A stretch of 64,000 nucleotides of DNA, from assembly GCA_029981855.1 (NCBI GenBank), contig JARRCS010000006.1, positions 1 through 64,000 on the forward strand, given 5' to 3'. Below, piece by piece: positions 1-64,000 of this stretch. The first letter of the stretch is position 1. The number at the start of each line of letters is the position of its first letter. Origin of the DNA: Halanaerobiales bacterium. Its GTDB lineage: Bacteria > Bacillota > Halanaerobiia > Halanaerobiales > DTU029. The notes below the pieces were generated by a model. The model was not told the origin of the DNA and did not search any database. It saw only the letters and a program-made list of their open reading frames with translations. Position numbers and translations under genes: made by a program.

Positions 1-151
1 AATTTTTTTGTGTACCTAAATAAATTATTTCCAGATAATCCTATTTATATGAGGAAGATTATTTAAACTGAGATTTATTTAGTCAGATTATATAATTTGA
101 CCAGGTGAAGTAGGGGGAAATAATTTGACATAAAAGATAAGTTTTGAAGTG
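1..151. mobile_element. Probable end of an IS21-type insertion element
   Basis: The dehydrogenase reading frame departs from its family near position 152, and the DNA beyond it is AT-rich with subterminal repeats. The motif TCAAATTAT occurs twice on the minus strand (within about 84-95 and 119-130), separated by a C-rich run. Such repeated subterminal sites are typical of IS21-family ends; the assignment is from memory of the family's style. No transposase is visible because the rest would lie outside the window. A simple deletion junction is the alternative. Confidence 0.35.
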
Positions 152-679
152 GGGTAATGTGCAGTTTAACACACAGGCCAACGGTTCGATATAGACCGTT
201 TCCTCCAGAGTCAGCGAAACAGAAACCATATGATTTCTGGATTCGGCAGGAAAGATCATATACTCAGCCATGGCACCGGGGGCAAGCTGCCGGAAACCAT
301 AAACGGTATTTCTTTCACACATCCAGTAGTAACCCTGTTTACAGTATCTACATTCACCACAGGGTACAATCTGTTCGGATATAACCCGGTCTCCAATTTT
401 AAAACCATGCTTTTCAGCCGCTCCCTCTCCTAGAGCAACAACCTTACCAACAAACTCATGTCCGGGAATAATCGGTGGCTGACAGTAACCGGAGCGGTGG
501 TCATCTCCCCAGAAAAGCGGGGCACCGCTGTAGCACTTGAAATCACTAGCACAAATGCCAACCCCTTCAACCCTAACCAAAACCTCTCCCGTTTCAGGCT
601 GCGGAACATCAACTTCCTCCAGTCTATAATCCTCAGGACCATGACATACGATAGCTTTCATCTTTTTCGGCACAGTCAT
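83..679 (-). pseudogene. Truncated zinc-dependent alcohol/polyol dehydrogenase
   Basis: The first ~172 residues are the N-terminal catalytic (GroES-like) domain of a medium-chain zinc dehydrogenase. They carry the catalytic-zinc region GICASD and GHEF and a structural-zinc cluster CGECRYCKQGYYWMC. Family members run to about 340-350 residues; here homology stops after EPLACVLN and a 26-residue unrelated tail follows to a stop, so the Rossmann NAD-binding domain is missing. A good ribosome binding site (AAGGAGC) precedes the start. As the last gene of the aldolase-MFS-LacI group it probably oxidised a sugar alcohol or sugar acid. The truncation coincides with a putative mobile-element end. Confidence 0.8.
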
Positions 680-872
680 AAATATTAGCTCCTTTTTTTA
701 ATAATTATTAGTATTACTATATTTATTTTTTCTTGATTATGACTTTTTTGTATAGTATCTATTTAGATTGTATTTAAATGAATTGCAAGTTAAGCATCAT
801 TATGTTTAATGAAAAAATTCATTATAGTTAAATGAATGGTACCAGTGTTATTTAGGTGAATCGTATGATAAT

Positions 873-1883
873 TTAAATTAAAGCTTTACATGATTTTCTG
901 ATCGATAACTCCGGCTCTAAAATTATTTTCCGTTGTTTTAATTCTTCCTGATTAATGACTTTTATAATTGTCTCGGCAGCCAGCTGACCGGTATAATAAG
1001 GGAATTGATTAACAGTTGTTAATCCCGAATATAACTCATTGAGAATTGGTATATCGCCATAACCAATTACAGAAAAATCATCAGAGGAATAACCACTCTC
1101 AAAAATTGCATTCATTGCCCCGATGGCAATTTGATCACTGGCAGTAAAAATTGCTGTAGGGCGGTCCTTTAAAGATAGCAACTTCTTTACTCCCAAATAA
1201 CCTCCCTTTTCGTAAGGGGTTTCATTAATAACATACTTTTCATTTAAAGGTATTTTATTATCCTCCAATGCCTTTTTATAGCCACGTAGTTTATATTTAT
1301 ATGTTGTAAAATCAACATTCCCATTTATAAAACCTATTTTCTTGTGACCCAGGCTGAGAAAATAGTTAACAGCCTTATAAGCACCATTAACCTCGTCAGT
1401 CATAACCGAATAAACATTCGAACCAATAATATAATCATTAATCATTAGAACGGGAAGTTTTTTGCTTAACTCAACTATATGTTTATTGTTTTCAAAACCT
1501 GTGGGTCTGGTTCCCAGAAAGATTATGCCATCTACATGCTTCTCCAAAAGTGTCTTGATATACTTTTTCTCTTTGGTAATGCTTTCATCAGTATTACACA
1601 AAAAAATGTTATAATTTTGCTTCTCTAATTCGTCTTCTATTCCCTTAATCACCGCCGGATAGAAGAGATTATTCAGATCCGGTAATATTACTCCTATTGT
1701 GTTAATACTCTTTTTAATCAAACCTCTGGCAAAGACATTCGGCTTGAAATTCAACTCTTTAATGACCTTTTCCACTTTATCCTTTGTTTCTTTTGAAACC
1801 TGTGAAGAATTATTTAAAACCCTGGAAACGGTAGCGATAGAAACATTTGCTTTTTCGGCTATATCTCTAATTGTAATTGGCAT
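873..1883 (-). CDS. LacI/GalR-family transcriptional regulator
   Basis: 336 residues, full length for the family. Residues 3-24 form the LacI-type helix-turn-helix (TIRDIAEKANVSIATVSRVLN), followed by the hinge (FKPNVFARGL) and a periplasmic-binding-protein-like effector domain to the C-terminus. The ATG is preceded by AGGTGG at a 6-base spacing. It lies between the MFS transporter remnant and the dehydrogenase remnant on the same strand, so it most likely controls this sugar operon and itself. Two dyad sequences upstream (1903-1920, 2054-2065) share AACTGTTTTC and are candidate operators. The sugar ligand cannot be read from the sequence. Confidence 0.9.
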   Translation of the reverse strand: MPITIRDIAEKANVSIATVSRVLNNSSQVSKETKDKVEKVIKELNFKPNVFARGLIKKSINTIGVILPDLNNLFYPAVIKGIEDELEKQNYNIFLCNTDESITKEKKYIKTLLEKHVDGIIFLGTRPTGFENNKHIVELSKKLPVLMINDYIIGSNVYSVMTDEVNGAYKAVNYFLSLGHKKIGFINGNVDFTTYKYKLRGYKKALEDNKIPLNEKYVINETPYEKGGYLGVKKLLSLKDRPTAIFTASDQIAIGAMNAIFESGYSSDDFSVIGYGDIPILNELYSGLTTVNQFPYYTGQLAAETIIKVINQEELKQRKIILEPELSIRKSCKALI

Positions 1884-1902
1884 GAAAAACCACCTAATTA
1901 AT

Positions 1903-1920
1903 GTAACTGTTTTCAGTAAC
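1903..1920. promoter_or_regulatory. Candidate LacI-type operator 1
   Basis: An imperfect dyad, GTAACTGTTTTCAGTAAC, lies 20 bases upstream of the LacI-type start codon. It shares the core AACTGTTTTC with a second site about 150 bases upstream. Position and shared core suggest autoregulation; binding is inferred. Confidence 0.4.
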
Positions 1921-2053
1921 TTATAATATATATTAATATATATTCTAGTTATTTTTTAAAAATCCTCTTTCTTTATTGAAAAAAATTTTTTCTATCCAAT
2001 TTTTCCCCTTTTAAAAATATTAGAATAAATTATAGTTTTAAGGTTATTAATAT

Positions 2054-2065
2054 GAAACTGTTTTC
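2054..2065. promoter_or_regulatory. Candidate LacI-type operator 2
   Basis: GAAACTGTTTTC is a near-palindrome (10 of 12 positions symmetric) of the length and style bound by LacI-family proteins. It sits between the MFS remnant and the regulator gene and shares the core AACTGTTTTC with the site at 1903-1920. Confidence 0.4.
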
Positions 2066-2125
2066 GAGCATTTATTTATATATTCTACATCTTTCAAAAA
2101 AATCCTCTTTTTAGATAAAAATTTT

Positions 2126-2950
2126 TCACTCATAATTTCGGAGAACAATTAATTGGAGAATAAGGATAATTAATAAGGGAATTATAAAAAAACTTAACCC
2201 TAATCTCACCTGATAAACATTTCCAATATACCTGGAGATAAATGGAATTATCATTCCGCCAAGGGCACTGGCAGCCATCATCATGCCAAAGGCTGTTGCA
2301 TGATATTGACCGGAGAATTTATTGGATAACGCCATAATCAACGGTCAGATTGCAGATAAACCCAGTCCTAAGAAGGAAAAAGAGATTCCAGTAGATATAT
2401 ATCCATTACTCAGCAAAGTTAGAACCAGTGATAATAATGAAAAAAAAGTTAAAGCGATGATCACTTTACATAGTTGGTAACGATTCCCCGATAGGCCTAT
2501 TAATATTCTTCCCAATACCATAAAACCCCAGAAGGCTGAAAGAATAACACTGGGGAATAAGATGGAGTCCCCTATAGTTTTGGTGTAATTTGTTATATTA
2601 AAGGCAACCCCCTGTTCAACACCGACATACATAAAAATAGTTATGGCTAGTAGAATAATAATCGAGCGTTTAATTACCTTTTATCTTTTCCGGAAGAGAT
2701 TCAGTATAACCTTTTATCGGCAGCCGCCAGAAATATAACACATATAATCCCGAAATAACCGCAAAGATATCATATAGAGTCCTCCAGTTATAACCTGCAG
2801 AGATACCAGGGCACCCAGACAGAAAAAGGCCTGTGATATATTGATCATACTGGTTTCATTCTCCTTATTTAGGTCAACCAAGAGAGTAGTCATAATGCCT
2901 TCTACTACCCCGTATCAGCCACCGATAAAAAACACACCAATAATATATAT
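2126..2950 (-). pseudogene. MFS sugar transporter, C-terminal part (broken)
   Basis: Minus-strand translation gives membrane segments of a major-facilitator permease, but the frame is broken repeatedly. An in-frame TGA at 2345-2347 falls where a tryptophan is expected (GLGLSAI-stop-PLIMALSNKFSG). Another TGA lies near 2916, and frame changes occur between about 2640 and 2860, where pieces such as WRTLYDIFAVISGLYVLYF and MTTLLVDLNKENETSMI lie in different frames. The N-terminal part is at 4679-5051, separated by the IS1380-type element. The gene follows the aldolase in the same direction and was probably its sugar importer. Confidence 0.8.
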
Positions 2951-3066
2951 CCCGAAATATTCATAACTGATAACCCCAAGTTTAATAAAGCCCATAATAA
3001 CAACAATCTACTAAAAACAACTTTTTCACTAAATAAGTGAAAAAGATTTCCTATAAATATAGAAAA

Positions 3067-3124
3067 GAAAGCCCTCATCCTTTATAATTAAAGTAGTCAC
3101 AACAAACCATAAAGGAGGGCTTTC
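3067..3124 (+). promoter_or_regulatory. Hairpin covering the transposase ribosome binding site
   Basis: Arm 3067-3085 (GAAAGCCCTC AT CCTTTAT) pairs with arm 3109-3124 (ATAAAGGAGGGCTTTC), with a two-base bulge and a 23-base loop. The downstream arm contains the Shine-Dalgarno sequence AAGGAGG, two bases before the ATG at 3127. A read-through transcript entering from outside would fold this stem and hide the start, a known way for insertion sequences to limit transposase made from flanking promoters. Confidence 0.6.
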
Positions 3125-3126
3125 TA

Positions 3127-4458
3127 ATGACTACTATATATAATTTTAGGATGAATTGCAAGACAAATGTTAAAATAAATTTTAATGGTGGTGATTTATC
3201 TTCTGATTCTGGGCTATTACTTTATAAAGATTTCATTGAGGCAATGAATATAAAAGAAACCCTTATCCAGAACATTTCTTCTTTAAATGATGGTAAAAAT
3301 CACAGAAAACATGAAAATATTGATGTCCTTTTACAAAAAACATATCAGAAAATAGCAGGTTATCATACCGATAGTGCTGCCGATAAACTCAGGAATGACC
3401 CTGTATTACAAGAAGTAACTGATAAGGATAATTTAGCATCACAGCCTACAATATCCAGGTATAATAACTCTTTAACCAAAGATTCGATGAAAGAATTTCA
3501 ACAGGCAAATTTAGCTATTTTAGATACTGCTTACCAGATTGAAAAGCCCAATTTATTCGTTTATGACCTTGATTCCACTCATGTTAATACATGTGGTGAA
3601 CAATATGGTTCAGCTTATAATAGCCATTATGGAGAAACAGGATTTCATCCTTTGGTCATGTTTAATGGCCATAATGGAGACTTTCTTAAAGGCTTGCTGA
3701 GAGCAGGTAATGTTTATACCAGCAGAGATGTTGTACGGTTTGCTGAAGATGTTTTTATACGACATCAAAATAATTATCCTGAGAGTAAAAAATATGTCAG
3801 GGCTGATAGTGGATTTGCTAAACCAGCACTTTATCAATGCTGTGAAAGACATAATATACAGTATGCAATTCGCTTGAAAGCTAATAGTATTTTGTATAAA
3901 AAAGCTGAATTCCTGTTAGAGAAATTAAATCAAAAAGTTAGCAGCTCAAAAAACGGGTATGGGGTTGTATATGGTTCTTTTTCCTATAAAGCAGGTAGTT
4001 GGATAAAAGAACGCAGGGTAGTGGTTAAAATTGAACAAAAACCAGAAAAACTATTTCCTGACTATACTTTTGTAGTAACTAACCTTGATGCCAAACCTAA
4101 AGCTGTAATTAAATTTTACAGTAAAAGAGGTACTATGGAAAACTTCATTAAAGAAAGCAAATATGGTTTTGCTTTAGATAAGTTATCAAGTACTGATTAC
4201 TGGGCCAATGCTAATAAGTTACAGCATACTATACTTGCCTATAATATTCACAATTTAATGCGTAGATTATGTTTTCCAGAAGAACATCAAAAAGATACTA
4301 TACAAACCACCAGGTTAAAAATCATAAAAATAGCAGGTAGAAAAGTAACCTCTGGTAGATATACCTATTTCAAATTAAGTAGTCATGCAGTATATAAAGA
4401 TCTTTTTCTTGAGATTCATAACAACATAAGGAAGATAGCCTATTCAAAAGCAGCATAA
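3127..4458 (+). CDS. IS1380-family transposase
   Basis: 443 residues, full length and uninterrupted. The N-terminus (NFNGGDLSSDSGLLLYKDFIEA) is the typical opening of the IS1380 / DDE_Tnp_1 group 4 transposases. A DDE catalytic core is suggested by YDLDSTH (around residue 147), RADSGF (around 226) and the late acidic segment TMENFIKESKYGF (around 340). The start is set by AAGGAGG seven bases before the ATG, although that site lies inside a hairpin. The gene is on the plus strand inside inverted ends, against the surrounding minus-strand genes. It looks intact, so the element could still be active. Confidence 0.93.
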   Translation: MTTIYNFRMNCKTNVKINFNGGDLSSDSGLLLYKDFIEAMNIKETLIQNISSLNDGKNHRKHENIDVLLQKTYQKIAGYHTDSAADKLRNDPVLQEVTDKDNLASQPTISRYNNSLTKDSMKEFQQANLAILDTAYQIEKPNLFVYDLDSTHVNTCGEQYGSAYNSHYGETGFHPLVMFNGHNGDFLKGLLRAGNVYTSRDVVRFAEDVFIRHQNNYPESKKYVRADSGFAKPALYQCCERHNIQYAIRLKANSILYKKAEFLLEKLNQKVSSSKNGYGVVYGSFSYKAGSWIKERRVVVKIEQKPEKLFPDYTFVVTNLDAKPKAVIKFYSKRGTMENFIKESKYGFALDKLSSTDYWANANKLQHTILAYNIHNLMRRLCFPEEHQKDTIQTTRLKIIKIAGRKVTSGRYTYFKLSSHAVYKDLFLEIHNNIRKIAYSKAA

Positions 4459-4678
4459 CTACATTAATTTAGTAATAAAGTATTTTTTTAAAAAAGAATG
4501 TATTGATACCCAGGGATAACTATACTCATTTTGTTACCTTATTTTTCTTTTGTTGTTTTATTTCACCATTTAGTTGTTTAGTCTATAGATTTAAAACTTA
4601 ATTTTGTTTATAATGGCATAAAAAATTATGTTTTGAACATCAAATTTCATTTGATTTTTGCTCTATGAATATTTCGGG

Positions 4679-5051
4679 ATATATTATCATATTTTTAGAG
4701 ATTATACTTAAAATCGGACCGAGAAATAACAAGAAAAAGGATAAACAGGTAACAAATTTACTTCCATACTTATCGGCTAACTCACCTGTAATTAAAGGCA
4801 GCAAAAAAAATACCGACGAAATTAAAGGAAACCAGCAGACCTGAATATACCCCTATTACCTGGAAAAAACGGCTGATATCATCTATGGAACGCTGAAAAA
4901 CCGACATATATAAAACCAGCAGGGTTAAGGAAAAATAAACAATGTAATTTATCCTCACCTTTTTATCAAGGCTAAGTAACCTTCCTGTTTCTCTATAATC
5001 TATCGAAGACCCCTTCTTCAGTTTCTTGTATTTATATTGTCTCATCTTCAC
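4679..5051 (-). pseudogene. MFS sugar transporter, N-terminal part (frameshifted, cut by IS)
   Basis: The gene starts six bases after the aldolase stop and reads through the first two membrane segments (INYIVYFSLTLLVLYM, IGVYSGLLVSFNFVGIFF). At an eight-A run (4803-4810 on the plus strand) the frame is lost. Allowing one base fewer restores VGIFLLPLITGELADKYGSKF, which contains the characteristic MFS loop motif G-x-LADKYG. The homology ends at 4679, the edge of the IS1380-type element. It continues, degenerate, at 2126-2950. Confidence 0.75.
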
Positions 5052-5057
5052 TTATGA

Positions 5058-5933
5058 TCACTCCTTATCTTGCTCAGCCAGCGGCCTGGTTCTGAAGATT
5101 TCCATCTGCTCCATCGTTACTTCCTTTACCTTCCTCTGGGCAATAAGTATAAGTTCCGGCAGATCAATATATCTCTCTTTGTCCGAGAGCTCTTTTCTAA
5201 CGGCCTCAACAGCTGAAACTGAGTTTCCCGTAAAAAAATTAATCTTATTGATCCCACTAGCTATAACCTTACGGAAATCCTCCCGGCTGAGTCCGGTTCC
5301 ACCGTGGAGAACGAGCGGAATATCAACCCTTTTTCTGATCTCCTTTAAGCGTGCAAAATCCAGGCGGGGTTCATCCTTATAGACTCCGTGGACGGTTCCG
5401 ATAGAGACGGCTAGGGCATCGATTCCCGTCTCCTTTACAAACCTCTCAGCTTCCTCCGGTTCGGTAAAGGCACTTGTATCTGCCTCATTTGCACTCCCGG
5501 GCTCACCCTCTAACCCGGCCACATGTCCCAATTCTGCTTCAACACTGACCCCGGCTGCATGAGCAATCCTGACTATCTCCCTGGTCCGGGCAACATTCTC
5601 CTTATAGGGAAGTTTGGATCCATCAAACATAACCGAAGTAAAACCATAGTGGATGGCCTTAATGATATTCTCATAGGTATAACCGTGATCCAGATGTATC
5701 ACCATAGGAGCGGGAGAGCGGTGTACCCTGTCTAGCAGGTAATGCATGAAATTATCCATATCAAGAATCTGAAAGTGAACCTCAGCAATATTGATAATTA
5801 CCGGTAATCCCTTTTCTTCAGCAGCCCGGATAACTCCTTCAGCCATAACATAATTGGCAATATTAAAAGCACCGACCGCATACCTCTGGTCAACTGAAAA
5901 TTGCAACGCTTCCTTTAATGTTAACAATGGCAT
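5058..5933 (-). CDS. Class II fructose/tagatose-bisphosphate aldolase family protein
   Basis: 291 residues, normal length for the zinc-dependent class II family. The metal and substrate motifs are present in order: HLDHG (around 80), EAELGHVAG (around 133), SIGTVHG (around 177), VLHGGTGL (around 209) and INFFTGNS for the phosphate end. The enzyme cleaves a ketose bisphosphate to dihydroxyacetone phosphate and an aldehyde phosphate. Its linkage to a LacI regulator, an MFS importer and a polyol-type dehydrogenase suggests a peripheral sugar rather than glycolysis. It is the first and apparently only intact enzyme gene of this operon. Substrate choice (fructose, tagatose or another ketose phosphate) cannot be settled from sequence. 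Confidence 0.88.
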   Translation of the reverse strand: MPLLTLKEALQFSVDQRYAVGAFNIANYVMAEGVIRAAEEKGLPVIINIAEVHFQILDMDNFMHYLLDRVHRSPAPMVIHLDHGYTYENIIKAIHYGFTSVMFDGSKLPYKENVARTREIVRIAHAAGVSVEAELGHVAGLEGEPGSANEADTSAFTEPEEAERFVKETGIDALAVSIGTVHGVYKDEPRLDFARLKEIRKRVDIPLVLHGGTGLSREDFRKVIASGINKINFFTGNSVSAVEAVRKELSDKERYIDLPELILIAQRKVKEVTMEQMEIFRTRPLAEQDKE

Positions 5934-6005
5934 AATTATTACTCCCTTTCTATTTTATTAATACTTTCATTTTATATTTTGCTCATAAAAATATAATTAA
6001 TATCT

Positions 6006-6929
6006 CTACACAGCCTCGACTTCCTCAACTTCTACCCCGGTCTGCTTCTCCCGGGAGTAGAAATAGAGGGCCACCAGAGTGGCAAGATAAGGGACCATCT
6101 GGGTAAACTGGGAGGGAATGGCCGTCCCCTGGAGGGTAAGGCCCAGCCCCTCGAAGAAACCGAAGACCAGTGACATCAGCAGTATCCCCAGGGGCCTTCC
6201 CTGAATCAAGATAATTACCGCCAGGGCAATCCAGCCCCTCCCGTTGGACATATTCTCGGCAAAGAGGTTAACATAACCCAGGGAGAGGAAAACCCCGGCC
6301 AGACCACATAAAATACCCGAATAGAAGATGGAGATACTCTTGACACTGCTGGAATTAACCCCGACGGAATCAACAGTCCGGGCATCTTCACCGGTGGCCC
6401 TGATCCTCAGGCCGAATCTGGTCTTATAGACATGAAACTGAACCAACAGAGCGGCCAGTAAGGCAACATAGACGATAAAGGGATAACCGCTGATGAGCTT
6501 ACCTAGCACCGGAATATCATGTAGCAAAGGAATCTTCCAGGTAGGAATAGCCACTATCTCCGGGGACATAAAGGCCCCTTTGACATCGAAGATCTGCCGC
6601 AGGAGATAGGTCGTTCCCCCCAGGGCCAGCATATTAATGGCAATCCCGGTTACAAACTCATCGGTTTTTAAATAAACAGCAAAGATGATAAAGATCAGTG
6701 CTGCCAGGATCCCTCCGGCCAGGCCAAATAAAAGCCCAATAACCCAGGAACCGAAGAGATAGCTTCCCAGGACGGCCATAAAGGCCCCGATGAGCATCAT
6801 CCCCTCCATGGCGATATTAAAGATATTGGAGTAGAAGGTATAGGTTCCTCCAAGAGCAGCCAGCAGAACCGGTGTTGCTGCCATTATGGTTGAGCGGAGC
6901 AGTTCAATCAAAAGCTGCATCACTATCAT
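6006..6929 (-). CDS. BMP-type nucleoside ABC transporter, permease 2
   Basis: About 307 residues with roughly eight to ten hydrophobic segments. It contains the branched-chain/ribose permease signature area (GLRIRATGEDARTVDSVGVN) typical of the YufQ/NupQ-like permease of BMP-family nucleoside importers. Its start overlaps the end of permease 1 by 26 bases, so the two are translationally coupled. ATG codons at 6929 and 6920 are both possible. It closes a four-gene set: binding protein, double ATPase, permease 1, permease 2. The linked purine-degradation island downstream in the window suggests nucleosides or purines as cargo; this is inferred. Confidence 0.88.
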   Translation of the reverse strand: MIVMQLLIELLRSTIMAATPVLLAALGGTYTFYSNIFNIAMEGMMLIGAFMAVLGSYLFGSWVIGLLFGLAGGILAALIFIIFAVYLKTDEFVTGIAINMLALGGTTYLLRQIFDVKGAFMSPEIVAIPTWKIPLLHDIPVLGKLISGYPFIVYVALLAALLVQFHVYKTRFGLRIRATGEDARTVDSVGVNSSSVKSISIFYSGILCGLAGVFLSLGYVNLFAENMSNGRGWIALAVIILIQGRPLGILLMSLVFGFFEGLGLTLQGTAIPSQFTQMVPYLATLVALYFYSREKQTGVEVEEVEAV

Positions 6930-7989
6930 CCCCCTTACTAACTCTCTCCTGGCTCCTGACTTTCCGGAGCCTGAGCAGGACAGAGATTCTATTAAAGAGA
7001 AGATGGGCCGATTCGCGACTGGCCACTACAAAGAGGACGGTTATCGCCTGCAGTACCAGAACGAACTCGGAGGGTACCGAGGTCTCCAGTTCCATCCCCA
7101 TAGCCCCGGTCTGGAGCATGGCAAAGAAGAGGGCATATAAACCGGTACCGATCACCCCGTTATTAGCCACAATAGCAATCATAACCCCATCCCAGCCGTA
7201 ATTGGCATCAATCCCCTTAACAAACCGGTGCTGCATACCACCGAGGACCATGATAGCCCCGGCCAGACCTGCCAGGGCACCACTCACCAGCATTACCCTG
7301 ACATAGTTCTTCTGGTTATCACAACCACCTACTTTGGCAAAGAGGGCATTCCGGCCCATAACCTTCCATTCATAACCTATCTTGGTATAATTCCAGATGA
7401 AGTAGATAACGGCCAGAGCAGCTACCGCCAGGAAGAAGGCAAAGTTTAAGCCACCAAACTGGGGGAACCACCCTCCCCTGTTAATCATCGGGGTCATCGG
7501 GGAGTACATCTTCTCATCGATCATCGGACCGGAAATGAGATAAAGGGTAAAGAACCCGGCCAGGAAGTTGAGCATCAAAGTGGTGATAAACTCATCCATA
7601 TTGAATTTAACCCGTAAAAAGGCAGCAATTCCGGCATAGAAGGCACCGGCAGAGAGAGCAACAGCTATCAAGAGCGGGATCATCACCGGAGCCGGCAGGT
7701 CAACCCAGAGCCCCACTGCCGTCACACCCATGGCCCCGATCAGAAACTGACCCACCTGACCGAGGTTTACCGCACCACTGGCAAAGCCGATAGCAGCAGA
7801 CAACCCTGTCAGGATCAGCGGAGCCGCTTTATTCAGAGTCGTAAAGAGGGCAAACCTGGAGAAGAGGCTGTAGCTAAAGAGCTGATAATAGCTGGCAGCC
7901 GGGTTATATCCCTGCAAAGCCATGATAATAAATCCGGCCAGAAAAGCGACAATAATACCGATAAATGCGGTTATGATCTGTTTTTTCAT
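6904..7989 (-). CDS. BMP-type nucleoside ABC transporter, permease 1
   Basis: 361 residues, a multi-spanning inner-membrane permease of the YufP/NupP type. The N-terminal segment IITAFIGIIVAFLAGFIIM is a membrane anchor. Features of the family include LTGLSAAIGFASGAVNLGQVGQFLIGA and the coupling-loop segment YEWKVMGRNALFAKVGG, where the ATPase would dock. Its first base overlaps the last base of the ATPase gene (7989), and the next permease overlaps its end. The charged tail after the last membrane segment is slightly long. It acts as a heterodimer with permease 2. Confidence 0.88.
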   Translation of the reverse strand: MKKQIITAFIGIIVAFLAGFIIMALQGYNPAASYYQLFSYSLFSRFALFTTLNKAAPLILTGLSAAIGFASGAVNLGQVGQFLIGAMGVTAVGLWVDLPAPVMIPLLIAVALSAGAFYAGIAAFLRVKFNMDEFITTLMLNFLAGFFTLYLISGPMIDEKMYSPMTPMINRGGWFPQFGGLNFAFFLAVAALAVIYFIWNYTKIGYEWKVMGRNALFAKVGGCDNQKNYVRVMLVSGALAGLAGAIMVLGGMQHRFVKGIDANYGWDGVMIAIVANNGVIGTGLYALFFAMLQTGAMGMELETSVPSEFVLVLQAITVLFVVASRESAHLLFNRISVLLRLRKVRSQERVSKGDDSDAAFD

Positions 7990-9545
7990 TAGCTAGCCAC
8001 TCCTTTGGCTCCCAGCATATATTCTCCGACCTCTTCCTTATCGACCTCAGCCGGGTCTACCTCAGCTACAATTCTTCCCTGATAGATGATCAGCAATCGA
8101 TCGGAGAGGTTAAAGAGCTCATCCAGGTCAGCCGAAATCAAAAGAATCCCGACCCCGCTATCCCGTTTCCGGATAATCTCCTTTTGAATAAACTCGATGG
8201 AACCGACATCCAGGCCCCTTGTCGGCTGATCCAGCAGGACAAAATCGGTATTAAGCATAAATTCACGGCCGACGATTACCTTCTGCTGATTTCCTCCTGA
8301 AAGTGAGGAGATCGGAGCATCAATTCCGGGTATCAGTACATTGAATTTATCTATAATCTGACCGGTCAGCTCCCTGCTGGCCCCGGGGTCCAGCAATGCC
8401 TCCCATCTGCCGGTAAGGCCCGGGTTAATCCGGTGATGGGTCATGATAGAATTGCTGATCAGGCTTAGATCTTGGGCACTGCCGGTATCCTTCCGGTCCT
8501 GGGGGAGATAGGCCATCAGTTTCCGCCTCTCTAAAATACTCAGGTTATCGATCCTCACACCATTGATCAGTATCTCTCCCTGGTAATCATCAATAAGACC
8601 CATGATACAGTTAACCAGCTCAAACTGACCGTTCCCCTCAACACCGGCCAGGCCGACAATCTCTCCCTTTCTGATATTAAAATTAATCCCCTTTAATCTC
8701 TCCTGCTTATATCTGTCGGTATAAGTTAAATTATTAATCCGCAGAACCTCATCCCCGGGTCTGGCCTCATCCTTCTTAACAGTGAATACGACTTCGCGTC
8801 CGACCATGGCCCTGGCCAGTTCGCTCTTGGTCAGGTTCTCGTTAACCATGGTGGTAACCTTCTTACCCTTACGCATAACAGTAATCGTATCCGATAATTC
8901 CAGCACCTCATCCAGCTTATGGCTGATAAAGATGATGGTCTTTTCCATCGCTTTTAGCCTCTTCAGCCTGCTAAACAGCTCTTCAATCTCCTGGGGGGTC
9001 AAAACCGCTGTCGGCTCATCCAGGATCAGGATATCTACATCCTTATAGAGGAGCTTCAGGATCTCCACCTTCTGCCGGGCCGCAACCGAGATATCCTCTA
9101 TCCTGGCATTAAGATTTAAATTAAGGTTATATTCCTCAACCAGTTTTTCAACCCTCTCTCTGGCCTTCCTTTTATTTAAAACCCCGAAATACCCTGTTGG
9201 CTCAACCCCCAGAATCACATTCTCCAAGACTGTGTAGGAAGGAATCAGCATAAACTCCTGATGAACCATACCGATTCCAGCCCTGACCGCTTCCTTCGGG
9301 GAGCCGAAATTGATCTCCTTACCCCGTAAATAAATCTTACCGCTATTATAGGGAATCAAACCGTATAAGGCCTTCATCAGGGTAGATTTTCCGGCACCGT
9401 TCTCACCGATAATAGAGTGAATCTCCCCTTCTTTAATCGTTAAATCAACCTGATCGACCGCCAGGGTAGCCGGGGGATAGATCTTGACCAGGGAGGAGAT
9501 TTTAATTAATTCGATATCAGGCCTATTCAGTTTAGCATTAACCAT
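7989..9545 (-). CDS. BMP-type nucleoside ABC transporter, double ATP-binding protein
   Basis: 518 residues with two fused ABC ATPase domains, as in YufO/NupO and RbsA-like importers. Domain 1 has Walker A GENGAGKST (around 47-55) and Walker B DILILDEPT. Domain 2 has a degenerate Walker A (GVEGNGQFE, around 290) and an intact signature LSGGNQQK with Walker B FVLLDQPTRGLD. Domain 1 signature (DISVAARQK) is atypical, as usual in this family. The gene is one base from permease 1. A 230-base gap with a hairpin separates it from the binding-protein gene, which fits lower expression of the membrane components. Confidence 0.92.
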   Translation of the reverse strand: MVNAKLNRPDIELIKISSLVKIYPPATLAVDQVDLTIKEGEIHSIIGENGAGKSTLMKALYGLIPYNSGKIYLRGKEINFGSPKEAVRAGIGMVHQEFMLIPSYTVLENVILGVEPTGYFGVLNKRKARERVEKLVEEYNLNLNLNARIEDISVAARQKVEILKLLYKDVDILILDEPTAVLTPQEIEELFSRLKRLKAMEKTIIFISHKLDEVLELSDTITVMRKGKKVTTMVNENLTKSELARAMVGREVVFTVKKDEARPGDEVLRINNLTYTDRYKQERLKGINFNIRKGEIVGLAGVEGNGQFELVNCIMGLIDDYQGEILINGVRIDNLSILERRKLMAYLPQDRKDTGSAQDLSLISNSIMTHHRINPGLTGRWEALLDPGASRELTGQIIDKFNVLIPGIDAPISSLSGGNQQKVIVGREFMLNTDFVLLDQPTRGLDVGSIEFIQKEIIRKRDSGVGILLISADLDELFNLSDRLLIIYQGRIVAEVDPAEVDKEEVGEYMLGAKGVAS

Positions 9546-9704
9546 CTACTTCACCTCATTAAAAACTCGCGCTCATAAAAAATAACTTCACTTAGACAAC
9601 TTTCATAAACGATACTGTGCTCATATTACTTCAATGAGAAAGTTATTTCTAATAAAGATAAGCAGATGAAAAACTAAAGCTTAAAAGATAAGCACATCAA
9701 GAAA

Positions 9705-9726
9705 GAGGGGGAAAAACCTCCCCCTT
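9705..9726 (-). terminator. Attenuator-like hairpin after the binding-protein gene
   Basis: AGGGGGA pairs with TCCCCCT around a six-base loop, with a pyrimidine-rich run (CUUUCUU) following on the minus-strand transcript. It lies between the binding-protein stop and the ATPase gene. Partial termination or protection from decay here would give excess binding protein over channel. A very similar stem sits after the secreted-protein gene at 13788-13807. Confidence 0.5.
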
Positions 9727-9773
9727 AATATCCCTGCAAATACTGATAACAAAATTAATCTTACAGATACCTA

Positions 9774-10784
9774 TTAACCTTGATACCTCTTAACCTCAAT
9801 TTCACCATTAATTACCTTATCCTGAATCTCACGGATCTTATTTAAGGTTTCCTCAGGTAGGATTTCTTCGGTATATTCATCGATAGCCAGGCCTACACCG
9901 CCATTGGCCAGCCCGTATTCCAGAACCTTACCCTGCTCAAAGGTTCCGTCAACTATGGATTGATAGACATCATAGATGGCATCCCCAACATTCTTCAGAT
10001 CGGAGGTTACGACATGCCCTGGCTGGAGTCCGTTCTGGTTCGAGTCGACACCGATGGCATATTTACCCTCTTCAGCAGCTGCCTCTAAAACACCGGCACC
10101 GGTTAGAGAAGCGATCTGGAAGACGATATCAGCCCCTTTGGAGTAGAGCTGTTTGGCAGCCTGCTTACCCTTGACCGGATCTGTCCAGGTTCCTGCATAG
10201 ATGGTCTCGACCTTGACTTCAGGATCGATATAATGGGCTCCTTGCTCATAGCCGTAGATAAAGGCCTTAATTACCGGGTCCTCATCTCCACCGACGGCAC
10301 CGATAACCATCTCCGGGTTAACCCCTTCCAATGAAGTATCATTGGTTACCAGAGCGGCAACCACACCGGCCATAAAAGCCCCTTCCTCTTCGATAAAATC
10401 AACACTGGTAATCGTATCAGCGCTATTCTCTACCACCGTATCAATATTAATAAACTTCTTATCTGGATACATATCAGCATACTGCTTTAAAAGATCCTCA
10501 AAACCGTAGGAGATAACAAAAATAACATCGGCATTCCACTGAATGGCTGACTGTAAAGCCTGGGGATATTTAGCCGGATCAAAATTACACTCGATGGTTG
10601 TTGTCTTAACCTCGAAATCCTCGGCAATCCGTTCAATACCCCTCTGGCCGGAGTCATAGAAGGACTGATCTCCAAGTCCACCGTTAATAATATAGGCCAC
10701 CCTGTGACCCGTAGCAGCACCGGTTAGGGAAAGACCGACCAGCAAAACTAAAATCAAGGCAAATACTGATACTGTTCGTTTCAA
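9774..10784 (-). CDS. BMP-family nucleoside-binding protein
   Basis: 336 residues. An N-terminal signal sequence (hydrophobic stretch 5-20, cleavage near LTGAA) is followed by a BMP/Med/TmpC-family binding fold. Landmarks include NGGLGDQSFYDSGQRG near the N-terminus, FIEEEGAFMAGVVAAL (around 130) and GAVGGDEDPVIKAFIYGYEQGA. Gram-positive members are normally lipoproteins; here no lipobox cysteine is present, so the protein is probably free in a periplasm. AAGGAGGG precedes the start. A strong promoter at 10827-10855 drives it, and the transporter genes follow after a hairpin. Confidence 0.9.
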   Translation of the reverse strand: MKRTVSVFALILVLLVGLSLTGAATGHRVAYIINGGLGDQSFYDSGQRGIERIAEDFEVKTTTIECNFDPAKYPQALQSAIQWNADVIFVISYGFEDLLKQYADMYPDKKFINIDTVVENSADTITSVDFIEEEGAFMAGVVAALVTNDTSLEGVNPEMVIGAVGGDEDPVIKAFIYGYEQGAHYIDPEVKVETIYAGTWTDPVKGKQAAKQLYSKGADIVFQIASLTGAGVLEAAAEEGKYAIGVDSNQNGLQPGHVVTSDLKNVGDAIYDVYQSIVDGTFEQGKVLEYGLANGGVGLAIDEYTEEILPEETLNKIREIQDKVINGEIEVKRYQG

Positions 10785-10826
10785 AAAAAGCCCTCCTTTT
10801 AGAATTTTTTTGATAGTTATATTCTT

Positions 10827-10855
10827 ATTATAACATAGATAAGATAATGCGTTAA
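10827..10855 (-). promoter_or_regulatory. Sigma-A-type promoter of the nucleoside transporter operon
   Basis: On the minus strand TTAACG (10855-10850) and TATAAT (10832-10827) are separated by 17 bases. The expected start near 10820 leaves a leader of only about 35 bases before the AAGGAGGG of the binding-protein gene, too short for a riboswitch. Confidence 0.6.
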
Positions 10856-10929
10856 GTAGTTCAAGAATATTGCTGCTGATATTCGTTAAACATCCTCTAC
10901 TTCTTCTTTGTTGTTGAATATTAAAAACA

Positions 10930-10957
10930 GAAAAGCAGGAGAATTATCTCCTGCTTT
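10930..10957 (-). terminator. Terminator of the SARP-type regulator gene
   Basis: AAAGCAGGAGA and TCTCCTGCTTT form an 11-bp stem with a four-base loop. On the minus strand it is followed by TTTTCTGTTTTT, so it terminates transcription arriving from the regulator at 11087-12280. Confidence 0.75.
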
Positions 10958-10986
10958 AATAGCAAAGCCTTGCCCCAATTCAATTA

Positions 10987-11010
10987 TTAGATTCTTAGAT
11001 TCTTAGATTC
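10987..11010. repeat. Three tandem copies of an 8-bp unit
   Basis: TTAGATTC is repeated three times without change, followed by the related TTAAATCTTAAATT. It lies in the 300-base gap between the regulator stop and the transporter promoter, just before the terminator. Besides this repeat, the terminator and the promoter, nothing else was seen in 10785-11086. Confidence 0.7.
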
Positions 11011-11086
11011 TTAAATCTTAAATTAAGGAAATTCTACTACCATTAATACATGCTTTTAAGAAGAAAGAATAAAATAGTAACCACAA

Positions 11087-12280
11087 CTAAATAATCATTT
11101 TCTCTAATTCGCTTGAACTATCGGCACCTTTAATAATGCTAAATTTAATGGTTACAGGATTAATATTATTGATAGATAAAACCTCTTCAAGCCTATTTTT
11201 TATTTTCTTGGCCGCTCTGCTTCCCGTTTGATACAGCATTAATAAAAGAGTTTTGGGGTTCCAATGGCAAATCACGTCACCCTCCCTCAGCTTGCTCTGC
11301 AAAATATTCAAAAGCTTTTTCTGTTGCTCCGTCCTCTTCCCTTCAATGGTCATCAGAGCAAAAACTTCACCAGTTCTTTTCTGCCTTCTTAACTGCAACT
11401 CATAAATCAAATCAAATACCTGCCGCTTACAGAAAAAAGAACCTCTTGCCTTGCTTTCTGTATTAATAGCATCCAGTATATTGACTTCCTGCTCACTGAA
11501 GTTGCCATACTCCAGAAACATATCCTTGATCACTGGACCGGGTTTGAGACCAAACTCTTCATGTAGCATTCTGGAATACTTATGATACATTTTTATTGCC
11601 TCTACATACATGCCCGCCTTTAAAAGATTAGATATAATACTCCGGTACAATTCTTCCCGGTAGGGATCAATCTCCAGACCCTGTTGACAGACCTGGTCTG
11701 CTCCCAGATAATCTTTTTTCACATCTATCAACAGTGTTGCACCTCTTAATACGGCATCAATATAGAGTTCCCGGTAATGCTGGCGGAGGTTAAAAGTCCA
11801 GTCATTATATAAATCCTCATCCAGTAAATCGTTTTGATATAATGTAATTGCTTTTTTAAATAACTGGATAGCCCTCCCGAGATTTTTTGTTTCTTCCTGA
11901 AGATTAATAGCTGTTTTATAATTAGAGTCAAATTCTTCAATATCCAGCCAGCACCATGACGGTTTATCAAACCAGTAGAGGCCTTTAGAACTTTTGATTA
12001 TTTCCTTTCCTTCATAACCAAGAAGTGAATCCAGTATTTTGCGCGCATAGTATACTGTTGTATGCAAATTATGAATCTGGTCCCTACTACTATCAGGCCA
12101 GAGGAGTTCCATAAGAATATCCTTTTGTATTTTCTTCCCGTAATGAGAAACAAGATATTTGAAGATGGCCAGTGCCTTTCTTGACTTCCAGTCTCCAGCA
12201 GATATATTTCTGTTGTTCACCTTCATAGAAAAAGACCCTAAAAGATATATCTTTACCATAGGTTTATTTTCCTGATACAT
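11087..12280 (-). CDS. SARP/BTAD-type transcriptional regulator with a GGDEF-like tail
   Basis: The N-terminus is an OmpR-like winged helix (VKIYLLGSFSMKVNN, then WKSRKALAIFKYLV), followed by a bacterial transcriptional-activation (BTAD) domain of helical repeats (FKKAITLYQNDLLDEDLY; LEIDPYREELYRSI). The last ~125 residues (from about FDLIYELQLRRQKRTGEVFALMTIEG) resemble a diverged GGDEF fold without the catalytic motif. The start chosen is the ATG at 12280, because GGAGG lies seven bases before it; a longer frame from 12319 would start inside that site. It lies 133 bases after the CsgG-family gene on the same strand and may control that secretion cassette. Target and signal are unknown. Confidence 0.75.
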   Translation of the reverse strand: MYQENKPMVKIYLLGSFSMKVNNRNISAGDWKSRKALAIFKYLVSHYGKKIQKDILMELLWPDSSRDQIHNLHTTVYYARKILDSLLGYEGKEIIKSSKGLYWFDKPSWCWLDIEEFDSNYKTAINLQEETKNLGRAIQLFKKAITLYQNDLLDEDLYNDWTFNLRQHYRELYIDAVLRGATLLIDVKKDYLGADQVCQQGLEIDPYREELYRSIISNLLKAGMYVEAIKMYHKYSRMLHEEFGLKPGPVIKDMFLEYGNFSEQEVNILDAINTESKARGSFFCKRQVFDLIYELQLRRQKRTGEVFALMTIEGKRTEQQKKLLNILQSKLREGDVICHWNPKTLLLMLYQTGSRAAKKIKNRLEEVLSINNINPVTIKFSIIKGADSSSELEKMII

Positions 12281-12413
12281 TATTATGCCTCCAATGGTAT
12301 ATATTACTTTAGCTTCCATTATATGTATTCTATATCAAGAGAAATATTCCTTCATTAAAATGTAAATTATTGGATTATATTTCCCTGTGCCCATTTTTTT
12401 ATCCCGAGAATAG

Positions 12414-13340
12414 TTATTTATTTACAGCTGCTCCAATTGCTACACCCAATAATAAAACCCAGAATCCAGCATTTGATTTCTTTTCTGTCTTTGGAACATC
12501 TATGCTGGAGAAGGCCTGCTTTACATTAGCAACTTCTTCAGAATCTAAAGAACTTTTAATACCTGTCTCTTCTGCAAAGAAATTAACCGACATATCATAA
12601 ACAGCCGCATCGATTAAACCCCTGACAACCAGGTTAATGGGTTCTTGAAAGCCTTTTCCGGATTCAAAATCAACAAATACACTTTCACCAAAGAAGGATA
12701 AAGCGTCTAATCCGGTTCTTTTTCCCTGTATACTATCCTTTAAAGAAACGGTGTATACAACTTCATTAGTTGAAGAATCGACTACTCTTAAATCTATTGC
12801 AGCATAAGCTATTACTCCATCACTATTAAATCCCTTTCCATCTACTTTTAGTTTGGTTCCGCCGGTGTCAACTATCCCGTATTCTGTAATAGCTCCAGTG
12901 ATGATATATTTTGACTCAAGAATGTCATGTATACTCATAGAAGAATTTCCATTAAATCCGTTTTTCTTCTTAGCTTTCAAATCCTGTTCAGTCATAAAAG
13001 CATTCAGGATTGAACGATCAGCTACAGTAAACTGGCCTGATTTTAAAAGTGAATTAATGAGCATATCAGTTGCACCCTGGGAAATAGCTGTGCTTTGCGA
13101 AGTATAATCCTCCAACTCCAGAAATTGGCCTGTCCTGTCAAATAATTGATAAACAGCTACGGGAATCTTCTGGTCAGGCTCGGGAAGACCCTTTAAGTAT
13201 TCAGTTATCTGTGTAACATTATATACGGGCAAATCTAAGTCTTTTGCTTCCTCATTTTCAGCGGCCTGTACAGTAGAAAAAGAGAACACAACCAACAATA
13301 CTAATAAAATAAAAATCTTTATTTTACTACTACTTAACAA
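12414..13340 (-). CDS. CsgG/HfaB-family secretion protein
   Basis: 308 residues. Residues 1-26 are a signal peptide (cleavage near VQA-A). The body fits the CsgG family: IPVAVYQLFDRTGQF (around 59-73) near the N-terminus, a QGATDMLINSLLKSGQFTVADR segment, SKYIITGAITEYG, and AAIDLRVVDSSTNEVVYTVSLKDSI. CsgG forms the outer-membrane channel that exports curli subunits in Gram-negative bacteria. Here the lipobox cysteine is absent, and a hydrophobic C-terminal segment (GFWVLLLGVAIGAAV, around 292-306) is present; both are unusual. It is the third gene after two small secreted-protein genes on the same strand, which are the obvious candidate cargo. Confidence 0.75.
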   Translation of the reverse strand: MLSSSKIKIFILLVLLVVFSFSTVQAAENEEAKDLDLPVYNVTQITEYLKGLPEPDQKIPVAVYQLFDRTGQFLELEDYTSQSTAISQGATDMLINSLLKSGQFTVADRSILNAFMTEQDLKAKKKNGFNGNSSMSIHDILESKYIITGAITEYGIVDTGGTKLKVDGKGFNSDGVIAYAAIDLRVVDSSTNEVVYTVSLKDSIQGKRTGLDALSFFGESVFVDFESGKGFQEPINLVVRGLIDAAVYDMSVNFFAEETGIKSSLDSEEVANVKQAFSSIDVPKTEKKSNAGFWVLLLGVAIGAAVNK

Positions 13341-13369
13341 AATGATTACCCCCTTTCAGAAATATAAAA

Positions 13370-13726
13370 CTAATTTAACATACTATTATATGGACTAGTA
13401 TTAGGTCCATTAGAAACATCAATATTCAATTCTCCTTGTTCCATATTATTATCAATCCATATCTGGTTTAGTCCACCTTCATAGATGCCATCATAATAAG
13501 TACCCTGTTCAATTGTCCCGCCTTCGTAAACATAATAATAATAATTATGCTCTGGTTCCCCATAATGTAATGTCCTTGCAATATCCCAGTCTAATTTACG
13601 AGCTTGCTCAGTTTTAAATGAATATCTCATTAAAGATGTACTAGATGTAGCATAAGCAGATACTACCAAAAGAGAAACAATAGAAATAATCAGTATAATA
13701 ATTAGACTTAATTTTGTTTTTTTCAT
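13370..13726 (-). CDS. Small secreted protein, possible curlin-like subunit
   Basis: 118 residues with a clear signal peptide (hydrophobic 7-24, cleavage near AYA). The mature part ends in Gly/Gln/Asn-rich short repeats: YEGGTIEQG, YEGGLNQIW, MEQGELNI. Spacing between EGG/EQG units is about 10-14 residues, reminiscent of but not matching the curlin S-x5-Q-x4-N-x5-Q repeat. The gene lies 30 bases upstream of the CsgG-family gene and 90 bases after the beta-rich secreted protein gene, which suggests a minor subunit or nucleator. Family membership is inferred from context; a simple secreted hypothetical protein is the alternative. Confidence 0.6.
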   Translation of the reverse strand: MKKTKLSLIIILIISIVSLLVVSAYATSSTSLMRYSFKTEQARKLDWDIARTLHYGEPEHNYYYYVYEGGTIEQGTYYDGIYEGGLNQIWIDNNMEQGELNIDVSNGPNTSPYNSMLN

Positions 13727-13787
13727 TTAATATGTTAACCCCCTTTTTGGTTTAAAAGTAAAGGACAAAGGCAAAATTACAAACAAG

Positions 13788-13807
13788 AGGGGGAGAAAAC
13801 TCCCCCT
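13788..13807 (-). terminator. Hairpin between two secreted-protein genes
   Basis: AGGGGGAG and CTCCCCCT form a perfect 8-bp stem with an AAAA loop (13788-13807). On the minus strand it is followed by CUUGUUUGUAAUUUU. It sits nine bases after the stop of the first gene of the secretion cassette, so it may reduce expression of the genes that follow. Confidence 0.6.
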
Positions 13808-13815
13808 GCATTTCA

Positions 13816-14652
13816 TTAATTACCCGAGACTGCGTAATTGGGTATATACGCACTACCATTGTAATTCCATACAGAATAATGAGAGGCACTACCAGCAGTT
13901 CCATCACCTGTAACATAACCGCCACTCTCTCTCTCAACACGATTTGGTGCTTCAGCATATAAACTAATATAACCAGTACCCGTTGCACTTACATTGGCGT
14001 TGGTATAGCAGCCACAACCCCTGCCAAAATTAAAGGAATTTCCACCACTCTCACTGCTCATGGCATTAATCCTGATTGTACCTGCTCCCTCAGTCCATAA
14101 ACGCCCATAAGCGTCATCACTTGCAGTAATGGAATGATCTATTATGAAATTACCGTTAGCCTGAAATTGATAACCTTCAGATGTTCTAGATCTTCCGTAG
14201 TTACTACATCTCATTTCTGCATAATTAGTCCATGTTCCGTAAGCCATCTCAGCAGTATCGTCAGTCCAGATATAAGAATAGACTCTTTGGCCTGAATCAC
14301 CATACATACTGGTATGGCTATCGAGCCTTTGAGTAACAAACTCCATTACTCCACCTACTCCACCGCCATCTACACTGGCATTAACCTCTACATCAAAAGT
14401 ATCCACTCCATATGAATAAGGATTATCATCAAAGTCTCTCGCTGTCAGGGTGCCTGCAAAATTATCATAGGCTCCGGTGTAAAAAGTAGATGTCACATCA
14501 TCACCACTATCACCATACCCGGCACGAATTGTAGTTGTGAAATCACCAGAGTAACCATTCCAACTGCTTTCTACATTTGTTTCAGCTAAGCCTATACCTG
14601 TAAAAGCCAGAACAAATACTACTACTAGCACAAAAGCAAAAATTTTCTTCAT
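13816..14652 (-). CDS. Beta-rich secreted protein, candidate main cargo of the CsgG-family cassette
   Basis: 278 residues with a signal peptide (1-23, cleavage near GLA-E). The mature chain is rich in Gly, Ser, Thr, Asn and Tyr with few Lys, consistent with an exported beta-structured or adhesive protein. A short cysteine cluster GCGCY lies around 211-215 and a further Cys at about 150. No family was recognised. It is the first gene of the cassette and is followed by a stem-loop, as expected for the most abundant product. Assigning it as cargo of the CsgG-like channel is inference from gene order only. Confidence 0.6.
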   Translation of the reverse strand: MKKIFAFVLVVVFVLAFTGIGLAETNVESSWNGYSGDFTTTIRAGYGDSGDDVTSTFYTGAYDNFAGTLTARDFDDNPYSYGVDTFDVEVNASVDGGGVGGVMEFVTQRLDSHTSMYGDSGQRVYSYIWTDDTAEMAYGTWTNYAEMRCSNYGRSRTSEGYQFQANGNFIIDHSITASDDAYGRLWTEGAGTIRINAMSSESGGNSFNFGRGCGCYTNANVSATGTGYISLYAEAPNRVERESGGYVTGDGTAGSASHYSVWNYNGSAYIPNYAVSGN

Positions 14653-14750
14653 TTAATTAATACCCCTTCCATTTAGTTTATTTTCTCTTGACTTGCCACA
14701 AAAAAAACGAATTAATTACCTTCCTAATTATTCACCTCCTGTTGTGATAT

Positions 14751-14777
14751 TCTTGTAGAGAGGGATCATCCCTACAA
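14751..14777. promoter_or_regulatory. Stem-loop in the leader region of the secretion cassette
   Basis: CTTGTAG at 14751-14757 pairs with CTACAAG at 14771-14777, with GGGAT/ATCC pairing inside. It lies about 100 bases upstream of the first secreted-protein gene. It could be a regulatory stem or a remnant of the adjoining IS110 relic; no U-run follows on either strand. Confidence 0.35.
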
Positions 14778-14824
14778 GTCGAAAATTTGTACTTCATTCT
14801 AACTTTTGATAAAATTAATTTAAC

Positions 14825-14888
14825 GGGATGGAGTGCATTGCAACTCCCTTTTTAGGGAATAACGCTATAACATTGTGTACTCCATCTC
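14825..14888. repeat. Imperfect inverted repeat beside the IS110 relic
   Basis: GGGATGGAGT (14825-14834) matches the complement of ACTCCATCTC (14879-14888) at 9 of 10 positions. A smaller stem TCCC/GGGA lies inside. It borders the transposase fragment and may be a scar of a small inserted element. Confidence 0.4.
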
Positions 14889-14909
14889 GTTTTGTTTTAC
14901 ACTTTGTTT

Positions 14910-15081
14910 TCAAGGATGGTGGGTTAGGCAAAAGAAACTAGCTGAAGGAAAATCTAGAAAGACTGCTTTAACCTGTTTGCAACGTAGACTGGTGGATATC
15001 ATATTTGCTATGATGAGAGATAGATCTGCTTACAAACTACCTGAAATACCTGATTATCAAATTTTAGATAAAACTAGCTAG
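14910..15081 (+). pseudogene. IS110-family transposase, C-terminal fragment
   Basis: About 55 residues in one frame, including LAEGKSRKTALTCLQRRL and IIFAMMRDRSAYKLP, match the extreme C-terminus of IS110-type transposases (full length 300-400 residues). The rest of the gene is absent. AT-rich sequence follows to about 15200 and may be the old non-coding end of the element. From 15200 to 15645 I see no other supported gene. Confidence 0.6.
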
Positions 15082-15645
15082 AGAGATGTTTCATTATCAC
15101 CCCTGCCTTTAATTTTTTAAAAAATGAATATCTACCCATAGGGGATCTCTAGCTCAAATTAGTTTCCACTTTTTTACATGTAAAATTTTTACTTGACATA
15201 GGACGTCTACTTAAAATACTATTAAACTAACATTATTATTATATGAAGCTCATTTTAATATATTACCATTAATTGTTAAAATAAATATGTAATTAAGATA
15301 GTGTTAAATCCCCATGAAATTAATATTATTGAGTGGTACAATTTATTATTTATGGTAATTATATCTTATTGTTCTCAAAAAATACTAAAATTTCGTTCTG
15401 TTTTTTCGCCTCATCTATCTTTCTAAACTTTAAACAACAATTCATTGATACTTGAATACTTTTTCCAGTAGAAAATGTTGTAAGACTCAATTTGAAAATG
15501 CAAGTAACTATGTAGGTAAAAAATAATCCTCTGCTAATTATCAACAGGGTAAAACTGTTGATAGCTAACAAAGGACCAAGTTAAATAAAAGTTAAAATAT
15601 TTATCTTTCTAAGGACGCGCGACAGCGCGGGCGAAACTAGGACAT

Positions 15646-15900
15646 CTATTTTACGCAAAGGAGATCTATTATATCATCAGGTTCTGCATAATGTCCATTA
15701 AGAAAGTCATGTATTAACTTTTTATATTCATTAACAGAATCATCTACGCCCATTAATTCCAGATTAATCTTTATTAACATATTTATGTAGTGATTATAAA
15801 TATCAACATTAAAAACCTCACTTTGTAAATTATCAAGGGCGTTTTGCTTGGCTGCCATACTTAAAATAATGATGTTTATCATTTTGACGGTTTTATTCAT
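15646..15900 (-). CDS. Small hypothetical protein
   Basis: 84 residues from the ATG at 15900, or 87 from a GTG at 15909; the upstream sequence AAGGAAAGTGGGTG could serve either. Composition is helical with many Asn and Ile: a hydrophobic start (MINIIILSMAA), then charged helices ending PDDIIDLLCVK. No family was recognised. It lies alone between the IS110 relic and the helicase gene, with a GC-rich hairpin (15614-15631) just beyond its stop. It could be a host gene or a passenger of the degraded mobile region. Confidence 0.45.
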   Translation of the reverse strand: MNKTVKMINIIILSMAAKQNALDNLQSEVFNVDIYNHYINMLIKINLELMGVDDSVNEYKKLIHDFLNGHYAEPDDIIDLLCVK

Positions 15901-16027
15901 AATTTTCACCCACTTTCCTTGAAAAATAGTATAGGTATATATATTTCTCCATTGAATAAAAAAAACCTTTTAAATTTGGAATATAATTACATATATGAAT
16001 AATTTTTCTGCTAATGAGTGTTTCGCC

Positions 16028-16087
16028 ACTAAAAAAACCTCTAATTCCATCGGAAATATAACCGAAAGAACTAGAGGTTTTTTTCGG
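16028..16087. terminator. Bidirectional intrinsic terminator
   Basis: TAAAAAAACCTCTA and TAGAGGTTTTTTT (within 16032-16084) form a long A/T-flanked stem, extended by CCAC/GTGG outside. U-runs arise on both strands. It ends the SNF2 helicase transcript on the minus strand. Confidence 0.8.
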
Positions 16088-16123
16088 TGGTCAAAATTTC
16101 AGCCGGGTTATTAGCAAATCTAT

Positions 16124-19100
16124 CTAACTCCCGTACTCCAGCAGTTCCTGGATATCCTCCCAGGTAATTTTATCCAGGGGGTTGGCGTTATTCTCAATCA
16201 CCCTATCAAAGATATGCCGCTTTCTCTCCTGCAGCTTCAGCATCTTCTCTTCGACGGTACCGCTGGTAATCAGCTTATAGACCATCACCCTTTTCTCCTG
16301 GCCGATCCGGTGGGCCCGGTCGCTGGCCTGTCTCTCGACCATCGGGTTCCACCAGGGATCAACATGGATAACCATATCGGCTGCGGTCAGGTTCAACCCG
16401 TAGCCGCCGGCCTTGAGACTGATCAGAAAAACCCTGATATCCTCATTTTCGTTAAAACGCCTAACCCTTTCCATTCGGTTTCTGGTACTCCCGTCAAGAT
16501 ACTCAAAATCAATTCCCTTCTCCTTAAACCGCTCCCTGATCAGCTTTAACATCTTAACAAACTGGCTGAAGACAATTAGTTTGTGACCGCCATCAATAGC
16601 ATCCTGAACTAGTTCGAGCAGGGCCTCCAGTTTCCCGGAGCTCTGCTTTTGATCTTTATTAAGGACTAAAGCGGGGTGGTTACAGATCTGCCGTAATTTT
16701 GTGAGCACAGCCAGTACATTAATCCTTGCCTGGTCAAATCCCTTCTCCTGAACCGTTCTGACGAGATTCTCCTTCACCTCATCCAGGACAACCCGGTAGG
16801 TATCTTCCTGTAACCTGGTCATCTTCACCGGATAGATATTAACCAGCTTTTCGGGTAGCTCCTTAAGGACCTCTTCCTTTTTCCGCCGCAGGATAAAAGG
16901 GGCTACCCTCTTTTTGAGCTCAACCAGTTTTGCCTGATCACCATTTTTAATCGGCTGGAGGTAATTCTTCCTGAACTGATTATAGTTGCCGAGATACCCC
17001 CTCATCAGAAAATCCATAATCGACCATAACTCCTCAACCGAGTTTTCAATCGGGGTGCCGGTCAGGGCCAACCTGCCCCCTGCTTTAATCTGCTTCACCC
17101 CTCTGGCCCTCTTTGTGCGATGATTTTTGATATGCTGGGCCTCATCCAGGATACAGTAGGAAAAGCTTATCTCCTTTAGCTCCTTATAATCCCGGCTGAT
17201 AATCGAATAGGAGCTGATCACCAGTTCATAGTCAGCAAGATTGGCCCGCATCTCTTTCCTTTCCGCAGGGGTCCCGTAATAGACCAAATATCTAGTACCG
17301 GGGAAGAACTTCTCAATCTCCTCCCCCCAGTTATAGATCAATGTCCGGGGGCAGATAATTAGGGCCGGTTTCTCCCGGGAAATCGACTTGAGGAAGGTCA
17401 GGGTCTGCAGGGTCTTCCCGAGGCCCATATCATCGGCTAAAATCCCGCCGAAACGGTATTTATCCAGGAAGTGGAACCAGTAGTAACCCCTCTTCTGATA
17501 ATTCCTTAATACACCCTCTACCTCCCGGGGAATCTCAATCTCCCTGACCAGTTTATCACCGGTAATATCCTGGTCAAGCTCGTTAAAGACCCTGTTTCCC
17601 TTAAACTGGATACCCGCTTCCTCTACCAGTTTACGGTAATATAATAGATTAAAATAATTACTCCTGAACCTATCATTACCAATCTCTTCTGCCAGCTGGA
17701 GGGCCTCTTCGACCCTCTCTTGCTGTTCGTTCTCCTGGAGGATAAAGTACTGTTTACCGATCCTGATATAACCCTCACCCTGTTTATTATAACGCAGCAG
17801 CTTTTTCAGTTCACTGTAGCTGTAGCTCTGGCCGCCCAGATTAAAGTTAACCGTAAACTCGAACCAGTCTATCTTATCCCCATCTTCCTTAAATTCAATT
17901 ATAGGTTCAAGCTCAACAGGTACTATCTCCACCTCATCAAAGGCAGGGGTGGTTTCAACCTCCCACTCTTCAGGAAGATGGAGAAAGCCATCAGTTATGA
18001 AATCCTGAATATCGTTCTCATCCTTAATAATAAAGCCCTCCGAATGGACATGAAACTTATTATACTCCAGAAAATTAATCAGGTTCTTTAGGGCCTCAAC
18101 ATCCCAGCAGTACCAGAGTTTAGGATTTTCCTCATCCCTTTGATAATGCCTATCATCGAGGTTAATCCCCAGAATCTCTGCATTGCGGTAGAGATTACCG
18201 GCCAGCTCTACCCGGGAACGACAGAAGATGGCATCATCCTGATAATCAAATTGCAGCTTGATTACTGGCTCCTCTTTGATTAGTTCGTAATCCTGAAGGT
18301 TATCCGCGAGCCTGAGGCTGAGCTGTTCCTTTAAAGATGGTAGAACCTCAAAGAGGAATTCCCCTTTTCTCTCCGAGGGTATATCAATCCTGTCGGGCAG
18401 TCCCCGGATAGCACCTACCTCAACAGGGTGAACCCTTGATTCTATTACTGTCCAGGCCAACCGGCCTTCTGCGTATGTATGTTCATAGATAGGAAATCCC
18501 CCTTTCACAGGTTTAATCTCTATCCTATCTTCATCCCCTTCTATCTCTAGTTCAGGATATAATGGCTCTCCTACCCCGGCAAGCTCCCCGGTTTCATCGA
18601 GATAGACCTGCTCTTTCTCCAACAGATTTAAGAGAAAACTAAAATTAGCCATATTTTTCGGAAAGAGAATCGCTCCGGGGGTGCTGCTCTTAGTGGTTCC
18701 AGTCTTAGCTAAATACTCAATATTATTGGCATCACTATAACTTAAACCCTCCATTACCTTAGTCGAATTATAGTAGTAAGGGTCATTTATATAAGAGATA
18801 ATATCTTCCAGCTCTTGCTCCGAGAGCTGTTCAGACTTTAAAGTAAGCTTAAAGTTAACCATTGAATTGGTCAGCAAACCCTTAAGATAATACTTTAAGG
18901 AAACCTTTTCAGCTGGCCTAATACGCCGGCTTAATTCTACCAGTTTCGCGTATCTCCTGGACTGACCATACCTTTTAAGTTCTGGATAATCCTCGTTTAT
19001 AAACCGGTATAAGACAGCAACCACGTGTTTACAGATCTCCCCCCAGTTATAGGGACAGCTGCAATTACCGTAGAGAGAGAAATGGTTTCCCTCTATTTGG

Positions 19101-19288
19101 AGAAAGATACTGACCACGTACATGGTAGTGCCTCTAACCCTGGCCTCAATCCGGAATTCGCCTTCATTTAGAGGTATAACGTTATAATCCTGAATTTTAC
19201 CGGAGTTATAATAGTTTTTTCCCCTCCGGAAGATCCTGTCCGGTACAGCTTTTTTAAGTGCGGTTAAGAGTTTCATCTCCGATCCCAT
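16124..19288 (-). CDS. SNF2-family helicase with SWIM zinc finger
   Basis: 1054 residues. A SWIM zinc finger C-x-C-x7-C-x-H lies at 76-88. A long middle region (about 100-600) is of the bacterial SNF2 N-terminal type. The helicase core follows: Walker A DDMGLGKTLQT (around 615), DEAQ box in ILDEAQHIK, LTGTPIENS, and motif VI near the C-terminus (DRAHRIGQ). Such proteins translocate on double-stranded DNA and may act in repair, transcription recycling or defence. It is probably monocistronic or shares a promoter with the 45-residue frame upstream, and is closed by a strong terminator. ATG at 19288 has GGGGAG eleven bases upstream; a second ATG four codons later is possible. No nuclease partner is adjacent. 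Confidence 0.9.
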   Translation of the reverse strand: MGSEMKLLTALKKAVPDRIFRRGKNYYNSGKIQDYNVIPLNEGEFRIEARVRGTTMYVVSIFLQIEGNHFSLYGNCSCPYNWGEICKHVVAVLYRFINEDYPELKRYGQSRRYAKLVELSRRIRPAEKVSLKYYLKGLLTNSMVNFKLTLKSEQLSEQELEDIISYINDPYYYNSTKVMEGLSYSDANNIEYLAKTGTTKSSTPGAILFPKNMANFSFLLNLLEKEQVYLDETGELAGVGEPLYPELEIEGDEDRIEIKPVKGGFPIYEHTYAEGRLAWTVIESRVHPVEVGAIRGLPDRIDIPSERKGEFLFEVLPSLKEQLSLRLADNLQDYELIKEEPVIKLQFDYQDDAIFCRSRVELAGNLYRNAEILGINLDDRHYQRDEENPKLWYCWDVEALKNLINFLEYNKFHVHSEGFIIKDENDIQDFITDGFLHLPEEWEVETTPAFDEVEIVPVELEPIIEFKEDGDKIDWFEFTVNFNLGGQSYSYSELKKLLRYNKQGEGYIRIGKQYFILQENEQQERVEEALQLAEEIGNDRFRSNYFNLLYYRKLVEEAGIQFKGNRVFNELDQDITGDKLVREIEIPREVEGVLRNYQKRGYYWFHFLDKYRFGGILADDMGLGKTLQTLTFLKSISREKPALIICPRTLIYNWGEEIEKFFPGTRYLVYYGTPAERKEMRANLADYELVISSYSIISRDYKELKEISFSYCILDEAQHIKNHRTKRARGVKQIKAGGRLALTGTPIENSVEELWSIMDFLMRGYLGNYNQFRKNYLQPIKNGDQAKLVELKKRVAPFILRRKKEEVLKELPEKLVNIYPVKMTRLQEDTYRVVLDEVKENLVRTVQEKGFDQARINVLAVLTKLRQICNHPALVLNKDQKQSSGKLEALLELVQDAIDGGHKLIVFSQFVKMLKLIRERFKEKGIDFEYLDGSTRNRMERVRRFNENEDIRVFLISLKAGGYGLNLTAADMVIHVDPWWNPMVERQASDRAHRIGQEKRVMVYKLITSGTVEEKMLKLQERKRHIFDRVIENNANPLDKITWEDIQELLEYGS

Positions 19289-19442
19289 CCTGTTCTATTC
19301 TCCCCATCAGTTCCATCTATTCTCGAGTGAGGTTTTCTCACCGTGTTTTATTCAAGATTATCATATGTATTTAAATATTATAATATATAATGCTACTCAA
19401 ACAACCGGCTATAGTACTTCAGGTTAAGTGGCTCAAAAATAT

Positions 19443-19580
19443 TTAATCCCAGCGCCAGAATTTGATGGCCATAACCAGGGTTGCAACCAGCCGCAGAGGA
19501 CTAGTAAATTGGTCGACACTGCCTGCGGGCCCGAGGATCAAGGCCGGTTGTCGACTCATCCAGGAGCTGGTTTTATTCAT
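19443..19580 (-). CDS. 45-residue hydrophobic small protein (candidate)
   Basis: A minus-strand frame starts with ATG at 19580, preceded by AGAGAGGA at a nine-base spacing, and ends at TAA 19443. The protein is MNKTSSWMSRQPALILGP at the start and ends in an amphipathic, tryptophan-rich helix (LRLVATLVMAIKFWRWD). Base composition is noticeably richer in G and C than the flanking DNA, like the coding regions. It lies 154 bases upstream of the helicase gene on the same strand. No family was recognised. It is supported by the ribosome binding site and composition only. Confidence 0.45.
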   Translation of the reverse strand: MNKTSSWMSRQPALILGPAGSVDQFTSPLRLVATLVMAIKFWRWD

Positions 19581-19743
19581 CTAACAAATCCTCTCTCTTT
19601 TAATAAGGTTTTATTAACCTGTTTTTAACAATAAAAAGGATATAAATTGACGGCTGAAGAATAAATTAAATAAAGCAACTTTACTCTAAGGTTTACTTGC
19701 GCTTTTTAAAGAGACTTTCACTTATTTTGAGGTGACTTTATTT

Positions 19744-20880
19744 ATGAAAATTAACAGCTATAATTATCAACTCCTACTGGATCTGATTAAAGACCGGAAA
19801 CTTTCCGGAAATAAGGCCGATAATCTGTCAGCCGGTCTCCCAGAAACCCCGGCTGAGGTTAGTGAGGCTGATGAGGTCATTAAATTGCTCGAGCAGTTGG
19901 AAAGCTCACTCCAGGAAAAATTGCTTAAAACCTTCTTCAAATACAATCTGCCGCTCAAAAGGGAATACCTTTCAGAAGTAATTTCCTTGATCAATAATAC
20001 TGGTCTTGCTGACCGCTCCGGCTCTGGCGGATACCAGAATTATGAGGCACGCAACAATCATGGGGACCTACAGAGTTCCGGAGGCTTAGAGAATCCCGGA
20101 GGTCAACGGGCTTTTAATATAATGAAAGCCTTCATCTTTTTATTGAAAAACAATCTGCCCTTGTTACGGGGTTTAATCGAGGGAATAGCCAGCAATCTTG
20201 ATGCCAGGCAGTCCTTAAGTGAAAAGATAAATTCAAAGCCCGATCTGCTGCCGGGAATTACTGATAAATTAGCCATCAGACCGAACCTCACACCGCAAGA
20301 ACTGCAGGATGAATTAAGAAATTACCCCGCTCAACTAAACCGGGCCATCCGTTTCTTAAATCAGACCGGTGACGAGACCTCTGCTAAAATCTTGAACCAG
20401 CTGCTGGGACAGCAGTTGATAAATAACCAGGATAGTAATACCCTGCTCACCCTGGAATTACCCCTTTTTTTCCCTCAGTACAGCAAACTGGTTCCAGCCT
20501 ATCTGCATGTCCTGAGAGAAAGGAATACCAGTTGGGAAAGCAAGGAAAAGAAAGAGGGTAAAAAAGCAGGGGATACTTTTAAGATTAGTTTCCTCATTTC
20601 CCTGGAAAAACGGGGAACCATCCGGGCAGATATCACCTATACCCGGGGTAGAATCGGGGGAGTTTTTAAAAGCAGTTCCCCTGAAACCCGCCGACTTATC
20701 AGAGAGAATATACCTGGACTGCAGGAAAGGCTAGAAAAACTGGGATTCCGCGTAGAGAAACCGCTAATAGAGCCTCTGGAAGAACAGGGAAAGGCAGAAA
20801 AATTTTTAGCACAGCTGCTACCACCGGATGAAGAAGAAAAAGGTCCGGATGAGCCTGTCCATTTCGACCTGAGAGTTTAA
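19744..20880 (+). CDS. YlqG/FliK-like protein
   Basis: 378 residues from the ATG at 19744, chosen because GAGGTGA lies eight bases before it. The last ~140 residues (LELPLFFPQYSKLVPAYLHV, then ISFLISLEKRGTIRADITY, ending LEKLGFRVEKP) resemble the C-terminal domain of flagellar hook-length control proteins. The N-terminal two-thirds are helical and variable. It is followed 97 bases later by a small FlhB-C-domain protein, the same pairing as ylqG-ylqH of Bacillus. No other flagellar genes are in the window. The function of such orphan pairs is not established; a role in export-switch control is a guess from homology. Confidence 0.65.
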   Translation: MKINSYNYQLLLDLIKDRKLSGNKADNLSAGLPETPAEVSEADEVIKLLEQLESSLQEKLLKTFFKYNLPLKREYLSEVISLINNTGLADRSGSGGYQNYEARNNHGDLQSSGGLENPGGQRAFNIMKAFIFLLKNNLPLLRGLIEGIASNLDARQSLSEKINSKPDLLPGITDKLAIRPNLTPQELQDELRNYPAQLNRAIRFLNQTGDETSAKILNQLLGQQLINNQDSNTLLTLELPLFFPQYSKLVPAYLHVLRERNTSWESKEKKEGKKAGDTFKISFLISLEKRGTIRADITYTRGRIGGVFKSSSPETRRLIRENIPGLQERLEKLGFRVEKPLIEPLEEQGKAEKFLAQLLPPDEEEKGPDEPVHFDLRV

Positions 20881-20977
20881 TACCCACCTGAGAGCCAGTC
20901 AGAACCGCTTGAGGATATTACCCGGATTTCATCTGATTATGTCCCGCAGGCCACCGGGATTAAGAAAGGTGATTTAA

Positions 20978-21265
20978 ATGAAGAATAATAAGAATAGTCA
21001 GGATAGTAAACAGATAAAAAAGGCAGTTGCCCTTAGATACGATCCGGAAAGGGATAATGCCCCCAAGATTTTAGCCAACGGGCAGGGTGAACTGGCCAGA
21101 AGGATACTTGAAACCGCTAAAGAGCACGATATCCCCATAAGAGAAAATCAGGACCTCGTTGAAGTCCTGGCCAGGTTAAATATCGGTGATGAGATTCCCC
21201 CCGAGTTATATCAGGTGCTCGCCGAAATCCTCAGTTTCATTTATAAACTGGAGGATTTAAATTAA
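20978..21265 (+). CDS. FlhB C-terminal domain homologue (YlqH-like)
   Basis: 95 residues, matching only the cytoplasmic C-terminal domain of FlhB/YscU export-switch proteins. It has KAVALRYDPERDNAPKILA (the strand before the usual NPTH cleavage site, which is absent), then GELARRILETAKEHDIPIREN and IGDEIPPELYQVLAEILSFI. AAAGGTGA precedes the ATG. Stand-alone FlhB-like proteins of this size are common in Firmicutes and can partly replace the FlhB tail in some species. It forms a plus-strand pair with the FliK-like gene, one of few plus-strand units here. Confidence 0.85.
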   Translation: MKNNKNSQDSKQIKKAVALRYDPERDNAPKILANGQGELARRILETAKEHDIPIRENQDLVEVLARLNIGDEIPPELYQVLAEILSFIYKLEDLN

Positions 21266-21333
21266 TGCCTCACTTTAAGTGCTAAGCCCTATGAGCTGTC
21301 AGAACTTAAAGAATACTAATTCATGCTATGGAG

Positions 21334-22377
21334 CTAAAACTCCAAATCGTGGTCAATAATTTCACTTACTGCCTTAATAGCATATTCAATATCCTCCCGG
21401 TCAACATCCAGGTGGGTTACGGCCCTCAGCAGGTCTTTACCCATAATACTGACCCTGACCCCCTTCCTTAACAACCGGTCGGAGAACTCTTCAGCGGTCA
21501 TTCCTTTAACCCTGAAGAGAACGATATTTGTTTCTACACTCTCCGCATCTATCTCTATCCCGGGTAGACCGGTAATCCCTTCAGCAAAATACCGGGCATT
21601 TTCATTGTCCTCCTTGAGTCTCTCCACATTATGCTCCAGGGCATAGATACCGCCGGCGGCAATGATTCCCGCCTGACGCATCGCTCCACCTAAGCGCTGT
21701 TTCCAGTAGCGGGCCTGGTGGATAAACTCCTTAGAACCGGCTAGAACGGAGCCAACTGGTGCCCCTAATCCCTTGCTTAGATCTATCCAGACGGAATCAA
21801 AGGTGGCAGCATATTCCCTGGCGCTTATTCCGGTAGCGGCCACGGCATTGAGCAACCGGGCACCATCCATATGGGTTTTAAGACCGTGCTCTCTGGCTAC
21901 TTGACAGACCTCCCTAATCCTCTCCAGCGGCCAGATGGTACCTCCCCCTAGATTAGAGGTCTGTTCTATAGAAACCACCCTGGACTGGGGATCATGGTAA
22001 TCCTTCGACCTGATGGCTGCTGCCACCTGTTCGGCGGTAAAGATACCCCGCTTACCATTAAGGGGTCTAATAGAGGTACCGCTAATCACTGCCGCTGCCC
22101 CTCCCTCATAATGGATAGGGTGGGCAGTCTTATCCATGATAATCTCATCCCCCGGCCGGCAGTGAACGGCAAAGGAGATCTGATTGGCCATTAATCCCGA
22201 TGGCAGGTAGATAGCCTCCTCCTTGCCCAGTAGATCAGCCACCATCTCATTTAATCTATTAACAGTGGGGTCCTCCATCAACTGCTCATCTCCAACTTCG
22301 GCTCTAGCCATAAATTCGCGCATCTCCTGAGAAGGTCTTGTCCCGGTATCACTGAATAAATCAACCTTTATCTGCAT
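21334..22377 (-). CDS. Low-specificity L-threonine aldolase
   Basis: 347 residues, full length. A fold-I PLP enzyme splitting threonine or allo-threonine into glycine and acetaldehyde. Typical features: DLFSDTGTRPSQEMREFMA at the N-terminus, EEAIYLPSGLMANQI, HMDGARLLNAV and the PLP lysine in DLSKGLGAPVGS (around 200). GGGGGAA precedes the ATG. It is followed by azlD/azlC-type genes upstream on the same strand, separated by 17 bases, so threonine or glycine metabolism may be linked with amino-acid export. Confidence 0.92.
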   Translation of the reverse strand: MQIKVDLFSDTGTRPSQEMREFMARAEVGDEQLMEDPTVNRLNEMVADLLGKEEAIYLPSGLMANQISFAVHCRPGDEIIMDKTAHPIHYEGGAAAVISGTSIRPLNGKRGIFTAEQVAAAIRSKDYHDPQSRVVSIEQTSNLGGGTIWPLERIREVCQVAREHGLKTHMDGARLLNAVAATGISAREYAATFDSVWIDLSKGLGAPVGSVLAGSKEFIHQARYWKQRLGGAMRQAGIIAAGGIYALEHNVERLKEDNENARYFAEGITGLPGIEIDAESVETNIVLFRVKGMTAEEFSDRLLRKGVRVSIMGKDLLRAVTHLDVDREDIEYAIKAVSEIIDHDLEF

Positions 22378-22394
22378 AGCTTATTCCCCCTCTA

Positions 22395-22718
22395 TTAACT
22401 TATAAATGCCTTCAGGATAACCACTGCTATCATACCCACCACCACCGTTAAGAAGATATTTTTTTTGTAAATGGCCACCAGAAAGGTGGGGAGAGCCGCC
22501 AGTAAATAGATATTATGCAGACTTAAGGCCAACCTGCCATCATCCATCAAAATCCCCGGGGCCAGTAAAGAGGCCAGGATAGCAGCCGGGATGTACTTCA
22601 ACCAGCGGATTACTATCTCCGGAATCTCCAGTTTGCTGAGAATGGCCATCGGTAAAAAACGGGGAATAAAGGTAACAAGGGTCATTCCGGCAATCATTAT
22701 TACATATTTTAACTCCAT
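22395..22718 (-). CDS. azlD: AzlD-type branched-chain amino acid exporter subunit
   Basis: 107 residues with four hydrophobic segments, typical size for AzlD. The family motif region TFIPRFLPMAIL (around 16-27) and the segment PEIVIRWLKYIPAAILASLL are clear. AzlCD exports branched-chain amino acids in Bacillus. Its start overlaps the end of azlC by ten bases, and threonine aldolase follows 17 bases downstream. Confidence 0.88.
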   Translation of the reverse strand: MELKYVIMIAGMTLVTFIPRFLPMAILSKLEIPEIVIRWLKYIPAAILASLLAPGILMDDGRLALSLHNIYLLAALPTFLVAIYKKNIFLTVVVGMIAVVILKAFIS

Positions 22719-23389
22719 CTCTCAAGCAACACCCCCAGGGTAGCGGCTACAACAGTCGCCAGGATAATATTCCAGTTTTCGGGTAGAATATATACAAAGA
22801 GCAGGGAAAACAAACCGGCTAGAATGGCTACCAGAATATCGAGACTGTCCTTGATCTGCAGAACCAGTAAAACAATGAACATGGCCGGCAAGACGAAGTC
22901 CAGACCCAGTGAACCGCTGGAGGGTAGGAAACTACCCAGACTGGCACCGAGCCAGGAACTGATCACCCAGGCCAAATAAGCGGTAATCCCCAGGCCCAGA
23001 AAATAGATCTCCTTTTTTTCCCTTTTGGGTAGATTGGCACTACTGACAGCAAAGGATTCATCAGTTATGATATAGCTAAGTACCGGTAATAACCTGTTAT
23101 CCGCCTCTTTAAAGTGGAGGCTCATCGAGGCACTCATCAAAAGGTGGCGCAGATTAACTAGAAAGGTCATCATAATTATCGGCAGGACCCCGGCCCCACC
23201 GCCTAACATATTAACGGTAATCAGCTGGGATGATCCTGCAAAGACAAAAACAGACATAGAAACGGTCACTATATCACTTAACCCGGTCTGGGCAGCCAGT
23301 ATTCCGTAAGCAACCCCTATGGGTAAGTAACCAAAGACGATAGGTAGTGCATCCCTGATCCCGACAACTAGTTCCTCTCTCCTACTCAC
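22709..23389 (-). CDS. azlC: AzlC-type branched-chain amino acid exporter subunit
   Basis: 226 residues, multi-spanning. The start GIRDALPIVFGYLPIGVAYG is characteristic, as are FVFAGSSQLITVNML and NLRHLLMSASMSLHF. The start is a GTG at 23389 with AGGAG eleven bases before it. It pairs with AzlD and is the first gene of a three-gene unit with threonine aldolase. Substrate in this organism is inferred from the family. Confidence 0.9.
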   Translation of the reverse strand: MSRREELVVGIRDALPIVFGYLPIGVAYGILAAQTGLSDIVTVSMSVFVFAGSSQLITVNMLGGGAGVLPIIMMTFLVNLRHLLMSASMSLHFKEADNRLLPVLSYIITDESFAVSSANLPKREKKEIYFLGLGITAYLAWVISSWLGASLGSFLPSSGSLGLDFVLPAMFIVLLVLQIKDSLDILVAILAGLFSLLFVYILPENWNIILATVVAATLGVLLERWS

Positions 23390-23503
23390 CTCAACTCTAA
23401 CTCCTCTCTAAACTTACTGTTGCTTATTTAACAATAACTTTTGCCATCTATTATACCATAAAAGATAAGAGGTTGAAAAGGGGATGAGAGTAGCTATAAA
23501 AAT

Positions 23504-24550
23504 CTATAACCGGCCACCCAGTTCCGTATAGCTCCTCCCGTAGAGGGTAGTATAATAATGATTAACCACCTCTGCCAGCCCGCTCTCGGAAAACTTATCC
23601 GGATATAGCTTTTGCCCTAACCAGATGATGGCCAAATAGGAAGAAGGGCTGGGATGATCCCAGGGCTCCAGATTGGAGGGGATACGGTAGATTTTACCCT
23701 CCTTGAAGGCCTTAATGGTCTGATACTTAGTCTGCTGGAGGAGTTTACCGATCTCCCCCTGAAAGAACTGGGAAACTATGACCATATCCGGATTCCATTT
23801 AATTAATTCCTCGGGTGATGTTTTGATAAAACCGGCCTTTACCCTGCTGGCAGGATTGATCCCCCCGGCAGATTCAATGATACTGGTCTGAAGCATACCC
23901 CTGCCGACGGTATCTAAAAGCTCAGAGTTAGCAAAGTAGACCATCTTTTTTTCGGCCGTACTCCCGGCCAGCTCCCTGGCCATTTGCATTATCCTTTCAT
24001 ACTCCTGATCGACCCTCTGTGCCCGTTCCTCAAGGTTCAAGGCCTTACCCAGGAGCAGATTGGTCTCCTTTATCTGAGCCAGACTCTCTGGCTTAATAAT
24101 AATGGAGGCAATTCCGTGCTGCTTAAGCTTCCTGGCAACCTCGGGCCCATCACCATAGGGAAATAGAATCACCATGTCAGGCCGGGTGGAAATGATCTCC
24201 TCCAGATTAAGTCCGTGTCTCTTGGAGCCGACGGTAGGCAGTTTCTTTATTTCGGGCATCAGAGTGGTAAAAAGCTTAATCCTCGGTGAGCCGATATCAA
24301 CGGCTACCAGCCTCTCCTGAGCCCCCAGGGCAAAGACAAACTGGGTGGCCGATTTATAGGTGGTCACAATCCGCTTAACCTCCTCCGGCAGCTTCACCTG
24401 ACGGCCGGCCATATCCACAACAGTACGTTCTCCCGTGAAAGTATACCCGGCAACCGCACCCTCTTCAGTATTTGCAATATTAAAGTTTACAAAAGCGGTA
24501 ACTAGAAACAAAAACACTATAAACAGGGCGACCCTTTCCCTCATTTGCAT
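23504..24550 (-). CDS. Iron/cobalamin-type ABC solute-binding protein
   Basis: 348 residues: signal peptide (hydrophobic 8-25), then a class III binding-protein fold as in BtuF and FepB. Landmarks are TVVDMAGRQVKLPEEVKRIVTT, LEEIISTRPDMVILF, and LLDTVGRGMLQTSIIESAGGINPA. No lipobox cysteine is present. AAGGAGGG lies seven bases before the ATG. No permease or ATPase gene adjoins it, so it is an orphan; it must use a transporter elsewhere. Its position beside Mo-cofactor genes makes a metal-oxyanion or metal-chelate ligand possible. That is a guess from location. Confidence 0.8.
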   Translation of the reverse strand: MQMRERVALFIVFLFLVTAFVNFNIANTEEGAVAGYTFTGERTVVDMAGRQVKLPEEVKRIVTTYKSATQFVFALGAQERLVAVDIGSPRIKLFTTLMPEIKKLPTVGSKRHGLNLEEIISTRPDMVILFPYGDGPEVARKLKQHGIASIIIKPESLAQIKETNLLLGKALNLEERAQRVDQEYERIMQMARELAGSTAEKKMVYFANSELLDTVGRGMLQTSIIESAGGINPASRVKAGFIKTSPEELIKWNPDMVIVSQFFQGEIGKLLQQTKYQTIKAFKEGKIYRIPSNLEPWDHPSPSSYLAIIWLGQKLYPDKFSESGLAEVVNHYYTTLYGRSYTELGGRL

Positions 24551-24553
24551 TAT

Positions 24554-24643
24554 TTAACCCTCCTTAAAATAGTTAAACCTTCGTTCGTTATACTTAACCA
24601 TTTTTTCCTCTTCTTCCAGCCATAATTTATAATTCAGTTTCAT
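24554..24643 (-). CDS. 29-residue leader peptide or ModE-like remnant
   Basis: A short frame begins with ATG 24643, with TTAGGAGA seven bases upstream, and stops at 24554 inside the ribosome binding site of the binding-protein gene. The sequence KLNYKLWLEEEEKMVKYNERRF recalls the N-terminus of ModE-type molybdate regulators (KLWLE followed by a turn), after which the helix-turn-helix is missing. It is either a translated leader coupled to the next gene or the stub of a lost regulator. Confidence 0.35.
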   Translation of the reverse strand: MKLNYKLWLEEEEKMVKYNERRFNYFKEG

Positions 24644-24701
24644 TATCATTTCTCCTAAGATAAATATAGTTAGTTAAATAAGCTTAGACTCAAGCTACTC
24701 C

Positions 24702-25331
24702 TTAGTCTTGATCAAGATAATCAAGATTCTTCCTCAGCTTCAAATAATCTTCATAGTAATCGATATCTACGGTAATCCCTCTATTAGCTACCTCCAGGGA
24801 ATAAACCCTTTCCGGGTATTTCTGGAGAAGGGAACGCAAACCACCGGGTCCGGTTAACTGATAGACCTCTGGTAGCAAAGCGGTAGTAATTATTACCGGA
24901 TGGCCCCTCTGCCCCTTAAATACCGGAACCATAATCTCCGGCCGCCGTTTCAGTAACTCTAGAGCAATGGAATTAATTAGCTCCGTAGTAATCATCGGCT
25001 TGTCCCCGAGAAAGAACATCAGATATTCCGTCTCTTCCGGCAGCCCTTCTACCCCCTTATGGATACTGGATAACATACCCTGCTGATAGTTATTATTTAT
25101 CATAACCCGCAAACCGGGCTGCTCCCACTTCCTTAATACGGGGCTGATCTTCTCCTGATAGGCCCCCAGCACCACCCTGACCTCATCATCGATATACTTG
25201 CAATTAGCTACCTGACTGATAACAGTCTCCAGAACCGTACTCCTACCCCAGGGCAGCAGCTGCTTAATCCTGCCCATTCTCTTGGCCTCGCCGGCAGCCA
25301 GTATAATTGCTGTAATCATATAAAATGGCAC
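24702..25331 (-). CDS. MocA-like molybdenum cofactor nucleotidyltransferase
   Basis: About 209 residues of the MobA-like NTP-transferase fold. The nucleotide loop is AIILAAGEAKRMGRIKQLLP (the L-A-A-G-x-x-x-R-M-G-x-x-K pattern), with FFLGDKPMIT as the metal site and KGQRGHPVII downstream. Members of this type add CMP (MocA) to molybdopterin, the form used by xanthine-dehydrogenase-family enzymes. The start is a GTG at 25331 with GGGGT before it; an ATG four codons in is the alternative. It lies beside two Mo-hydroxylase gene sets, which it probably serves. Confidence 0.85.
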   Translation of the reverse strand: MPFYMITAIILAAGEAKRMGRIKQLLPWGRSTVLETVISQVANCKYIDDEVRVVLGAYQEKISPVLRKWEQPGLRVMINNNYQQGMLSSIHKGVEGLPEETEYLMFFLGDKPMITTELINSIALELLKRRPEIMVPVFKGQRGHPVIITTALLPEVYQLTGPGGLRSLLQKYPERVYSLEVANRGITVDIDYYEDYLKLRKNLDYLDQD

Positions 25332-25452
25332 AGAATACCCCGTCCTTTATTGGGCTTGGAGGGAATTGCGCCTTCCCCCCTTTCTATTAAGCAGAATATT
25401 AATAACTATAACCATTAACTCGATAGAGCAGGGCGCAATATTGGCATCAGCA

Positions 25453-27213
25453 TTAGGTGGAGGTAGTTGACTCTACTACCAGAGGAACAATTTTACCTGC
25501 CTCAAGCTCAAAGAGTCCTCTGTCGGTTAGCTTTAACTCAGGAATGACGGATAGAGCCATAAAAGAGAGGGTCATGAAGGGGGCTTTAACCCTTACCCCC
25601 AGAGAGCCGGCAATCTCCCTAAGCTCCTCTAATCTCCCGGCAACCTCCTCCAACGGTTCCTCTGACATCAGGCCGGCAATCGGTAGAGCTAACCTCCCTG
25701 CTACTTTCCGCTCCTTTATAATCACAAGCCCGCCCTGCATTCTCTCGATCTCCCTGACCGCCCTGAACATCTCCTCTTCATTTAGACCGGTGACGATAAT
25801 ATTATGGGAGTCATGACTGATAGAGGTGGCAATAGCCCCGGTTTTTAAGCCGAAACCCTTCAGCAGGCCCAGACCAACATTACCGGTCCTATGATGCCGT
25901 TCAACTACTGCCAGTTTAACCAGATCTCCCTCCACCAGAGCCTTTTCGGTAATAGCGGCGGCCGCTCCGGTTCTTCCCGCAGGTAATACCGGCAGGGACA
26001 TAATCCTCTTTTTGGTTATTACCTGGTCTTCAACCAGCTCCATTACCCTGTACCTCCTGCCCGGAGGTAACCTGAATTTTTTGGCATCTAGAGCACCTAC
26101 CCTGATAGATTGAAAGATCTTCCCCAAGGAGCACTTTTCTGTACGGGGCGTAGATTTAAATAAGGGCCTCCCCTCTTCGGCCACCTGTTTGCCGTCTTTA
26201 AAGACCATCTTAACATTAAAGTTAGAAAGACTGTCGATTACAACCAGGTCAGCCCGGTAGCCAGGGGCCAGGGCACCGGTCTTTTCAAGCCCCAGAGCCA
26301 GAGCTGCATTGATTGTTGCCAGTTTAAGGGCCTTAAGCGGATTTAACCCCTGCTTAACGGACTTTTTTATCAGATAATTGATATGCCCCTCTGCCAGCAA
26401 ATCTGCGGGATGGCGGTCATCGGTAGCCAGAAAAAAACGGCTTAAATTTCTCTCCCTAACTGCCGGCAGCAGGCTTACCAGATCCCTGGTTACGGATCCC
26501 TCCCTGATCATAATATACATGCCCTTGCTTATCTTCTCCAGGGCTTCGGCCGGAGTAGTACATTCATGATCGGCCTTGATACCGGCCAGAAGATAGCTAT
26601 TTAATTTCTGGCCGCGGAGTCCGGGTGAATGCCCATCCTTAAAGCGGTTACCGGCCAGGGCAATTTTATCCCAGATTTCCTTATCTCCCCGGATAACCCC
26701 GGGAAAATCCATCACCTCCCCCAGACCGAAGATCCCGTCTTCCCCCAGCAGCTGAGATAGATCCTCTGCTTTGAGCCTGGCTCCTGAAGTCTCGAAGGGG
26801 GTAGCAGGCACACAGGAAGGTAACATCAGCTTGAGATTCCAGGGAAGGTTTCTCCCGGCCTCCAGCAGGTACTTTATTCCCTCTATTCCGGCCACATTGG
26901 CTATTTCATGGGGATCGGCCACGATGGTTGTTGTTCCCAGAGGGATTACCCTACGGGCAAACTCCTCGACCCTGACCATGGCACTCTCCAGGTGAAGGTG
27001 GCCATCAATAAAACCGGGTGAAACCAGCTGCCCCCCCAGATCAATCTCCTCTACCCCCTGATACGGACCGGTACCGATGATAATACCATCACTGACGGCA
27101 AGGTCGGCCCTGATAAGTTCCTTATTAAAGACATCGATCAGCCTTCCGTTCCTTAAAACCAGGTCAACCTTCTCCTCCCCACGGGCCTTTTTCAATAATT
27201 TCCGGTCAATCAT
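25453..27213 (-). CDS. ade: Adenine deaminase
   Basis: 586 residues from the ATG at 27213, chosen because GGAAGGGGG lies six bases before it; the frame extends further upstream without a ribosome site. Amidohydrolase metal motifs are GFIDGHLHLES (around 67) and DPHEIANVAG, with ATDDRHPADLLAEGHINYLI further on and the C-terminal domain (SISHDSHNIIVTG) of the bacterial Ade family. It converts adenine to hypoxanthine and ammonia, feeding purines into the hydroxylases encoded downstream. It shares the strand with the whole purine island. Confidence 0.93.
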   Translation of the reverse strand: MIDRKLLKKARGEEKVDLVLRNGRLIDVFNKELIRADLAVSDGIIIGTGPYQGVEEIDLGGQLVSPGFIDGHLHLESAMVRVEEFARRVIPLGTTTIVADPHEIANVAGIEGIKYLLEAGRNLPWNLKLMLPSCVPATPFETSGARLKAEDLSQLLGEDGIFGLGEVMDFPGVIRGDKEIWDKIALAGNRFKDGHSPGLRGQKLNSYLLAGIKADHECTTPAEALEKISKGMYIMIREGSVTRDLVSLLPAVRERNLSRFFLATDDRHPADLLAEGHINYLIKKSVKQGLNPLKALKLATINAALALGLEKTGALAPGYRADLVVIDSLSNFNVKMVFKDGKQVAEEGRPLFKSTPRTEKCSLGKIFQSIRVGALDAKKFRLPPGRRYRVMELVEDQVITKKRIMSLPVLPAGRTGAAAAITEKALVEGDLVKLAVVERHHRTGNVGLGLLKGFGLKTGAIATSISHDSHNIIVTGLNEEEMFRAVREIERMQGGLVIIKERKVAGRLALPIAGLMSEEPLEEVAGRLEELREIAGSLGVRVKAPFMTLSFMALSVIPELKLTDRGLFELEAGKIVPLVVESTTST

Positions 27214-27418
27214 GGGCATCCCCCTTCCATATAGTAAGAGGATAATATGCTTCACAGCAGGATTATTCACACCGCAATTTTGCACCAACAATCATAATAT
27301 TAAAGGGTTTCACTGTAATAAGAGACAATAATAATTCCGGATAATGCAGAAGAACAACAATAATAGTTCAAGCAAAGGCAGGACGGACAAGTTAGTAATG
27401 CAGGGCAACAAATTATCT

Positions 27419-28504
27419 CTAAAGATATAATGCGGCAAAATTACACCTGCTTACACAGAGGCCGCAACCGGCACAGCGGACCTCATCGATTATAACGGTC
27501 TTCCGGTCCCTGGAGAAATGAATAGCATCATAAACACAGCTGGTAATACAGAGACCACAGCCGGTGCATTTATCTTCAACTAACTCGGGAATAATCCTGG
27601 CATAACTGGCCGTATCCCTTCTCCTTTTCTGGGCCATCCCCCTAATCTCGGAGAGTGAGCGATACCCGTGTTCATCCATAAACTGCTCCATCTCTCTAAC
27701 AATCTTACCGTAGACGGAAGGCCCGTTAATAATTGCTGCCGTGCAGACCTGAACCGCTACCGCTCCGGCCATAATCATTTTGAGGGCATCGGCACCGCTG
27801 GAGATACCTCCGACCCCGATAACAGGTATATCGACACTCTGAACCGCTTCAAAGACCGATTTCAGAGCCAGGGGGAAGATAGCATCACCCGACAGCCAGC
27901 CGTAACCCTGCTCACTACCTAGCAAAGGTCTCCCCGTCTCCAGATCTATATCCAGGACCGGTCCCAAGGAATTGATCAGCACAATGCCATCAGCCCCAGC
28001 CTCTTCCGCGGCGCTGGCAAACCGCGGTATATCAACCTGAGGGCTCAGCTTTACCATCACCGGAATATCAACCACATCCTTGGCGGCTCTAATGCTCTCA
28101 ACCACCGGTGTCGGGTCATTCCCCAGATAATGGGTGGAAAGCTCCAGGGCGGCGGCAAAGGGCTCTACCCTTCCGGCCAGTTCTCTGATCTCTTTAGACG
28201 TATAGCCCAACCCCACTATTACCGGTAGGCCAGTTTTAACCGCTTTCGGGTATTCTTCGGCCAGCCACCGTTCGGGGGGGAGTTCGGACCAGAGCTCGGT
28301 ATTGATAAATCCGCCCTTCACCCGGGTCATATTCGGCTTCGGTACCCTGGCAGCCCTGACGGAAATGGTCTTGGTAACAATAGCCCCGGCTCCCCCTTCT
28401 TTAGCGGCATGGGCAGCCCTGCCGTCCTTAACAGGCGGGCCGGCAGCCGGCATCACCGGGTTCTTTAACTCCAGGTCGAATAATCTAACACTTAAGTCAG
28501 CCAC
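27419..28504 (-). CDS. PreA-like dihydroorotate/dihydropyrimidine dehydrogenase family protein with two 4Fe-4S clusters
   Basis: 361 residues. Residues 1-~290 are an FMN-binding beta/alpha barrel of the dihydroorotate dehydrogenase class (LKNPVMPAAGP, VMVKLSP, INSLGP, GVGGISSGADALKMIMAGA). The C-terminus carries a bacterial ferredoxin domain with C-T-G-C-G-L-C-x3-C and C-A-G-C-G-L-C-x3-C. This is the layout of the catalytic half of dihydropyrimidine dehydrogenase. No PreT-like flavoprotein partner is adjacent. In a purine island that lacks a YgfK gene it is a candidate reductase for a purine ring or hydantoin intermediate; that role is inference. The GTG start uses a GGGAGGG supplied by a TnpB relic. 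Confidence 0.85.
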   Translation of the reverse strand: MADLSVRLFDLELKNPVMPAAGPPVKDGRAAHAAKEGGAGAIVTKTISVRAARVPKPNMTRVKGGFINTELWSELPPERWLAEEYPKAVKTGLPVIVGLGYTSKEIRELAGRVEPFAAALELSTHYLGNDPTPVVESIRAAKDVVDIPVMVKLSPQVDIPRFASAAEEAGADGIVLINSLGPVLDIDLETGRPLLGSEQGYGWLSGDAIFPLALKSVFEAVQSVDIPVIGVGGISSGADALKMIMAGAVAVQVCTAAIINGPSVYGKIVREMEQFMDEHGYRSLSEIRGMAQKRRRDTASYARIIPELVEDKCTGCGLCITSCVYDAIHFSRDRKTVIIDEVRCAGCGLCVSRCNFAALYL

Positions 28505-28505
28505 T

Positions 28506-28617
28506 ACTTTGACCCTCCCTCATATTTAAATAAAGCTTTAGGATTATCTATTTTCTCACCATTTGAAGTAATTAAAAAATCCTTTAACCCTGAATCTATA
28601 CCAGTAGCATTATATTT
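28506..28617 (-). pseudogene. TnpB (IS200/IS605 family) relic
   Basis: About 35 codons in one frame read ATGIDSGLKDFLITSNGEK followed by IDNPKALFKYEGG. This is the first RuvC motif of TnpB proteins (G-I-D-x-G-L-K-D-F) and the adjoining strand. Nothing else of the gene remains. The end of the fragment provides the ribosome binding site of the PreA-like gene. Confidence 0.65.
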
Positions 28618-28629
28618 TTAGGTAATTCT

Positions 28630-29283
28630 TTAACTTCTCCTTTGAAGGCGGGAGACCTTATCCAATACCATCCGGTAGACCTCTTCCCTGTTTTCCCGAT
28701 CAACCCAGATTACTTCAACATCAGGCCTATTCCAGATCCGTTTTAAAAAGGGGTTCCATTCATATTTTATAACCCCGAGTACTACTTTAGAACTCCTCAG
28801 AACCTCCTCAACCTTTTTTTGAAACCGGTAGGCCTTGAGCTCAAACCGTCCCAGTTCATCCATAATGATGATCTCTCCGGCTCTGAGGCCTTCCTCCAGG
28901 AGTTTCACGCCAAACCGGTTAAAGGCAGCGTTATTAACCTGCCAGAGGCTCTGCTTATCTTTCTTACTTACAAAGCAATTCTCTGCCATCTTCTTGCCCC
29001 AATCTTTATAGTAATTTTCTCCCGTATCCTGGAGATCCCGTCTATCGTTTAAAGAACTGCCATTGCTTAAAGAACCCCCTCCTACAGATAAAGGATTCCC
29101 GGCAGCTGATCTGTCCCGGAGATTACAGGCAGCAAGCAGGTAAAAGGAGACCCTGCCCTGCTCTGTTACCTCCTTCCCGGTAATAAAGCCACCGGGGTCG
29201 AGTCCCAGCTCCCTGATCACCTTTTTTATAATGGTAGTCTTGCCGGCACCGCGGTAACCGGTGAGAAAGATATTATAAGGCAT
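28630..29283 (-). CDS. THEP1-type nucleoside-triphosphatase
   Basis: 217 residues. P-loop GYRGAGKTT (9-17) and Walker B region IIIMDELGRFELK (around 139) fit the NTPase_1 (THEP1) family, normally about 175-180 residues. The excess is a Ser/Gly/Asn-rich low-complexity insertion at about residues 57-90. AAGGAGAA precedes the ATG, which overlaps the last 11 bases of the Mo-hydroxylase subunit gene. Its place in a hydroxylase operon suggests an ATP-dependent maturation step, perhaps for Mo-cofactor or selenium insertion; this is inferred. Confidence 0.8.
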   Translation of the reverse strand: MPYNIFLTGYRGAGKTTIIKKVIRELGLDPGGFITGKEVTEQGRVSFYLLAACNLRDRSAAGNPLSVGGGSLSNGSSLNDRRDLQDTGENYYKDWGKKMAENCFVSKKDKQSLWQVNNAAFNRFGVKLLEEGLRAGEIIIMDELGRFELKAYRFQKKVEEVLRSSKVVLGVIKYEWNPFLKRIWNRPDVEVIWVDRENREEVYRMVLDKVSRLQRRS

Positions 29284-30274
29284 TTTTCTCCTTTTCCTTT
29301 AAGGCCCTGATAATCTTCTCCGGGGTAATCGGCAGCTCATAGAACCTGACTCCGATGGCATCATAGATGGCATTGGCAATAGCGGGGGCAGCAGCAATTG
29401 TAGTCGGCTCCCCGACACCTTTAGCCCCGAAGGGGCCATCAGCATCCTCATTCTCCACCAGACAGGAGTTGATCCGCGGGCTGTCCAGGGCGGTCGGGAC
29501 CAGATAACCTGTGAGATCGGGATTAAGGGTAATTCCTTCCCTAATAACCTGTTCTTCCATCAGGGCCATACCCATTCCCTGAACGGTCCCTCCCTCTAGC
29601 TGTCCCTCAACATTTTGGGGATTGATAGCCTTCCCCAGATCAAGGGCACTGTCTACCTTAAGGACTTCGACAAGACCCGTATCAGTATCCACCTCAACCT
29701 CGGCTACCTGGGTCAGAAAGGTATAGGCAACATACATCCTCTCGCTCTGGCCTGTTTCGGGATCGGGGGCATAAGTCCTCGGGAAGAAGGAGGCTTCTCC
29801 GTACAGTCTCTCTCCCTTCTTCTCCACTATCTCTGCTAACTGCCAGTAGGTCAGGTAATTTTCCGGATCATCATGCCTGAAGACCTTACCATCTTCTACC
29901 CCCAGCTGGGGATGGTTGCTTCTGAACTCCAGACTGGCATAATGGTAGATCTTAGCCAGCAACTCCTCAGCAGCCTCCTTAACTGCATTCCCGGTAAAAT
30001 AGGTCTGCCTGGTAGCGGATGTCGAACCGGAATTTTTGGTAAGATGGGTATCACCCTGAATAATATAGAATCTATCGGGGTCTACCTTTAATACCTCGGC
30101 CGCTATCTGGGTTATAACGGTTAAAACCCCCTGACCGACATCGGCTGCCGCTGTTCTGATGAGTATCTTGCCGTTCTTCTCTATCTCTACGGAGGCAATA
30201 GAGTGGTCGGGAAAGCCCTCCCCGTAACCGAAGCCAAACATGATCGTTGCCATACCTCTACCCTTTTTCTTCAT
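29273..30274 (-). CDS. Mo hydroxylase, molybdopterin subunit C-terminal half (NdhM-like)
   Basis: 333 residues covering the second half of a xanthine-dehydrogenase-type Mo subunit. FGFGYGEG binds cofactor, AAADVGQGVLTVITQIAAE follows, and GAKGVGEPTTIAAAPA near the C-terminus holds the catalytic glutamate. The start is an ATG overlapping the stop of the upstream half by four bases, with GGAAGGGGG ten bases before it. So this looks like a genuine separate gene and not a frameshift. The same split (about 425 + 330 residues) is known for the selenium-dependent nicotinate dehydrogenase NdhL/NdhM of Eubacterium barkeri. Substrate may be a purine, given the neighbours. Confidence 0.85.
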   Translation of the reverse strand: MKKKGRGMATIMFGFGYGEGFPDHSIASVEIEKNGKILIRTAAADVGQGVLTVITQIAAEVLKVDPDRFYIIQGDTHLTKNSGSTSATRQTYFTGNAVKEAAEELLAKIYHYASLEFRSNHPQLGVEDGKVFRHDDPENYLTYWQLAEIVEKKGERLYGEASFFPRTYAPDPETGQSERMYVAYTFLTQVAEVEVDTDTGLVEVLKVDSALDLGKAINPQNVEGQLEGGTVQGMGMALMEEQVIREGITLNPDLTGYLVPTALDSPRINSCLVENEDADGPFGAKGVGEPTTIAAAPAIANAIYDAIGVRFYELPITPEKIIRALKEKEKNAL

Positions 30275-31542
30275 TCAACTCTTACCCCCTTCCAGTCTGA
30301 CATTTCAATAGCCTTTTTAATGGTCTCCCTGACATTAACACTCCTGCTCAGAACCTGACCGTTGGGGGTCAATGAGCCTACCTGATAGGCATTCTGCAAC
30401 CGGAACTGCGCCGGATCTAGTCCCAGTTCATGGGCCAGGATATCCATCTGGGACTCGTAGGCAAAGGCCATCTGGGTGGTCCCGAAGCCGCGCATTGCCC
30501 CGCTGTAGGTATTATTGGTGTAGACGGCATGGGATACCCCCCTGACATTCTCCACATTATAGGGGCCGGTACAGTGGTACATCCCCTTATGGACTACAGC
30601 AGGACTGCTGGAGGCATAGGCTCCGGCATCCCCGATTACCTCAACCTGCCAGGCCGTTAAATAACCGTCTTTGGTGGCACCGGTCTTCGCCCTGATAATC
30701 ATGGGATGGCGCTTGGACTGGGTAATCATCGATTCCTCCCTGGTATAGGTAAGCTTGACCGGCCTCCCGGTCGCCATTGCGGCCAGGGCCAGATGGATAT
30801 GAACGGAGATATCCTCCCTCTTGCCAAAGGCACCTCCGATTGCCGGCTGAATAATCCTCACCTTCTCCCTGGGAAGGCCGAGGGACTGAGCGATATCGGC
30901 CTGGGTATCGTGCAACCACTGGGTGGCAACCCAGAGCTTAATTACACCGCTCTCCTCGTCATAGAGACCGACCCCGGCCTCGGGCTGTAATGGCAGCTGG
31001 TCTATATGCTGGGTCCGGTATTCCCTCTCAACAATAATATCTGCCCCGGCAAAGCCCTTCTCCACATCACCCTTATCCAGGTAATGGGTAATCAGGATAT
31101 TCCCATCCTCATGGATGGCGGGGGCATCGTCATCCATCGCCCTCAGGGGATCGGAGATAACCTCCAGTTCCTCCACCTCAACCCTGATCAGATCCAGGGC
31201 CCGGGTAGCTATCTCCCTACTCTCGGCAACAACTATCGCCAGGGCATCTCCCAGATAGCGCATCTTCTCCCCGATGCCGACAAGAACCGGTTGATCCTTG
31301 ATGATCAGCCCAAATTTATTCAGATCGGGGTAATCGGTGGCCGTTATTACCTTAACGACCCCCGGCAGCTCTTCGGCTTTACTAACATCCAGCTTGCGAA
31401 GGTAGGCATGGGGATGGGGTGCCCTCTTTACCTTGACATAGAGCAAATCATCGAAGTAGATATCATCGGGATAGATAGCCCTTCCGGTAACCTTATCCCG
31501 GGCATCCACTTTAAGAAAATTGCTACCTACTATCCCGGTCAT
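30271..31542 (-). CDS. Mo hydroxylase, molybdopterin subunit N-terminal half (NdhL-like)
   Basis: 423 residues: the hammerhead domain (VTGRAIYPDDIYFDDLLYVKV) followed by the first Mo-cofactor domain, with GGAFGKREDISVHIHLALAA and the GAMRGFGTTQMAFAYESQMD motif. It ends after MSDWKGVRVE, where single-chain relatives continue into the second cofactor domain. Its ATG overlaps the iron-sulfur subunit stop by four bases, and its own stop overlaps the next ATG in the same way. Together with the next gene, the iron-sulfur subunit and the FAD subunit it forms a four-chain hydroxylase. Confidence 0.87.
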   Translation of the reverse strand: MTGIVGSNFLKVDARDKVTGRAIYPDDIYFDDLLYVKVKRAPHPHAYLRKLDVSKAEELPGVVKVITATDYPDLNKFGLIIKDQPVLVGIGEKMRYLGDALAIVVAESREIATRALDLIRVEVEELEVISDPLRAMDDDAPAIHEDGNILITHYLDKGDVEKGFAGADIIVEREYRTQHIDQLPLQPEAGVGLYDEESGVIKLWVATQWLHDTQADIAQSLGLPREKVRIIQPAIGGAFGKREDISVHIHLALAAMATGRPVKLTYTREESMITQSKRHPMIIRAKTGATKDGYLTAWQVEVIGDAGAYASSSPAVVHKGMYHCTGPYNVENVRGVSHAVYTNNTYSGAMRGFGTTQMAFAYESQMDILAHELGLDPAQFRLQNAYQVGSLTPNGQVLSRSVNVRETIKKAIEMSDWKGVRVE

Positions 31543-32054
31543 CTTCCTCCCCCCTTGCCCCTACTTTTTCCGGCCCCGGCTAGTTTCCCAGTACCGGCTA
31601 GTTTCTTCGCCGCAAGCTTAACGGCATCAATGATCTTCTGGTATCCGGTACAGCGACAGATGTTCCCGGAAAGACCCCGTCTGATCTCCCCTTCATCAGG
31701 TTGGGGATTCTCTTCCAGCAGCTTTTTGCTGGCCAGAACCATCCCGGGGATACAGAAACCGCATTGGACGGCACCTGCCTCTATATATGCTTCCTGTATG
31801 GGGTCCAGTTCTTCCTCCGTACCCAGCCCCTCGATAGTGGTAATCTCCGCCCCATCGGCCTGCGGGGACAGGACCAGGCAGGAGGCAACCAGCTCTCCGT
31901 TCATGATCACCGTACAGGCTCCACACTCGCCCTTACCGCATCCCTCCTTGGTCCCGGTCAGATGCAGGTCGTCACGCAAAAGGTCCAGCAACCGGGTGGA
32001 AGGGGTCGTCTCTACCTCCCTCTTCTCTCCGTTAACGGTTATGGTTATCTTCAC
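31539..32054 (-). CDS. Mo hydroxylase, 2Fe-2S subunit (set 1)
   Basis: 171 residues. The plant-type cluster is GCGKGECGACTVIMNGELVASC (around 41-62) and the second cluster is CGFCIPGM plus CRCTGYQK (around 100-141), as in all xanthine-dehydrogenase-family small subunits. The last ~20 residues are a Gly/Lys/Ala repeat (AGTGKLAGAGKSRGKGGGR), longer than usual. It passes electrons from the Mo centre to FAD. It is coupled by a four-base overlap to the NdhL-like gene. Confidence 0.92.
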   Translation of the reverse strand: MKITITVNGEKREVETTPSTRLLDLLRDDLHLTGTKEGCGKGECGACTVIMNGELVASCLVLSPQADGAEITTIEGLGTEEELDPIQEAYIEAGAVQCGFCIPGMVLASKKLLEENPQPDEGEIRRGLSGNICRCTGYQKIIDAVKLAAKKLAGTGKLAGAGKSRGKGGGR

Positions 32055-32139
32055 TTACCTCACCCCTCATCTTGCTTTACTCTCCCCTTATCTCGCTTCT
32101 AATTATCTTACTCGCCTTTTATCTTATATATCTCTTACA

Positions 32140-33090
32140 TTACTCAGCTGCCTTTTCGGCTATCTCTTCCAGAGCATTGATCATAATCTCCCTGGCAACG
32201 TCCCGGCGGTACTCTGCCGTCCCTCTAATATCATCAATCGGTGAAATCCGCTCTGCAACCAGTTCACCCAGCTCGCTAAAGTTCAAATCCTCAATTCTCT
32301 TGCCCCGGGCCCTCTTCCTGACTTCCTTAATCTCAACAGGGGTCGGGGCGACGGCACCCAGACAGGCCCTTATATCTTTAATCACCCTCTCTTTATTAAA
32401 CTTAACTACCAGTGCCAGGGTAATAGAGGAAATGATCAGGGCCTTTCTCTTACCGACCTTGCACCAGCTTCCGTAAGTCCTTTCCCCCGGCAAGGGAATA
32501 ATTATCCTGCTGAGGATCTCATTGGAACTGATAATAGTCCTTTTAGGTCCGGTAAAGAATTGGCCTACCGGAACTATCCGCTCACCCCGGGTTGAGACCA
32601 GTTTAAATTCGGCATCATAGGCCATTAATGGTGCCAGTAGGTCACCTGCAGGTGAGGCCGTTATAATATTTCCGCCGATAGTTCCCCGGTTTCTGATCTG
32701 GGGAGAGCCAACATCGGCTGCCGCCCGGTTCAAAACCGGGTAATACTCTTTAATATTTTCTGACTTCTCCAGCTCTGTATGGGTTACCAGCGGACCGATC
32801 TCTATCCTGTCTTCAAAGACCTTAATCTCCTTCAACCCGGGGATATTCTTCAAATCCAGCCAGCCCTTAACCTCGTAAAGCCTTTCATAATACTCTACCA
32901 GGAGATCCGTCCCTCCGGCCAGCACCTTAAGGTCTCCCCCGTACCCTTCCAGGATTTCGACCGCTTCCTTCAGGGACTCCGGGGCAAAATATTTACTTGC
33001 CGTAAAGTAGTCCTCCGGTCTAAAGCAGTCCTTAAAATCTCCTCCAGAAGTCCCTTGCCTGTTCCCTGACCTTGCTGCAGATTCTTTCAT
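32140..33090 (-). CDS. Mo hydroxylase, FAD subunit (set 1)
   Basis: 316 residues of the CO-dehydrogenase flavoprotein type. FAD contacts are VLAGGTDLL (around 57) and RNRGTIGGNIITASPAGDLL (around 135). The ATG at 33090 lies inside the end of the ssnA-like gene with GGAGGTG 13 bases upstream; no closer in-frame start codon is found, so a 59-base overlap is likely real. It channels electrons from the 2Fe-2S clusters to NAD or another acceptor. It precedes the iron-sulfur and Mo subunits in transcription order. Confidence 0.9.
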   Translation of the reverse strand: MKESAARSGNRQGTSGGDFKDCFRPEDYFTASKYFAPESLKEAVEILEGYGGDLKVLAGGTDLLVEYYERLYEVKGWLDLKNIPGLKEIKVFEDRIEIGPLVTHTELEKSENIKEYYPVLNRAAADVGSPQIRNRGTIGGNIITASPAGDLLAPLMAYDAEFKLVSTRGERIVPVGQFFTGPKRTIISSNEILSRIIIPLPGERTYGSWCKVGKRKALIISSITLALVVKFNKERVIKDIRACLGAVAPTPVEIKEVRKRARGKRIEDLNFSELGELVAERISPIDDIRGTAEYRRDVAREIMINALEEIAEKAAE

Positions 33091-34429
33091 AATCGAAATT
33101 TTTCACCTCCCGATTTTCCATCAGTATCCTGCCACCGACAACCGTTGTCTCCACCATACTCCCCTCCACCCCAAATAAAAGATGGCTGTAGGCATTTTTG
33201 GCATTTACCGGGGTAGGCGGGGAGTAATTTATTATAATTAAGTCAGCCGCAGCCCCGGGCTTTAAAACCCCGAGCTCCTGTTGAAAGAATCTGCCGGCGA
33301 TCTCCCTGTTGTTGATAAAAGCCATCCGGTAGACCTCTTCCCAGCCGGCCCGGGGATCCTTCAGTTTATGCTTCTGTAGGAGGTTGGCTACCTTGATGCT
33401 CTCGAAGATATCGGCAGTATAACCATCCGTACCGAGACCAACCTCTACCCCCCGGTCCAGGGCATTCTTTACCGGGGCGGCTCCTACCGCATTCCCCATA
33501 TTGGATTCGGGGTTATGTACCAGGCAGGAGCTTCTTTCTTTAAGGATTAAAAGCTCCTCCTCCTGAAGGTATACCCCATGAATAGCCAGGGTACCGGGAC
33601 GCCAGATATTAAACTGGTCGAGCCTGTCAACGACTCCCCTGTAACCCCTCTTTTTACTATCCTCCAGATCGGCCCTACCTTCAGCGGTATGGATATGGAA
33701 AGGGACCCCCAGTTCATCGGCCAGGGCCGCGGCCCTCTCCAGGGTTTCATCCTCCAGGGTAAAGGAGGCATGGAGACCAATGGTCCCGCCAAGATAAGTC
33801 ATTTTTCCTTCCCCATTTTTCTTTTTCTGCTTTTTTCCCGCTTTCTTCTGTAAATTCTTTAATTCATTCTTTTGGTGCTGCAGTTTCTTGATAAAGCGTT
33901 CATTCTCCCTGAGGGCTGCCTGAGCCTTCTCCGGACCGTGCCTGTCGGAGACCTCAAAGGCGAGATTAGCCCTGATACCGGCTTGCTCTACCGCTGCAGC
34001 AATAATATCCAGACTGCCATCGATCTGACCAAAACTGGCATGGTGGTCAAAGATGGTGGTTATTCCTTTTTTAATCCCATCGAGAATAGCATAGAGGGCA
34101 CTGTAATAGATATCGTCTTCATTCAGGGCCTTATCCAGCCGCCACCATAGCTTCTCCAGGATCTCCGTAAAATTCTTTGGCGCCTGTTCGGTCTTCAGAT
34201 CCATTCCGCGGGCAAAAGTACTGTAAAGATGCATATGGGTATTGATCATTCCGGGCATAATCACCTTTCCGGCAGCATCCTTAAAGCTGGCTTCAGGATA
34301 ATCTCTTTGCAAATCCGACCTTTTTCCTACAGCCACAATCTCTTCCCCATCAATAACGACCCCGCCATCCTCTATCACTCTGTTATCCTTATCCAGGGTC
34401 AGGACCAGTCCATTACCGATATGTAAAAT
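33032..34429 (-). CDS. ssnA: SsnA-type amidohydrolase
   Basis: Amidohydrolase of the ATZ/TRZ class linked to selenium/purine clusters. Metal motifs are INTHMHLYSTF, HIHTAEG, IHGVYL and LGTDGYTAD. A Lys-rich insertion (NLQKKAGKKQKKKNGEG, around 175-191 counted from the GTG) is unusual. The start is uncertain. A GTG at 34378 has a weak AAGGA before it, but homology-like sequence (LHIGNGLVLTLDKDNRV) continues upstream to an ATT at 34429 with AGGGGGGAG five bases before it and no ATG, GTG or TTG available. I give the ATT start; from the GTG the protein has 448 residues. In urate-degrading clusters SsnA acts on ring or ureido intermediates. Confidence 0.75.
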   Translation of the reverse strand: MLHIGNGLVLTLDKDNRVIEDGGVVIDGEEIVAVGKRSDLQRDYPEASFKDAAGKVIMPGMINTHMHLYSTFARGMDLKTEQAPKNFTEILEKLWWRLDKALNEDDIYYSALYAILDGIKKGITTIFDHHASFGQIDGSLDIIAAAVEQAGIRANLAFEVSDRHGPEKAQAALRENERFIKKLQHQKNELKNLQKKAGKKQKKKNGEGKMTYLGGTIGLHASFTLEDETLERAAALADELGVPFHIHTAEGRADLEDSKKRGYRGVVDRLDQFNIWRPGTLAIHGVYLQEEELLILKERSSCLVHNPESNMGNAVGAAPVKNALDRGVEVGLGTDGYTADIFESIKVANLLQKHKLKDPRAGWEEVYRMAFINNREIAGRFFQQELGVLKPGAAADLIIINYSPPTPVNAKNAYSHLLFGVEGSMVETTVVGGRILMENREVKNFDYERICSKVREQARDFWRRF

Positions 34430-34494
34430 AATTACTCCCCCCTTTCGCTAAGCTTTACTATCCTTAATTTTAAAAACTTAATTCCGGATTTAAT

Positions 34495-35862
34495 TTATCC
34501 AGCAATCATTTCCCGGGAAATTTGATTGGCCTTTTCGGCAACCCGCTCCTCATCTATATTAACAAGCCTGCCATCCCGGACGACTACTTTGCCGTTAACA
34601 ATCGTCAGATCGACAATCTGGCTGTCACCGGTATTAACCAGGGCAGAAACAGGATCGGATAGACCCCCGGCAAAGCCCAGCCTCTTGCAATTGACCAGAA
34701 ATATATCTGCCGCCTTACCTTCCTCAATGCTGCCGATCTCCGGCTGGTTGAGGATATCACGACCACCATTAGTAGCCATAGCCAGGACATCCCCGGCAGT
34801 TATACTGGAGATGCCGCGAAGTAGCCGGTGCATCAGAAAGGCTGCCTTTAATTCCAAGAGCATATTGGAGGAATCATTACTGGCACTACCATCAACTGCC
34901 AGACCGATAGGTACCCCTTTCTCCAGCATGTAGGGGATATTGGCTACCCCGGAGGCCAGCTTCTGGTTAGAGACCGGACAGTGAGCCACACCGGTACCTG
35001 TTGCGGCCATCCTGGTTATCTCTTCCTCATTGAGATAAACACCGTGGGCATACCAGACATCATCACCAATCCAGCCCAACTCTTCCATATATTCCAGCGG
35101 CCTCATACCGAACTTTTCCAGGCAGAACCTCACTTCATTCCTGGTCTCCGCCAGGTGGGTATGGCTCTCCACCCCGTAGCTTCTGGCCAGTTCAATCGAT
35201 TCCCTTAAGAGCTCCCCGGTCACCGAAAAGGGGGAACAGGGCGAGAGGACAACCCTCTGCATGGCAAAGGGCTTACTGTCATGGAACTTCTCGATTATCC
35301 GCCGGGAATCGGCCAAAATCTCCTCCTCCCTCTGAACCACCTCCTCCGGTGGCAGGCCGCCATCCTTCTTACTTAAGGACATACTGCCCCGGCTTCCGTG
35401 GAACCTGATACCGATCTCTGCTGCAGCCCTGAACTCCTCATCCAGCAGGCCGGCAGGCTGACCTTTCGGGAAGACGTAGAAGTGGTCAACAGAGGTCGTA
35501 CAGCCCGTCTTGAGGAGCTCTCCAGCAGCCACCAGGGTACTGTAATAAACGGCTTCCGGGGTCAACCGGGCCCAGATGGGATAGAGGTATTTCAGCCAGT
35601 CAAAGAGCTCCGCATTCTGGACCTCAGGAATATTCCGGGTCAGGGTCTGATAAAAATGGTGGTGGGTGTTGATCAAACCCGGATAGAGAAAGTAATCCGA
35701 ACCGTCGATTACCTCATCAACCTCACCGGCCTGTATCTCAATCCCTCTGGCAATTCTTTTGATCCTATTCTCCTCAATCAAAAGGCTGTAGCCCTTTAAT
35801 CTCCTTCTCTCATCATCCATGGTGATAATCTCTCTGACATCCTCAATCAGGATCCCACTCAA
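34495..35862 (-). CDS. 8-oxoguanine deaminase family amidohydrolase
   Basis: 455 residues from the TTG at 35862, which has AAGGAG nine bases upstream; the frame could extend to 35958 but that part lies within the previous gene. Metal motifs: INTHHHFYQTLTR, SHTHLAET, AHGVYL and VDGSASNDSSN. The stretch NAELFDWLKYLYPIWARLTPEA is characteristic of 8-oxoguanine deaminases (product urate), distinct from classic guanine deaminase. It would feed urate to the rest of the pathway. The gene overlaps the iron-sulfur subunit gene of hydroxylase set 2 by 20 bases. Confidence 0.82.
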   Translation of the reverse strand: MSGILIEDVREIITMDDERRRLKGYSLLIEENRIKRIARGIEIQAGEVDEVIDGSDYFLYPGLINTHHHFYQTLTRNIPEVQNAELFDWLKYLYPIWARLTPEAVYYSTLVAAGELLKTGCTTSVDHFYVFPKGQPAGLLDEEFRAAAEIGIRFHGSRGSMSLSKKDGGLPPEEVVQREEEILADSRRIIEKFHDSKPFAMQRVVLSPCSPFSVTGELLRESIELARSYGVESHTHLAETRNEVRFCLEKFGMRPLEYMEELGWIGDDVWYAHGVYLNEEEITRMAATGTGVAHCPVSNQKLASGVANIPYMLEKGVPIGLAVDGSASNDSSNMLLELKAAFLMHRLLRGISSITAGDVLAMATNGGRDILNQPEIGSIEEGKAADIFLVNCKRLGFAGGLSDPVSALVNTGDSQIVDLTIVNGKVVVRDGRLVNIDEERVAEKANQISREMIAG

Positions 35863-36349
35863 AGTAATCCGCTCCTTCCTCCTCACCCTTACCGGCAACA
35901 CTCTCGATCGCTTCAATAATCTGCTGATACCCGGTACAGCGGCAGAGGTTACCCTCAATGGCCCTTTTAATCTCCTCTCTGTTGGGATGGGGATTTTTAT
36001 CGAGGAGTGCCCTGGCAGACATCAGCATCCCCGGGGTACAAAAACCGCACTGGACGGCATGATGGTCGATGAAGGCCTGCTGTAGAGGGTCCAGCCGGCC
36101 TTCTACCTCCAAACCCTCAACGGTAATCACCTCGCTTCCGTCAAGCTGGCCGGTAAGGACCAGACAGGAATTGACCGCCTCTCCATTAAGGATAACGGTA
36201 CAGGCCCCGCATTCACCGATACCACATCCTTCCTTAACTCCGGTTAATTTTAACCTCTCCCTTAATGTATCCAGCAGGCGCTCCTTCGGTCCAACCTCCA
36301 GGGTAAATTCTTTTCCATTTACAGTTAGGTTAACTTTAATCTTCTTCAT
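35843..36349 (-). CDS. Mo hydroxylase, 2Fe-2S subunit (set 2)
   Basis: 168 residues with cluster motifs GCGIGECGACTVILNGEAVNSC and CGFCTPGM plus CRCTGYQQ, as for xanthine dehydrogenase small subunits. It overlaps the FAD subunit gene by 14 bases and the deaminase gene by 20, so the set is tightly packed. Electron carrier between the Mo subunit (37422-39746) and the FAD subunit. Confidence 0.92.
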   Translation of the reverse strand: MKKIKVNLTVNGKEFTLEVGPKERLLDTLRERLKLTGVKEGCGIGECGACTVILNGEAVNSCLVLTGQLDGSEVITVEGLEVEGRLDPLQQAFIDHHAVQCGFCTPGMLMSARALLDKNPHPNREEIKRAIEGNLCRCTGYQQIIEAIESVAGKGEEEGADYFEWDPD

Positions 36350-37421
36350 CAGCGGCTACCTCCTTCTCAACTATCATCAAACCCCTTTTTACCAGAGTAG
36401 CTATAGCCGGCTTCTTATAGGGGGTTGACCAGCGCTCCCCGGTAATGGAAACCATCTCCTCAGCAGCCAGCCTTCCTAACGCCTCCGGATCTATTTTCTC
36501 TACCGCTCTCCCCTTAAGGGCCTCCTCAACAGTAATAAAAGACCGGGGATAGGGGGTTGCTGCCCCGGGGACAACCCTGACATCCTGGATAATCTTTTCC
36601 GCATCGATTCCTACAACCAAAGCCAGGCTTAATCTGGCAATAGTTACTGCCCTTCTTCTCCCGATTTTCTGAAAACTACTAAAATATTTGAGATTTAAGT
36701 GATTATTTAACTTATAGTCCTTAAAATGGTCGTCAAAGTTATCGTTAAAGTTATTACTAAAGTTGTCTTTGAAATTATCATCCTTAATATTAGTTGAGTT
36801 ACTCGGTTTATTATTCGTTTCCTTATTATCTTTAATATCGTTATTTTCTTTAAATCTATCTTTGTCTTTAAAGTTATCCTTAAAGTAATTTACTTTAAGG
36901 TTCGGGACCTGGATGGCAGTTAAGATCTCATTAGTCTTTAAATCGGTTCTGTATGGGCCTTTAATAAACTCACTTAAAGGTAAAACCCTTTTACTATCTC
37001 TTGATTCCAGAACAACCTCGGCCCGGTAGGCCAGGAGCGGGGGTAAAAGGTCAGCAGCAGGTGAGGCATTACAGATATTGCCACCGATAGTACCCCTGTT
37101 CCGGATCTGGTTTGAGCCGATGGTTTTAGCCGCCTCAACTATTACAGGAAAATTATCCTTAATCAACCGGTTATTAATTATCATGGTATGGGTTACCAGG
37201 GGACCGAGCTCGATAAAATCATTCTTCTGCCTGATGAATTTAAGGGCGTCAATATTGCTGATATCAAGCAGGTAGTCAAACTCCGGCAAACGGCCGCTCT
37301 TTTTTTTAATATCCACCAGGATATCGGTTCCACCGGCCAGCAGTTTGACCCCTTCCAGTTTATCCAGATACTCCAGTGCCTGACTGAGTCTTCCGGTAGT
37401 TAATAATTCGTATTCCAGCAT
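36336..37421 (-). CDS. Mo hydroxylase, FAD subunit (set 2) with low-complexity insertion
   Basis: 361 residues against about 290-300 for the family. FAD motifs are KLLAGGTDIL (around 27) and RNRGTIGGNICNASPAADLL (around 108-127). Between LTAIQVPNLKVN and YFSSFQKIGRRRAV lies a ~70-residue insertion (about 177-246) made almost only of Asn, Asp, Lys and Phe (FKDNFKDKDRFKENN and similar). The DNA there (36684-36893) is visibly AT-rich against its surroundings. The set-1 FAD subunit has no such insert at this place. The C-terminal CODH domain resumes normally, so the protein is probably still functional, with a disordered loop. Confidence 0.9.
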   Translation of the reverse strand: MLEYELLTTGRLSQALEYLDKLEGVKLLAGGTDILVDIKKKSGRLPEFDYLLDISNIDALKFIRQKNDFIELGPLVTHTMIINNRLIKDNFPVIVEAAKTIGSNQIRNRGTIGGNICNASPAADLLPPLLAYRAEVVLESRDSKRVLPLSEFIKGPYRTDLKTNEILTAIQVPNLKVNYFKDNFKDKDRFKENNDIKDNKETNNKPSNSTNIKDDNFKDNFSNNFNDNFDDHFKDYKLNNHLNLKYFSSFQKIGRRRAVTIARLSLALVVGIDAEKIIQDVRVVPGAATPYPRSFITVEEALKGRAVEKIDPEALGRLAAEEMVSITGERWSTPYKKPAIATLVKRGLMIVEKEVAADEED

Positions 37422-39746
37422 TTATCTATTACCCCCCTTGCTCAGGGAATGACCGATGAGGACCCTCTCCAGGTTAAGAGGCAGGGACCTGATTCTCCTC
37501 CCGGTAGCCTGAAAGACGGCATTGGCGATCGCCGCACTCCCCAGCTCCAGGGTAGGTTCACCTATAGACTTGGCCCCATAGGGTCCGACCGGGTCCGGGT
37601 TTTCAACTATCACCGGGATTATCTCCGGCATATCCCTGACCGTGGGTATCAGATATCCATCAAAGTTGGTATTCCTGATATACCCTTCCTCGGTCTCCAG
37701 TTCCTCCATGATAGCATAACCCAGGCCCATCATTACTCCACCGTAGATCTGCCCCTTTACATTGGCTGGATTGATAGCCCGGCCGACATCATGGGCTGCG
37801 GTCATTTTTAGCACCTCAATCTCTCCGGTACCCGTATCGACCTCAACCTCAGCGATCTGGCAGCCGTAGACATAGGTGAAATAGGGGTTACCCTGACCTG
37901 TTTCCTCATCCCAGGAGATTTCGGGAGCCTTATACCAGCCGTAAGCCGAGAGCAGAACCCCCGCATTGTAGGCCTTCCCGGCCATCTCCTTAAAGGAAAT
38001 AATTTCCTTGATGTCCCCTACATCTTTACCCTCTGCGACATAAATCCGGTTATCCTTAAAGATTAAATCTTTAGCCTTAAAGCCGAACTCATCACCATAC
38101 TCTTCCTCGATAAACTCAGCGATAATTGCCTTTACTTTCCGGGCCGCATTCCTAACCGCATTGCCGCCGATCAGGGTGCTGCGGGAAGCCACTGTAGAGC
38201 CGCTATCCGGAATGATGGAGGTATCCACCTCCATAAAGTTGATCCTATCTAAATCTATTCCCAGTTCTTCAGCTGCTATCTGGGCAAAAATAGTCTTCAA
38301 TCCCTGACCGTTCTCTGCCAGGCCGGAATAGAGATCAAGACTGCCATCCTTCTGAATATGGATAATAGCAGCAGCCGCATCCACCGCCTCCGCCCCTAAA
38401 CTACAGCCGCGGAAACTAATAGCCATACCTATACCCCGTTTCTTATCTCCCGACTGGGATTTATTATACTCCGCATACTTCTCCCGGTAGTTACTGGCCT
38501 CAACCGCCTTTAAGATAACCTCCTTCAGGCTAACTTTATGATTATCCAGCCTCTGGCCGCTGGCAGTAATGGAATTATTATGATAGATATTCTGCAAACG
38601 CAATTCCAGGGGGTCCATCCCCAGCTCTGTAGCTAATTCATCCATTAAGGACTCCTGGGCAAAGATTACCTGGGGTGAGCCGTAACCACGCATAGCACCG
38701 GTATAAATATTATTGGTATAATAGCCATAGGTATCTGTCTTGACATGGGGAACCTCATAGGGCCCCGTCGCCTGAACCACCGATCTCCAGGTTACGAAGG
38801 GGGTCTGACAGGCATAAGCCCCGCTGTCAGCAACAGCCTTGATCTCCATGGCAACCAGTTTCCCTTCCCTGGTTGCCCCTACCTTATACTTCATCCTGTA
38901 GGGATGTCTTTTATAACTCTCCAGGATCGATTCATCCCTGGAATTAACCATCTTTACCGGGCGGTTGGTCTTTAAAGCCAGTAGGGCTGCCCGGGCAGCC
39001 ATCGAAGAAATAACCTCATCCTTGCCTCCGAAGGACCCACCAAGATGGTTCTGGATTACCCTGACTCTGGATAGCTCAACTTGAAGTACACTGGCTACAG
39101 CATTCTGGGTGGCATAGGGATTCTGAACCGAGCCGTAGATGGTTACCAGGCTGTTCTGTTCATGAGGAACAGCGATCACCACCTCTGGCTCCAGGTAACT
39201 GTGTTCGACAAACTGAGTTGTATACTCCCTCTCCAGGATAACATCTGCCCGGGCAAAACCCTCTTCGATATCCCCCTTCCGTAGCGGGTGATGAATTACC
39301 TGATTTCCAGGTAATTCTTTATGAACCCGGTCAGCATCCTCCTTCATGGCCTCTTCAGGGTCATAGATCCCCGGCAGCTCCTGATACTTAACCTCAATTA
39401 ACTCCAGGGCCCTTTCGGCCGCCTCTTCGGTCCGGGCAGCAACTACAGCCACCCCATCACCTATATAAAAGGTCTCTTTCCCGGCCAGCACCTGCTGGTT
39501 CCGGATAATTACTCCAAACTGATTATTGGGCACATCCCTGGCTGTCAGGACCGCCTCTACCCCGGGATATTCCAGGGCCTTTTTAATATCTATTTTCAAA
39601 ATCCTGGCATGGGGATATTTCGTCCGCAAGACCTTACCGTAGAGCATACCGGCAAATTTAAGGTCGGCCCCATACTTGGCCCTGCCGGTCACCTTTTCAT
39701 AGGCATCAATTCTTTTAACCGATTTATTTACTTTGTTAAATGACAT
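37422..39746 (-). CDS. Mo hydroxylase, molybdopterin subunit (set 2, single chain)
   Basis: 774 residues, full-length XdhA/XdhD-type Mo subunit. Order: hammerhead domain (VTGRAKYGADLKFAGMLYGKVL), GGSFGGKDEVISSMAARAALLA, GAMRGYGSPQVIFAQESLMD, then the second cofactor domain with MAISFRGCSLGAEAV, GLAENGQGLKTIFAQIAAEEL and the catalytic glutamate in GAKSIGEPTLELGSAA. It hydroxylates a heteroaromatic ring carbon, probably a purine. It starts the set-2 operon and adjoins the FAD subunit directly. Contrast with set 1, whose Mo subunit is two chains. Confidence 0.92.
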   Translation of the reverse strand: MSFNKVNKSVKRIDAYEKVTGRAKYGADLKFAGMLYGKVLRTKYPHARILKIDIKKALEYPGVEAVLTARDVPNNQFGVIIRNQQVLAGKETFYIGDGVAVVAARTEEAAERALELIEVKYQELPGIYDPEEAMKEDADRVHKELPGNQVIHHPLRKGDIEEGFARADVILEREYTTQFVEHSYLEPEVVIAVPHEQNSLVTIYGSVQNPYATQNAVASVLQVELSRVRVIQNHLGGSFGGKDEVISSMAARAALLALKTNRPVKMVNSRDESILESYKRHPYRMKYKVGATREGKLVAMEIKAVADSGAYACQTPFVTWRSVVQATGPYEVPHVKTDTYGYYTNNIYTGAMRGYGSPQVIFAQESLMDELATELGMDPLELRLQNIYHNNSITASGQRLDNHKVSLKEVILKAVEASNYREKYAEYNKSQSGDKKRGIGMAISFRGCSLGAEAVDAAAAIIHIQKDGSLDLYSGLAENGQGLKTIFAQIAAEELGIDLDRINFMEVDTSIIPDSGSTVASRSTLIGGNAVRNAARKVKAIIAEFIEEEYGDEFGFKAKDLIFKDNRIYVAEGKDVGDIKEIISFKEMAGKAYNAGVLLSAYGWYKAPEISWDEETGQGNPYFTYVYGCQIAEVEVDTGTGEIEVLKMTAAHDVGRAINPANVKGQIYGGVMMGLGYAIMEELETEEGYIRNTNFDGYLIPTVRDMPEIIPVIVENPDPVGPYGAKSIGEPTLELGSAAIANAVFQATGRRIRSLPLNLERVLIGHSLSKGGNR

Positions 39747-39768
39747 TTACTCACCTCCAGCAAAATTT

Positions 39769-40785
39769 TCAAGGCCTACCCCCCATTGTCAGGGCCATAA
39801 TCGCCTTGGCGGTATGGAGCCTGTTCTCTGCCTCATCGTAGATTATTGAATGGGGACCATCGATAACGGCATCGGTAACCTCATTACCTCTATCGGCAGG
39901 CAGAGCGTGCATATAGAGGGAGTCTTTATCGGCTAAGGACATTCTCCTTTCATCACAGATCCAGTCCTTATGTTTCTCCAGATTGGCCTTCATCTCCCGT
40001 TTTCCCTCCTCACTATCGGGGTTCTCAACCCCCAGGAAACCACCCCAGTTTTTAGGAATAACCACCTGGGCCCCAGCAAAGGCCTCATCCATATCATGGG
40101 TAATGGTAATACTCCCACCGCTCTTTTCGGCATTCTTTCGGGCCTGCTCCATAATCTCCGGCATCAAAGGAAATTCCCTGGGATAGGCAAAGGTTAAATC
40201 CATTCCGTACCTGCTGAATAAAAGGGCCTGGGTCTGGGGAACGGAAAGGGGTTTGGCATGGGTCATCGCATAGGCCCAGGAGACCGTAACCTTTACATTC
40301 CTTAAATCCTCGCCAATCTTCTCCCTGATGGTCATCAGATCGGCAAGCCCCTGTAGGGGATGATAGATATCATCCTGCATACTGATAACAGGTATCTCGG
40401 CGTGTTCAGCTACCTCATTCAAATACTTATTACCGATACCAAAAAAACAGTTTCTGATGGCAATACCGTGGCCGAATCTGCTTAAGACCTTGGCCGTATC
40501 CTTAGCAGCCTCACCATGGGAGATCTGCATCTTATCAGGAGTCAGATCATGAGCATGACCACCGAGCTGGGTTATCCCGGCCTCAATTGAATTACGCGTC
40601 CTGGTCGATTGTTCAAAGAACATCATAAAGATAGTCTTAGCCCTTAAAAGATGGTCTGTCGGTTCGTCCATAGCGAACCTCAATTTTAATTCTTTAGATA
40701 GCTCGAAAACGGTGTCCAGTTCGTCTTTAGACCAATCCTGGGTTGTGATAAAATGCTTACCTCTAACTATAGTATCCATTCTCAA
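39769..40785 (-). CDS. YgeW-like carbamoyltransferase
   Basis: About 338 residues of the aspartate/ornithine carbamoyltransferase fold. The carbamoyl-phosphate loop is FEQSTRTRNS (around 54), with HPLQGLADLMT (around 142) and SMQDD. The segment GGHAHDLTPDKMQISHGEAAKDTAKVLS is typical of YgeW proteins. Such enzymes in purine clusters are thought to recover carbamoyl phosphate from a ureido intermediate, giving ATP by a carbamate kinase. The start is TTG 40785 (six bases after GGAGG) or ATG 40779. It is shorter than the roughly 395 residues common for YgeW. Confidence 0.82.
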   Translation of the reverse strand: MRMDTIVRGKHFITTQDWSKDELDTVFELSKELKLRFAMDEPTDHLLRAKTIFMMFFEQSTRTRNSIEAGITQLGGHAHDLTPDKMQISHGEAAKDTAKVLSRFGHGIAIRNCFFGIGNKYLNEVAEHAEIPVISMQDDIYHPLQGLADLMTIREKIGEDLRNVKVTVSWAYAMTHAKPLSVPQTQALLFSRYGMDLTFAYPREFPLMPEIMEQARKNAEKSGGSITITHDMDEAFAGAQVVIPKNWGGFLGVENPDSEEGKREMKANLEKHKDWICDERRMSLADKDSLYMHALPADRGNEVTDAVIDGPHSIIYDEAENRLHTAKAIMALTMGGRP

Positions 40786-40924
40786 AATACACCTCCGTAT
40801 AAAGTGATTTATTCTTCAAATTTTCCCTGTTGACAAATATTCTGGCCGGATATCATCAAAATTACTTTGATTTATATGAAATTATAATCGAATATTGTCG
40901 AATTAACCTTCTCTTCTGATCCTT

Positions 40925-42124
40925 TTACAAATATTCCGGATAGAAGGCATAAAAGGCGGCAGCTTTTAACAGATGGTCGACCGGAACCTGATCATTAACC
41001 GAATGGGCATAGACCTCATTGGCAGGGCCAAAACCGATACAGGGGATTCCGTACCGCCCCATGATGGAAACACCGTTGGTACTGAAGGTCCATTTATCTA
41101 CCACCGGTTTCTCCTGAAAGAGGTCCTGATAGGCAGCTACCGCTGCTTTAATTATCTCATGATCCTCCTCCAGGACCCAGGTAGGATAGTATTTCTCCGT
41201 TGGATAAACCAGACCGGTATAGCTAGGGGTATCGTAATTGAGGATCCCGACCCGAGCCTCAACCCCGGCAGCAGCAATCACCTCCTCTACCTGTTTAACC
41301 GCCAGCTCTTTATCCTCTCCGACGGTCAGACGGCGGTCAAGGTGAATAGCCGTCCTGTTTGGAATGGCACAGAGGCTGGGAGTCTGATTTGTGATATGGG
41401 TAACAGCAATAGTACCCTTGCCCAGAAACTCATCATCCCTTAACCTCTCATTCAACTTTTCAATACCCGTAATAATCGGTGCCATCTTATAGAGGGAATT
41501 TACCCCTCTCTCCGGGGCACTGCCGTGACAGGAAATACCCTCGGTAATAACCTCCATCTCCATCCTGCCCCTCTGACCCCGGTATATATTCAGGTTGGTC
41601 GGCTCAGTAATAACTACCATCTCCGGTTTTAATTTGTCTTCATTAATTATGTACTGCCAGCAGAGCCCGTCACAGTCTTCTTCCTGAATACTGCCTACAA
41701 AATATAAGCTAAAATCTTCATACAGCCCCAGATCCTTTATAACCTTGCCGGCATAAACCATACTGACCATGGCTCCTTCCTGATCAGTAGCCCCCCGGCC
41801 GTAGATAATACCATCCTCAAACTTCCCCTCAAAGGGATCCCATTTCCATTCATCGGGATTACCGGTACCAACGGTATCAACATGGGCATCATAAGCGATA
41901 ATCCGCTCACCGTAACCGATCCGCCCCAGGATATTACCCATGGGATCAATGATGACCTCATCAAAACCTGTCTTCTCCATCTCTTCCTTAATCCGCTGAA
42001 TAACCTCTTTTTCCTGGCAGCTCTCACTGGGGATTCTAATCAAATCCCGCATAAATTTGATCATTTCGGTCTCATATTTAGCAATCTCCTGCTGAATCTT
42101 TCCGGCTAGCTTTGCCCTATCCAT
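40925..42124 (-). CDS. ygeY: YgeY-type M20 family hydrolase
   Basis: 399 residues from the ATG at 42124, chosen because GGAGGAG lies close before it; upstream in-frame codons are not used. It is a metal-dependent M20 amidohydrolase: YDAHVDTVGTG (first metal His/Asp), GRGATDQEG, GSIQEEDCDG (general base Glu pair) and EPTNLNIYRGQRGR. This matches the family called YgeY, linked to selenium-dependent hydroxylase clusters, which would remove the last carbamoyl or acyl group from a diamino acid intermediate in urate breakdown. Confidence 0.88.
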   Translation of the reverse strand: MDRAKLAGKIQQEIAKYETEMIKFMRDLIRIPSESCQEKEVIQRIKEEMEKTGFDEVIIDPMGNILGRIGYGERIIAYDAHVDTVGTGNPDEWKWDPFEGKFEDGIIYGRGATDQEGAMVSMVYAGKVIKDLGLYEDFSLYFVGSIQEEDCDGLCWQYIINEDKLKPEMVVITEPTNLNIYRGQRGRMEMEVITEGISCHGSAPERGVNSLYKMAPIITGIEKLNERLRDDEFLGKGTIAVTHITNQTPSLCAIPNRTAIHLDRRLTVGEDKELAVKQVEEVIAAAGVEARVGILNYDTPSYTGLVYPTEKYYPTWVLEEDHEIIKAAVAAYQDLFQEKPVVDKWTFSTNGVSIMGRYGIPCIGFGPANEVYAHSVNDQVPVDHLLKAAAFYAFYPEYL

Positions 42125-42305
42125 TTTTCTTTTCTCCTCCTCCGCTAAATTAGTCAGAAATAATATTGTTCTCAAGGAATATATAAAATGGAAAAAATCA
42201 ACCACCAATTTCGTGTAATATTTATGTAAATTATAACACTTTTTTGCTATAATAACAAGTATATTAATAAATAACTAACATAATAATTGCATGGTTTTGT
42301 AACAT

Positions 42306-43682
42306 CTAACTTCTGGAAAACGCTGATGATTGCCAGGCCTTAATAAACCTGCCATCCCCCTTCCTGCCCGTAAATCTATCACCCTCAACGATAACCTTGC
42401 CTCTCAGAATTGTCATGATTGATTTCCCCTTAACCCTCATTCCCTGATAGGGGGTGTAACCTGACCCGGAATGGAGGTTATCTCCTCTGAGCTCCCACTC
42501 GACCCCGGGATCGTAGACAACCAGATCGGCATCGGTGCCCACCTCTAAACTTCCTTTCTCCGGATAGAGACCGAAGAGCCGGGCTGGATTGGAGCAAAGG
42601 AGCTCTACCATCCGCGGAAGGCTAATCCTCCTTTCCTCCACCCCGTAGGTATAGAGCAGGGGTAACAGCGTCTCAACCCCGGGGATACCTGGAAGGATAT
42701 CCAGGGAATTGCTCCCTTGAGCCTTCTGCTCGATACTGAAGGCACAGTGGTCGGTAGCTATTACATCGATAATTCCGGCCGATACCCCCTCCCAGAGGGC
42801 TTCATTATCCTCCGCCCCCCTTAAGGGAGGGGTCATAAGATTTAATCTCCCATCAGCTCCCTCTAGTAATTTACGGGTTAAAAGAAGGTAGTGTGGTGTG
42901 GTTTCTACATAGAGGTCAAGACCTTTCTCTCTGGCCTGAAGGACTTCCTGGTAACCCTCCCGGGAAGAGAGGTGAACAATATAAAGGGGACAATCATGTT
43001 CTTCCACTAACCCGACAAGGTGTTTAATTGCCTCTCCTTCGGCGATACCCGGCCTGATCTCCGGATGATATCTAACTCCTAGCTTATCTCTGGAGCGGTA
43101 GGTTTCCTCCCTCTGGCTAATTATCTCGTCCTTCTCGGCATGAACGGTGATCAGTAACCCGGCCTCCCTTGCCGCCTTAAAGAGAGGAGCAAGTTTATCA
43201 TCATCCAGCAGATAAAGCCCCTTATAGGTAGTAAAAATCTTCAGGCTGGAGACCCCTGCCTCCCGCAGCAGATCCAGCTCGACCGACTGGCCCTCCGGCT
43301 GGAAGTTATTATTTAAGACCAGATGAAAGCTGTAATCAATGACGGCATCTCTAGCCTCGGCCTTCCGGACCTCCAGGCCCTTGATCAGGGAACCGGACTC
43401 CTGATCGGCATAATCGATTACGGTGGTAACTCCCCCGAAGGCGGCAGAAATACCGCCCCGATAGAAATCATCAACGGTAACCGTGCCCCGGGAATAAAGA
43501 TTAAAATGGGTATGGCTATCGATAATCCCGGGAAAAATTAATTTGCCAGCAACATTGATAACCTCTTCACCCTCTGCCGGAGCTAAATCCTTTGCCAGGC
43601 TGGCAATCTTCTCCTCTTTAATTCTGATATCAAGTTCCTTAATACCTTTTTCATATACAACCCTGCCACCCTTTAGTAACAT
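42306..43682 (-). CDS. Dihydropyrimidinase / D-hydantoinase
   Basis: 458 residues, full length. Metal motifs: GIIDSHTHFNL (around 53-63), the carboxylated lysine in VSSLKIFTTYKG (around 150), VHAEKDE, VHLSS and ATDHCAF. It opens cyclic ureides (hydantoins, dihydropyrimidines). In urate clusters the homologue is called HyuA or YgeZ. It lies 60 bases downstream of the XRE-cupin regulator on the same strand and leads into the hydrolase and carbamoyltransferase, so the three probably act in sequence. Confidence 0.9.
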   Translation of the reverse strand: MLLKGGRVVYEKGIKELDIRIKEEKIASLAKDLAPAEGEEVINVAGKLIFPGIIDSHTHFNLYSRGTVTVDDFYRGGISAAFGGVTTVIDYADQESGSLIKGLEVRKAEARDAVIDYSFHLVLNNNFQPEGQSVELDLLREAGVSSLKIFTTYKGLYLLDDDKLAPLFKAAREAGLLITVHAEKDEIISQREETYRSRDKLGVRYHPEIRPGIAEGEAIKHLVGLVEEHDCPLYIVHLSSREGYQEVLQAREKGLDLYVETTPHYLLLTRKLLEGADGRLNLMTPPLRGAEDNEALWEGVSAGIIDVIATDHCAFSIEQKAQGSNSLDILPGIPGVETLLPLLYTYGVEERRISLPRMVELLCSNPARLFGLYPEKGSLEVGTDADLVVYDPGVEWELRGDNLHSGSGYTPYQGMRVKGKSIMTILRGKVIVEGDRFTGRKGDGRFIKAWQSSAFSRS

Positions 43683-43741
43683 CAGACCATCCCCTCAAGA
43701 AGAAATTGTCTGTTGGAAAAACTAGCCGGGATACGATTTCT

Positions 43742-44299
43742 TTAAAAATTAGGCGGTGTTATTGCCGAGACAAAGACCAGGTCTTCCTCACCGATACTGG
43801 TAATCTTATGCGGTAGACTGGCCAGGTAGTAGATACTATCCCCTTTCTCCAGAATATGTACGCTATCACCGATCTGAATCTTCATCCGCCCTTCTATAAC
43901 CAGAGTGCATTCCTCCCCCTGATGGGCCAGCGGCACCTCACAAGTGCTGGCCCCCGGCTCCAAACGGGCTTCGATCATCTCCATCTTGTTATTTAAATCC
44001 GGCGAGATCAGTTCAAAAGTTAAATGAGAACCGGGAAACTGTAGGACCTTCCTCTCCTTTCTTCTTACTACCTGGTTATGTTTTTCATTATCCAGCAGAA
44101 AATAGAAAATCGGTACATCCAGGGCCTTAGAAATCTCCCTCAAGGCGGTAATTGACGGTTCTGCCAGTCCCCTCTCAACCTGACTTAAATAACTGGATGT
44201 TTTACCGATCTTGTCGGCCAGTTCGGCCAGGCTCATTTTCTGGGAACGGCGTCTCTTACGGATTCTGCTGCCCAGTTTCTCATTCTCGTTCATCTTCAA
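43742..44299 (-). CDS. XRE-family regulator with cupin domain
   Basis: 185 residues. N-terminal helix-turn-helix (KMSLAELADKIGKTSSYLSQVERG, about 19-42) and a C-terminal cupin (LEPGASTCEVPLAHQGEECTLVIEGRM, then GDSIYYLASLPHKI). This arrangement is common in regulators of amine and purine catabolism, the cupin sensing a small ligand. The start is ATG 44293 or TTG 44299, with AGGGG before both. It lies in the middle of the island and is the only clear regulator there, so it probably controls it. Confidence 0.9.
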   Translation of the reverse strand: MKMNENEKLGSRIRKRRRSQKMSLAELADKIGKTSSYLSQVERGLAEPSITALREISKALDVPIFYFLLDNEKHNQVVRRKERKVLQFPGSHLTFELISPDLNNKMEMIEARLEPGASTCEVPLAHQGEECTLVIEGRMKIQIGDSVHILEKGDSIYYLASLPHKITSIGEEDLVFVSAITPPNF

Positions 44300-44433
44300 C
44301 CATGACCCCTTTCACCTTCAGCAATAACCCCTATCATCCCTCATCTAAAATACCTTTTATCCTTACCTCTAGTATCTTTTATTCTTACCATAATTCCTTT
44401 CATCTGCACCTGTGACCAATTTCATCTTCAGCA

Positions 44434-45702
44434 TTAAATCTTTTCCTCTTCATTTAAAACCCCTTCCTCCAGAAATAATCTATTCAGCTCCTCGATATCG
44501 GGTTTAACCTCCAGAATTTTACCAGCTGCCCTCTGGGCATTCTTAATATCCTTGAGACCGTTACCGGTGATAACAGCTACCACCCGATCATTTCTTTTAA
44601 TCAATCCCCGGTTTACCATCTTTCTCACCCCGGCCAGGCCGGCCACACCTGCCGGTTCACCAAAAATACCAGTGGTCCTGCCCAGCAATCTCATCATCTC
44701 CAGGATCTCGTCATCAGAGACATTAACCATCTCTCCCCCGGAGTATCTAATACCGTTAATAGCCTTACGGTAGTTCCGGGGATTACCGACTGCTATGCTA
44801 TCGGCCAGGGTATCTTCGGTGGTAACCTTAAGAGGTTCCCCGGTTTTAAAGGAACGGGTAATTGGGGCACACCCTTCGGCCTGCACCCCCAGCAGACGGG
44901 GGATCCGGTCAATAAACCCGATCTCCTTCAGGTCATGTAACCCCTTCCAGGCCCCGGCAATCGTACAGCCATCACCGACAGAGAAGGTAAGCCAGTCGGG
45001 CATCTGCCAGTTGAACTGTTCGGCCAGTTCCAGGGCCACCGTCTTCTTCCCCTCCACCAGATAGGGATTAATGGCCGCATTCCGGTTATACCAGCCCCAT
45101 CTCTTAATAGCGGTATCGGAGAGGTAATAGGCCTCTTCATAGGAGCCCCTGACCGAAACAACCCTGGCCCCGTAGATCAGTAATTGGGTTACCTTGCCGG
45201 CTGGCGCCCTCTCCGGTACAAAGATAACCGCCTTCATCCTTCCTCCCATGGAGGCAATATTTCCAGCCAGGGAAGAGGCAGCATTTCCAGTTGAAGAACA
45301 GGCAACCGTTGAAGCCCTTGCCTCCCGGGCCTTGACCACGGCCAGGGCGGAGGCCCTGTCCTTTAATGATCCGGTAGGATTTAGCCCATCGTCCTTGAGA
45401 TAGATATTCTTTAAACCCAGCTCGGCAGCCAGTTTTTCATTCTGATATAGAGGAGTCCAGCCCACCCTCAAGGGGGGACGGGGTGTATCCGATTCTACCG
45501 GTAACAGGGGCAGATAACGCCAGATATTATAGTTCCGGTCCTCCTCCAGAGCCTCCTTTGACCAGTCTTTCTTTATCTTTTTATAATTATACTCTACTTC
45601 CAGCAGCCCCCGGTCACCGCAGTCAGGACAGAGATACCGCTCAGGCTCGGGATGATATCTTTTCCCGCAGTTTATGCAGACCAGATTGCTAACGTATTTC
45701 AT
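44434..45702 (-). CDS. Threonine synthase-like PLP enzyme
   Basis: 422 residues. An N-terminal zinc ribbon uses Cys 9, 12, 25 and 28. A fold-II PLP core follows, with LNPTGSLKDRASALAV (PLP lysine around 114) and ACSSTGNAASSLAGNIA. Threonine synthase makes threonine from O-phosphohomoserine; but its place in a purine island, next to another fold-II enzyme and away from hom/thrB, suggests a catabolic beta-elimination. The diaminopropionate ammonia-lyase YgeX, a fold-II enzyme often in such clusters, is not seen. Function in this operon is inferred. Confidence 0.8.
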   Translation of the reverse strand: MKYVSNLVCINCGKRYHPEPERYLCPDCGDRGLLEVEYNYKKIKKDWSKEALEEDRNYNIWRYLPLLPVESDTPRPPLRVGWTPLYQNEKLAAELGLKNIYLKDDGLNPTGSLKDRASALAVVKAREARASTVACSSTGNAASSLAGNIASMGGRMKAVIFVPERAPAGKVTQLLIYGARVVSVRGSYEEAYYLSDTAIKRWGWYNRNAAINPYLVEGKKTVALELAEQFNWQMPDWLTFSVGDGCTIAGAWKGLHDLKEIGFIDRIPRLLGVQAEGCAPITRSFKTGEPLKVTTEDTLADSIAVGNPRNYRKAINGIRYSGGEMVNVSDDEILEMMRLLGRTTGIFGEPAGVAGLAGVRKMVNRGLIKRNDRVVAVITGNGLKDIKNAQRAAGKILEVKPDIEELNRLFLEEGVLNEEEKI

Positions 45703-45745
45703 CTATAACACCTTCTCCCCTAAGACCCTCTCGAATGAACATCCA

Positions 45746-47209
45746 TCAAAGTAACCCCGTACGCCGGTTAAAATCCTCAATTAACTTATCTATTTCGGCT
45801 ACCTGATTGTGAATCTCTTCCCAGTAAGCAGGGTAATCATACCACTGGGCGTTTAGCTCCTCCAGATCCTTGCCTTGCTGTTCGATCCAGGTATAATATT
45901 TCAGGTTGTGAATCCGCTTCCGATCATAGTAGTCTAATTCCCGCATATTATCTATGGTCAAGGCCAGCAGGTGCCGGTGGAAATCTACAGCAGCATCAAT
46001 CTTTTCATAGGGACCGTGCTCCTCCTCCAGTTCCCTTAATCTGGACTGGTATAATTCCATAGAATCGGTAAAGACGGTCAGGACAATATCCCTCTCCGTC
46101 AACTCGTAGTATTTGGCAAACTTGATAGCAGAAATAACATTGGCAATACTCGAAATACCGAGCAGAGGAAGTTTTTCTATGATCTTGGCGGAGACCCCCT
46201 GTTCCTTCAGGTATTCCTGACCGGCCGGTTCATTAAAAAGCCTAATCAGGTTCATGGTATTATTATCATCGATGGCAATTATCATATCGGTATTCCTAAC
46301 GTTATGAATCCAGGGTACGTGTTTGTCGCCGATACCCTCAATCCGGTGGGCACCGAAACCATTGTTGAGCAGGGTCGGGCACTGCAGGGCCTCACCGACG
46401 GCTATCTTGCTTTGAGGATAGAGTTCCTTCAGGTAATCCCCGCATCCCAGTGTTCCCGAAGAACCCGAGGTTAAGACAACCCCACTGTAATTATCCCCCG
46501 GCCCCATTACCTCCTCAAGGACCTCTTCCATGGCATGGCCAGTGACCTCATAGTGCCAGAGATGGTTCCCGAATTCTTCAAACTGATTGAAGATAACAAC
46601 ATTATCCCTGGTCTCCCTTAATTCCCAACACTTATCAAAGATTTCTTTGACATTGCTCTCACTTCCCGGCGTGGAAATTACTTCACCGGCCACCTGTGAT
46701 AACCAGTCAAAGCGTTCCTGACTCATCCCCTCCGGGAGGATAGCAATAGACTCACAGGCTAAAAGCTCAGCATCATAGGCACCACCACGGCAGTAGTTGC
46801 CGGTAGAGGGCCAAACAGCCTTCTGATAGGTGGGATCGAACTGGCCGGTCACCAGTCTCGGTACCAGACAGCCAAATGTTGCTCCCACCTTATGGGCCCC
46901 GGTAGGAAACCATTTGCCCACCAGCCCGATAATTCTGGCCTTAACCCCGGTTAATTCCTCCGGCAGCTCTATAAAATTAACCCCACCGTAAAGACCACCC
47001 TGCTTGCGGGGTTCGTTCTTCCAGGTTATTCTGAAGAGATTATAGGAGTTAATATCCCATAAACCTATGTCTTTAAGCCTTTCTTTGATTATATCCGGAA
47101 TCAGCTCCGGATTTTTCTGCTGGGCAAAGGTCGGGATGATGATATTCCTTTTTCTGGCCCGCTCCACCACTTTATCCAACTGTTTTTCGTTGATGCTTAA
47201 ATCTATCAT
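45746..47209 (-). CDS. Fold-II PLP-dependent enzyme, TrpB-like, unknown substrate
   Basis: 487 residues. The PLP lysine is in KWFPTGAHKVGATFG (Lys 107), comparable with the GAHK of tryptophan synthase beta. Phosphate-binding glycines are in LTSGSSGTLGCGDYL. The C-terminal ~110 residues form an extra helical region (HNLKYYTWIEQQGKDLEELN). It is the promoter-proximal gene of the island's minus-strand run, 43 bases before the threonine-synthase-like gene. It could act on a diamino acid released by the YgeY-type hydrolase. I do not recognise an exact family member with known reaction. Confidence 0.75.
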   Translation of the reverse strand: MIDLSINEKQLDKVVERARKRNIIIPTFAQQKNPELIPDIIKERLKDIGLWDINSYNLFRITWKNEPRKQGGLYGGVNFIELPEELTGVKARIIGLVGKWFPTGAHKVGATFGCLVPRLVTGQFDPTYQKAVWPSTGNYCRGGAYDAELLACESIAILPEGMSQERFDWLSQVAGEVISTPGSESNVKEIFDKCWELRETRDNVVIFNQFEEFGNHLWHYEVTGHAMEEVLEEVMGPGDNYSGVVLTSGSSGTLGCGDYLKELYPQSKIAVGEALQCPTLLNNGFGAHRIEGIGDKHVPWIHNVRNTDMIIAIDDNNTMNLIRLFNEPAGQEYLKEQGVSAKIIEKLPLLGISSIANVISAIKFAKYYELTERDIVLTVFTDSMELYQSRLRELEEEHGPYEKIDAAVDFHRHLLALTIDNMRELDYYDRKRIHNLKYYTWIEQQGKDLEELNAQWYDYPAYWEEIHNQVAEIDKLIEDFNRRTGLL

Positions 47210-47532
47210 CTTCTACCTCCCACATTTTTTGTTTAATGTCAAAGTTTAAATAGATTGACCTCCGGCTATAACCTTTTAATACCGTAATTTACCTGCAGGG
47301 GCATAAATAAGTATATATTAGTAAAACCGTTAAATATGATTTAATTCTTACTATATATATTCAATGATATTTAAATAATTCCTGCATAATATTCTAAAAA
47401 GTTCAAATTTTTTAATTGCTTGTTAACACCTTCTATCATTTCATAACTAACGTTAATTTAATTATACCACTATTGTAATTATATGGCAAAATTGGATTGG
47501 TGCCTTGCTTCCGTTCGGTAACTTACTCAAAA
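47210..47532. other. AT-rich intergenic region
   Basis: About 320 bases between the PLP-enzyme start and the dispersed repeat. It must hold the promoter of the PLP operon, but no single convincing -35/-10 pair stood out. No gene or stable hairpin was seen. Confidence 0.6.
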
Positions 47533-47536
47533 ATAA

Positions 47537-47571
47537 CTGCAAATAGATGTAGAGAGATGTTAGGAAATTTT
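47537..47571 (+). repeat. Dispersed repeat, copy A
   Basis: TGCAAATAGATGTAGAGAGATG followed by TTAGGAAATTTTT is a close match, with one gap and few changes, to copy B near 61304-61340. It sits at the end of the MotB-like gene. Nature unknown. Confidence 0.55.
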
Positions 47572-47574
47572 TAT

Positions 47575-48285
47575 CTAGTTGACAACTTCCCTCATCTTAT
47601 CGATAAAATACTGGTCCTTGATATTAAACTTAATCTCCACCCGGCGGGACTTTTTCCGGTTGATACTACCATCCTTATTCCTAATCAGGACACTTTCTGA
47701 CTTCCCGTTGGCTGTAATATAATTTTTTAGTATCTCTTTATACTTAAAATCCGGAAACTCATCACTTAAGATATATTTAACAACATTTAAGGCCCTTCGC
47801 TGTGACAGATCAAGGTTATACATATAACTTCCTCTGTCATCGGTATGGCCCTCAACGATTATCTGGGAGATATTATCCCGGTATTCCCCGTCCAGGAGCA
47901 CCTCAACATACTTGGGGATAAACTCCTCAAGCATTCTCTTAAATTGGGGCTTGATTACTGCCGAATCGGTTTCAAATAAAACCTCACCACTAAAGGTAAT
48001 GGCCCCGGTATCCTCGTCCAGGTTAATCGCCAGTCTGGAATCGGCAAACTTCTGGCTCAAATCCCTGGCTATCTTCTCCCGGAAGCCGATGATTTCATCT
48101 ATTCTGGTGTTGATCATCTGCTGTACTTCCTGGGTTTTCCTGGTACTGATCTGGGCTACAAAGATATAGGAGACAAGCACTAGTAGGATAACCAGAATGA
48201 TTACACTCAAAAGATCCGTAAAGGTAGGCCAGAAATTTTCTTCATTCTCCTGTGTATTTAAAAGATTTCTCTCCTGACTAAGCAT
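47575..48285 (-). CDS. ZorB-like MotB/OmpA-family protein
   Basis: 236 residues. One membrane segment (about 25-45, LLSVIILVILLVLVSYIFV) is preceded by WPTFTDLLSV, whose Asp 24 is placed like the proton-carrying Asp of MotB and ZorB. A C-terminal OmpA-type peptidoglycan-binding domain has FETDSAVIKPQ and VEGHTDDRGSYMYNLDLSQRRA. Length matches ZorB (about 240). GGAGG lies five bases before the ATG. It follows the ZorA-like gene by 160 bases. A flagellar stator is unlikely given the partner's long tail and lack of other flagellar motor genes here. Confidence 0.8.
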   Translation of the reverse strand: MLSQERNLLNTQENEENFWPTFTDLLSVIILVILLVLVSYIFVAQISTRKTQEVQQMINTRIDEIIGFREKIARDLSQKFADSRLAINLDEDTGAITFSGEVLFETDSAVIKPQFKRMLEEFIPKYVEVLLDGEYRDNISQIIVEGHTDDRGSYMYNLDLSQRRALNVVKYILSDEFPDFKYKEILKNYITANGKSESVLIRNKDGSINRKKSRRVEIKFNIKDQYFIDKMREVVN

Positions 48286-48447
48286 AGTTTCCTCCTAATC
48301 TGTTTCCCTATAACCTTTTCCTGTTTACCAATATCACCAGACATAGTAAAAATTTCCGTATAACGTAAACTTTCCGGGCCTTACATTATCGTTTTATCTT
48401 CTTGCCTGACAGCACCTATTAGTACTCTTGCTTTCAGCCATCCGGGA

Positions 48448-50007
48448 TTAATTCTTTAATTCTTGAATTGACTGGGTATTCTCTTCCCAGTTTGCTCTCT
48501 CTTCCCGGATTAAGTCCCTTAATTCCTGGATTGACCGGTTATGCTCCTTAATATTAGTCTCAACAGATTTAACCGCCTGACTCAGCTCATTAATTGCCCC
48601 CTCCAGGTCACTGGCATTGAAGGCCAGTCCGCTGAGATATTTCCCCAGGAGCAGGTCCAGGTTTTCAAATTTATTGACCAGTGAATCAAATCCCCTGTTA
48701 ATAATCTTATTGGATAAACTGACGTGTTCGGCAAAGGTCTTGATATTCCTGTTCATATCATCGTGATAGCTGTTTTTAATCTCTTCCATCGTCCGGTTCA
48801 ACTCATCCACATTACCGGCAAAACTGGCTGCCAGCTCCTCTCTGATAGAGCGGATCGTCTTTAAGACCTCCTGATAACCGGCTGCTATCTTCTGCTGCCT
48901 ACCTGCGGTATCTTCAATTACCTTCAGCAGGTTATCTAATCTGGCCGTATCCCTGGCAAACTCTTTTTGTGATTCGGTAATCTCCTGCTGGATATCCTCC
49001 AGAATGGCAATATTATTCTCCTGCATCTCATTACTGCTTTCTAAGAATTTACGCATCTCTGCCTGCTGTCCGGCCAGCTCATCAATACTCATAAACAACT
49101 TATCGAATTTGTTGCTGATGGTTTTAACATCTTCACTGAATTCCTCGGTAAACTCCTTATTTATCTGATAAAATTCCTTCAGATCATCCATACTGCCGGC
49201 AAGGTTAGTATTAAAGTCCTCCATATGGACGGCCGCCTCTTCAAACTGGGCAGAAAAGGCCTTAAAGCCTTTGATGGCCTCATAAATCTTAGCAGTATTA
49301 TCTGTCATTCTGGCAAAACCCGTCTCCATGGTCTGGGAAATTTTCTGTAGCTGCTTAACCAGAAAGGACTTCTTGCTAATTTTGATCTCATTATCAAGGT
49401 AATTCTCCAGTCTGACCATAATACCAGCCAGAAACTGTTCGGCATTAAATAGTTTCAGAAGAAAGGTTGTTAGCAGGGCAAGGCTCATACCGACAATGCT
49501 GGTGGCAAAGGCCGTCCCCATTCCGGAGAGCACGGGGGCAATACTCTCCAGACCGGGTAGGATATTCCCTGGCATATCGGAATTAAGTACGCTTACCAGT
49601 GAGGTGTAGATACCGACAAATGTCCCCAGAACACCTACCAGTATAAAGAGAGAAACCGTATTTTTAATAAATTTTATCGTACTGATCACCGGGATTTTGA
49701 TGACCGCCATCAGGGGAAGGGGAAACAGAACTGCCTTATAACTGGAGAAAAAATCCTCTACATAGGCCCTGGTATTTATCTGGTGGGTAGATATCTTTAA
49801 AAGTTCTTCAAACCCCTGGATTATCTTCCGAAGAGGTAATCTGTAGATTGAGCCCTTTTGCACCTGCCAGTTTAAATAGAGGAGATTAATCCAGATAATA
49901 AAATACAAACCGATATCTATGACAAACAGGGTAAGTAGCACCTGAAAGACGAAATAGCTTATCTCATCATTGATAATTCCTTCTTTGATAATCTCAAAAA
50001 TTTCCAT
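48448..50007 (-). CDS. ZorA-like MotA/TolQ/ExbB channel with long coiled tail
   Basis: 519 residues from the ATG at 50007 (AAGGGAGAG ten bases upstream; an upstream extension arises from a 17-bp tandem repeat and is not used). Membrane segments lie at about 20-45, 110-135 (TVSLFILVGVLGTFVGIYTSLV) and 150-185 (GMGTAFATSIVGMSLALLTTFLL), the last two being the MotA/ExbB signature pair. From about 200 onward is a ~320-residue helical, coiled-coil tail, as in ZorA and unlike MotA (about 270 residues in total) or ExbB. With the ZorB-like protein it should form a peptidoglycan-anchored ion-driven motor. Classical Zorya effector genes are absent; a NYN protein takes their place. Confidence 0.8.
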   Translation of the reverse strand: MEIFEIIKEGIINDEISYFVFQVLLTLFVIDIGLYFIIWINLLYLNWQVQKGSIYRLPLRKIIQGFEELLKISTHQINTRAYVEDFFSSYKAVLFPLPLMAVIKIPVISTIKFIKNTVSLFILVGVLGTFVGIYTSLVSVLNSDMPGNILPGLESIAPVLSGMGTAFATSIVGMSLALLTTFLLKLFNAEQFLAGIMVRLENYLDNEIKISKKSFLVKQLQKISQTMETGFARMTDNTAKIYEAIKGFKAFSAQFEEAAVHMEDFNTNLAGSMDDLKEFYQINKEFTEEFSEDVKTISNKFDKLFMSIDELAGQQAEMRKFLESSNEMQENNIAILEDIQQEITESQKEFARDTARLDNLLKVIEDTAGRQQKIAAGYQEVLKTIRSIREELAASFAGNVDELNRTMEEIKNSYHDDMNRNIKTFAEHVSLSNKIINRGFDSLVNKFENLDLLLGKYLSGLAFNASDLEGAINELSQAVKSVETNIKEHNRSIQELRDLIREERANWEENTQSIQELKN

Positions 50008-50033
50008 TTGCCAGGGTCTCTCCCTTCTACTTT

Positions 50034-50067
50034 CAAGCCACCTACTACTCCAAGCCATCTACTACTC
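50034..50067. repeat. 17-bp tandem duplication
   Basis: CAAGCCACCTACTACTC is followed at once by CAAGCCATCTACTACTC, one mismatch. It lies in the 68-base gap between the NYN-protein stop and the ZorA-like start. It is a recent slippage or duplication and has created a spurious upstream extension of the ZorA-like frame. Confidence 0.85.
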
Positions 50068-50075
50068 TATTTATT

Positions 50076-51491
50076 TCACTCTATCTCATTATGGATAAAC
50101 TCGATACAATCCCAGTATTCATCTAGATAACTGTGCTTAAAGTTTTTGATAAAACCTTTGTAAGTACTCTCCGGGCTTACAGAAATAATTTTGACTTCCT
50201 TCCCCTCCTCTTGAAACTCCCTAGCTAGATTATAGAAATGCCTGTCTCCGGTCAATAGAAGAATACTGTCAACCTCATCCCGGGAATCCCTCATAATCTC
50301 GAGGAGCTTTAAGTCATCAAGATCTACTTCTCTACCCTCAACTATGGTTTTGGCTTTTAAACTATCGCTTTCGACTGTAATTACCTTAAAACTGTATTCT
50401 TCAAGATATTCCTTAATATTCAGTATTAATTCAAATATGTATTCACCCCGCATACCTTCATAACCCGGCAGAAAGATTACCGCTACTTTCTTCCGGATCT
50501 TCCGGCTTTCAATTCTGCCGTAAATCTTTGCCAGCAGTCTATCAAAATTGATCATCATTTTATCGCCAGCAAAATACATAGGAGTGAAAATATTAGCTAC
50601 ATCCAGAAAGACCCCTATCCTTTTCCGGCTCAAGGAATAGCTTGTTTCCCCCTTAAGATCCGCTAAAATCTCCGTAAAATCCTGATATAGCTTATGAGCT
50701 GTCTCGCCGTAAACCAGTGGTTCAATCAGGCGTCCCTCTATCTTTTCAAACCAGCTCTGCTGATAGAGCTTAGCCTGTTGCTTTTCCGTATCTTCGATAT
50801 AATAATGGTAAAGTAGCTGTGCCAGTGAGTTTAAATTATTCTCCAGCAACCCCTGACTGTCTGCTTTTAGAGTCAGGGAATGATAACCGAGAAAGTATTT
50901 TAGATTTCCTGCCCGATCATAGAGGAAATCCCCAGGCTTTAATCCGTGAATATCTACCTGAATTAGCTCCCCGGTTAAAAATGCATAAAACTTCACCAGT
51001 TCTTCAATCCAGGACTTATTTTCACTCAATTTACTAGCAATCTCCTCATATCTATAGAGGTTCTGCCCGGAAAAACAGGGAACGGGAAGGGTAAAATATC
51101 TACTCCCGGCAAGATCCTTTACAGCTATCCTTTTAAGGAAAGCAAAATAATGTTGCCCCCCCTCCCGGGCTTTTAATAATTGCTGTATTTCCTGCTGATA
51201 GGAAACGATCTCATCCCTTTCATAAAGATAGATCAATTCCAGATCTTCCCCGGAGAAACTAAGCGGAACAAAACTATATCTGTTAGCATCAAGCACATCA
51301 CCGCAGCCAGCTTCTGTATCATTTAGCCGTTTCTTACCTTCCGTCTTGCTAAAGTTAAATTTCTTAAACTTACAATCCGGGATGAGTTTGTGTTTGCCTT
51401 GCAAGAGATTAATCATACACATCTGTCTATATATCCCGTCAATTATTTCGCTTCCATTTTCAATTCCTCGCGGTAAAATAGCATAACTCAT
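50076..51491 (-). CDS. NYN-domain nuclease fused to a kinase-like region
   Basis: 471 residues. The C-terminal part (about 290-445) is a NYN/LabA-type PIN-fold nuclease domain: GVFLDVANIF with Asp 297, the acidic patch VDLDDLK (390-393) and LLTGDRHFYNLAREF with Asp 416. The N-terminal part recalls a degenerate protein kinase: VDIHGLKPGDFLYDRAGNLKY (about 179-199) resembles the catalytic-loop order of kinases (H-x-D-L-K-P-x-N), with the key Asp and Asn missing, and ENNLNSLAQLLYHYY resembles the following helix. The match is by eye only. AAGGGGT precedes the ATG. It starts a three-gene operon with the ZorAB-like proteins, so it is the candidate sensor or effector. Confidence 0.75.
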   Translation of the reverse strand: MSYAILPRGIENGSEIIDGIYRQMCMINLLQGKHKLIPDCKFKKFNFSKTEGKKRLNDTEAGCGDVLDANRYSFVPLSFSGEDLELIYLYERDEIVSYQQEIQQLLKAREGGQHYFAFLKRIAVKDLAGSRYFTLPVPCFSGQNLYRYEEIASKLSENKSWIEELVKFYAFLTGELIQVDIHGLKPGDFLYDRAGNLKYFLGYHSLTLKADSQGLLENNLNSLAQLLYHYYIEDTEKQQAKLYQQSWFEKIEGRLIEPLVYGETAHKLYQDFTEILADLKGETSYSLSRKRIGVFLDVANIFTPMYFAGDKMMINFDRLLAKIYGRIESRKIRKKVAVIFLPGYEGMRGEYIFELILNIKEYLEEYSFKVITVESDSLKAKTIVEGREVDLDDLKLLEIMRDSRDEVDSILLLTGDRHFYNLAREFQEEGKEVKIISVSPESTYKGFIKNFKHSYLDEYWDCIEFIHNEIE

Positions 51492-51691
51492 AAAAATACC
51501 CCTTAAACTGTCATCTTCCTCAAGATAATTATATCACATTCTGCCCCTTAACGAAAAAAAATAATTAATAGATATCATCCCCCCGGTATAAATTATCCAC
51601 CATGTCATCTTATAATTATTATCTCAAAAATATATTACAACTTCCACCGGAAATAACCTCTTCAAGCACCATTCCCAGGCATTTCCCAAAA

Positions 51692-52108
51692 TCAAGAATA
51701 TGGAAGGATATAACCCATTGTGATAAAATCATCATCATAAGCAAAAACATTTTTTATATTATTTTCTTCACAGAGAGCAAAACTGGTACAATCTGTAAAA
51801 GAAAACAACTGATCATTATACTTCCTGAAAATACTGATGGCTTTATCAAATATTTTTCTATCAATCCATTCTATGCGCAACAAATCTTCATCTTCTGCCT
51901 GATCAATTAACTTTTTAAACTGAATTGCCTTTCCATAACTCAGGTCATATCTCAATCTGGTTATTGTTTCATCTATAATATAATCCGATGTTATTAACAA
52001 ATTTCCCTCATTTAAGATTCGTTTATAATAATTTACTGCCTTTCGATGATTTTTATCATTTTTTATAGCAACTGCCAACCAACCGCTGGTATCAATAAAA
52101 ACAATCAT
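51692..52108 (-). CDS. VapC-like PIN-domain toxin
   Basis: 138 residues. PIN-domain acids are in FIDTSGW (Asp 6), SDYIIDETITRLR (Glu around 47), FSFTDCTSFALCEE (Asp around 105) and FAYDDDF. Such toxins cut tRNA or rRNA. Its ATG overlaps the antitoxin stop by four bases, the usual toxin-antitoxin arrangement. A 200-base gap separates it from the NYN-protein gene. Confidence 0.88.
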   Translation of the reverse strand: MIVFIDTSGWLAVAIKNDKNHRKAVNYYKRILNEGNLLITSDYIIDETITRLRYDLSYGKAIQFKKLIDQAEDEDLLRIEWIDRKIFDKAISIFRKYNDQLFSFTDCTSFALCEENNIKNVFAYDDDFITMGYILPYS

Positions 52109-52359
52109 TTATCATCTGCCTCCAGATATAAATACCTATCGTGGTTCTCGGAAGAATCATTTCTTTTGCTTTCACCAAGTCCCACTAGCTTCATCAGGGG
52201 ATTTTTTTTATTATTTTCCTTTATGATCCTTTCTTTTTCAATTAAATACTCATCTAGAGCATCCCGAATCAAAGCAGATTCGCTCCTGTTCAAAATATAG
52301 GCAATATCTTTTAACTTTTCATCTAACTCCTTGGTGATATAAATCTGTTTTCGTTTCAT
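52105..52359 (-). CDS. Ribbon-helix-helix antitoxin
   Basis: 84 residues from the ATG at 52359 (AGGAGG twelve bases upstream). KRKQIYITKELDEKLKDIA begins a ribbon-helix-helix DNA-binding fold, followed by SESALIRDALDEYLIEKE. The C-terminal 30 residues are polar and likely wrap the toxin. It neutralises the PIN toxin and probably represses the pair. It precedes and overlaps the toxin gene. Confidence 0.85.
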   Translation of the reverse strand: MKRKQIYITKELDEKLKDIAYILNRSESALIRDALDEYLIEKERIIKENNKKNPLMKLVGLGESKRNDSSENHDRYLYLEADDK

Positions 52360-52509
52360 CTTTACCACCAACCTCCTTTTTATACTACCACATGGCACCA
52401 TCATCAGAATAATGCCAATTTATCATATACATTACTTATATTATAATGTATAATTACAGAAAATTCAATAGCAAAATCCAGGACATACACCCTGGATTAT
52501 GATAGCAAT

Positions 52510-53580
52510 TTATTCAACTTCCAGTTCTTCTACTTCTTCTAACATCGGCAGGGAAGGTATTCCGCCGTGTCTGGTAGTGGTTATAGCTCCGACTTTATTG
52601 GCAAAGGTAAGAATCTCCTCCAGTTCCTCCGAGCTGATCTTACCGAGCCAGCTACAGCCTGAACTGTTAGAACCCGCAATATTAGAGTTTGCAGTGTTAT
52701 TTTCTAAAGAACTATCATTAATAGTACTAGTAATTAAAGCACTTAGCTTACTTAAAACGGCAGCTACAAAACCATCCCCAGCACCGGTAGTATCGATAGC
52801 TTTCACCTTAAAGCCCGGGACATACCCGCTGCCGGTGTTAGAATAGTAAAAGCTTCCCTGATTGCCCAGGGTAACAACTACCAGCTCCGGTCCCTCTTCA
52901 TAAATCTCACGGCAGGCATTTTTAAGTTGCTCCCTGGCCTCATCCATATTTTGCACATCAAGTTTGACATCAGTCAAGATCTCCAGCTCTTCCTCGTTTA
53001 CCTTGACCATATCAGCCAGAGGAAGAGTCTCTTTGATTGTCCTGACTGCCTGGTCTAGCGAGTCCCAAAGGGGCGGTCTGATATTCGGATCAAAGGAAAC
53101 CATAATACCATTATCCCTCGCATATTTAACCAGTTCAAGGGTTGTTGTTTTTGCCGGATCAACAATTAAGGAAATTGAGCCAAAATGAAATATTTTAGCC
53201 CCTTTTAAATAATTAAAATCTACTTCTTCGGTTCTATAGAGCATATCAGCCCCGGGTTTACGGTAAAAGGCAAAATCCCGCTCCCCATCACTCCTTAAGG
53301 AAACAAAAGCCAGGGTGGTCATCGCCTCCTCGGTCAAGATCAGCTGAGAGGTGTCGACTTCATTCTCTGCCAGTGTTCTCTGCAGAAACCTGCCGAAGGC
53401 ATCGTTACCTACCTTACCCATAAAACCCGTATTAACCCCGAGCCTGGCCAGCCCCACTGCCACATTAGCCGGAGCTCCCCCGGGAGCCCGGTGGAAATCA
53501 CTGACCTCCTCCAGGAAACAGTCCACCTGTTGAGGTACAAAATCTATTAAAGCCTCCCCCATCGTTATTACATCAGGCAT
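52510..53580 (-). CDS. PfkB-family sugar kinase (fructokinase-like)
   Basis: 356 residues, about 40 above the family's norm. Signature 1 is GGAPANVAVGLARLG (around 34-48) and signature 2 is DTTGAGDGFVAAVL with the catalytic Asp (around 265-278). Just after it lies a Ser/Asn-rich low-complexity insertion (about 283-311, SSLENNTANSNIAGSNSSG). The overall pattern (MGEALIDFVP, FHRAPGG) fits fructokinases. It stands alone between the toxin-antitoxin pair and an ABC transporter operon. The insert resembles those in the FAD subunit and NTPase genes. Confidence 0.88.
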   Translation of the reverse strand: MPDVITMGEALIDFVPQQVDCFLEEVSDFHRAPGGAPANVAVGLARLGVNTGFMGKVGNDAFGRFLQRTLAENEVDTSQLILTEEAMTTLAFVSLRSDGERDFAFYRKPGADMLYRTEEVDFNYLKGAKIFHFGSISLIVDPAKTTTLELVKYARDNGIMVSFDPNIRPPLWDSLDQAVRTIKETLPLADMVKVNEEELEILTDVKLDVQNMDEAREQLKNACREIYEEGPELVVVTLGNQGSFYYSNTGSGYVPGFKVKAIDTTGAGDGFVAAVLSKLSALITSTINDSSLENNTANSNIAGSNSSGCSWLGKISSEELEEILTFANKVGAITTTRHGGIPSLPMLEEVEELEVE

Positions 53581-53685
53581 CAGGCACCATCCTTTCGCAT
53601 CCTCATCATTATCTTTAACTTCCGATTTAATGAAATATATACCAATAATATAATAGTATATTTTAGTAATAATTATAAAGGAATT

Positions 53686-54483
53686 TCATTCACTCAACAG
53701 TACCCGGTCATTGGTAAACTCGTGGCCCCGTTTTTCATTAAACTTCTTAAGCAGCCCCTGAACTGTAGTATTTTCCCTTTCCTTACCCTTAATATCCAGG
53801 ATAATCTGGCCGCGGTCCATCATAATGGTTCTGTTGCCCATCTCCAGAGCCTGTTTCAGGTCATGAGTAACCATTAAAACTGTCAAATTATTCTGTTCCA
53901 CAACCTTTTCGGTAATCTCAATAATCTGGATCGCGGTTTTGGGATCGAGGGCAGCCGTATGCTCATCCAGTAACAGGATCTCCGGATCACCGAGAGTGGC
54001 CATTAGCAGGGTCAGGGCCTGGCGCTGTCCACCGGAGAGGAGTTTAACCGGATCTTCAAGCCTGTCTTCCAGACCGAGTCCCAGCAGACTCAACATCTCC
54101 CGGTATTCATGTCTCCGCCCCTGGTTTAGGCCCAACCTTAACCCGCGCCTCTTGCCCCTTTTAGAAGCCAGTGCGAGGTTCTCTTCAATGGTCATTTCAG
54201 CAGCCGTCCCCTTCAGGGGATCCTGGAAAACCCGCCCCACCAGGAAGGCCCGCTTATTTACCGGCCATTTGGTTACATCCTGGCCATTAATTTCAACCTG
54301 GCCGATCTCGGGAAGATAGCTACCGGCTACCACATTGAGCAGGGTCGATTTGCCCGCACCATTACTGCCGATGATGGTAACAAAATCCCCTCTGGATAAG
54401 GTCAGATTAACACCCCTCAGGGCATAATTCTCATTTATCTTGCCATAATTAAAGACCTTATGAAGATTAGTTATCTTTAACAT
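53686..54483 (-). CDS. TrpXYZ-like ABC transporter, ATP-binding protein
   Basis: 265 residues from the ATG at 54483 (AAGGTG upstream); an earlier in-frame codon would lie in the permease gene. Walker A GSNGAGKST (around 40), signature LLSGGQRQALTL, Walker B EILLLDEHTAALDPKT and the switch histidine in VTHDLKQALEMG are intact. It energises the permease encoded just upstream, overlapping by 17 bases. Such ABC_sub_bind-type systems have been linked to tryptophan or tyrosine uptake. Confidence 0.9.
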   Translation of the reverse strand: MLKITNLHKVFNYGKINENYALRGVNLTLSRGDFVTIIGSNGAGKSTLLNVVAGSYLPEIGQVEINGQDVTKWPVNKRAFLVGRVFQDPLKGTAAEMTIEENLALASKRGKRRGLRLGLNQGRRHEYREMLSLLGLGLEDRLEDPVKLLSGGQRQALTLLMATLGDPEILLLDEHTAALDPKTAIQIIEITEKVVEQNNLTVLMVTHDLKQALEMGNRTIMMDRGQIILDIKGKERENTTVQGLLKKFNEKRGHEFTNDRVLLSE

Positions 54484-55390
54484 CGGAAACACCTTCTTCC
54501 AGCAGGTGTTCTGCAAACTCATCCTGGATCATAAACTTTCTTAAGGAAGGTGCCCCCAGGGCCATAATTACCAAAATAGCGGTAACAATCTTCAAATCGG
54601 TCGGGGCAAAGCCTAACTGTAAGGCAATGGCTATCGCCAGCCTGTAAATTATTGAACCGATAATTACCCCAAGGGTAGCCAGGGGTATCCTGCTGGTCCT
54701 GATAACAACCTCGCCGATAATAACCGATGCTAGCCCGATGACGATCATTCCTATTCCCATTCCCACATCGGTAAACCCCTGATACTGGGCAACTAAAGCC
54801 CCGGAAAGAGCAACCAGCCCGTTGGCCATACTTAAACCAAGAATCTTAATATAATCAGTATTTACACCAAGGCTCTCAATCATAACCGGATTATCACCCG
54901 TTGCCCTGATAGCCATACCGACCTCAGTATAAAGGAAATAATCAATAAGTGCTTTTACTAATAAAACAATCAGAATAAAGGTTATCAATGCAACAAACCG
55001 GGAGCTAATGCCCCATTCCTCGATAATTCGTATAATAGTTGGTTCTCTTAACAGAGGTATATTGGATCTACCCATTATTCTTAGGTTTAACGAATAGAGG
55101 GAAGTCATGGTTAAAATACCAGCAAGTAACCCGGCAATCTTGAGCTTAGTATTAATTACACCGGTTATTATGCCGGCAATACCGCCGGCAATAAAGGCCA
55201 GCAGAGTAGCCAGGAAAGGGTTAACCCCCAGTACAATTGATTTGGCGACCACAGCAGCCCCCAGGGGGAAACTTCCTTCAACTGTTAAATCAGGAAAATC
55301 CAGGATGCGAAAGGTTAGATAAACACCCATGGCCAGGAGGCTAAAGGCTATTCCCTGTTCAATAGTTCTCATAAAAAGATTAATCCACAT
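54467..55390 (-). CDS. TrpXYZ-like ABC transporter, permease
   Basis: 307 residues with about eight membrane segments. It is a branched-chain-amino-acid-type permease (LDFPDLTVEGSFPLGAAVVAKS near the N-terminus and VGMAIRATGDNPVMIESLGVN in the coupling region). These features occur in the permeases that accompany PF04392-type binding proteins. It is followed with overlap by its ATPase and preceded by the binding protein, 93 bases upstream, where a short GC-rich hairpin (about 55430-55450) may lower its expression. Confidence 0.88.
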   Translation of the reverse strand: MWINLFMRTIEQGIAFSLLAMGVYLTFRILDFPDLTVEGSFPLGAAVVAKSIVLGVNPFLATLLAFIAGGIAGIITGVINTKLKIAGLLAGILTMTSLYSLNLRIMGRSNIPLLREPTIIRIIEEWGISSRFVALITFILIVLLVKALIDYFLYTEVGMAIRATGDNPVMIESLGVNTDYIKILGLSMANGLVALSGALVAQYQGFTDVGMGIGMIVIGLASVIIGEVVIRTSRIPLATLGVIIGSIIYRLAIAIALQLGFAPTDLKIVTAILVIMALGAPSLRKFMIQDEFAEHLLEEGVSDVKDN

Positions 55391-55483
55391 AATTACACTC
55401 CTAACATCAAACTAAACCAATACACAACCCCGCCCCCTAGGGAGCGAGGTCGTTAATTTTGTTTGTTTTTTTTGATTTAAGCC

Positions 55484-56479
55484 TTATTCCTCAGCTCCGG
55501 TCAATATTTCATCCGCCGCTTCCTTTAACTCATCCGGAATGGTAACTCCCATTGCCCTGGCAGCTTCTGCATTAATTACCAGTTTCATTTCCTTCTGCCT
55601 TTCTATCGGCATTGTTGCCGGCTCAGCTTCACCCTTAATCACCTTGAGAGCCATTTCGGCGGTCTGGCGGCCCAGCCGGTAATAGTCGATACCAACCGTT
55701 GCCAGCCCCCCACTTCTAACAGAATTATCTTCCCCTACAATCATGGGTAGGTCAAATTCCTCAGCAACCATAACGACAGACTCGATAGCCGAAACTACCG
55801 TATTGTCAGTTGGTACATAGATGGCATCAACCCGGTTAGCCAATGATAGGGCGGCCTGAAGGACATTAGCGCTGGTATCAGCTGTAGCTTCTATCAGTTC
55901 TATTCCTAAGTCCTTAGCAACCTCCCTGGCAATCTTAACCTGGACAACAGAATTACTCTCACCGGCATTATAGACAATACCTACTTTTTGGGCCTCGGGT
56001 TTAAATTTAAGTACCAGTTCGAGCTGCTTATCTATCGGGTTCATATCGGTTGTCCCGGTGACATTAGTTCCCGGTTTTTCTGCAGAATTCACTAACCCGG
56101 CATCAACAGGATCTGTGACAGCTGTAATTAAGATAGGAATATCCTTAATAACATTAGCTACAGCCTGAGCAGTAGGAGTCGCGATAGCCAGGATAAGATC
56201 GGGCTTATCTATCGAAAACTTCTGGGCTATCGTATTAGCAGTCGACATATCTCCCTGGGCATTCTGATAATCATAGATTATGTTTTCCCCTTCTACATAA
56301 CCATTTTCACTCATAACATCAATAAATCCCTGTCTGGCGGCATCAAGAGCAGGATGTTCTACAATCTGAATAATACCCACCTTCAATTCTTTAGCAGCAA
56401 CACTAAAACTAACTAACGATAAAACCAGCAAACTAAGTACTACCCCGATTAATAATACTCGGCTACTCTTCTTCTCCAT
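55484..56479 (-). CDS. ABC_sub_bind (TrpX-like) solute-binding protein
   Basis: 331 residues. Signal peptide (hydrophobic 8-27, cleavage near SVAA); no lipobox cysteine. The mature protein has the PF04392 pattern: VGIIQIVEHPALDAARQGF, YDYQNAQGDMSTANTIAQKF, TDMNPIDKQLELVLKF and PTDNTVVSAIESVV. It delivers the ligand (in studied cases an aromatic amino acid) to the permease. First gene of the operon; GGGGGAG precedes its start. Confidence 0.9.
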   Translation of the reverse strand: MEKKSSRVLLIGVVLSLLVLSLVSFSVAAKELKVGIIQIVEHPALDAARQGFIDVMSENGYVEGENIIYDYQNAQGDMSTANTIAQKFSIDKPDLILAIATPTAQAVANVIKDIPILITAVTDPVDAGLVNSAEKPGTNVTGTTDMNPIDKQLELVLKFKPEAQKVGIVYNAGESNSVVQVKIAREVAKDLGIELIEATADTSANVLQAALSLANRVDAIYVPTDNTVVSAIESVVMVAEEFDLPMIVGEDNSVRSGGLATVGIDYYRLGRQTAEMALKVIKGEAEPATMPIERQKEMKLVINAEAARAMGVTIPDELKEAADEILTGAEE

Positions 56480-56619
56480 CTTTATTTACTCCCCCTATAT
56501 TTATTAATGATATTGATAAAATTATACCACGGGCAATATTTAATTGTCAAACTATCCGCCAGAGGATTCCATCACCCCTTTCCTATTCTTTATTATACCA
56601 AAATATTACTGCAATTTCA

Positions 56620-57042
56620 TTATTGCCCTTGTTCAATATTTTCAAATTCATAGGAAGAAGTTATCTCGGCATTAAAGGAATTACTTGCAGAGCAGTACTT
56701 TTCCTGGGAAAGATTAATCGCCCTGGAGATATTTTTCTCCGTTAACCCCTTTCCCTTTAATTTATATTTTAAATGGATTCTGGTAAATCTTCTGGGGTGT
56801 TCCTCTGCCCTTTCCCCCTCTACCTCAACACTAAAATCTGTTAGCTCAACCTTCATCTTTTTTAGAATTAGGACAACATCGATAGCAGTACAACCGGCCA
56901 GCCCGTGCAGTAAAAGCTCCATCGGCCTCGGCCCCTGATCGTGTCCTCCGCTCTCCTCGGCGGCATCAATTATTACCTCATGACCCGAACCACCCTTAGC
57001 TACAAACCCAAGATCACCCTTCCAGATAAGTTTGGACTTCAT
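56620..57042 (-). CDS. OsmC-family protein
   Basis: 140 residues, normal for the YhfA/OsmC group. The two redox cysteines are Cys 51 (LLHGLAGCTAIDVV) and Cys 117 (QEKYCSASNSF), the pair that reduces organic hydroperoxides. RPMELLLHGLAGCTA is the family hallmark. It is a single gene between the transporter and the hydrogenase maturation operon, consistent with oxidative-stress protection in an anaerobe. Confidence 0.9.
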   Translation of the reverse strand: MKSKLIWKGDLGFVAKGGSGHEVIIDAAEESGGHDQGPRPMELLLHGLAGCTAIDVVLILKKMKVELTDFSVEVEGERAEEHPRRFTRIHLKYKLKGKGLTEKNISRAINLSQEKYCSASNSFNAEITSSYEFENIEQGQ

Positions 57043-57178
57043 AATTAGAAATTCCCCCTTTATTATTTATAGTTTATTCTTTTAATTTATTTTAATATAT
57101 ACTACAGACAGAAAATGTAAGGCGAACTACATTGTGTAATAATATAGGCCGAAGCAGCATCAATAGTAAAGATTCCTC

Positions 57179-58333
57179 CTACCGGAACCCATGTTTTAAA
57201 CTATGACCGTAATCAGTACTGACAACCCGTCCCAGAGAGGCGATGATTCCCCCGATACACTGCCGGCAGTCTTTTGCTTCTTCACCAATACAGATCTTAG
57301 CCGGATAAATCTCGTATAGGGGACGGTACTTTGTTGCCGTAACGTTGGGCATCACCACATTGGCACCGGCCTTAAGGGCCTTCTGTCTCCCTTCGGGATC
57401 TACGGTCCCCAGGGCGGTTGTAGCCGGGATATGGGCCAGGGGTAATAACAACCTGGTTACAGCAACCGTTTTTAAGGTCATCTCGACTGTACCTGCAGGC
57501 CGGTCCTTTAGCGGTGTATTTTGATGGGGGATAAAGGGGCCTATTCCTACCATATCCAGATCTAACTCCTGAAATAATTTAATATCCCGGGCAATTATCA
57601 CTTCATCCTGACCGGGGAGGCCGGTAATGTTTCCACTGCCCACCTGATAGCCTAACTCTTTAAGCCACTCCAGCCTTTTAATCCGTTCTGCAAATACCAT
57701 CTCCGGATGGAGTTCATGATAGAGTTCAGGGTCAGCCACCTCATGTTTCAGTAGGTAGCGGTCGGCACCGGACTCCTTCCATAATTTATATTCCTCATAA
57801 TCCCGCTCTCCAACACAGAGGGTAATCGCTATACCGGCCTTTTCTTTTATCTCCTTTATAATCTGAGCTATCTTATCAGCATCATACCCATCCTCTCCCG
57901 ACTGCAGGACAACGGTTTTATAACCGAGGTCAGCCGCTTCCAGAGCCATCTCAATTATCTCCTGCGGAGTGAGCTGGTAACGCTTTAAATCCTGATTATC
58001 CCTTCTCAGGCCACAATACTTACAGTTGCGGTGGCAATAATTAGAAAACTCAATTATCCCCCTTAAGTGAACCTCCTTACCATGGTATTTAGCCCTGACC
58101 CGGTCAGCCCTCTGACAGAGCATTGTAAAATTATCACCCTTAACCTTTAATAAGGTAACTATTTCATCTATTGATAGATCATGTTCTCTTTCTGCCTTAT
58201 CCAGCAATTTTAAGACCGAGGAATTTATGTTATTGTTCATAACATGAATTCCGGTATTACCAAATTTTCCTTTTGGATGATTATGGCCATTAGACCAATT
58301 TATTGTTGTATTATTTATATTTTCAGACATCAT
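57179..58333 (-). CDS. hydE: HydE, [FeFe]-hydrogenase maturase (radical SAM)
   Basis: 384 residues. Radical SAM motif C-x3-C-x2-C in FSNYCHRNCKYCGLRR (around 103-110). It builds the Fe(CO)2CN-derived subcluster precursor of the H-cluster from the HydG product. Relative to many HydE proteins there is an Asn-rich N-terminal extension (INNTTINWSNGHNH) of about 30 residues. The C-terminal cysteines (CIGEEAKDCRQCIGG) match the optional second cluster site. Last gene of the maturation operon, after aspA and hydF. Confidence 0.93.
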   Translation of the reverse strand: MMSENINNTTINWSNGHNHPKGKFGNTGIHVMNNNINSSVLKLLDKAEREHDLSIDEIVTLLKVKGDNFTMLCQRADRVRAKYHGKEVHLRGIIEFSNYCHRNCKYCGLRRDNQDLKRYQLTPQEIIEMALEAADLGYKTVVLQSGEDGYDADKIAQIIKEIKEKAGIAITLCVGERDYEEYKLWKESGADRYLLKHEVADPELYHELHPEMVFAERIKRLEWLKELGYQVGSGNITGLPGQDEVIIARDIKLFQELDLDMVGIGPFIPHQNTPLKDRPAGTVEMTLKTVAVTRLLLPLAHIPATTALGTVDPEGRQKALKAGANVVMPNVTATKYRPLYEIYPAKICIGEEAKDCRQCIGGIIASLGRVVSTDYGHSLKHGFR

Positions 58334-58422
58334 AATCCTCCCCCTACCCTTAATACTCTTTTATTTCCTTCGCCATGTTCTTCAAATCTCTTAATTATTG
58401 CCGGAACAATTTCCCGTCCTAA

Positions 58423-59925
58423 TTATGGGTCACTAATCTTAATAATCCCCGGCCTGGTCATCGTTTCCTTATTAAATATTTCATCTAACTCTTTCCGGGA
58501 TAAGAGCCCCTCTGTAATAACTACTTCCTGAAGGTCCTTCCCTGTTTCTATTATTTTACAGGCCAGTTTACTGCATTTATCATAACCTAAATAGGGGACC
58601 AGGGCGGTTATCCTAGCCAGACTGTTATCAAGTAATTCTTTACACCTCTCAGGATTTGCTTCAACCCCCTTGATACATTTAGCGATAAATATATCTACTC
58701 CCCTTCTCATAATCTCCAGGGAATTGAGTAATTTATGAGCAATCAGAGGACTGAAGGCATTTAACTCCAGCTGACCGTCTCTCGCTGCCAGGGTAATTGC
58801 CTGGTCAGCGGAGATAACCTCGATAGAGATCTGGTTAATTAATTCACAGATAACCGGATTAACCTTGCCTGGCATTATGGAGGAGCCAGCCTGAACCGCA
58901 GGCAGTTTTATCTCAGCTATACCCCCTCTGGGTCCGGAAGAAAGAAGCCGGAGGTCACTGGCAATCTTACTTAAATTAACGGCAGCAGCCTTTAGTAGGC
59001 CAGAGACCTCGACAAAGATATCCATATTTTGTGTAATATCTATCATATTCTCAGCATGGGCCAGACTCAAACCGGTAACCTGTCTTAAGTTCTGGGAAAT
59101 TTTAAAGATATAGGCCTGAGGGGTGTTTAAACCGGTACCGATGGCCGTACCCCCGAGATTAGTCTTTTTCAATCTCTCCTCTATTTTATATAACCGCCAG
59201 CGATCCCGCCCGATAGCCTCTGCGTAGGCGGCAAATTCCTGCCCCAGGGTAATGGGGACGGCATCCTGAAGCTGGGTCCGACCAAGCTTGATTATTCCGG
59301 CGAAGTCCGCCTCCTTCTCCTGTAAAGCCTGCTGGAGGGAGGCAAAGGATTCCGTCAGGGGATCCAGTAATTTAAGGACGGCAATTCTCAGGGCGGTGGG
59401 ATAGACATCATTGGTCGATTGACCCTTATTTACATCATCATTAGGGTGAATGATCTCATAGGAACCCTTTTCTTCACCCATAATCTCCAGGGCCCGGTTG
59501 GCAACAACCTCATTTACCATCATATTGGTTGAGGTTCCAGCCCCACCCTGATAGGCATCAATTTTAAATTCCTTCTGTAGCCTACCTGCCATTATCTCAT
59601 CACAGGCCCGGGTAATAGCCTTTGCCTTCTCCTTTGCTAATAAACCCAGTTGAAAATTGGTAATGGCAGCAGCCTTTTTAATGGCCGCTATCGCCCTGAT
59701 TAATTCAGGATGCACCCTGAAGGAGCTAACCGAAAAGTTCTCTAAAGCACGGAATGTATTAATACCAAAATAGGCCTCTGCTGGTATCTCCTTATCCCCG
59801 ATACTATCTGACTCAATTCTGATTTTTCCGGATTCAACACTAACCTCCTTTTCTTTAGAACTGATTCCGCTCTCTTTCTCTATAAAACATCCCCCTCCAG
59901 TACTCCCCTCATTCTTTATTGCCAA
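58423..59925 (-). CDS. aspA: Aspartate ammonia-lyase in the hydrogenase maturation operon
   Basis: 500 residues. The fumarase/aspartase signature G-S-S-x-x-P-x-K-x-N (AGSSIMPGKVNPV) is intact, with TSTNMMVNEVVANRALE and NDDVNKGQSTND upstream. It releases ammonia from aspartate, giving fumarate. A TTG start at 59925 has GAGGGGGGA six bases before it, giving a ~37-residue N-terminal extension beyond the usual IRIESDSIGDKEIPAEAYFG start. It sits between hydF and hydE, an arrangement seen in other Firmicutes; ammonia could supply the bridging amine of the H-cluster, which is an inference. Confidence 0.92.
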   Translation of the reverse strand: MAIKNEGSTGGGCFIEKESGISSKEKEVSVESGKIRIESDSIGDKEIPAEAYFGINTFRALENFSVSSFRVHPELIRAIAAIKKAAAITNFQLGLLAKEKAKAITRACDEIMAGRLQKEFKIDAYQGGAGTSTNMMVNEVVANRALEIMGEEKGSYEIIHPNDDVNKGQSTNDVYPTALRIAVLKLLDPLTESFASLQQALQEKEADFAGIIKLGRTQLQDAVPITLGQEFAAYAEAIGRDRWRLYKIEERLKKTNLGGTAIGTGLNTPQAYIFKISQNLRQVTGLSLAHAENMIDITQNMDIFVEVSGLLKAAAVNLSKIASDLRLLSSGPRGGIAEIKLPAVQAGSSIMPGKVNPVICELINQISIEVISADQAITLAARDGQLELNAFSPLIAHKLLNSLEIMRRGVDIFIAKCIKGVEANPERCKELLDNSLARITALVPYLGYDKCSKLACKIIETGKDLQEVVITEGLLSRKELDEIFNKETMTRPGIIKISDP

Positions 59926-59974
59926 TGTTAATCCCCCCTCGCCAAATTAATCCTCTTATTCCATCTCCTGAAGC

Positions 59975-61228
59975 TCACCAGGCTTTTTCCAATAGGTCTC
60001 TTTCGCCCAGCCACAGGGCATGTATCTCCGGGAAGGGTTTTAAGGCCCTATCCAGAATCCCATGAAGCTGGGCAATGGCCATCCCGTAGTTAATTACCGG
60101 AATTCCCGCCCTCCGGGCCTTTTCAAGCCGGGAGATTACCTCCCTACGGTTTAACATACAGCCCCCGCAGTGTAAGATCAGGTCATAATCCCCAAGATTT
60201 TCCGGATACTCCAGTCCGGAGACATGTTCAAATTGCAGTTCATTACCCACCTTTAACCTGAGCCAGCGGGGGATCTTCACCGTACCGATATCATCGGCCT
60301 GCCTGCGGTGAGTACAGGCCTCGGCTATCAGGACCCTGTCTCCTGGTTTTAGTTCCTCCAGTTTTTTAGCTCCCTCTAAAAAGATCCCTAAATCCCCCTT
60401 ATAACGGGCAAAGAGAATAGAAAAACTGGTCAGCAAAATATCATCGGGTACATCGGCATCTACCTTCATAAAGGCCTGAGAATCGGTAACAACAATCCTG
60501 GGTTTCTCCTTTAAATTCCTTAAGGTCATTTTTAGTTCCCGTTCTTTGGTTACAATTGCAATTCCGTCATGATCAAGTACATCCCTGATGGTTTGTACCT
60601 GGGGTAGGATCAGTCTCCCTTTAGGTGCTGCCAGGTCGATAGGGGTTACCAGGACAACAGTATCCCCGGGCTTAATTAAATCCCCGATAATATAGGGTTC
60701 TTCATAATCAAGGGGAGCCTTTCTCACTATAGTGTCCCTTAATTCCTCGATCCCCTCATTATTTAGTGCACTGACGGGAACGGGCTCTATCCCGAACTCC
60801 CTTTCAATCTTCTTTCTCAGTTCCGCCAGCTTATTTTTATACAAATCAACCTTATTAATGGTAACGACAATTGCTATGTTCTTCTCCCTTAAGCGGTTGA
60901 AAAGCCCCCTTTCAAAGTCACCCACTCCGGTAGCAGGATCGATAACCAGGATTGCCAGATCCGTCTTGCAGATAACCTCCATCGTCTTTTTAACCCTCAG
61001 TTCACCCAGAGTCCCCCTATCATCAATTCCGGCAGTATCGATCATCACTACCGGGCCTAAAGGCAATAGCTCCATAGCCTTATAGACGGGATCGGTGGTA
61101 GTCCCGGCTACATCGGAGACTAGAGCTAGTTCCTGGTTTGTCAAGGCATTGATTAAGCTGGATTTCCCTGCATTTCGCCGGCCGAAAATCCCGATATGGG
61201 GCCGGTTGGCCTTCGGTGTCTCCTGCAT
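59975..61228 (-). CDS. hydF: HydF, [FeFe]-hydrogenase maturation GTPase/scaffold
   Basis: 417 residues from the ATG at 61228 (GGGG nine bases before it). GTPase motifs: FGRRNAGKSS (P-loop), DTAGIDDRG (G3) and NKVD (G4). The C-terminal 4Fe-4S site uses the Cys in EACTHRRQADD and the pair in LHCGGCML, the HydF C-x-H / H-C-x2-C pattern. It carries the assembled diiron unit to HydA. It lies between hydG and aspA in the operon. Confidence 0.94.
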   Translation of the reverse strand: MQETPKANRPHIGIFGRRNAGKSSLINALTNQELALVSDVAGTTTDPVYKAMELLPLGPVVMIDTAGIDDRGTLGELRVKKTMEVICKTDLAILVIDPATGVGDFERGLFNRLREKNIAIVVTINKVDLYKNKLAELRKKIEREFGIEPVPVSALNNEGIEELRDTIVRKAPLDYEEPYIIGDLIKPGDTVVLVTPIDLAAPKGRLILPQVQTIRDVLDHDGIAIVTKERELKMTLRNLKEKPRIVVTDSQAFMKVDADVPDDILLTSFSILFARYKGDLGIFLEGAKKLEELKPGDRVLIAEACTHRRQADDIGTVKIPRWLRLKVGNELQFEHVSGLEYPENLGDYDLILHCGGCMLNRREVISRLEKARRAGIPVINYGMAIAQLHGILDRALKPFPEIHALWLGERDLLEKAW

Positions 61229-61303
61229 TGAGATCAACCCCTTTTCTAAAAAATTTTCATTTGAATTATATTAATGCCTTACTCTCTCCCAGCTATAGTT
61301 GCA

Positions 61304-61341
61304 AATAGATGTTGTAGAGATGTTTGGAAATTTTTTGTATA
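61304..61341 (+). repeat. Dispersed repeat, copy B
   Basis: TGCAAATAGATGTTGTAGAG followed by ATGTTTGGAAATTTTTT closely matches copy A at 47537-47571, in the same orientation. It lies in the 170-base gap between hydG and hydF. Confidence 0.55.
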
Positions 61342-61411
61342 TGACTCCTGATGAATCGGCTATTTGTAATTTGCAAAAACGAAGTTATCTGACTTTAAAA
61401 ACCGGATTTTT

Positions 61412-62869
61412 TTACAAATACAGGTCGTGTTCTCCTCGGCCAATCTTTTCCAGGTTTTCCGCTATTTTCGAAGCGAGTTTAGGATGCTCTTTCTTTAATT
61501 CCTCTAATTGTTCTGCTAAACACCTCTCCCCGAATTCCCTACTTTTCTCCGTCCCGTAATCTACTAAATATTCCTTGAAGGTCATCATGGCATTGGGTTT
61601 GCAGAACTCCTGAATCTTACCCGGTTTAGCTAGATCCATAAAATCCTGTCCGGTCCGGCCCAATCTGTAACAGGCAGTACAGAAACTGGGAATATACCCA
61701 TTCCTGGCTATCTCAATAATAATATCATCGATCGGCCTTAGATCATGGAGGGAGAACTGCTCTAGATCATGTCTTCTCTCCTCGTTCTCATCATAACCAC
61801 CGGGGGTGGTTCGAGAACCGGCACTTATCTGGGACACCCCGTGTAAGAAGAGTTCATTCCGCATCTCCTCACTCTCCCGGGTAGTTAAGATTATCCCCGT
61901 ATAGGGTACTGCTAGACGAAGAACTGCTACCAGTTTTTTGAAGTCCTCATCGGAGACAGGATAGGGTGGTTCCTGAATTGGGGTGCCTAAAGCCGGGTTT
62001 AACCTGGGTACAGAGATGGTATGGGGGCCCACCCCGTAGGTTTTATCAAGGTATTCGGCATGGAGCAAAAGACCAATTACCTCAAAACGGTAATCATAAA
62101 GCCCGAAAAGAGCCCCGATACCAACATCATCGATACCGGCCTGCTGAGCCCGGTCCATCGCCGTTAACCGCCACTCGTAATTTGCCTTGGGGCCCTCGGG
62201 ATGCATTCTTTTATAGGTAGGCCGGTGGTATGTCTCCTGAAAACAGGTATAAGTGCCTATTTTAGCCTTTTTCAACTCTCTAAACTGCTCGGTAGATAAA
62301 GGGGCGATCTCAACATTAATCCTTCTGATCTCTCCTCCCTTCTCCGTCTTAGTCTGGTAAGCAGTCTCTATCCCTTTAATAACATAATCAAGATCCGTAG
62401 CTGGCGACTCTCCGGTTAAAACCAGTAACCTCTTATGTCCTTCCCTCTCTAAAGCCTCAACCTCTTTTCTAATCTCCTCCTGGGTTAGCTTCTTCCGCTG
62501 AACTTCCTGATTATCCCGTCTAAATCCACAGTAAAGACAATTATTACTGCATATATTGGCAAAATATAGGGGCGCAAATAATACCAGCCGCTTGCCATAG
62601 ATCTTCTCTTTAATCTGACGGGCGGCTTCCAGAAACTCGTCAATAAGCTCCTCATCTTCAACCAGTAATAGTGTTGCCGCTTCTTCCGGTGTGAGTCCTC
62701 TAAGCTCCAGAGACTTATCAATAATCCGTCTAATCTCCCCCCTGGTCGGTTCTGCTGCCCTGGCTAATATCTCTTCCACCTTCTCATCGTTAATATAATC
62801 ACAAACCCCGGTCCTGTAATTATCACCGAACTCACCCTGCCAGTAATTAAAATCTTCCCCTATAGCCAT
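61412..62869 (-). CDS. hydG: HydG, [FeFe]-hydrogenase maturase (tyrosine lyase)
   Basis: 485 residues, full length. N-terminal radical SAM site C-x3-C-x2-C in NICSNNCLYCGFRR, and the C-terminal auxiliary cluster site C-x2-C-x22-C (FCTACYRLGRTGQDF to EFCKPNAM) that binds the dangler iron. It splits tyrosine to make the CO and CN ligands of the H-cluster. It is the second gene after the TM1266-like regulator. The structural hydrogenase is not in this window. Confidence 0.95.
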   Translation of the reverse strand: MAIGEDFNYWQGEFGDNYRTGVCDYINDEKVEEILARAAEPTRGEIRRIIDKSLELRGLTPEEAATLLLVEDEELIDEFLEAARQIKEKIYGKRLVLFAPLYFANICSNNCLYCGFRRDNQEVQRKKLTQEEIRKEVEALEREGHKRLLVLTGESPATDLDYVIKGIETAYQTKTEKGGEIRRINVEIAPLSTEQFRELKKAKIGTYTCFQETYHRPTYKRMHPEGPKANYEWRLTAMDRAQQAGIDDVGIGALFGLYDYRFEVIGLLLHAEYLDKTYGVGPHTISVPRLNPALGTPIQEPPYPVSDEDFKKLVAVLRLAVPYTGIILTTRESEEMRNELFLHGVSQISAGSRTTPGGYDENEERRHDLEQFSLHDLRPIDDIIIEIARNGYIPSFCTACYRLGRTGQDFMDLAKPGKIQEFCKPNAMMTFKEYLVDYGTEKSREFGERCLAEQLEELKKEHPKLASKIAENLEKIGRGEHDLYL

Positions 62870-62919
62870 TTAACATTTCCCCCCTATTAAAATAATTAAT
62901 TTGAGAATAAAACTATGCC

Positions 62920-63177
62920 CTACTCGGTTACCTTAGAGGTAAGGGCGGATTTTAAGGTCACTCCCGGGAGATTTCCCAGCTGCCCTGTCATAGCACCTAT
63001 TTCATCCGGGGTTCCTTCAACGATCAGGGCAATAATCGATAGCTTCAATTCCCGGGAAGGCACACCCATTCTCCCGATAATTATTTCCCCGAACTCACTT
63101 AAAATCTCATTAAGCTTTTTTGTTACTTTATTACGTTCCTCAACTACAATCCCAATCACACCAATTCTTTTTTGCAT
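62920..63177 (-). CDS. TM1266-family regulator of the hydrogenase system
   Basis: 85 residues. The pattern RIGVIGIVVEERNKVTKKLNEILSEFG, GRMGVP, and LSIIALIVEGTPDEIGAMTGQLG fits the TM1266 (iron-only hydrogenase system putative regulator) family, an ACT-like ferredoxin fold related to the NikR ligand domain and lacking a DNA-binding domain. GGGAGG precedes the ATG. First gene of the maturation operon, just after the leader and terminator. Confidence 0.92.
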   Translation of the reverse strand: MQKRIGVIGIVVEERNKVTKKLNEILSEFGEIIIGRMGVPSRELKLSIIALIVEGTPDEIGAMTGQLGNLPGVTLKSALTSKVTE

Positions 63178-63260
63178 CTTTATACTACCTCCCTTTTATG
63201 TTTTTTCTGTCCGGTTAAAAGAAAACCTAACTTAGTCCCTAAAAAAGCTCCCACGCCAAC

Positions 63261-63294
63261 AAAAAAGCCCTACCTGAAAAGACAGATAGGGCTT
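63261..63294 (-). terminator. Intrinsic terminator in the hyd leader
   Basis: On the minus strand AAGCCCTATCTG and CAGGTAGGGCTT form a stem with one mismatch, loop TCTTTT, followed by TTTTTT. It lies between the promoter and the first gene, so it must be bypassed for the operon to be expressed. Confidence 0.85.
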
Positions 63295-63425
63295 ATTGAG
63301 GCATAAGAAAATACCCTTCCCCTGTTTTCAGGCTATCCCTTAAACACAGGAAGAAACCTTAGATTATAAATCCTTGTGAGCAGGTTAATAATTTACCCCG
63401 GTCACTCAGATTATTCTTTTCATAT
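63261..63425 (-). ncRNA. Structured leader of the hydrogenase maturation operon (possible riboswitch)
   Basis: Transcription from the promoter at 63428-63456 should begin near 63421. The 5-prime sequence ATATGAAAA (63425-63417) can pair with TTTTCTTAT (63311-63303), 8 of 9 bases, closing a ~120-base domain that holds TGAG/CTCA and CUUCC/GGAAG stems. The intrinsic terminator begins a few bases after. The 3-prime arm of the closing stem can alternatively pair with ATAAG just before the terminator. This is the architecture of an aptamer plus expression platform. It matched no riboswitch class I know by eye. Confidence 0.5.
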
Positions 63426-63427
63426 TC

Positions 63428-63456
63428 AGTATAACACAAAAAATAGTTTTGTGCAA
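63428..63456 (-). promoter_or_regulatory. Promoter of the hydrogenase maturation operon
   Basis: TTGCAC (63456-63451) and TATACT (63433-63428) with a 17-base spacer, a near-consensus sigma-A promoter on the minus strand. It fires into the structured leader. Confidence 0.75.
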
Positions 63457-63583
63457 GTATTCACAAAAATTTTTAGTATATTTTTCCACACAAAAGAGGC
63501 TTTTCAAATCGACATAATCCTGACATAAATCTTGTGGATTATTTCCTGGATATTAAAAAATCCAAAAAAATTTCTTTTTCCCC

Positions 63584-63612
63584 TTTACAAATATCTGATT
63601 TTGTTGTACAAT
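63584..63612 (+). promoter_or_regulatory. Plus-strand promoter of a small RNA candidate
   Basis: TTTACA (63584-63589) and TACAAT (63607-63612) with 17 bases between. The predicted start is near 63619. No plus-strand protein gene follows before the terminator at 63711-63750. Confidence 0.6.
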
Positions 63613-63618
63613 ATTGAT

Positions 63619-63750
63619 GACCCCTTATAAGACCATAATTAAATAAGAAAGGTTTCTGTTGTTTTATAAGGGGATAATACATTTTTTCATTTTTTATCCT
63701 CCTTTTTTTAAGAGAGCCAGCTGTTAAACAGCTGGCTCTTTCGGTTTTTT
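63619..63750 (+). ncRNA. Small RNA candidate
   Basis: About 130 bases bounded by a promoter and an intrinsic terminator. CCCCTTATAA (63621-63630) is exactly complementary to TTATAAGGGG (63664-63673). The middle stretch GGGGATAA could instead pair with TTATCCTCC further on (63693-63701), giving two exclusive folds. No open frame with a ribosome site is apparent. Its end faces the sensor kinase gene on the other strand. Confidence 0.5.
63711..63750 (+). terminator. Intrinsic terminator of the small RNA candidate
   Basis: AGAGCCAGCTG and CAGCTGGCTCT form a perfect 11-bp stem with loop TTAAA, followed on the plus strand by TTCGGTTTTTT. On the minus strand an A-run follows, so it serves plus-strand transcripts. 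Confidence 0.85.
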
Positions 63751-63752
63751 AA

Positions 63753-64000
63753 TTAAATAGCTTTTTGCGGTAATAGCACCTTAACCTTTGTTCCTTCTCC
63801 TATCGTACTCTCAACCTTAACCTCACCCTGGTGATTGTCAATAATCCATTTTGCTATGGCCAGCCCCAGGCCGGTACCGCCCCTTTGAGCAGAGCGGGCC
63901 TTATCTACCCGGTAAAAACGATCAAAAATATGGGGTAAATCCTCTTCCGGGATTCCGATACCGGTATCTTCCACAACCAGTTCCACCTGGTCCCCCCTGT
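63753..64000 (-). CDS. Sensor histidine kinase, C-terminal end (partial)
   Basis: Only the last ~80 residues are in the window; the frame runs off the end at 64000. They form the ATP-binding domain of a PhoR-type kinase: VVEDTGIGIPEEDLPHIF (G1), FDRFYRVDKARSA (F box) and GGTGLGLAIAKWIID (G2). It is a membrane or cytosolic sensor of a two-component system whose regulator would lie upstream, outside the window. Confidence 0.92.
   Translation of the reverse strand, partial: RGDQVELVVEDTGIGIPEEDLPHIFDRFYRVDKARSAQRGGTGLGLAIAKWIIDNHQGEVKVESTIGEGTKVKVLLPQKAI

Follow-up and report, generated by a model that had tools for sequence, protein, structure and literature searches.

The outer-membrane pore CsgG is thought to be dedicated to curlin. 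Curlin and CsgG occur together in 98% of the curlin-bearing genomes surveyed (PMC10192328). In E. coli, CsgF binds CsgG through its residues F5 and F7 (PMC6957492). In the HfaABD holdfast anchor of Caulobacter, a CsgG homologue, HfaB, serves the surface proteins HfaA and HfaD, of which HfaA is curlin-like (PMC6707917). In the one Firmicute with curli, named as Halanaerobium in PMC4551309, csgE was reported to be absent (Dueholm et al., 2012, PMC3521004). Here we analyzed a CsgG-family cassette in the window, by which we mean the whole stretch of 64,000 nucleotides of Halanaerobiales DNA.

The cassette and the curli operons of the order

The cassette spans positions 11087-14652 and consists of four ORFs on the minus strand, all intact and each preceded by a good ribosome site. 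They follow the order given in the initial annotation: substrate-slot gene, hairpin, 118-aa gene in the csgF place, csgG and BTAD gene. The features of the locus are:

14752..14778, minus strand: 10-bp hairpin, seen in the folded 5' leader that precedes the 278-aa gene; a possible, weak regulatory element
13816..14652, minus strand: P0003, protein of 278 aa with a signal peptide, occupying the substrate (curlin) slot; an ORF without curlin repeats
13788..13807, minus strand: terminator-like hairpin between the substrate-slot gene and the secretion genes; 8-bp stem, UUUU loop
13370..13726, minus strand: P0002, protein of 118 aa with a signal peptide; its position directly upstream of csgG and profile tests make it most likely a divergent CsgF
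12414..13340, minus strand: P0001, predicted 308-aa CsgG-family outer-membrane pore subunit with a TTG start; Pfam, PDB and fold matches
11087..12319, minus strand: P0004, SARP/BTAD-type regulator of 410 aa whose C-terminal domain is GGDEF-like but degenerate; BTAD match
10932..10957, minus strand: terminator-like hairpin 3' of the regulator gene, where the transcription unit probably ends

The assigned families held up. P0001, the sole CsgG-family pore protein of its genome, matches Pfam CsgG (PF03783) with 109.7 bits (E 1.6e-31, cut-off 20.8) and, among PDB sequences, E. coli CsgG (E 2.6e-16). P0004 matches BTAD with 55.2 bits (cut-off 22.1); for Trans_reg_C, the N-terminal winged-helix DNA-binding domain, it scores 23.2 bits against a cut-off of 26.2, compared to 30.3 for its homologue in a second genome, the MAG Soudan_4. 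The genome also encodes Omp85, which supports the view that this secretion cassette belongs to a halanaerobial diderm relative of Firmicutes.

Curlin repeats were found in 11 of 38 Halanaerobiales genomes; curli of any kind is missing from most members of the order. The set of genomes with a strong CsgG match is approximately the same as these 11, and exactly two genomes, G000 and G010, have a strong CsgG match and no curlin. Ordinary curli operons of the order comprise a BTAD regulator, curlin-repeat genes, a hairpin, an unknown gene, CsgF and CsgG, and homologues of P0004 adjoin most of those examined. In the window cassette the F2 accessory family is absent. Recognisable CsgA and CsgE had been noted as missing, and the searches agree: Curlin_rpt has no match anywhere in the window genome, and CsgE has none above cut-off in this or any other of the 38 genomes. 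A lipobox cysteine is likewise lacking, as annotated, from P0001 and from all 19 aligned relatives of the Halanaerobiales class. Missing CsgE and lipobox are thus order-wide traits and, judged by these sequences, the lipobox appears not to be required in this CsgG group.

Soudan_4 belongs to another family, and there four genes stand together in the same layout, with the hairpin, in a different genomic context. A scan of genome contigs for this CsgG branch recovered only the Soudan_4 contig, and no relative was found on viral contigs. The variant cassette is known from these two genomes, so that its conservation is a single comparison.

The annotated stem-loop between the two secreted-protein genes, AGGGGGAG-TTTT-CTCCCCCT at 13807-13788, lies in a 99-nt intergenic stretch whose stability alone is not exceptional (z -1.4). 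Its significance derives from its conserved position, since a counterpart is found at the equivalent place in the Soudan_4 locus and in most curli operons of the relatives. It is likely a partial terminator. The leader of the 278-aa gene contains the hairpin CTTGTAGGGA-N7-TCTCTACAAG. A 10-mer of this leader, TTGTAGGGAT, recurs 144 nt before the Soudan_4 substrate-slot gene; it is not significant alone, and nor is the similarity between the two leaders. c-di-GMP riboswitches occur in the curli regulation of relatives; neither the window leader nor that of Soudan_4 contains one.

The two secreted proteins

Current libraries give neither secreted protein a family, as first reported. For P0002 we nevertheless arrive at a candidate. 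The initial annotation counted CsgF among the missing proteins, which is probably wrong: the P0002 gene lies directly upstream of csgG, the place of csgF in relatives, and its product resembles CsgF more than shuffled profiles do. The Pfam CsgF model misses P0002. Searching the 38 genomes with the P0002 mature-region profile found no CsgF, the mature-only CsgF profile did not find P0002 in the same genomes, and an HMM built from the N-terminal 33-35 residues alone did not link the two. The link comes from a full-length profile search, whose query includes the signal peptide, from a pairwise profile comparison and from a ranking test. In the comparison by hhalign the P-value was only 0.003, and the score was reached by 2 of 400 column shuffles. 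In the ranking test, the mature-region profile placed CsgFs at ranks 1, 2 and 3 among about 986 non-self frames and ten CsgFs among its 24 best non-self matches; column shuffles placed at most seven there (0/300 reached eight), and the reversed profile none. Moreover, the mature N-terminus, SLMRYSFK, keeps the pattern M-x-aromatic-x-aromatic-[K/R/Q], which resembles M3, F5 and F7 of E. coli CsgF (PMC6957492). On the strength of these profiles, P0002 is most likely a divergent CsgF. The repeats once ascribed to it are only a few Y/G/E-rich echoes that its homologue does not keep.

P0003 has a curlin-like composition, yet curlin repeats are absent and the motif QxGxxN does not occur. Pfam, NCBIfam and PDB offer no family beyond the signal peptide, its own genome and 398 genomes of the phylum contain no homologue, and internal repeats do not exceed those of shuffles. 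We rejected weak matches (E about 0.005) to peptidase and SLH-type proteins as unrelated. Its structure prediction is unusable (pLDDT 36) and lends no support to the initial description of the protein as beta-rich. P0003 and its Soudan_4 counterpart contain 44-46% G/S/T/N/Q and 3-5% K/R, compared to 44% and 5% in curlins and 26% and 11% in other ORFs. Beyond the signal peptide, the 282-aa Soudan_4 protein is unrelated to P0003 (its score is equalled or exceeded in 216 of 300 shuffles). Since the two are non-homologous in sequence, the case for a cargo role common to both is made by position and composition only. Between the two genomes the cargo slot thus differs in sequence and keeps its composition, its position and the hairpin that follows. 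Conservation falls from the pore (61% identity) over P0002 (36%) to an unalignable cargo, as expected for exposed cargo, and the best reading is that P0003-type cargo evolves fast.

P0002 could itself be what is chiefly exported, as a small fibre or a nucleator, with the 278-aa protein an independent surface protein made from a unit of its own that ends at the hairpin. The hairpin does divide the 278-aa gene from the rest, and of the secreted partners other than the pore, the 118-aa protein alone has a homologue that could be detected in Soudan_4. However, the hairpin of the relatives likewise divides curlin genes from machinery, the place immediately before csgG is usually taken by csgF, to which the P0002 profile also points, and the curlin-like composition belongs to P0003 and not to P0002. 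We consider this reading unlikely. Slightly more doubtful still is that the cassette is an eroded curli remnant, in which curlin and the unknown accessory genes were lost, the rest is drifting and the 278-aa gene is a chance neighbour. Such erosion would fit the absence of curlin repeats, CsgE and the F2 family, the far divergence of P0002 from CsgF and the absence of curli from most genomes of the order. Against it, none of the four ORFs is disrupted, each has a good ribosome site, and layout, hairpin and a 61% identical CsgG are kept in a different context in a genome of another family, which is not expected of a decaying gene set.

The CsgG-like pore protein

P0001 aligns to E. coli CsgG without large gaps across both membrane beta-hairpin regions of the pore form, and CsgG itself gives the best matches in a fold search. 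The structure model of P0001 is of low confidence (pLDDT 56). The annotated hydrophobic C-terminal segment is present (NAGFWVLLLGVAIGAAVNK). In the alignment with E. coli CsgG the constriction residues Y51, N55 and F56 are not kept, and the loop LELEDYTSQSTA stands in place of KPYPASNFSTA. The CsgGs of curlin-bearing relatives likewise lack these three residues and mostly have a shorter constriction loop. That P0001 is instead a periplasmic or scaffold envelope protein of the LpoB, PelC or FlgT kind and forms no secretion pore is very improbable: it has no lipid anchor, FlgT and PelC are among its lower fold matches and LpoB matches weakly (19.5 bits, under the cut-off of 22.3, and rejected as its family), but the far stronger CsgG match spans both hairpin regions, CsgG heads the fold matches and the gene lies in a curli-type operon.

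Relation to known systems and a possible export route

The cassette is a derived branch of Halanaerobiales curli. It shares with these operons the CsgG branch, a BTAD-type regulator beside the operon, the succession of substrate genes, hairpin and machinery, a CsgF-slot gene that in most loci lies directly upstream of csgG, and the lack of lipobox and CsgE. It had been proposed as a distinct nucleation/secretion pathway. With regulator, gene order and hairpin position in common with curli, it is not a pathway unrelated to curli, and absent CsgE and lipobox are no mark of one because Halanaerobiales curli operons share both. What is distinct is a variant: curlin is lost genome-wide and non-curlin proteins fill the substrate slot, the F2 accessory protein is absent, CsgF has diverged beyond the Pfam model, and CsgG has a longer constriction loop, a hydrophobic C-terminal tail and a long branch of its own.

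With E. coli curli the cassette has in common the CsgG domain, including its two membrane hairpin regions, and the CsgF-like N-terminus of a small secreted partner; it differs in lacking CsgA, CsgB, CsgC, CsgD, CsgE, the lipobox and the Y51/N55/F56 constriction, and its regulator is of another family. HfaABD also pairs a CsgG homologue with dedicated surface proteins instead of ordinary curli, and P0001 matches the HfaB model. However, this match (65.5 bits) is far below the cut-off of 300, no relative of HfaA or HfaD was detected and no holdfast polysaccharide genes were seen in the cassette. In phages of Methylophilales and Pelagibacter, csgG genes likewise occur outside a full curli operon, but identity is about 28%, and the window csgG lies on a chromosome, accompanied by a regulator and a cargo-slot gene of its own.

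We consider it fairly probable that the cassette derives from a type VIII (curli-type) secretion unit and acts as a CsgG-CsgF exporter for the non-curlin surface protein P0003. In such a unit P0004 would probably activate transcription from ahead of the 278-aa gene. The hairpin 3' of this gene would halt most transcripts, and we propose that cargo is therefore made in excess over machinery. P0001 and P0002, both predicted to be exported by Sec, would work at the outer membrane, P0001 as a CsgG-like multimeric pore and P0002 as a shrunken CsgF whose mature N-terminal peptide lines the outer lumen. P0003 would cross this pore unfolded and remain at the surface of the cell, serving as an adhesin or as a subunit of fibres.

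The replacement of curlin by an unrelated secreted protein suggests that the pore is usable for other cargo. The wider reading, a re-tooled branch of the Halanaerobiales curli exporter in which a CsgG-CsgF pore serves a swappable non-curlin cargo slot and exports without curlin repeats, appears to us evenly balanced. If true, the needs of the pore (perhaps unfolded, low-charge, Gly/Ser/Asn-rich chains) would be separable from those of the fibre (curlin repeats). CsgG pores are in use for nanopore sensing, and the cassette would provide a naturally occurring CsgG whose constriction loop differs, along with a minimal CsgF. Finally, it would extend curli-type export among the diderm relatives of Firmicutes; regulation differs there too, with BTAD regulators and, in relatives, c-di-GMP riboswitches.

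A minus-strand cassette with a single CsgG-family gene

The cassette described in the initial annotation is borne out: four intact genes lie on the minus strand in the order 278, 118, 308 and 410 aa, one of which encodes a CsgG-family member. Two hairpins accompany them:

13807-13788, minus strand: hairpin 3' of the first cassette gene (278 aa)
10957-10932, minus strand: hairpin 3' of the last cassette gene (410 aa)

The 278-, 118- and 308-aa proteins have signal-peptide-like N-termini. The window corresponds to contig G000:C19 of a 2.59 Mb genome, which has the MAG Halanaerobiales bacterium Soudan_4 among its relatives and encodes an Omp85 protein, as would be expected of a diderm cell. No convincing gene stands in the 1.5 kb (14653-16123) that separate the cassette from a SNF2-type helicase gene; the ORFs there are all small (70 and 87 aa).

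The genome has no CsgG-family gene besides that of the 308-aa protein P0001. With Pfam CsgG this protein reaches 109.7 bits (cut-off 20.8), compared to only 19.5 bits with LpoB, which is below the cut-off of 22.3. In the PDB it matches E. coli CsgG chains, with coverage of nearly the entire domain (E 2.6e-16), and CsgG structures are the top Foldseek matches (E 4e-12) of its AlphaFold model, which was made from two sequences and is of low confidence (pLDDT 56.5). An alignment of P0001 to E. coli CsgG and 19 relatives shows that it has both membrane-hairpin regions. The lipobox cysteine is present in the E. coli row alone, and its lack is therefore a group trait.

A check for conservation of the four genes together found the identical plan in a second genome, G010 (locus L046, on the contig also listed as L052), in a different genomic setting and likewise with a hairpin (z -4.0). 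Among the 38 genomes surveyed in the order, only these two combine a strong CsgG match with the absence of curlin. In the CsgG tree their CsgGs group together (100/100), on an inner branch longer than any other, and they alone have an extended C-terminus whose end is a hydrophobic segment. Equally peculiar to them is the constriction loop: it has about the E. coli length, without Y51, N55 and F56, whereas the loop of most curlin-bearing relatives is shorter.

Curli operons of the relatives and their regulation

CsgG-family matches occur in 19 of 32 genera among the relatives. Curlin repeats were detected in 11 of the order's 38 genomes; ten of these have strong CsgG matches, and in the remaining one, G021, a short contig carries curlin and CsgF. 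The loci compared were L032-L047, L047 belonging to another order of the same class. Those of the relatives are ordinary curli operons, with curlin-repeat genes, the F2 family, CsgF and then CsgG. For example genes, Pfam confirmed Curlin_rpt and matched CsgF with 37.8 and 45.8 bits; the relatives' CsgF family profile matches PDB CsgF with an E of 3e-4. A BTAD regulator adjoins most of these operons. Of ten stretches folded, eight have a strong hairpin between the final curlin gene and the genes for the machinery. The initial annotation had taken the missing CsgE and lipobox to indicate a separate pathway. This does not hold, since no CsgE was found across the whole order and the lipobox is lacking group-wide. 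Some Halanaerobiales curli operons carry tandem csgG pairs (L035:6318-7904, L036:733-2453, L038:6157-7813), which could yield mixed pores.

L032:1053-1601 and 14 homologous ORFs in L033-L047: F2, a conserved family of signal-peptide proteins, each about 180 aa long

F2 is encoded between the curlin genes and csgF, has no match in Pfam or NCBIfam, and ends in alternating aromatic residues. It is absent from the window and L046, and is possibly a CsgE stand-in or an outer-membrane barrel.

In the window's regulator, P0004, a BTAD domain is combined with a degenerate GGDEF-like domain at the C-terminus, as in its relatives, the GGDEF-like match being weak in all of them (at most 23.4 bits, cut-off 23.8). 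BTAD regulators of this type next to curli-type operons are:

window 11087-12319
L046:5666-6850
L037:5186-6361
L044:11496-11945

Their GGDEF-like ends may tie these regulators to c-di-GMP at the protein level. In five loci, c-di-GMP riboswitches of three Rfam families (RF01786, RF03169 and tandem RF01051) lie directly 5' of curlin genes:

L032:93-179, plus strand
L033:9676-9762, minus strand
L038:1855-1943, plus strand
L039:2919-3006, plus strand
L044:10372-10458 and 5618-5855, minus strand

In the window and L046, none was detected. A limited literature search found no published link between such riboswitches and curli operons. A further c-di-GMP-I riboswitch lies just 3' of csgG in L032 (3133-3208, plus strand), followed by a gene for a 172-aa secreted protein of no recognised family (3220-3738).

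The 118-aa protein P0002

CsgF had been reported as missing from the cassette; P0002 is most likely CsgF, its position and mature profile ranking arguing against that absence. Its gene lies 29 bases upstream of csgG, and L046 encodes a homologue with 36% identity. A two-sequence profile including the signal peptide, searched against the 38 genomes, had the G017 CsgF gene as best non-self match (E 5.5e-4), and the G037 and G030 CsgF genes were also among its nine weak matches. Because the effect of the signal peptide had to be removed, later tests used mature regions. Genome-wide searches with these, from P0002 to CsgF and the reverse, found nothing, which is a real weakness of the assignment. 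Pairwise comparison of the mature profiles gave a collinear 78-column alignment (P 0.003), with a score that two of 400 column shuffles also attained. When about 986 open frames from the window and the loci were ranked with the mature P0002 profile, CsgFs came first, second and third, and ten of 15 fell within the top 24; at least eight were reached in none of 300 shuffles, and the reversed profile gave none. The mature N-termini of P0002 (SLMRYSFK) and its L046 homologue (SIMKYTYK) keep the M-x-aromatic-x-aromatic pattern of TMSWSFQ and E. coli TMTFQF; F5 and F7 of E. coli CsgF bind CsgG (PMC6957492). The second-constriction loop of E. coli CsgF is shortened in P0002.

The putative cargo and the place of the cassette

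For the 278-aa protein P0003, neither a protein family nor a relative in the PDB was found, and a search through 398 phylum genomes gave no homologue. The QxGxxN motif is absent from it, and its internal repeats do not exceed those of shuffles. Its mature part consists of 43.9% G/S/T/N/Q and 4.7% K/R, close to the L046 slot protein (46.3% and 3.1%) and the curlins of the loci (43.7% and 5.3%), as compared to 26.5% and 11.3% in other ORFs. Such a composition recurs in only two of the other 190 ORFs from these loci: the L046 slot protein and a small ORF in the curli operon of G017. P0003 and the L046 slot protein are alike in their signal peptide only, and the case for P0003 as putative cargo thus rests on position, hairpin and composition.

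HfaABD, in which a CsgG homologue serves other dedicated surface proteins, is the nearest precedent (PMC6707917); membership of P0001 in HfaABD is excluded by score. The window shares its plan with the Halanaerobiales curli operons, in fewer parts: substrate slot, hairpin, one small gene, csgG and BTAD gene. The first Firmicute case of this curli cassette has been described (PMC3521004). We do not class the window system with curli systems, since a test for the curlin repeats that define them showed these to be absent. The window cassette represents a branch derived from the known Halanaerobiales curli cassette, and its system is predicted to work like curli export.

Follow-up and report, generated by a model that had tools for sequence, protein, structure and literature searches.

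A three-gene cassette in Halanaerobiaceae

The DNA analyzed here (the window) comprises positions 1 to 64,000, forward strand, of contig JARRCS010000006.1 from a Halanaerobiales bacterium (GCA_029981855.1). On its minus strand three genes, all with confirmed frames, follow each other in the order NYN, ZorA-like, ZorB-like:

50076..51491, minus strand: NYN-domain protein P0003, 471 aa; residues 291-465 are a NYN nuclease fold and residues 1-290 a domain without an assigned family
48448..50058, minus strand: ZorA-like motor subunit P0002, 536 aa; a MotA-type membrane core and a predicted helical tail of about 320 residues
47575..48285, minus strand: ZorB-like subunit P0001, 236 aa; an N-terminal hydrophobic helix and a C-terminal OmpA/MotB-type domain

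The three-gene observation itself, made in a reading of the window from sequence alone that took the same-strand genes for a unit, is confirmed. The cassette occurs with the same gene order in 3 of the 61 genomes searched (the window's own counted), all from one family, the Halanaerobiaceae, where it is present in 3/8 genomes, again including that of the window. Protein identity across the two other genera is 41-76%, and because the same genes recur in the same order there, the grouping is more than chance. The NYN gene was found in exactly those three of the 61 genomes that have the closest ZorB matches, and it adjoins ZorAB each time; thus it accompanies this ZorAB group in all three cases. 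Its orthologs (L039:8452-9840 in genome G004 and L040:9474-10769 in genome G002) lie directly upstream of ZorAB. The NYN group was detected in one of 398 genomes of the phylum sample and, at the sensitivity used, was matched by none of the viral contigs, plasmids and phages searched. ZorA and ZorB are separated by 162 bases in the window vs. 11 in G004, so a single transcript for the three genes is only putative. Promoter-like and terminator-like sites showed no excess over shuffles.

Genomic context

Wherever comparison among the three genomes is possible, the genes flanking the cassette are unlike each other. Among window frames of at least 80 aa after position 38000, only the cassette (with its antisense shadows) matches the L039 or L040 stretches. 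The window gene downstream of ZorB has an ortholog on another G004 contig, which is without the cassette, and in G009 its ortholog adjoins osmC, a gene that in the window is 9.4 kb off. Repeats within 46900-57200 amount to a single 18-nt pair away from the cassette borders, and there is no tRNA in the 64-kb window.

Upstream of the NYN gene, outside the cassette, are two further genes:

51692..52108, minus strand: PIN-domain protein, toxin-like (PF01850, 4e-14), presumably of the VapC type
52105..52404, minus strand: ribbon-helix-helix protein, antitoxin-like (PF01402, 1.3e-4)

The sequence-only reading had recognized this toxin-antitoxin pair and regarded it as the mark of a defence area. The PIN and ribbon-helix-helix proteins are real, but the second half of that claim is not supported by the surroundings: PADLOC identified no specific defence gene among the 10 flanking genes. 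Zorya systems usually, though not by definition, lie among defence genes. Eight of these had no match at 1e-5; the other two, an HTH regulator (best 2.5e-16) and an ABC-transporter ATPase (1.6e-25), matched HTH and ATPase models, which we take as general similarity. The pair has no match in the L039 (G004) or L040 (G002) stretches. The G002 contig stops some 20 bases beyond the upstream end of the NYN gene, which confines the comparison on that side to one relative, G004; there the pair does not belong to the cassette.

The motor subunits group with ZorA and ZorB

P0002 is a marginal match to Pfam MotA_ExbB (20.0 bits, or 23.5 with neighbours in frame, against a cut-off of 22.9). It matched ZorA models in PADLOC (best 3.7e-12) and NCBIfam (best 1.3e-8), with all NCBIfam scores far below the curated cut-offs (34.2 vs. 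500 for ZorA_4, 28.1 vs. 190, 24.1 vs. 700 and 23.8 vs. 100). Its core carries the motifs GVLGTFxG and AFATS. In the structure model, residues from about 215 to 536 are helices only, at a low mean pLDDT of 48, in keeping with the earlier description of a MotA-type protein with a tail of some 320 residues. Judging from where both orthologs begin, translation probably starts at Met18, about position 50007. In a tree of the ZorA core, 22 ZorA rows separate from nine MotA/Exb rows with 100/100 support, with long-branch warnings, and P0002 falls on the Zorya side, apart also from the two ExbB-type proteins of its own genome. This tree omits the ZorA of L043, which is in two frames; L065, a near copy of L064, was omitted from both the ZorA and the ZorB tree.

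The MotB/OmpA-type protein with a proton-site aspartate, as P0001 had been described, was recovered by a Pfam OmpA match (PF00691, E 2.6e-12) and an invariant D24. This ion-site residue lies within WPTFTDLL and is conserved in 12/12 aligned ZorB sequences. The C-terminal domain is of the OmpA/MotB type and, by sequence, putatively peptidoglycan-binding. The best PADLOC model is ZorB1 (E 3e-74); the NCBIfam scores are far below the curated cut-offs (73.1 vs. 400 for ZorB1, 69.4 vs. 400 for ZorB2). When the ZorB profile A4 was compared with solved chains, the ZorB chains 8vvi, 8qyd and 8vvn ranked above MotB chains. The ZorB tree splits 25 ZorB from 15 flagellar MotB sequences with 100/100 support, with long-branch warnings for Z1_Kleb, flag_L096 and Z1_G431; P0001 is on the ZorB side, among type I and II ZorB, its exact branch not fixed. 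Both trees thus place the pair with ZorAB rather than with flagellar MotAB. P0001 matches 102 plasmid records (best identity 39%) and P0002 none, and PHROGs returned OmpA-like and coiled-coil matches for the ZorA-like and ZorB-like proteins.

The NYN protein

Residues 291-451 of P0003 match Pfam NYN (E 6e-9; 37.0 bits, cut-off 24.2). The best structural matches of the NYN model by VIA-align were mouse Marf1 (Z 14.5), VPA0982 (Z 14.2) and human MARF1 (Z 13.7), followed by T5 exonuclease at Z 8.4. The model thus suggests a MARF1/VPA0982-type RNase fold, which agrees with the NYN/PIN-fold assignment first made from sequence alone. D297, N300, D392/D393 and D416 are invariant in the three aligned orthologs. 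The 23-residue spacing between D393 and D416 equals that between D92 and D115 of VPA0982, two residues listed as active in the available part of PMC11346440; the P0003 aspartates map onto published NYN active-site residues by fold and spacing only. Sequence alone gave nothing meaningful against solved chains, and the protein had no match in PHROGs.

The N-terminal region had been read as a degenerate kinase, an identification that our searches do not support. When this region of each of the three orthologs was compared with Pfam, allowing E values as high as 10, no kinase was matched. With hhalign, the N-terminus, as a profile of three sequences only, reached 0.2% against nine kinases, 0.9% against 12 kinases and 1.0% against two kinase loci, all from relatives, vs. 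99.2-99.9% for three single true kinases used as positive controls. The catalytic aspartates of kinases lie in the HRD and DFG motifs, and residues 180-202, kinase-like by eye, have no counterparts of them. Residues 1-291 were modelled under pLDDT 50.

Comparison with known Zorya systems

Neither Pfam nor PADLOC found ZorC, ZorD or ZorE in the cassette, and an NYN protein adjoins the motor genes, so the view that an RNase-type domain stands in place of these effectors holds. The genome has no match to the EH signature of ZorC at E 0.001, a search in which the true ZorC of G055 reached only 7.7e-8 and which a diverged ZorC could escape. At 1e-60 the ZorD model matches a single protein, a SNF2 helicase encoded at 16187-18016 and 30 kb away from the cassette, and this model also matches in 7 of 14 control genomes. 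No cassette protein has a Pfam match to ZorF (DUF3348) or ZorG (DUF2894).

The cassette retains the motor core, ion-site aspartate, OmpA-type domain and long ZorA tail of Zorya type I. It differs from that type in having an upstream NYN gene instead of ZorC or ZorD, a weakly related ZorA, and a ZorB with WPTFTD in place of the WxSYxD seen in most type I rows. According to the accessible text of PMC11890865, types I and II need the ZorB peptidoglycan domain, the ion site and the ZorA tail, and nuclease recruitment by ZorAB is the authors' model. Type II (ZorA-ZorB-ZorE) likewise joins a two-gene motor to a single nuclease partner, but that partner is the downstream HNH protein ZorE. Type III also has a two-gene motor with separate partners, in this case the DUF3348 and DUF2894 proteins ZorF and ZorG, which are proposed regulators in what is available of PMC8565338. 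The CRISPR-associated NYN ribonuclease (PMC11346440, seen in part) and MARF1 share with P0003 the MARF1-type fold and aspartates matching by fold and spacing; unlike the CRISPR-associated protein, the cassette NYN is fused to a 290-residue domain and lies beside a membrane motor rather than Cas proteins. We found no published description of a NYN-ZorAB system in a search that covered few subscription papers.

ZorAB loci without known effectors

Seven of the 23 compared ZorAB loci, the window's included, are without known effectors, a count that is a lower bound because most weaker ZorB-profile matches were assumed to be flagellar MotB or other OmpA proteins and not checked singly (at E 1e-14 the profile matched in 124/398 genomes of the phylum sample). 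All seven have the motif W-P-x-F-T/S-D in ZorB, and WPxF[TS]D is absent from the ZorB of the other 16. The ZorA core tree unites the seven loci (97/92), whereas the ZorB tree puts those of G180 and G324 deeper, with an AU test borderline against one effectorless clade (p 0.049). Outside the family, the two nearest relatives of this ZorAB pair (G052 and G055 contig 77) keep full-length ZorAB with neither NYN nor ZorC/D/E beside it; thus, this ZorAB branch may function without a nuclease. These two loci and those of G180 and G324 resemble the cassette in having WPxF[TS]D and no adjacent ZorC/D/E, and differ in having no adjacent NYN gene; the gene upstream encodes a protein of 128/129 aa or of 399 aa, or is nrdJ-like. 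The 399-aa protein of G180 has no similarity to the NYN protein. The G324 pair, of a type present in one of four genomes of its order, is flanked by genes that we take to be nrdJ-like and sleB/ypeB-like.

A possible motor-coupled ribonuclease

The sequence shows to which family each part belongs, that the ion site and the aspartates are conserved, and that the genes recur in one order at different sites. That the target is RNA, that ZorA activates the NYN protein and that the cassette serves defence we only infer. By analogy with the sensing and motor action described in Zorya papers, ZorA and ZorB would form an ion-driven inner-membrane motor. Upon envelope disturbance, as in phage DNA injection, the outer domain of ZorB would grip the peptidoglycan, and ion flow would turn or reshape the long ZorA tail. 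The tail might then recruit or activate the NYN protein through its N-terminal domain, recruitment again being borrowed from the Zorya papers. The NYN domain would cut RNA near the entry site or cell-wide, halting phage expression or the cell itself. Two outcomes that the sequence-only reading had named as speaking against it did not occur: the pair clusters with neither ExbB-type nor flagellar Mot proteins, and the NYN gene keeps its place in the relatives. The sequence-only interpretation as a whole is partly supported, and we lean slightly towards the cassette being a Zorya variant that couples envelope disturbance to an NYN RNase.

The main rival, which we hold to be unlikely but worth serious attention, is a Zorya-related motor outside defence whose task would be to sense the cell wall or remodel it, the NYN RNase tuning RNA decay in answer to envelope stress. 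It would fit the 10 flanking genes without a specific defence gene, the existence of effectorless relatives, one of them (G324) beside genes of housekeeping look, and the WPxF[TS]D motif that separates the effectorless set from effector-bearing ZorB. Its patchy spread, in 3/8 family genomes and 1/4 in the order of G324, and the differing sites of the cassette argue against such a role. That ZorAB is the remnant of a Zorya system stripped of its effectors, with NYN as a regulator or passenger, appears improbable: in three genera each of the three genes has a full-length frame with its motifs preserved, G052 and G055 likewise keep full-length ZorAB, and NYN was seen only together with ZorAB (3/3), even if the placement of ZorB among types I and II and a genome without a ZorC match at E 0.001 would suit a relic.

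Types I and II act on DNA, as stated in the portions of PMC11890865 and PMC12904381 available to us, and the cassette could be a DNA-targeting Zorya of this kind with another nuclease fold. DNA nucleases do share the fold class (T5 exonuclease, Z 8.4), but the three clearly best structural matches are NYN domains, including those of mouse and human MARF1, and the available part of PMC11346440 gives MARF1 and a CRISPR-linked NYN protein as ribonucleases; we regard DNA cutting by the NYN domain as very improbable.

Beyond the favoured Zorya variant with an NYN RNase, we tentatively suggest, with rather more reserve, that ZorAB is a general envelope-sensing platform with swapped outputs, the cassette being a motor-coupled, RNA-targeting Zorya of a new type within the wider WPxF[TS]D set. 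The analysis also brings into view a set of ZorAB pairs without the known effectors. As a compact three-gene system, the cassette could be used to probe motor-nuclease coupling with point mutants at D24 and D416. If ZorAB is indeed tied to an RNase in these Halanaerobiaceae, a mechanical trigger can be wired to another target than DNA.

The motor proteins

Three consecutive minus-strand genes make up the cassette (51491 to 47575, from reading frames of the window):

First gene, minus strand: NYN-domain protein (P0003), 471 aa
Second gene, minus strand: MotA-type protein with a long tail (ZorA-like, P0002), 536 aa
Third gene, minus strand: MotB/OmpA-type protein (ZorB-like, P0001), 236 aa

Orthologous cassettes were found in G002 and G004, two genomes of the window's family (genome search), on contigs that carry the labels Halanaerobiales and Halanaerobiaceae. 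The true start of ZorA is probably Met18, because both orthologs start at that residue. ZorA and ZorB are separated by 162 bases in the window versus 11 in G004; a single transcript is likely. The source genome of the window consists of 39 contigs (2.59 Mb).

The window's ZorB is recognised by the PADLOC ZorB1 model (3e-74), and when a profile of five relatives was compared with solved chains, the ZorB chains 8vvi, 8vvn and 8qyd (the last presumably a Zorya structure entry) ranked above MotB chains. In the excerpted text of PMC11890865, 8vvi is type II and 8vvn type I ZorAB. A ZorB tree of 40 rows splits the ZorB side (25 rows, including two plasmid references) from 15 flagellar MotB at 100/100. 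The three NYN-linked ZorB, the G052 copy and the one on G055 contig 77 form one group (99/94), which lies among type I/II ZorB at a place that this tree does not fix.

ZorA is more diverged than ZorB (PADLOC ZorA 3.7e-12; NCBIfam ZorA 1.3e-8, with a score far under the curated cut-offs) and retains GVLGTFxG and AFATS in its membrane core. A tree of this core, for which the program warns of long branches, separates 22 ZorA rows from seven flagellar MotA and two ExbB-type rows at 100/100. The MotA-like protein thus falls with ZorA, in agreement with the sequence-only reading of the motor as ZorAB rather than flagellar MotA or ExbB-type.

At the Zorya I locus of G055, ZorA is read in two frames of 299 and 210 aa (L043:9394-10922), which may reflect a frameshift or a split gene. 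In G280 and G345 (L055 and L060) the search reported one internal stop codon in the ZorB match, while the frames open there measure 232 and 240 aa. Four viral contigs (L101-L104) bear ZorB relatives (29-33% identity) that the ZorB profile detects.

The NYN partner

Pfam places an NYN match at residues 291-451 of P0003, and the AlphaFold2 model is usable in this part only. The modelled domain best matches the mouse Marf1 NYN domain (Z 14.5, rmsd 2.5 over 143 residues), VPA0982 (2qip; Z 14.2, rmsd 3.6 over 151 residues) and the human MARF1 NYN domain (Z 13.7, rmsd 2.7 over 144 residues); the next match after this group is T5 exonuclease (Z 8.4). Foldseek ranks 2qip first (E 4e-7). The proposed NYN/PIN fold is supported by both the Pfam match and a MARF1/VPA0982-type model (Z 13.7-14.5). 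Conserved active residues of VPA0982 are D14, D92 and D115 (PMC11346440, in part). D297, D392/D393 and D416 of P0003 are invariant in all three NYN proteins, and the spacing of 23 residues between D92 and D115 recurs between D393 and D416, a mapping based on fold and spacing and not on any published alignment. Conservation among the orthologs extends to residues 1-290, which have no recognised fold; tests on this region gave no support to the kinase-like N-terminus suggested earlier.

ZorAB loci without known effectors

Genomes represented in the ZorB tree supplied 23 ZorAB loci for comparison, with L065 omitted as nearly identical to L064. In 16 of the 23, ZorB is followed by genes of ZorC/ZorD type or ZorE type, with ZorC or ZorD backed by HMM in 11 of these and assigned from gene order and length only at L047, ZorE backed by PADLOC in three, and an HNH domain found by Pfam at L049. 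The other seven comprise the three NYN loci, where ZorC, ZorD and ZorE are indeed missing beside ZorAB as had been proposed, and pairs in G052, G055 contig 77, G180 and G324. Weaker ZorB matches were examined in part, and the count is at least seven. The four pairs outside the NYN group are:

L041:5116-8403, effectorless ZorAB pair, ZorB with WPxF[TS]D
L042:7626-10689, effectorless ZorAB pair, ZorB with WPxF[TS]D
L071:41-3440, effectorless ZorAB pair, ZorB with WPxF[TS]D
L105:6632-8641, effectorless ZorAB pair, ZorB with WPxF[TS]D

The ZorB membrane helix starts with W-P-x-F-T/S-D in all seven effectorless loci, and this motif is missing from the other 16 ZorB, from both plasmid references and from those flagellar rows that cover the site. 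All seven form one group in the ZorA core tree (97/92) but not in the ZorB tree, and the AU test of a single clade gives a borderline rejection (p 0.049). The four effectorless pairs outside the NYN group, which carry this motif, are possibly a separate ZorAB subfamily.

Neighbours of the pairs lacking NYN vary (a 128/129-aa protein, a 399-aa protein, an nrdJ-like gene). G052 and G055 contig 77 have in common the upstream 128/129-aa gene and a downstream gene of ~650 aa, whose G052 copy is a sigma-54 activator by Pfam, and the 399-aa protein, of no clear family, lies upstream in G180. The G324 pair, found in one of four genomes of its order, is flanked by genes that we take, from their N-termini, to be nrdJ-like and sleB/ypeB-like. 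The G180 ZorAB is followed, at L071:3631-4232, by two genes of 92 and 108 aa that look by eye like a toxin-antitoxin pair; a toxin-antitoxin pair also lies beside the window cassette.

Searching the seven effectorless-locus genomes for the EH-signature (ZorC) gave a match in one, G055, at the Zorya I locus that this genome carries separately, on its contig 54. The ZorD model at 1e-60 matches five of the seven, but also seven of 14 control genomes; such matches need not be ZorD. For the same reason, an SNF2-type helicase at 16124-19288 of the window that matches this model (2.5e-134, genome search) is probably an ordinary SNF2 helicase.

Distribution and genomic site

NYN orthologs occur in three of 61 genomes (window, G002 and G004), or three of eight in the family, and directly precede ZorAB in all three, which bears out the expectation that the two would stay together in relatives. 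Run against a phylum sample of 398 genomes, a profile built from the three NYN proteins matches the window's copy only; G002 and G004 are absent from this sample, as the profile would have matched both. Among the GTDB contig collection it matches contigs of G002 and G004 only, and among viral contigs, plasmids and phages, none.

Window frames of at least 80 aa after 38000 have no match in L039 (G004, 16 kb) or L040 (G002, 10.8 kb) except for cassette genes and antisense shadow frames. On L040, which stops immediately upstream of NYN, the comparison covers the downstream side. The gene downstream of the window's ZorB has a 74% ortholog in G004 on another contig, without the cassette. In G009 (L134) its ortholog adjoins an osmC-like gene, which in the window lies 9.4 kb away, past the cassette (gene names by eye):

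Window 47209-56620 (9.4 kb), variable stretch relative to G009: cassette, toxin-antitoxin pair, sugar-kinase gene, ABC-transporter genes (names by eye)

Judging from the frame comparison and these neighbour orthologs, the cassette is in a variable site, at different places in different genera.

Proposed function

Excerpts of PMC11890865 describe ZorAB as a 5:2 ion-driven motor and report that type I/II defence requires the ion-site Asp together with the peptidoglycan domain of ZorB and the tail of ZorA. That ZorAB recruits nuclease effectors is those authors' model, and the same idea is put forward for ZorC and ZorD in part of PMC12904381. Zorya types II and III are described in sections of PMC13192584 and PMC8565338, and a portion of PMC12505986 shows ZorAB as a remote homolog excluded from its phylogeny. 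In the literature searched we found no description of an NYN-ZorAB pairing.

The window pair retains the sequence features required of ZorAB. We infer that the cassette would sense, rotate, recruit, cleave RNA and defend, with the NYN protein standing in for a Zorya effector and attacking RNA. Alternatively, this ZorAB might have an envelope function unrelated to phages. The NYN-ZorAB group is rare, its closest ZorAB relatives outside the family are not accompanied by NYN, and the proximity to known defence genes that had been anticipated did not materialise: PADLOC revealed no specific defence gene among 10 flanking genes, two of which encode an HTH regulator and an ABC-transporter ATPase and match HTH/ATPase models in what we take as general similarity. 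Having weighed these points, we lean slightly towards a cassette that defends its host through an NYN RNase.
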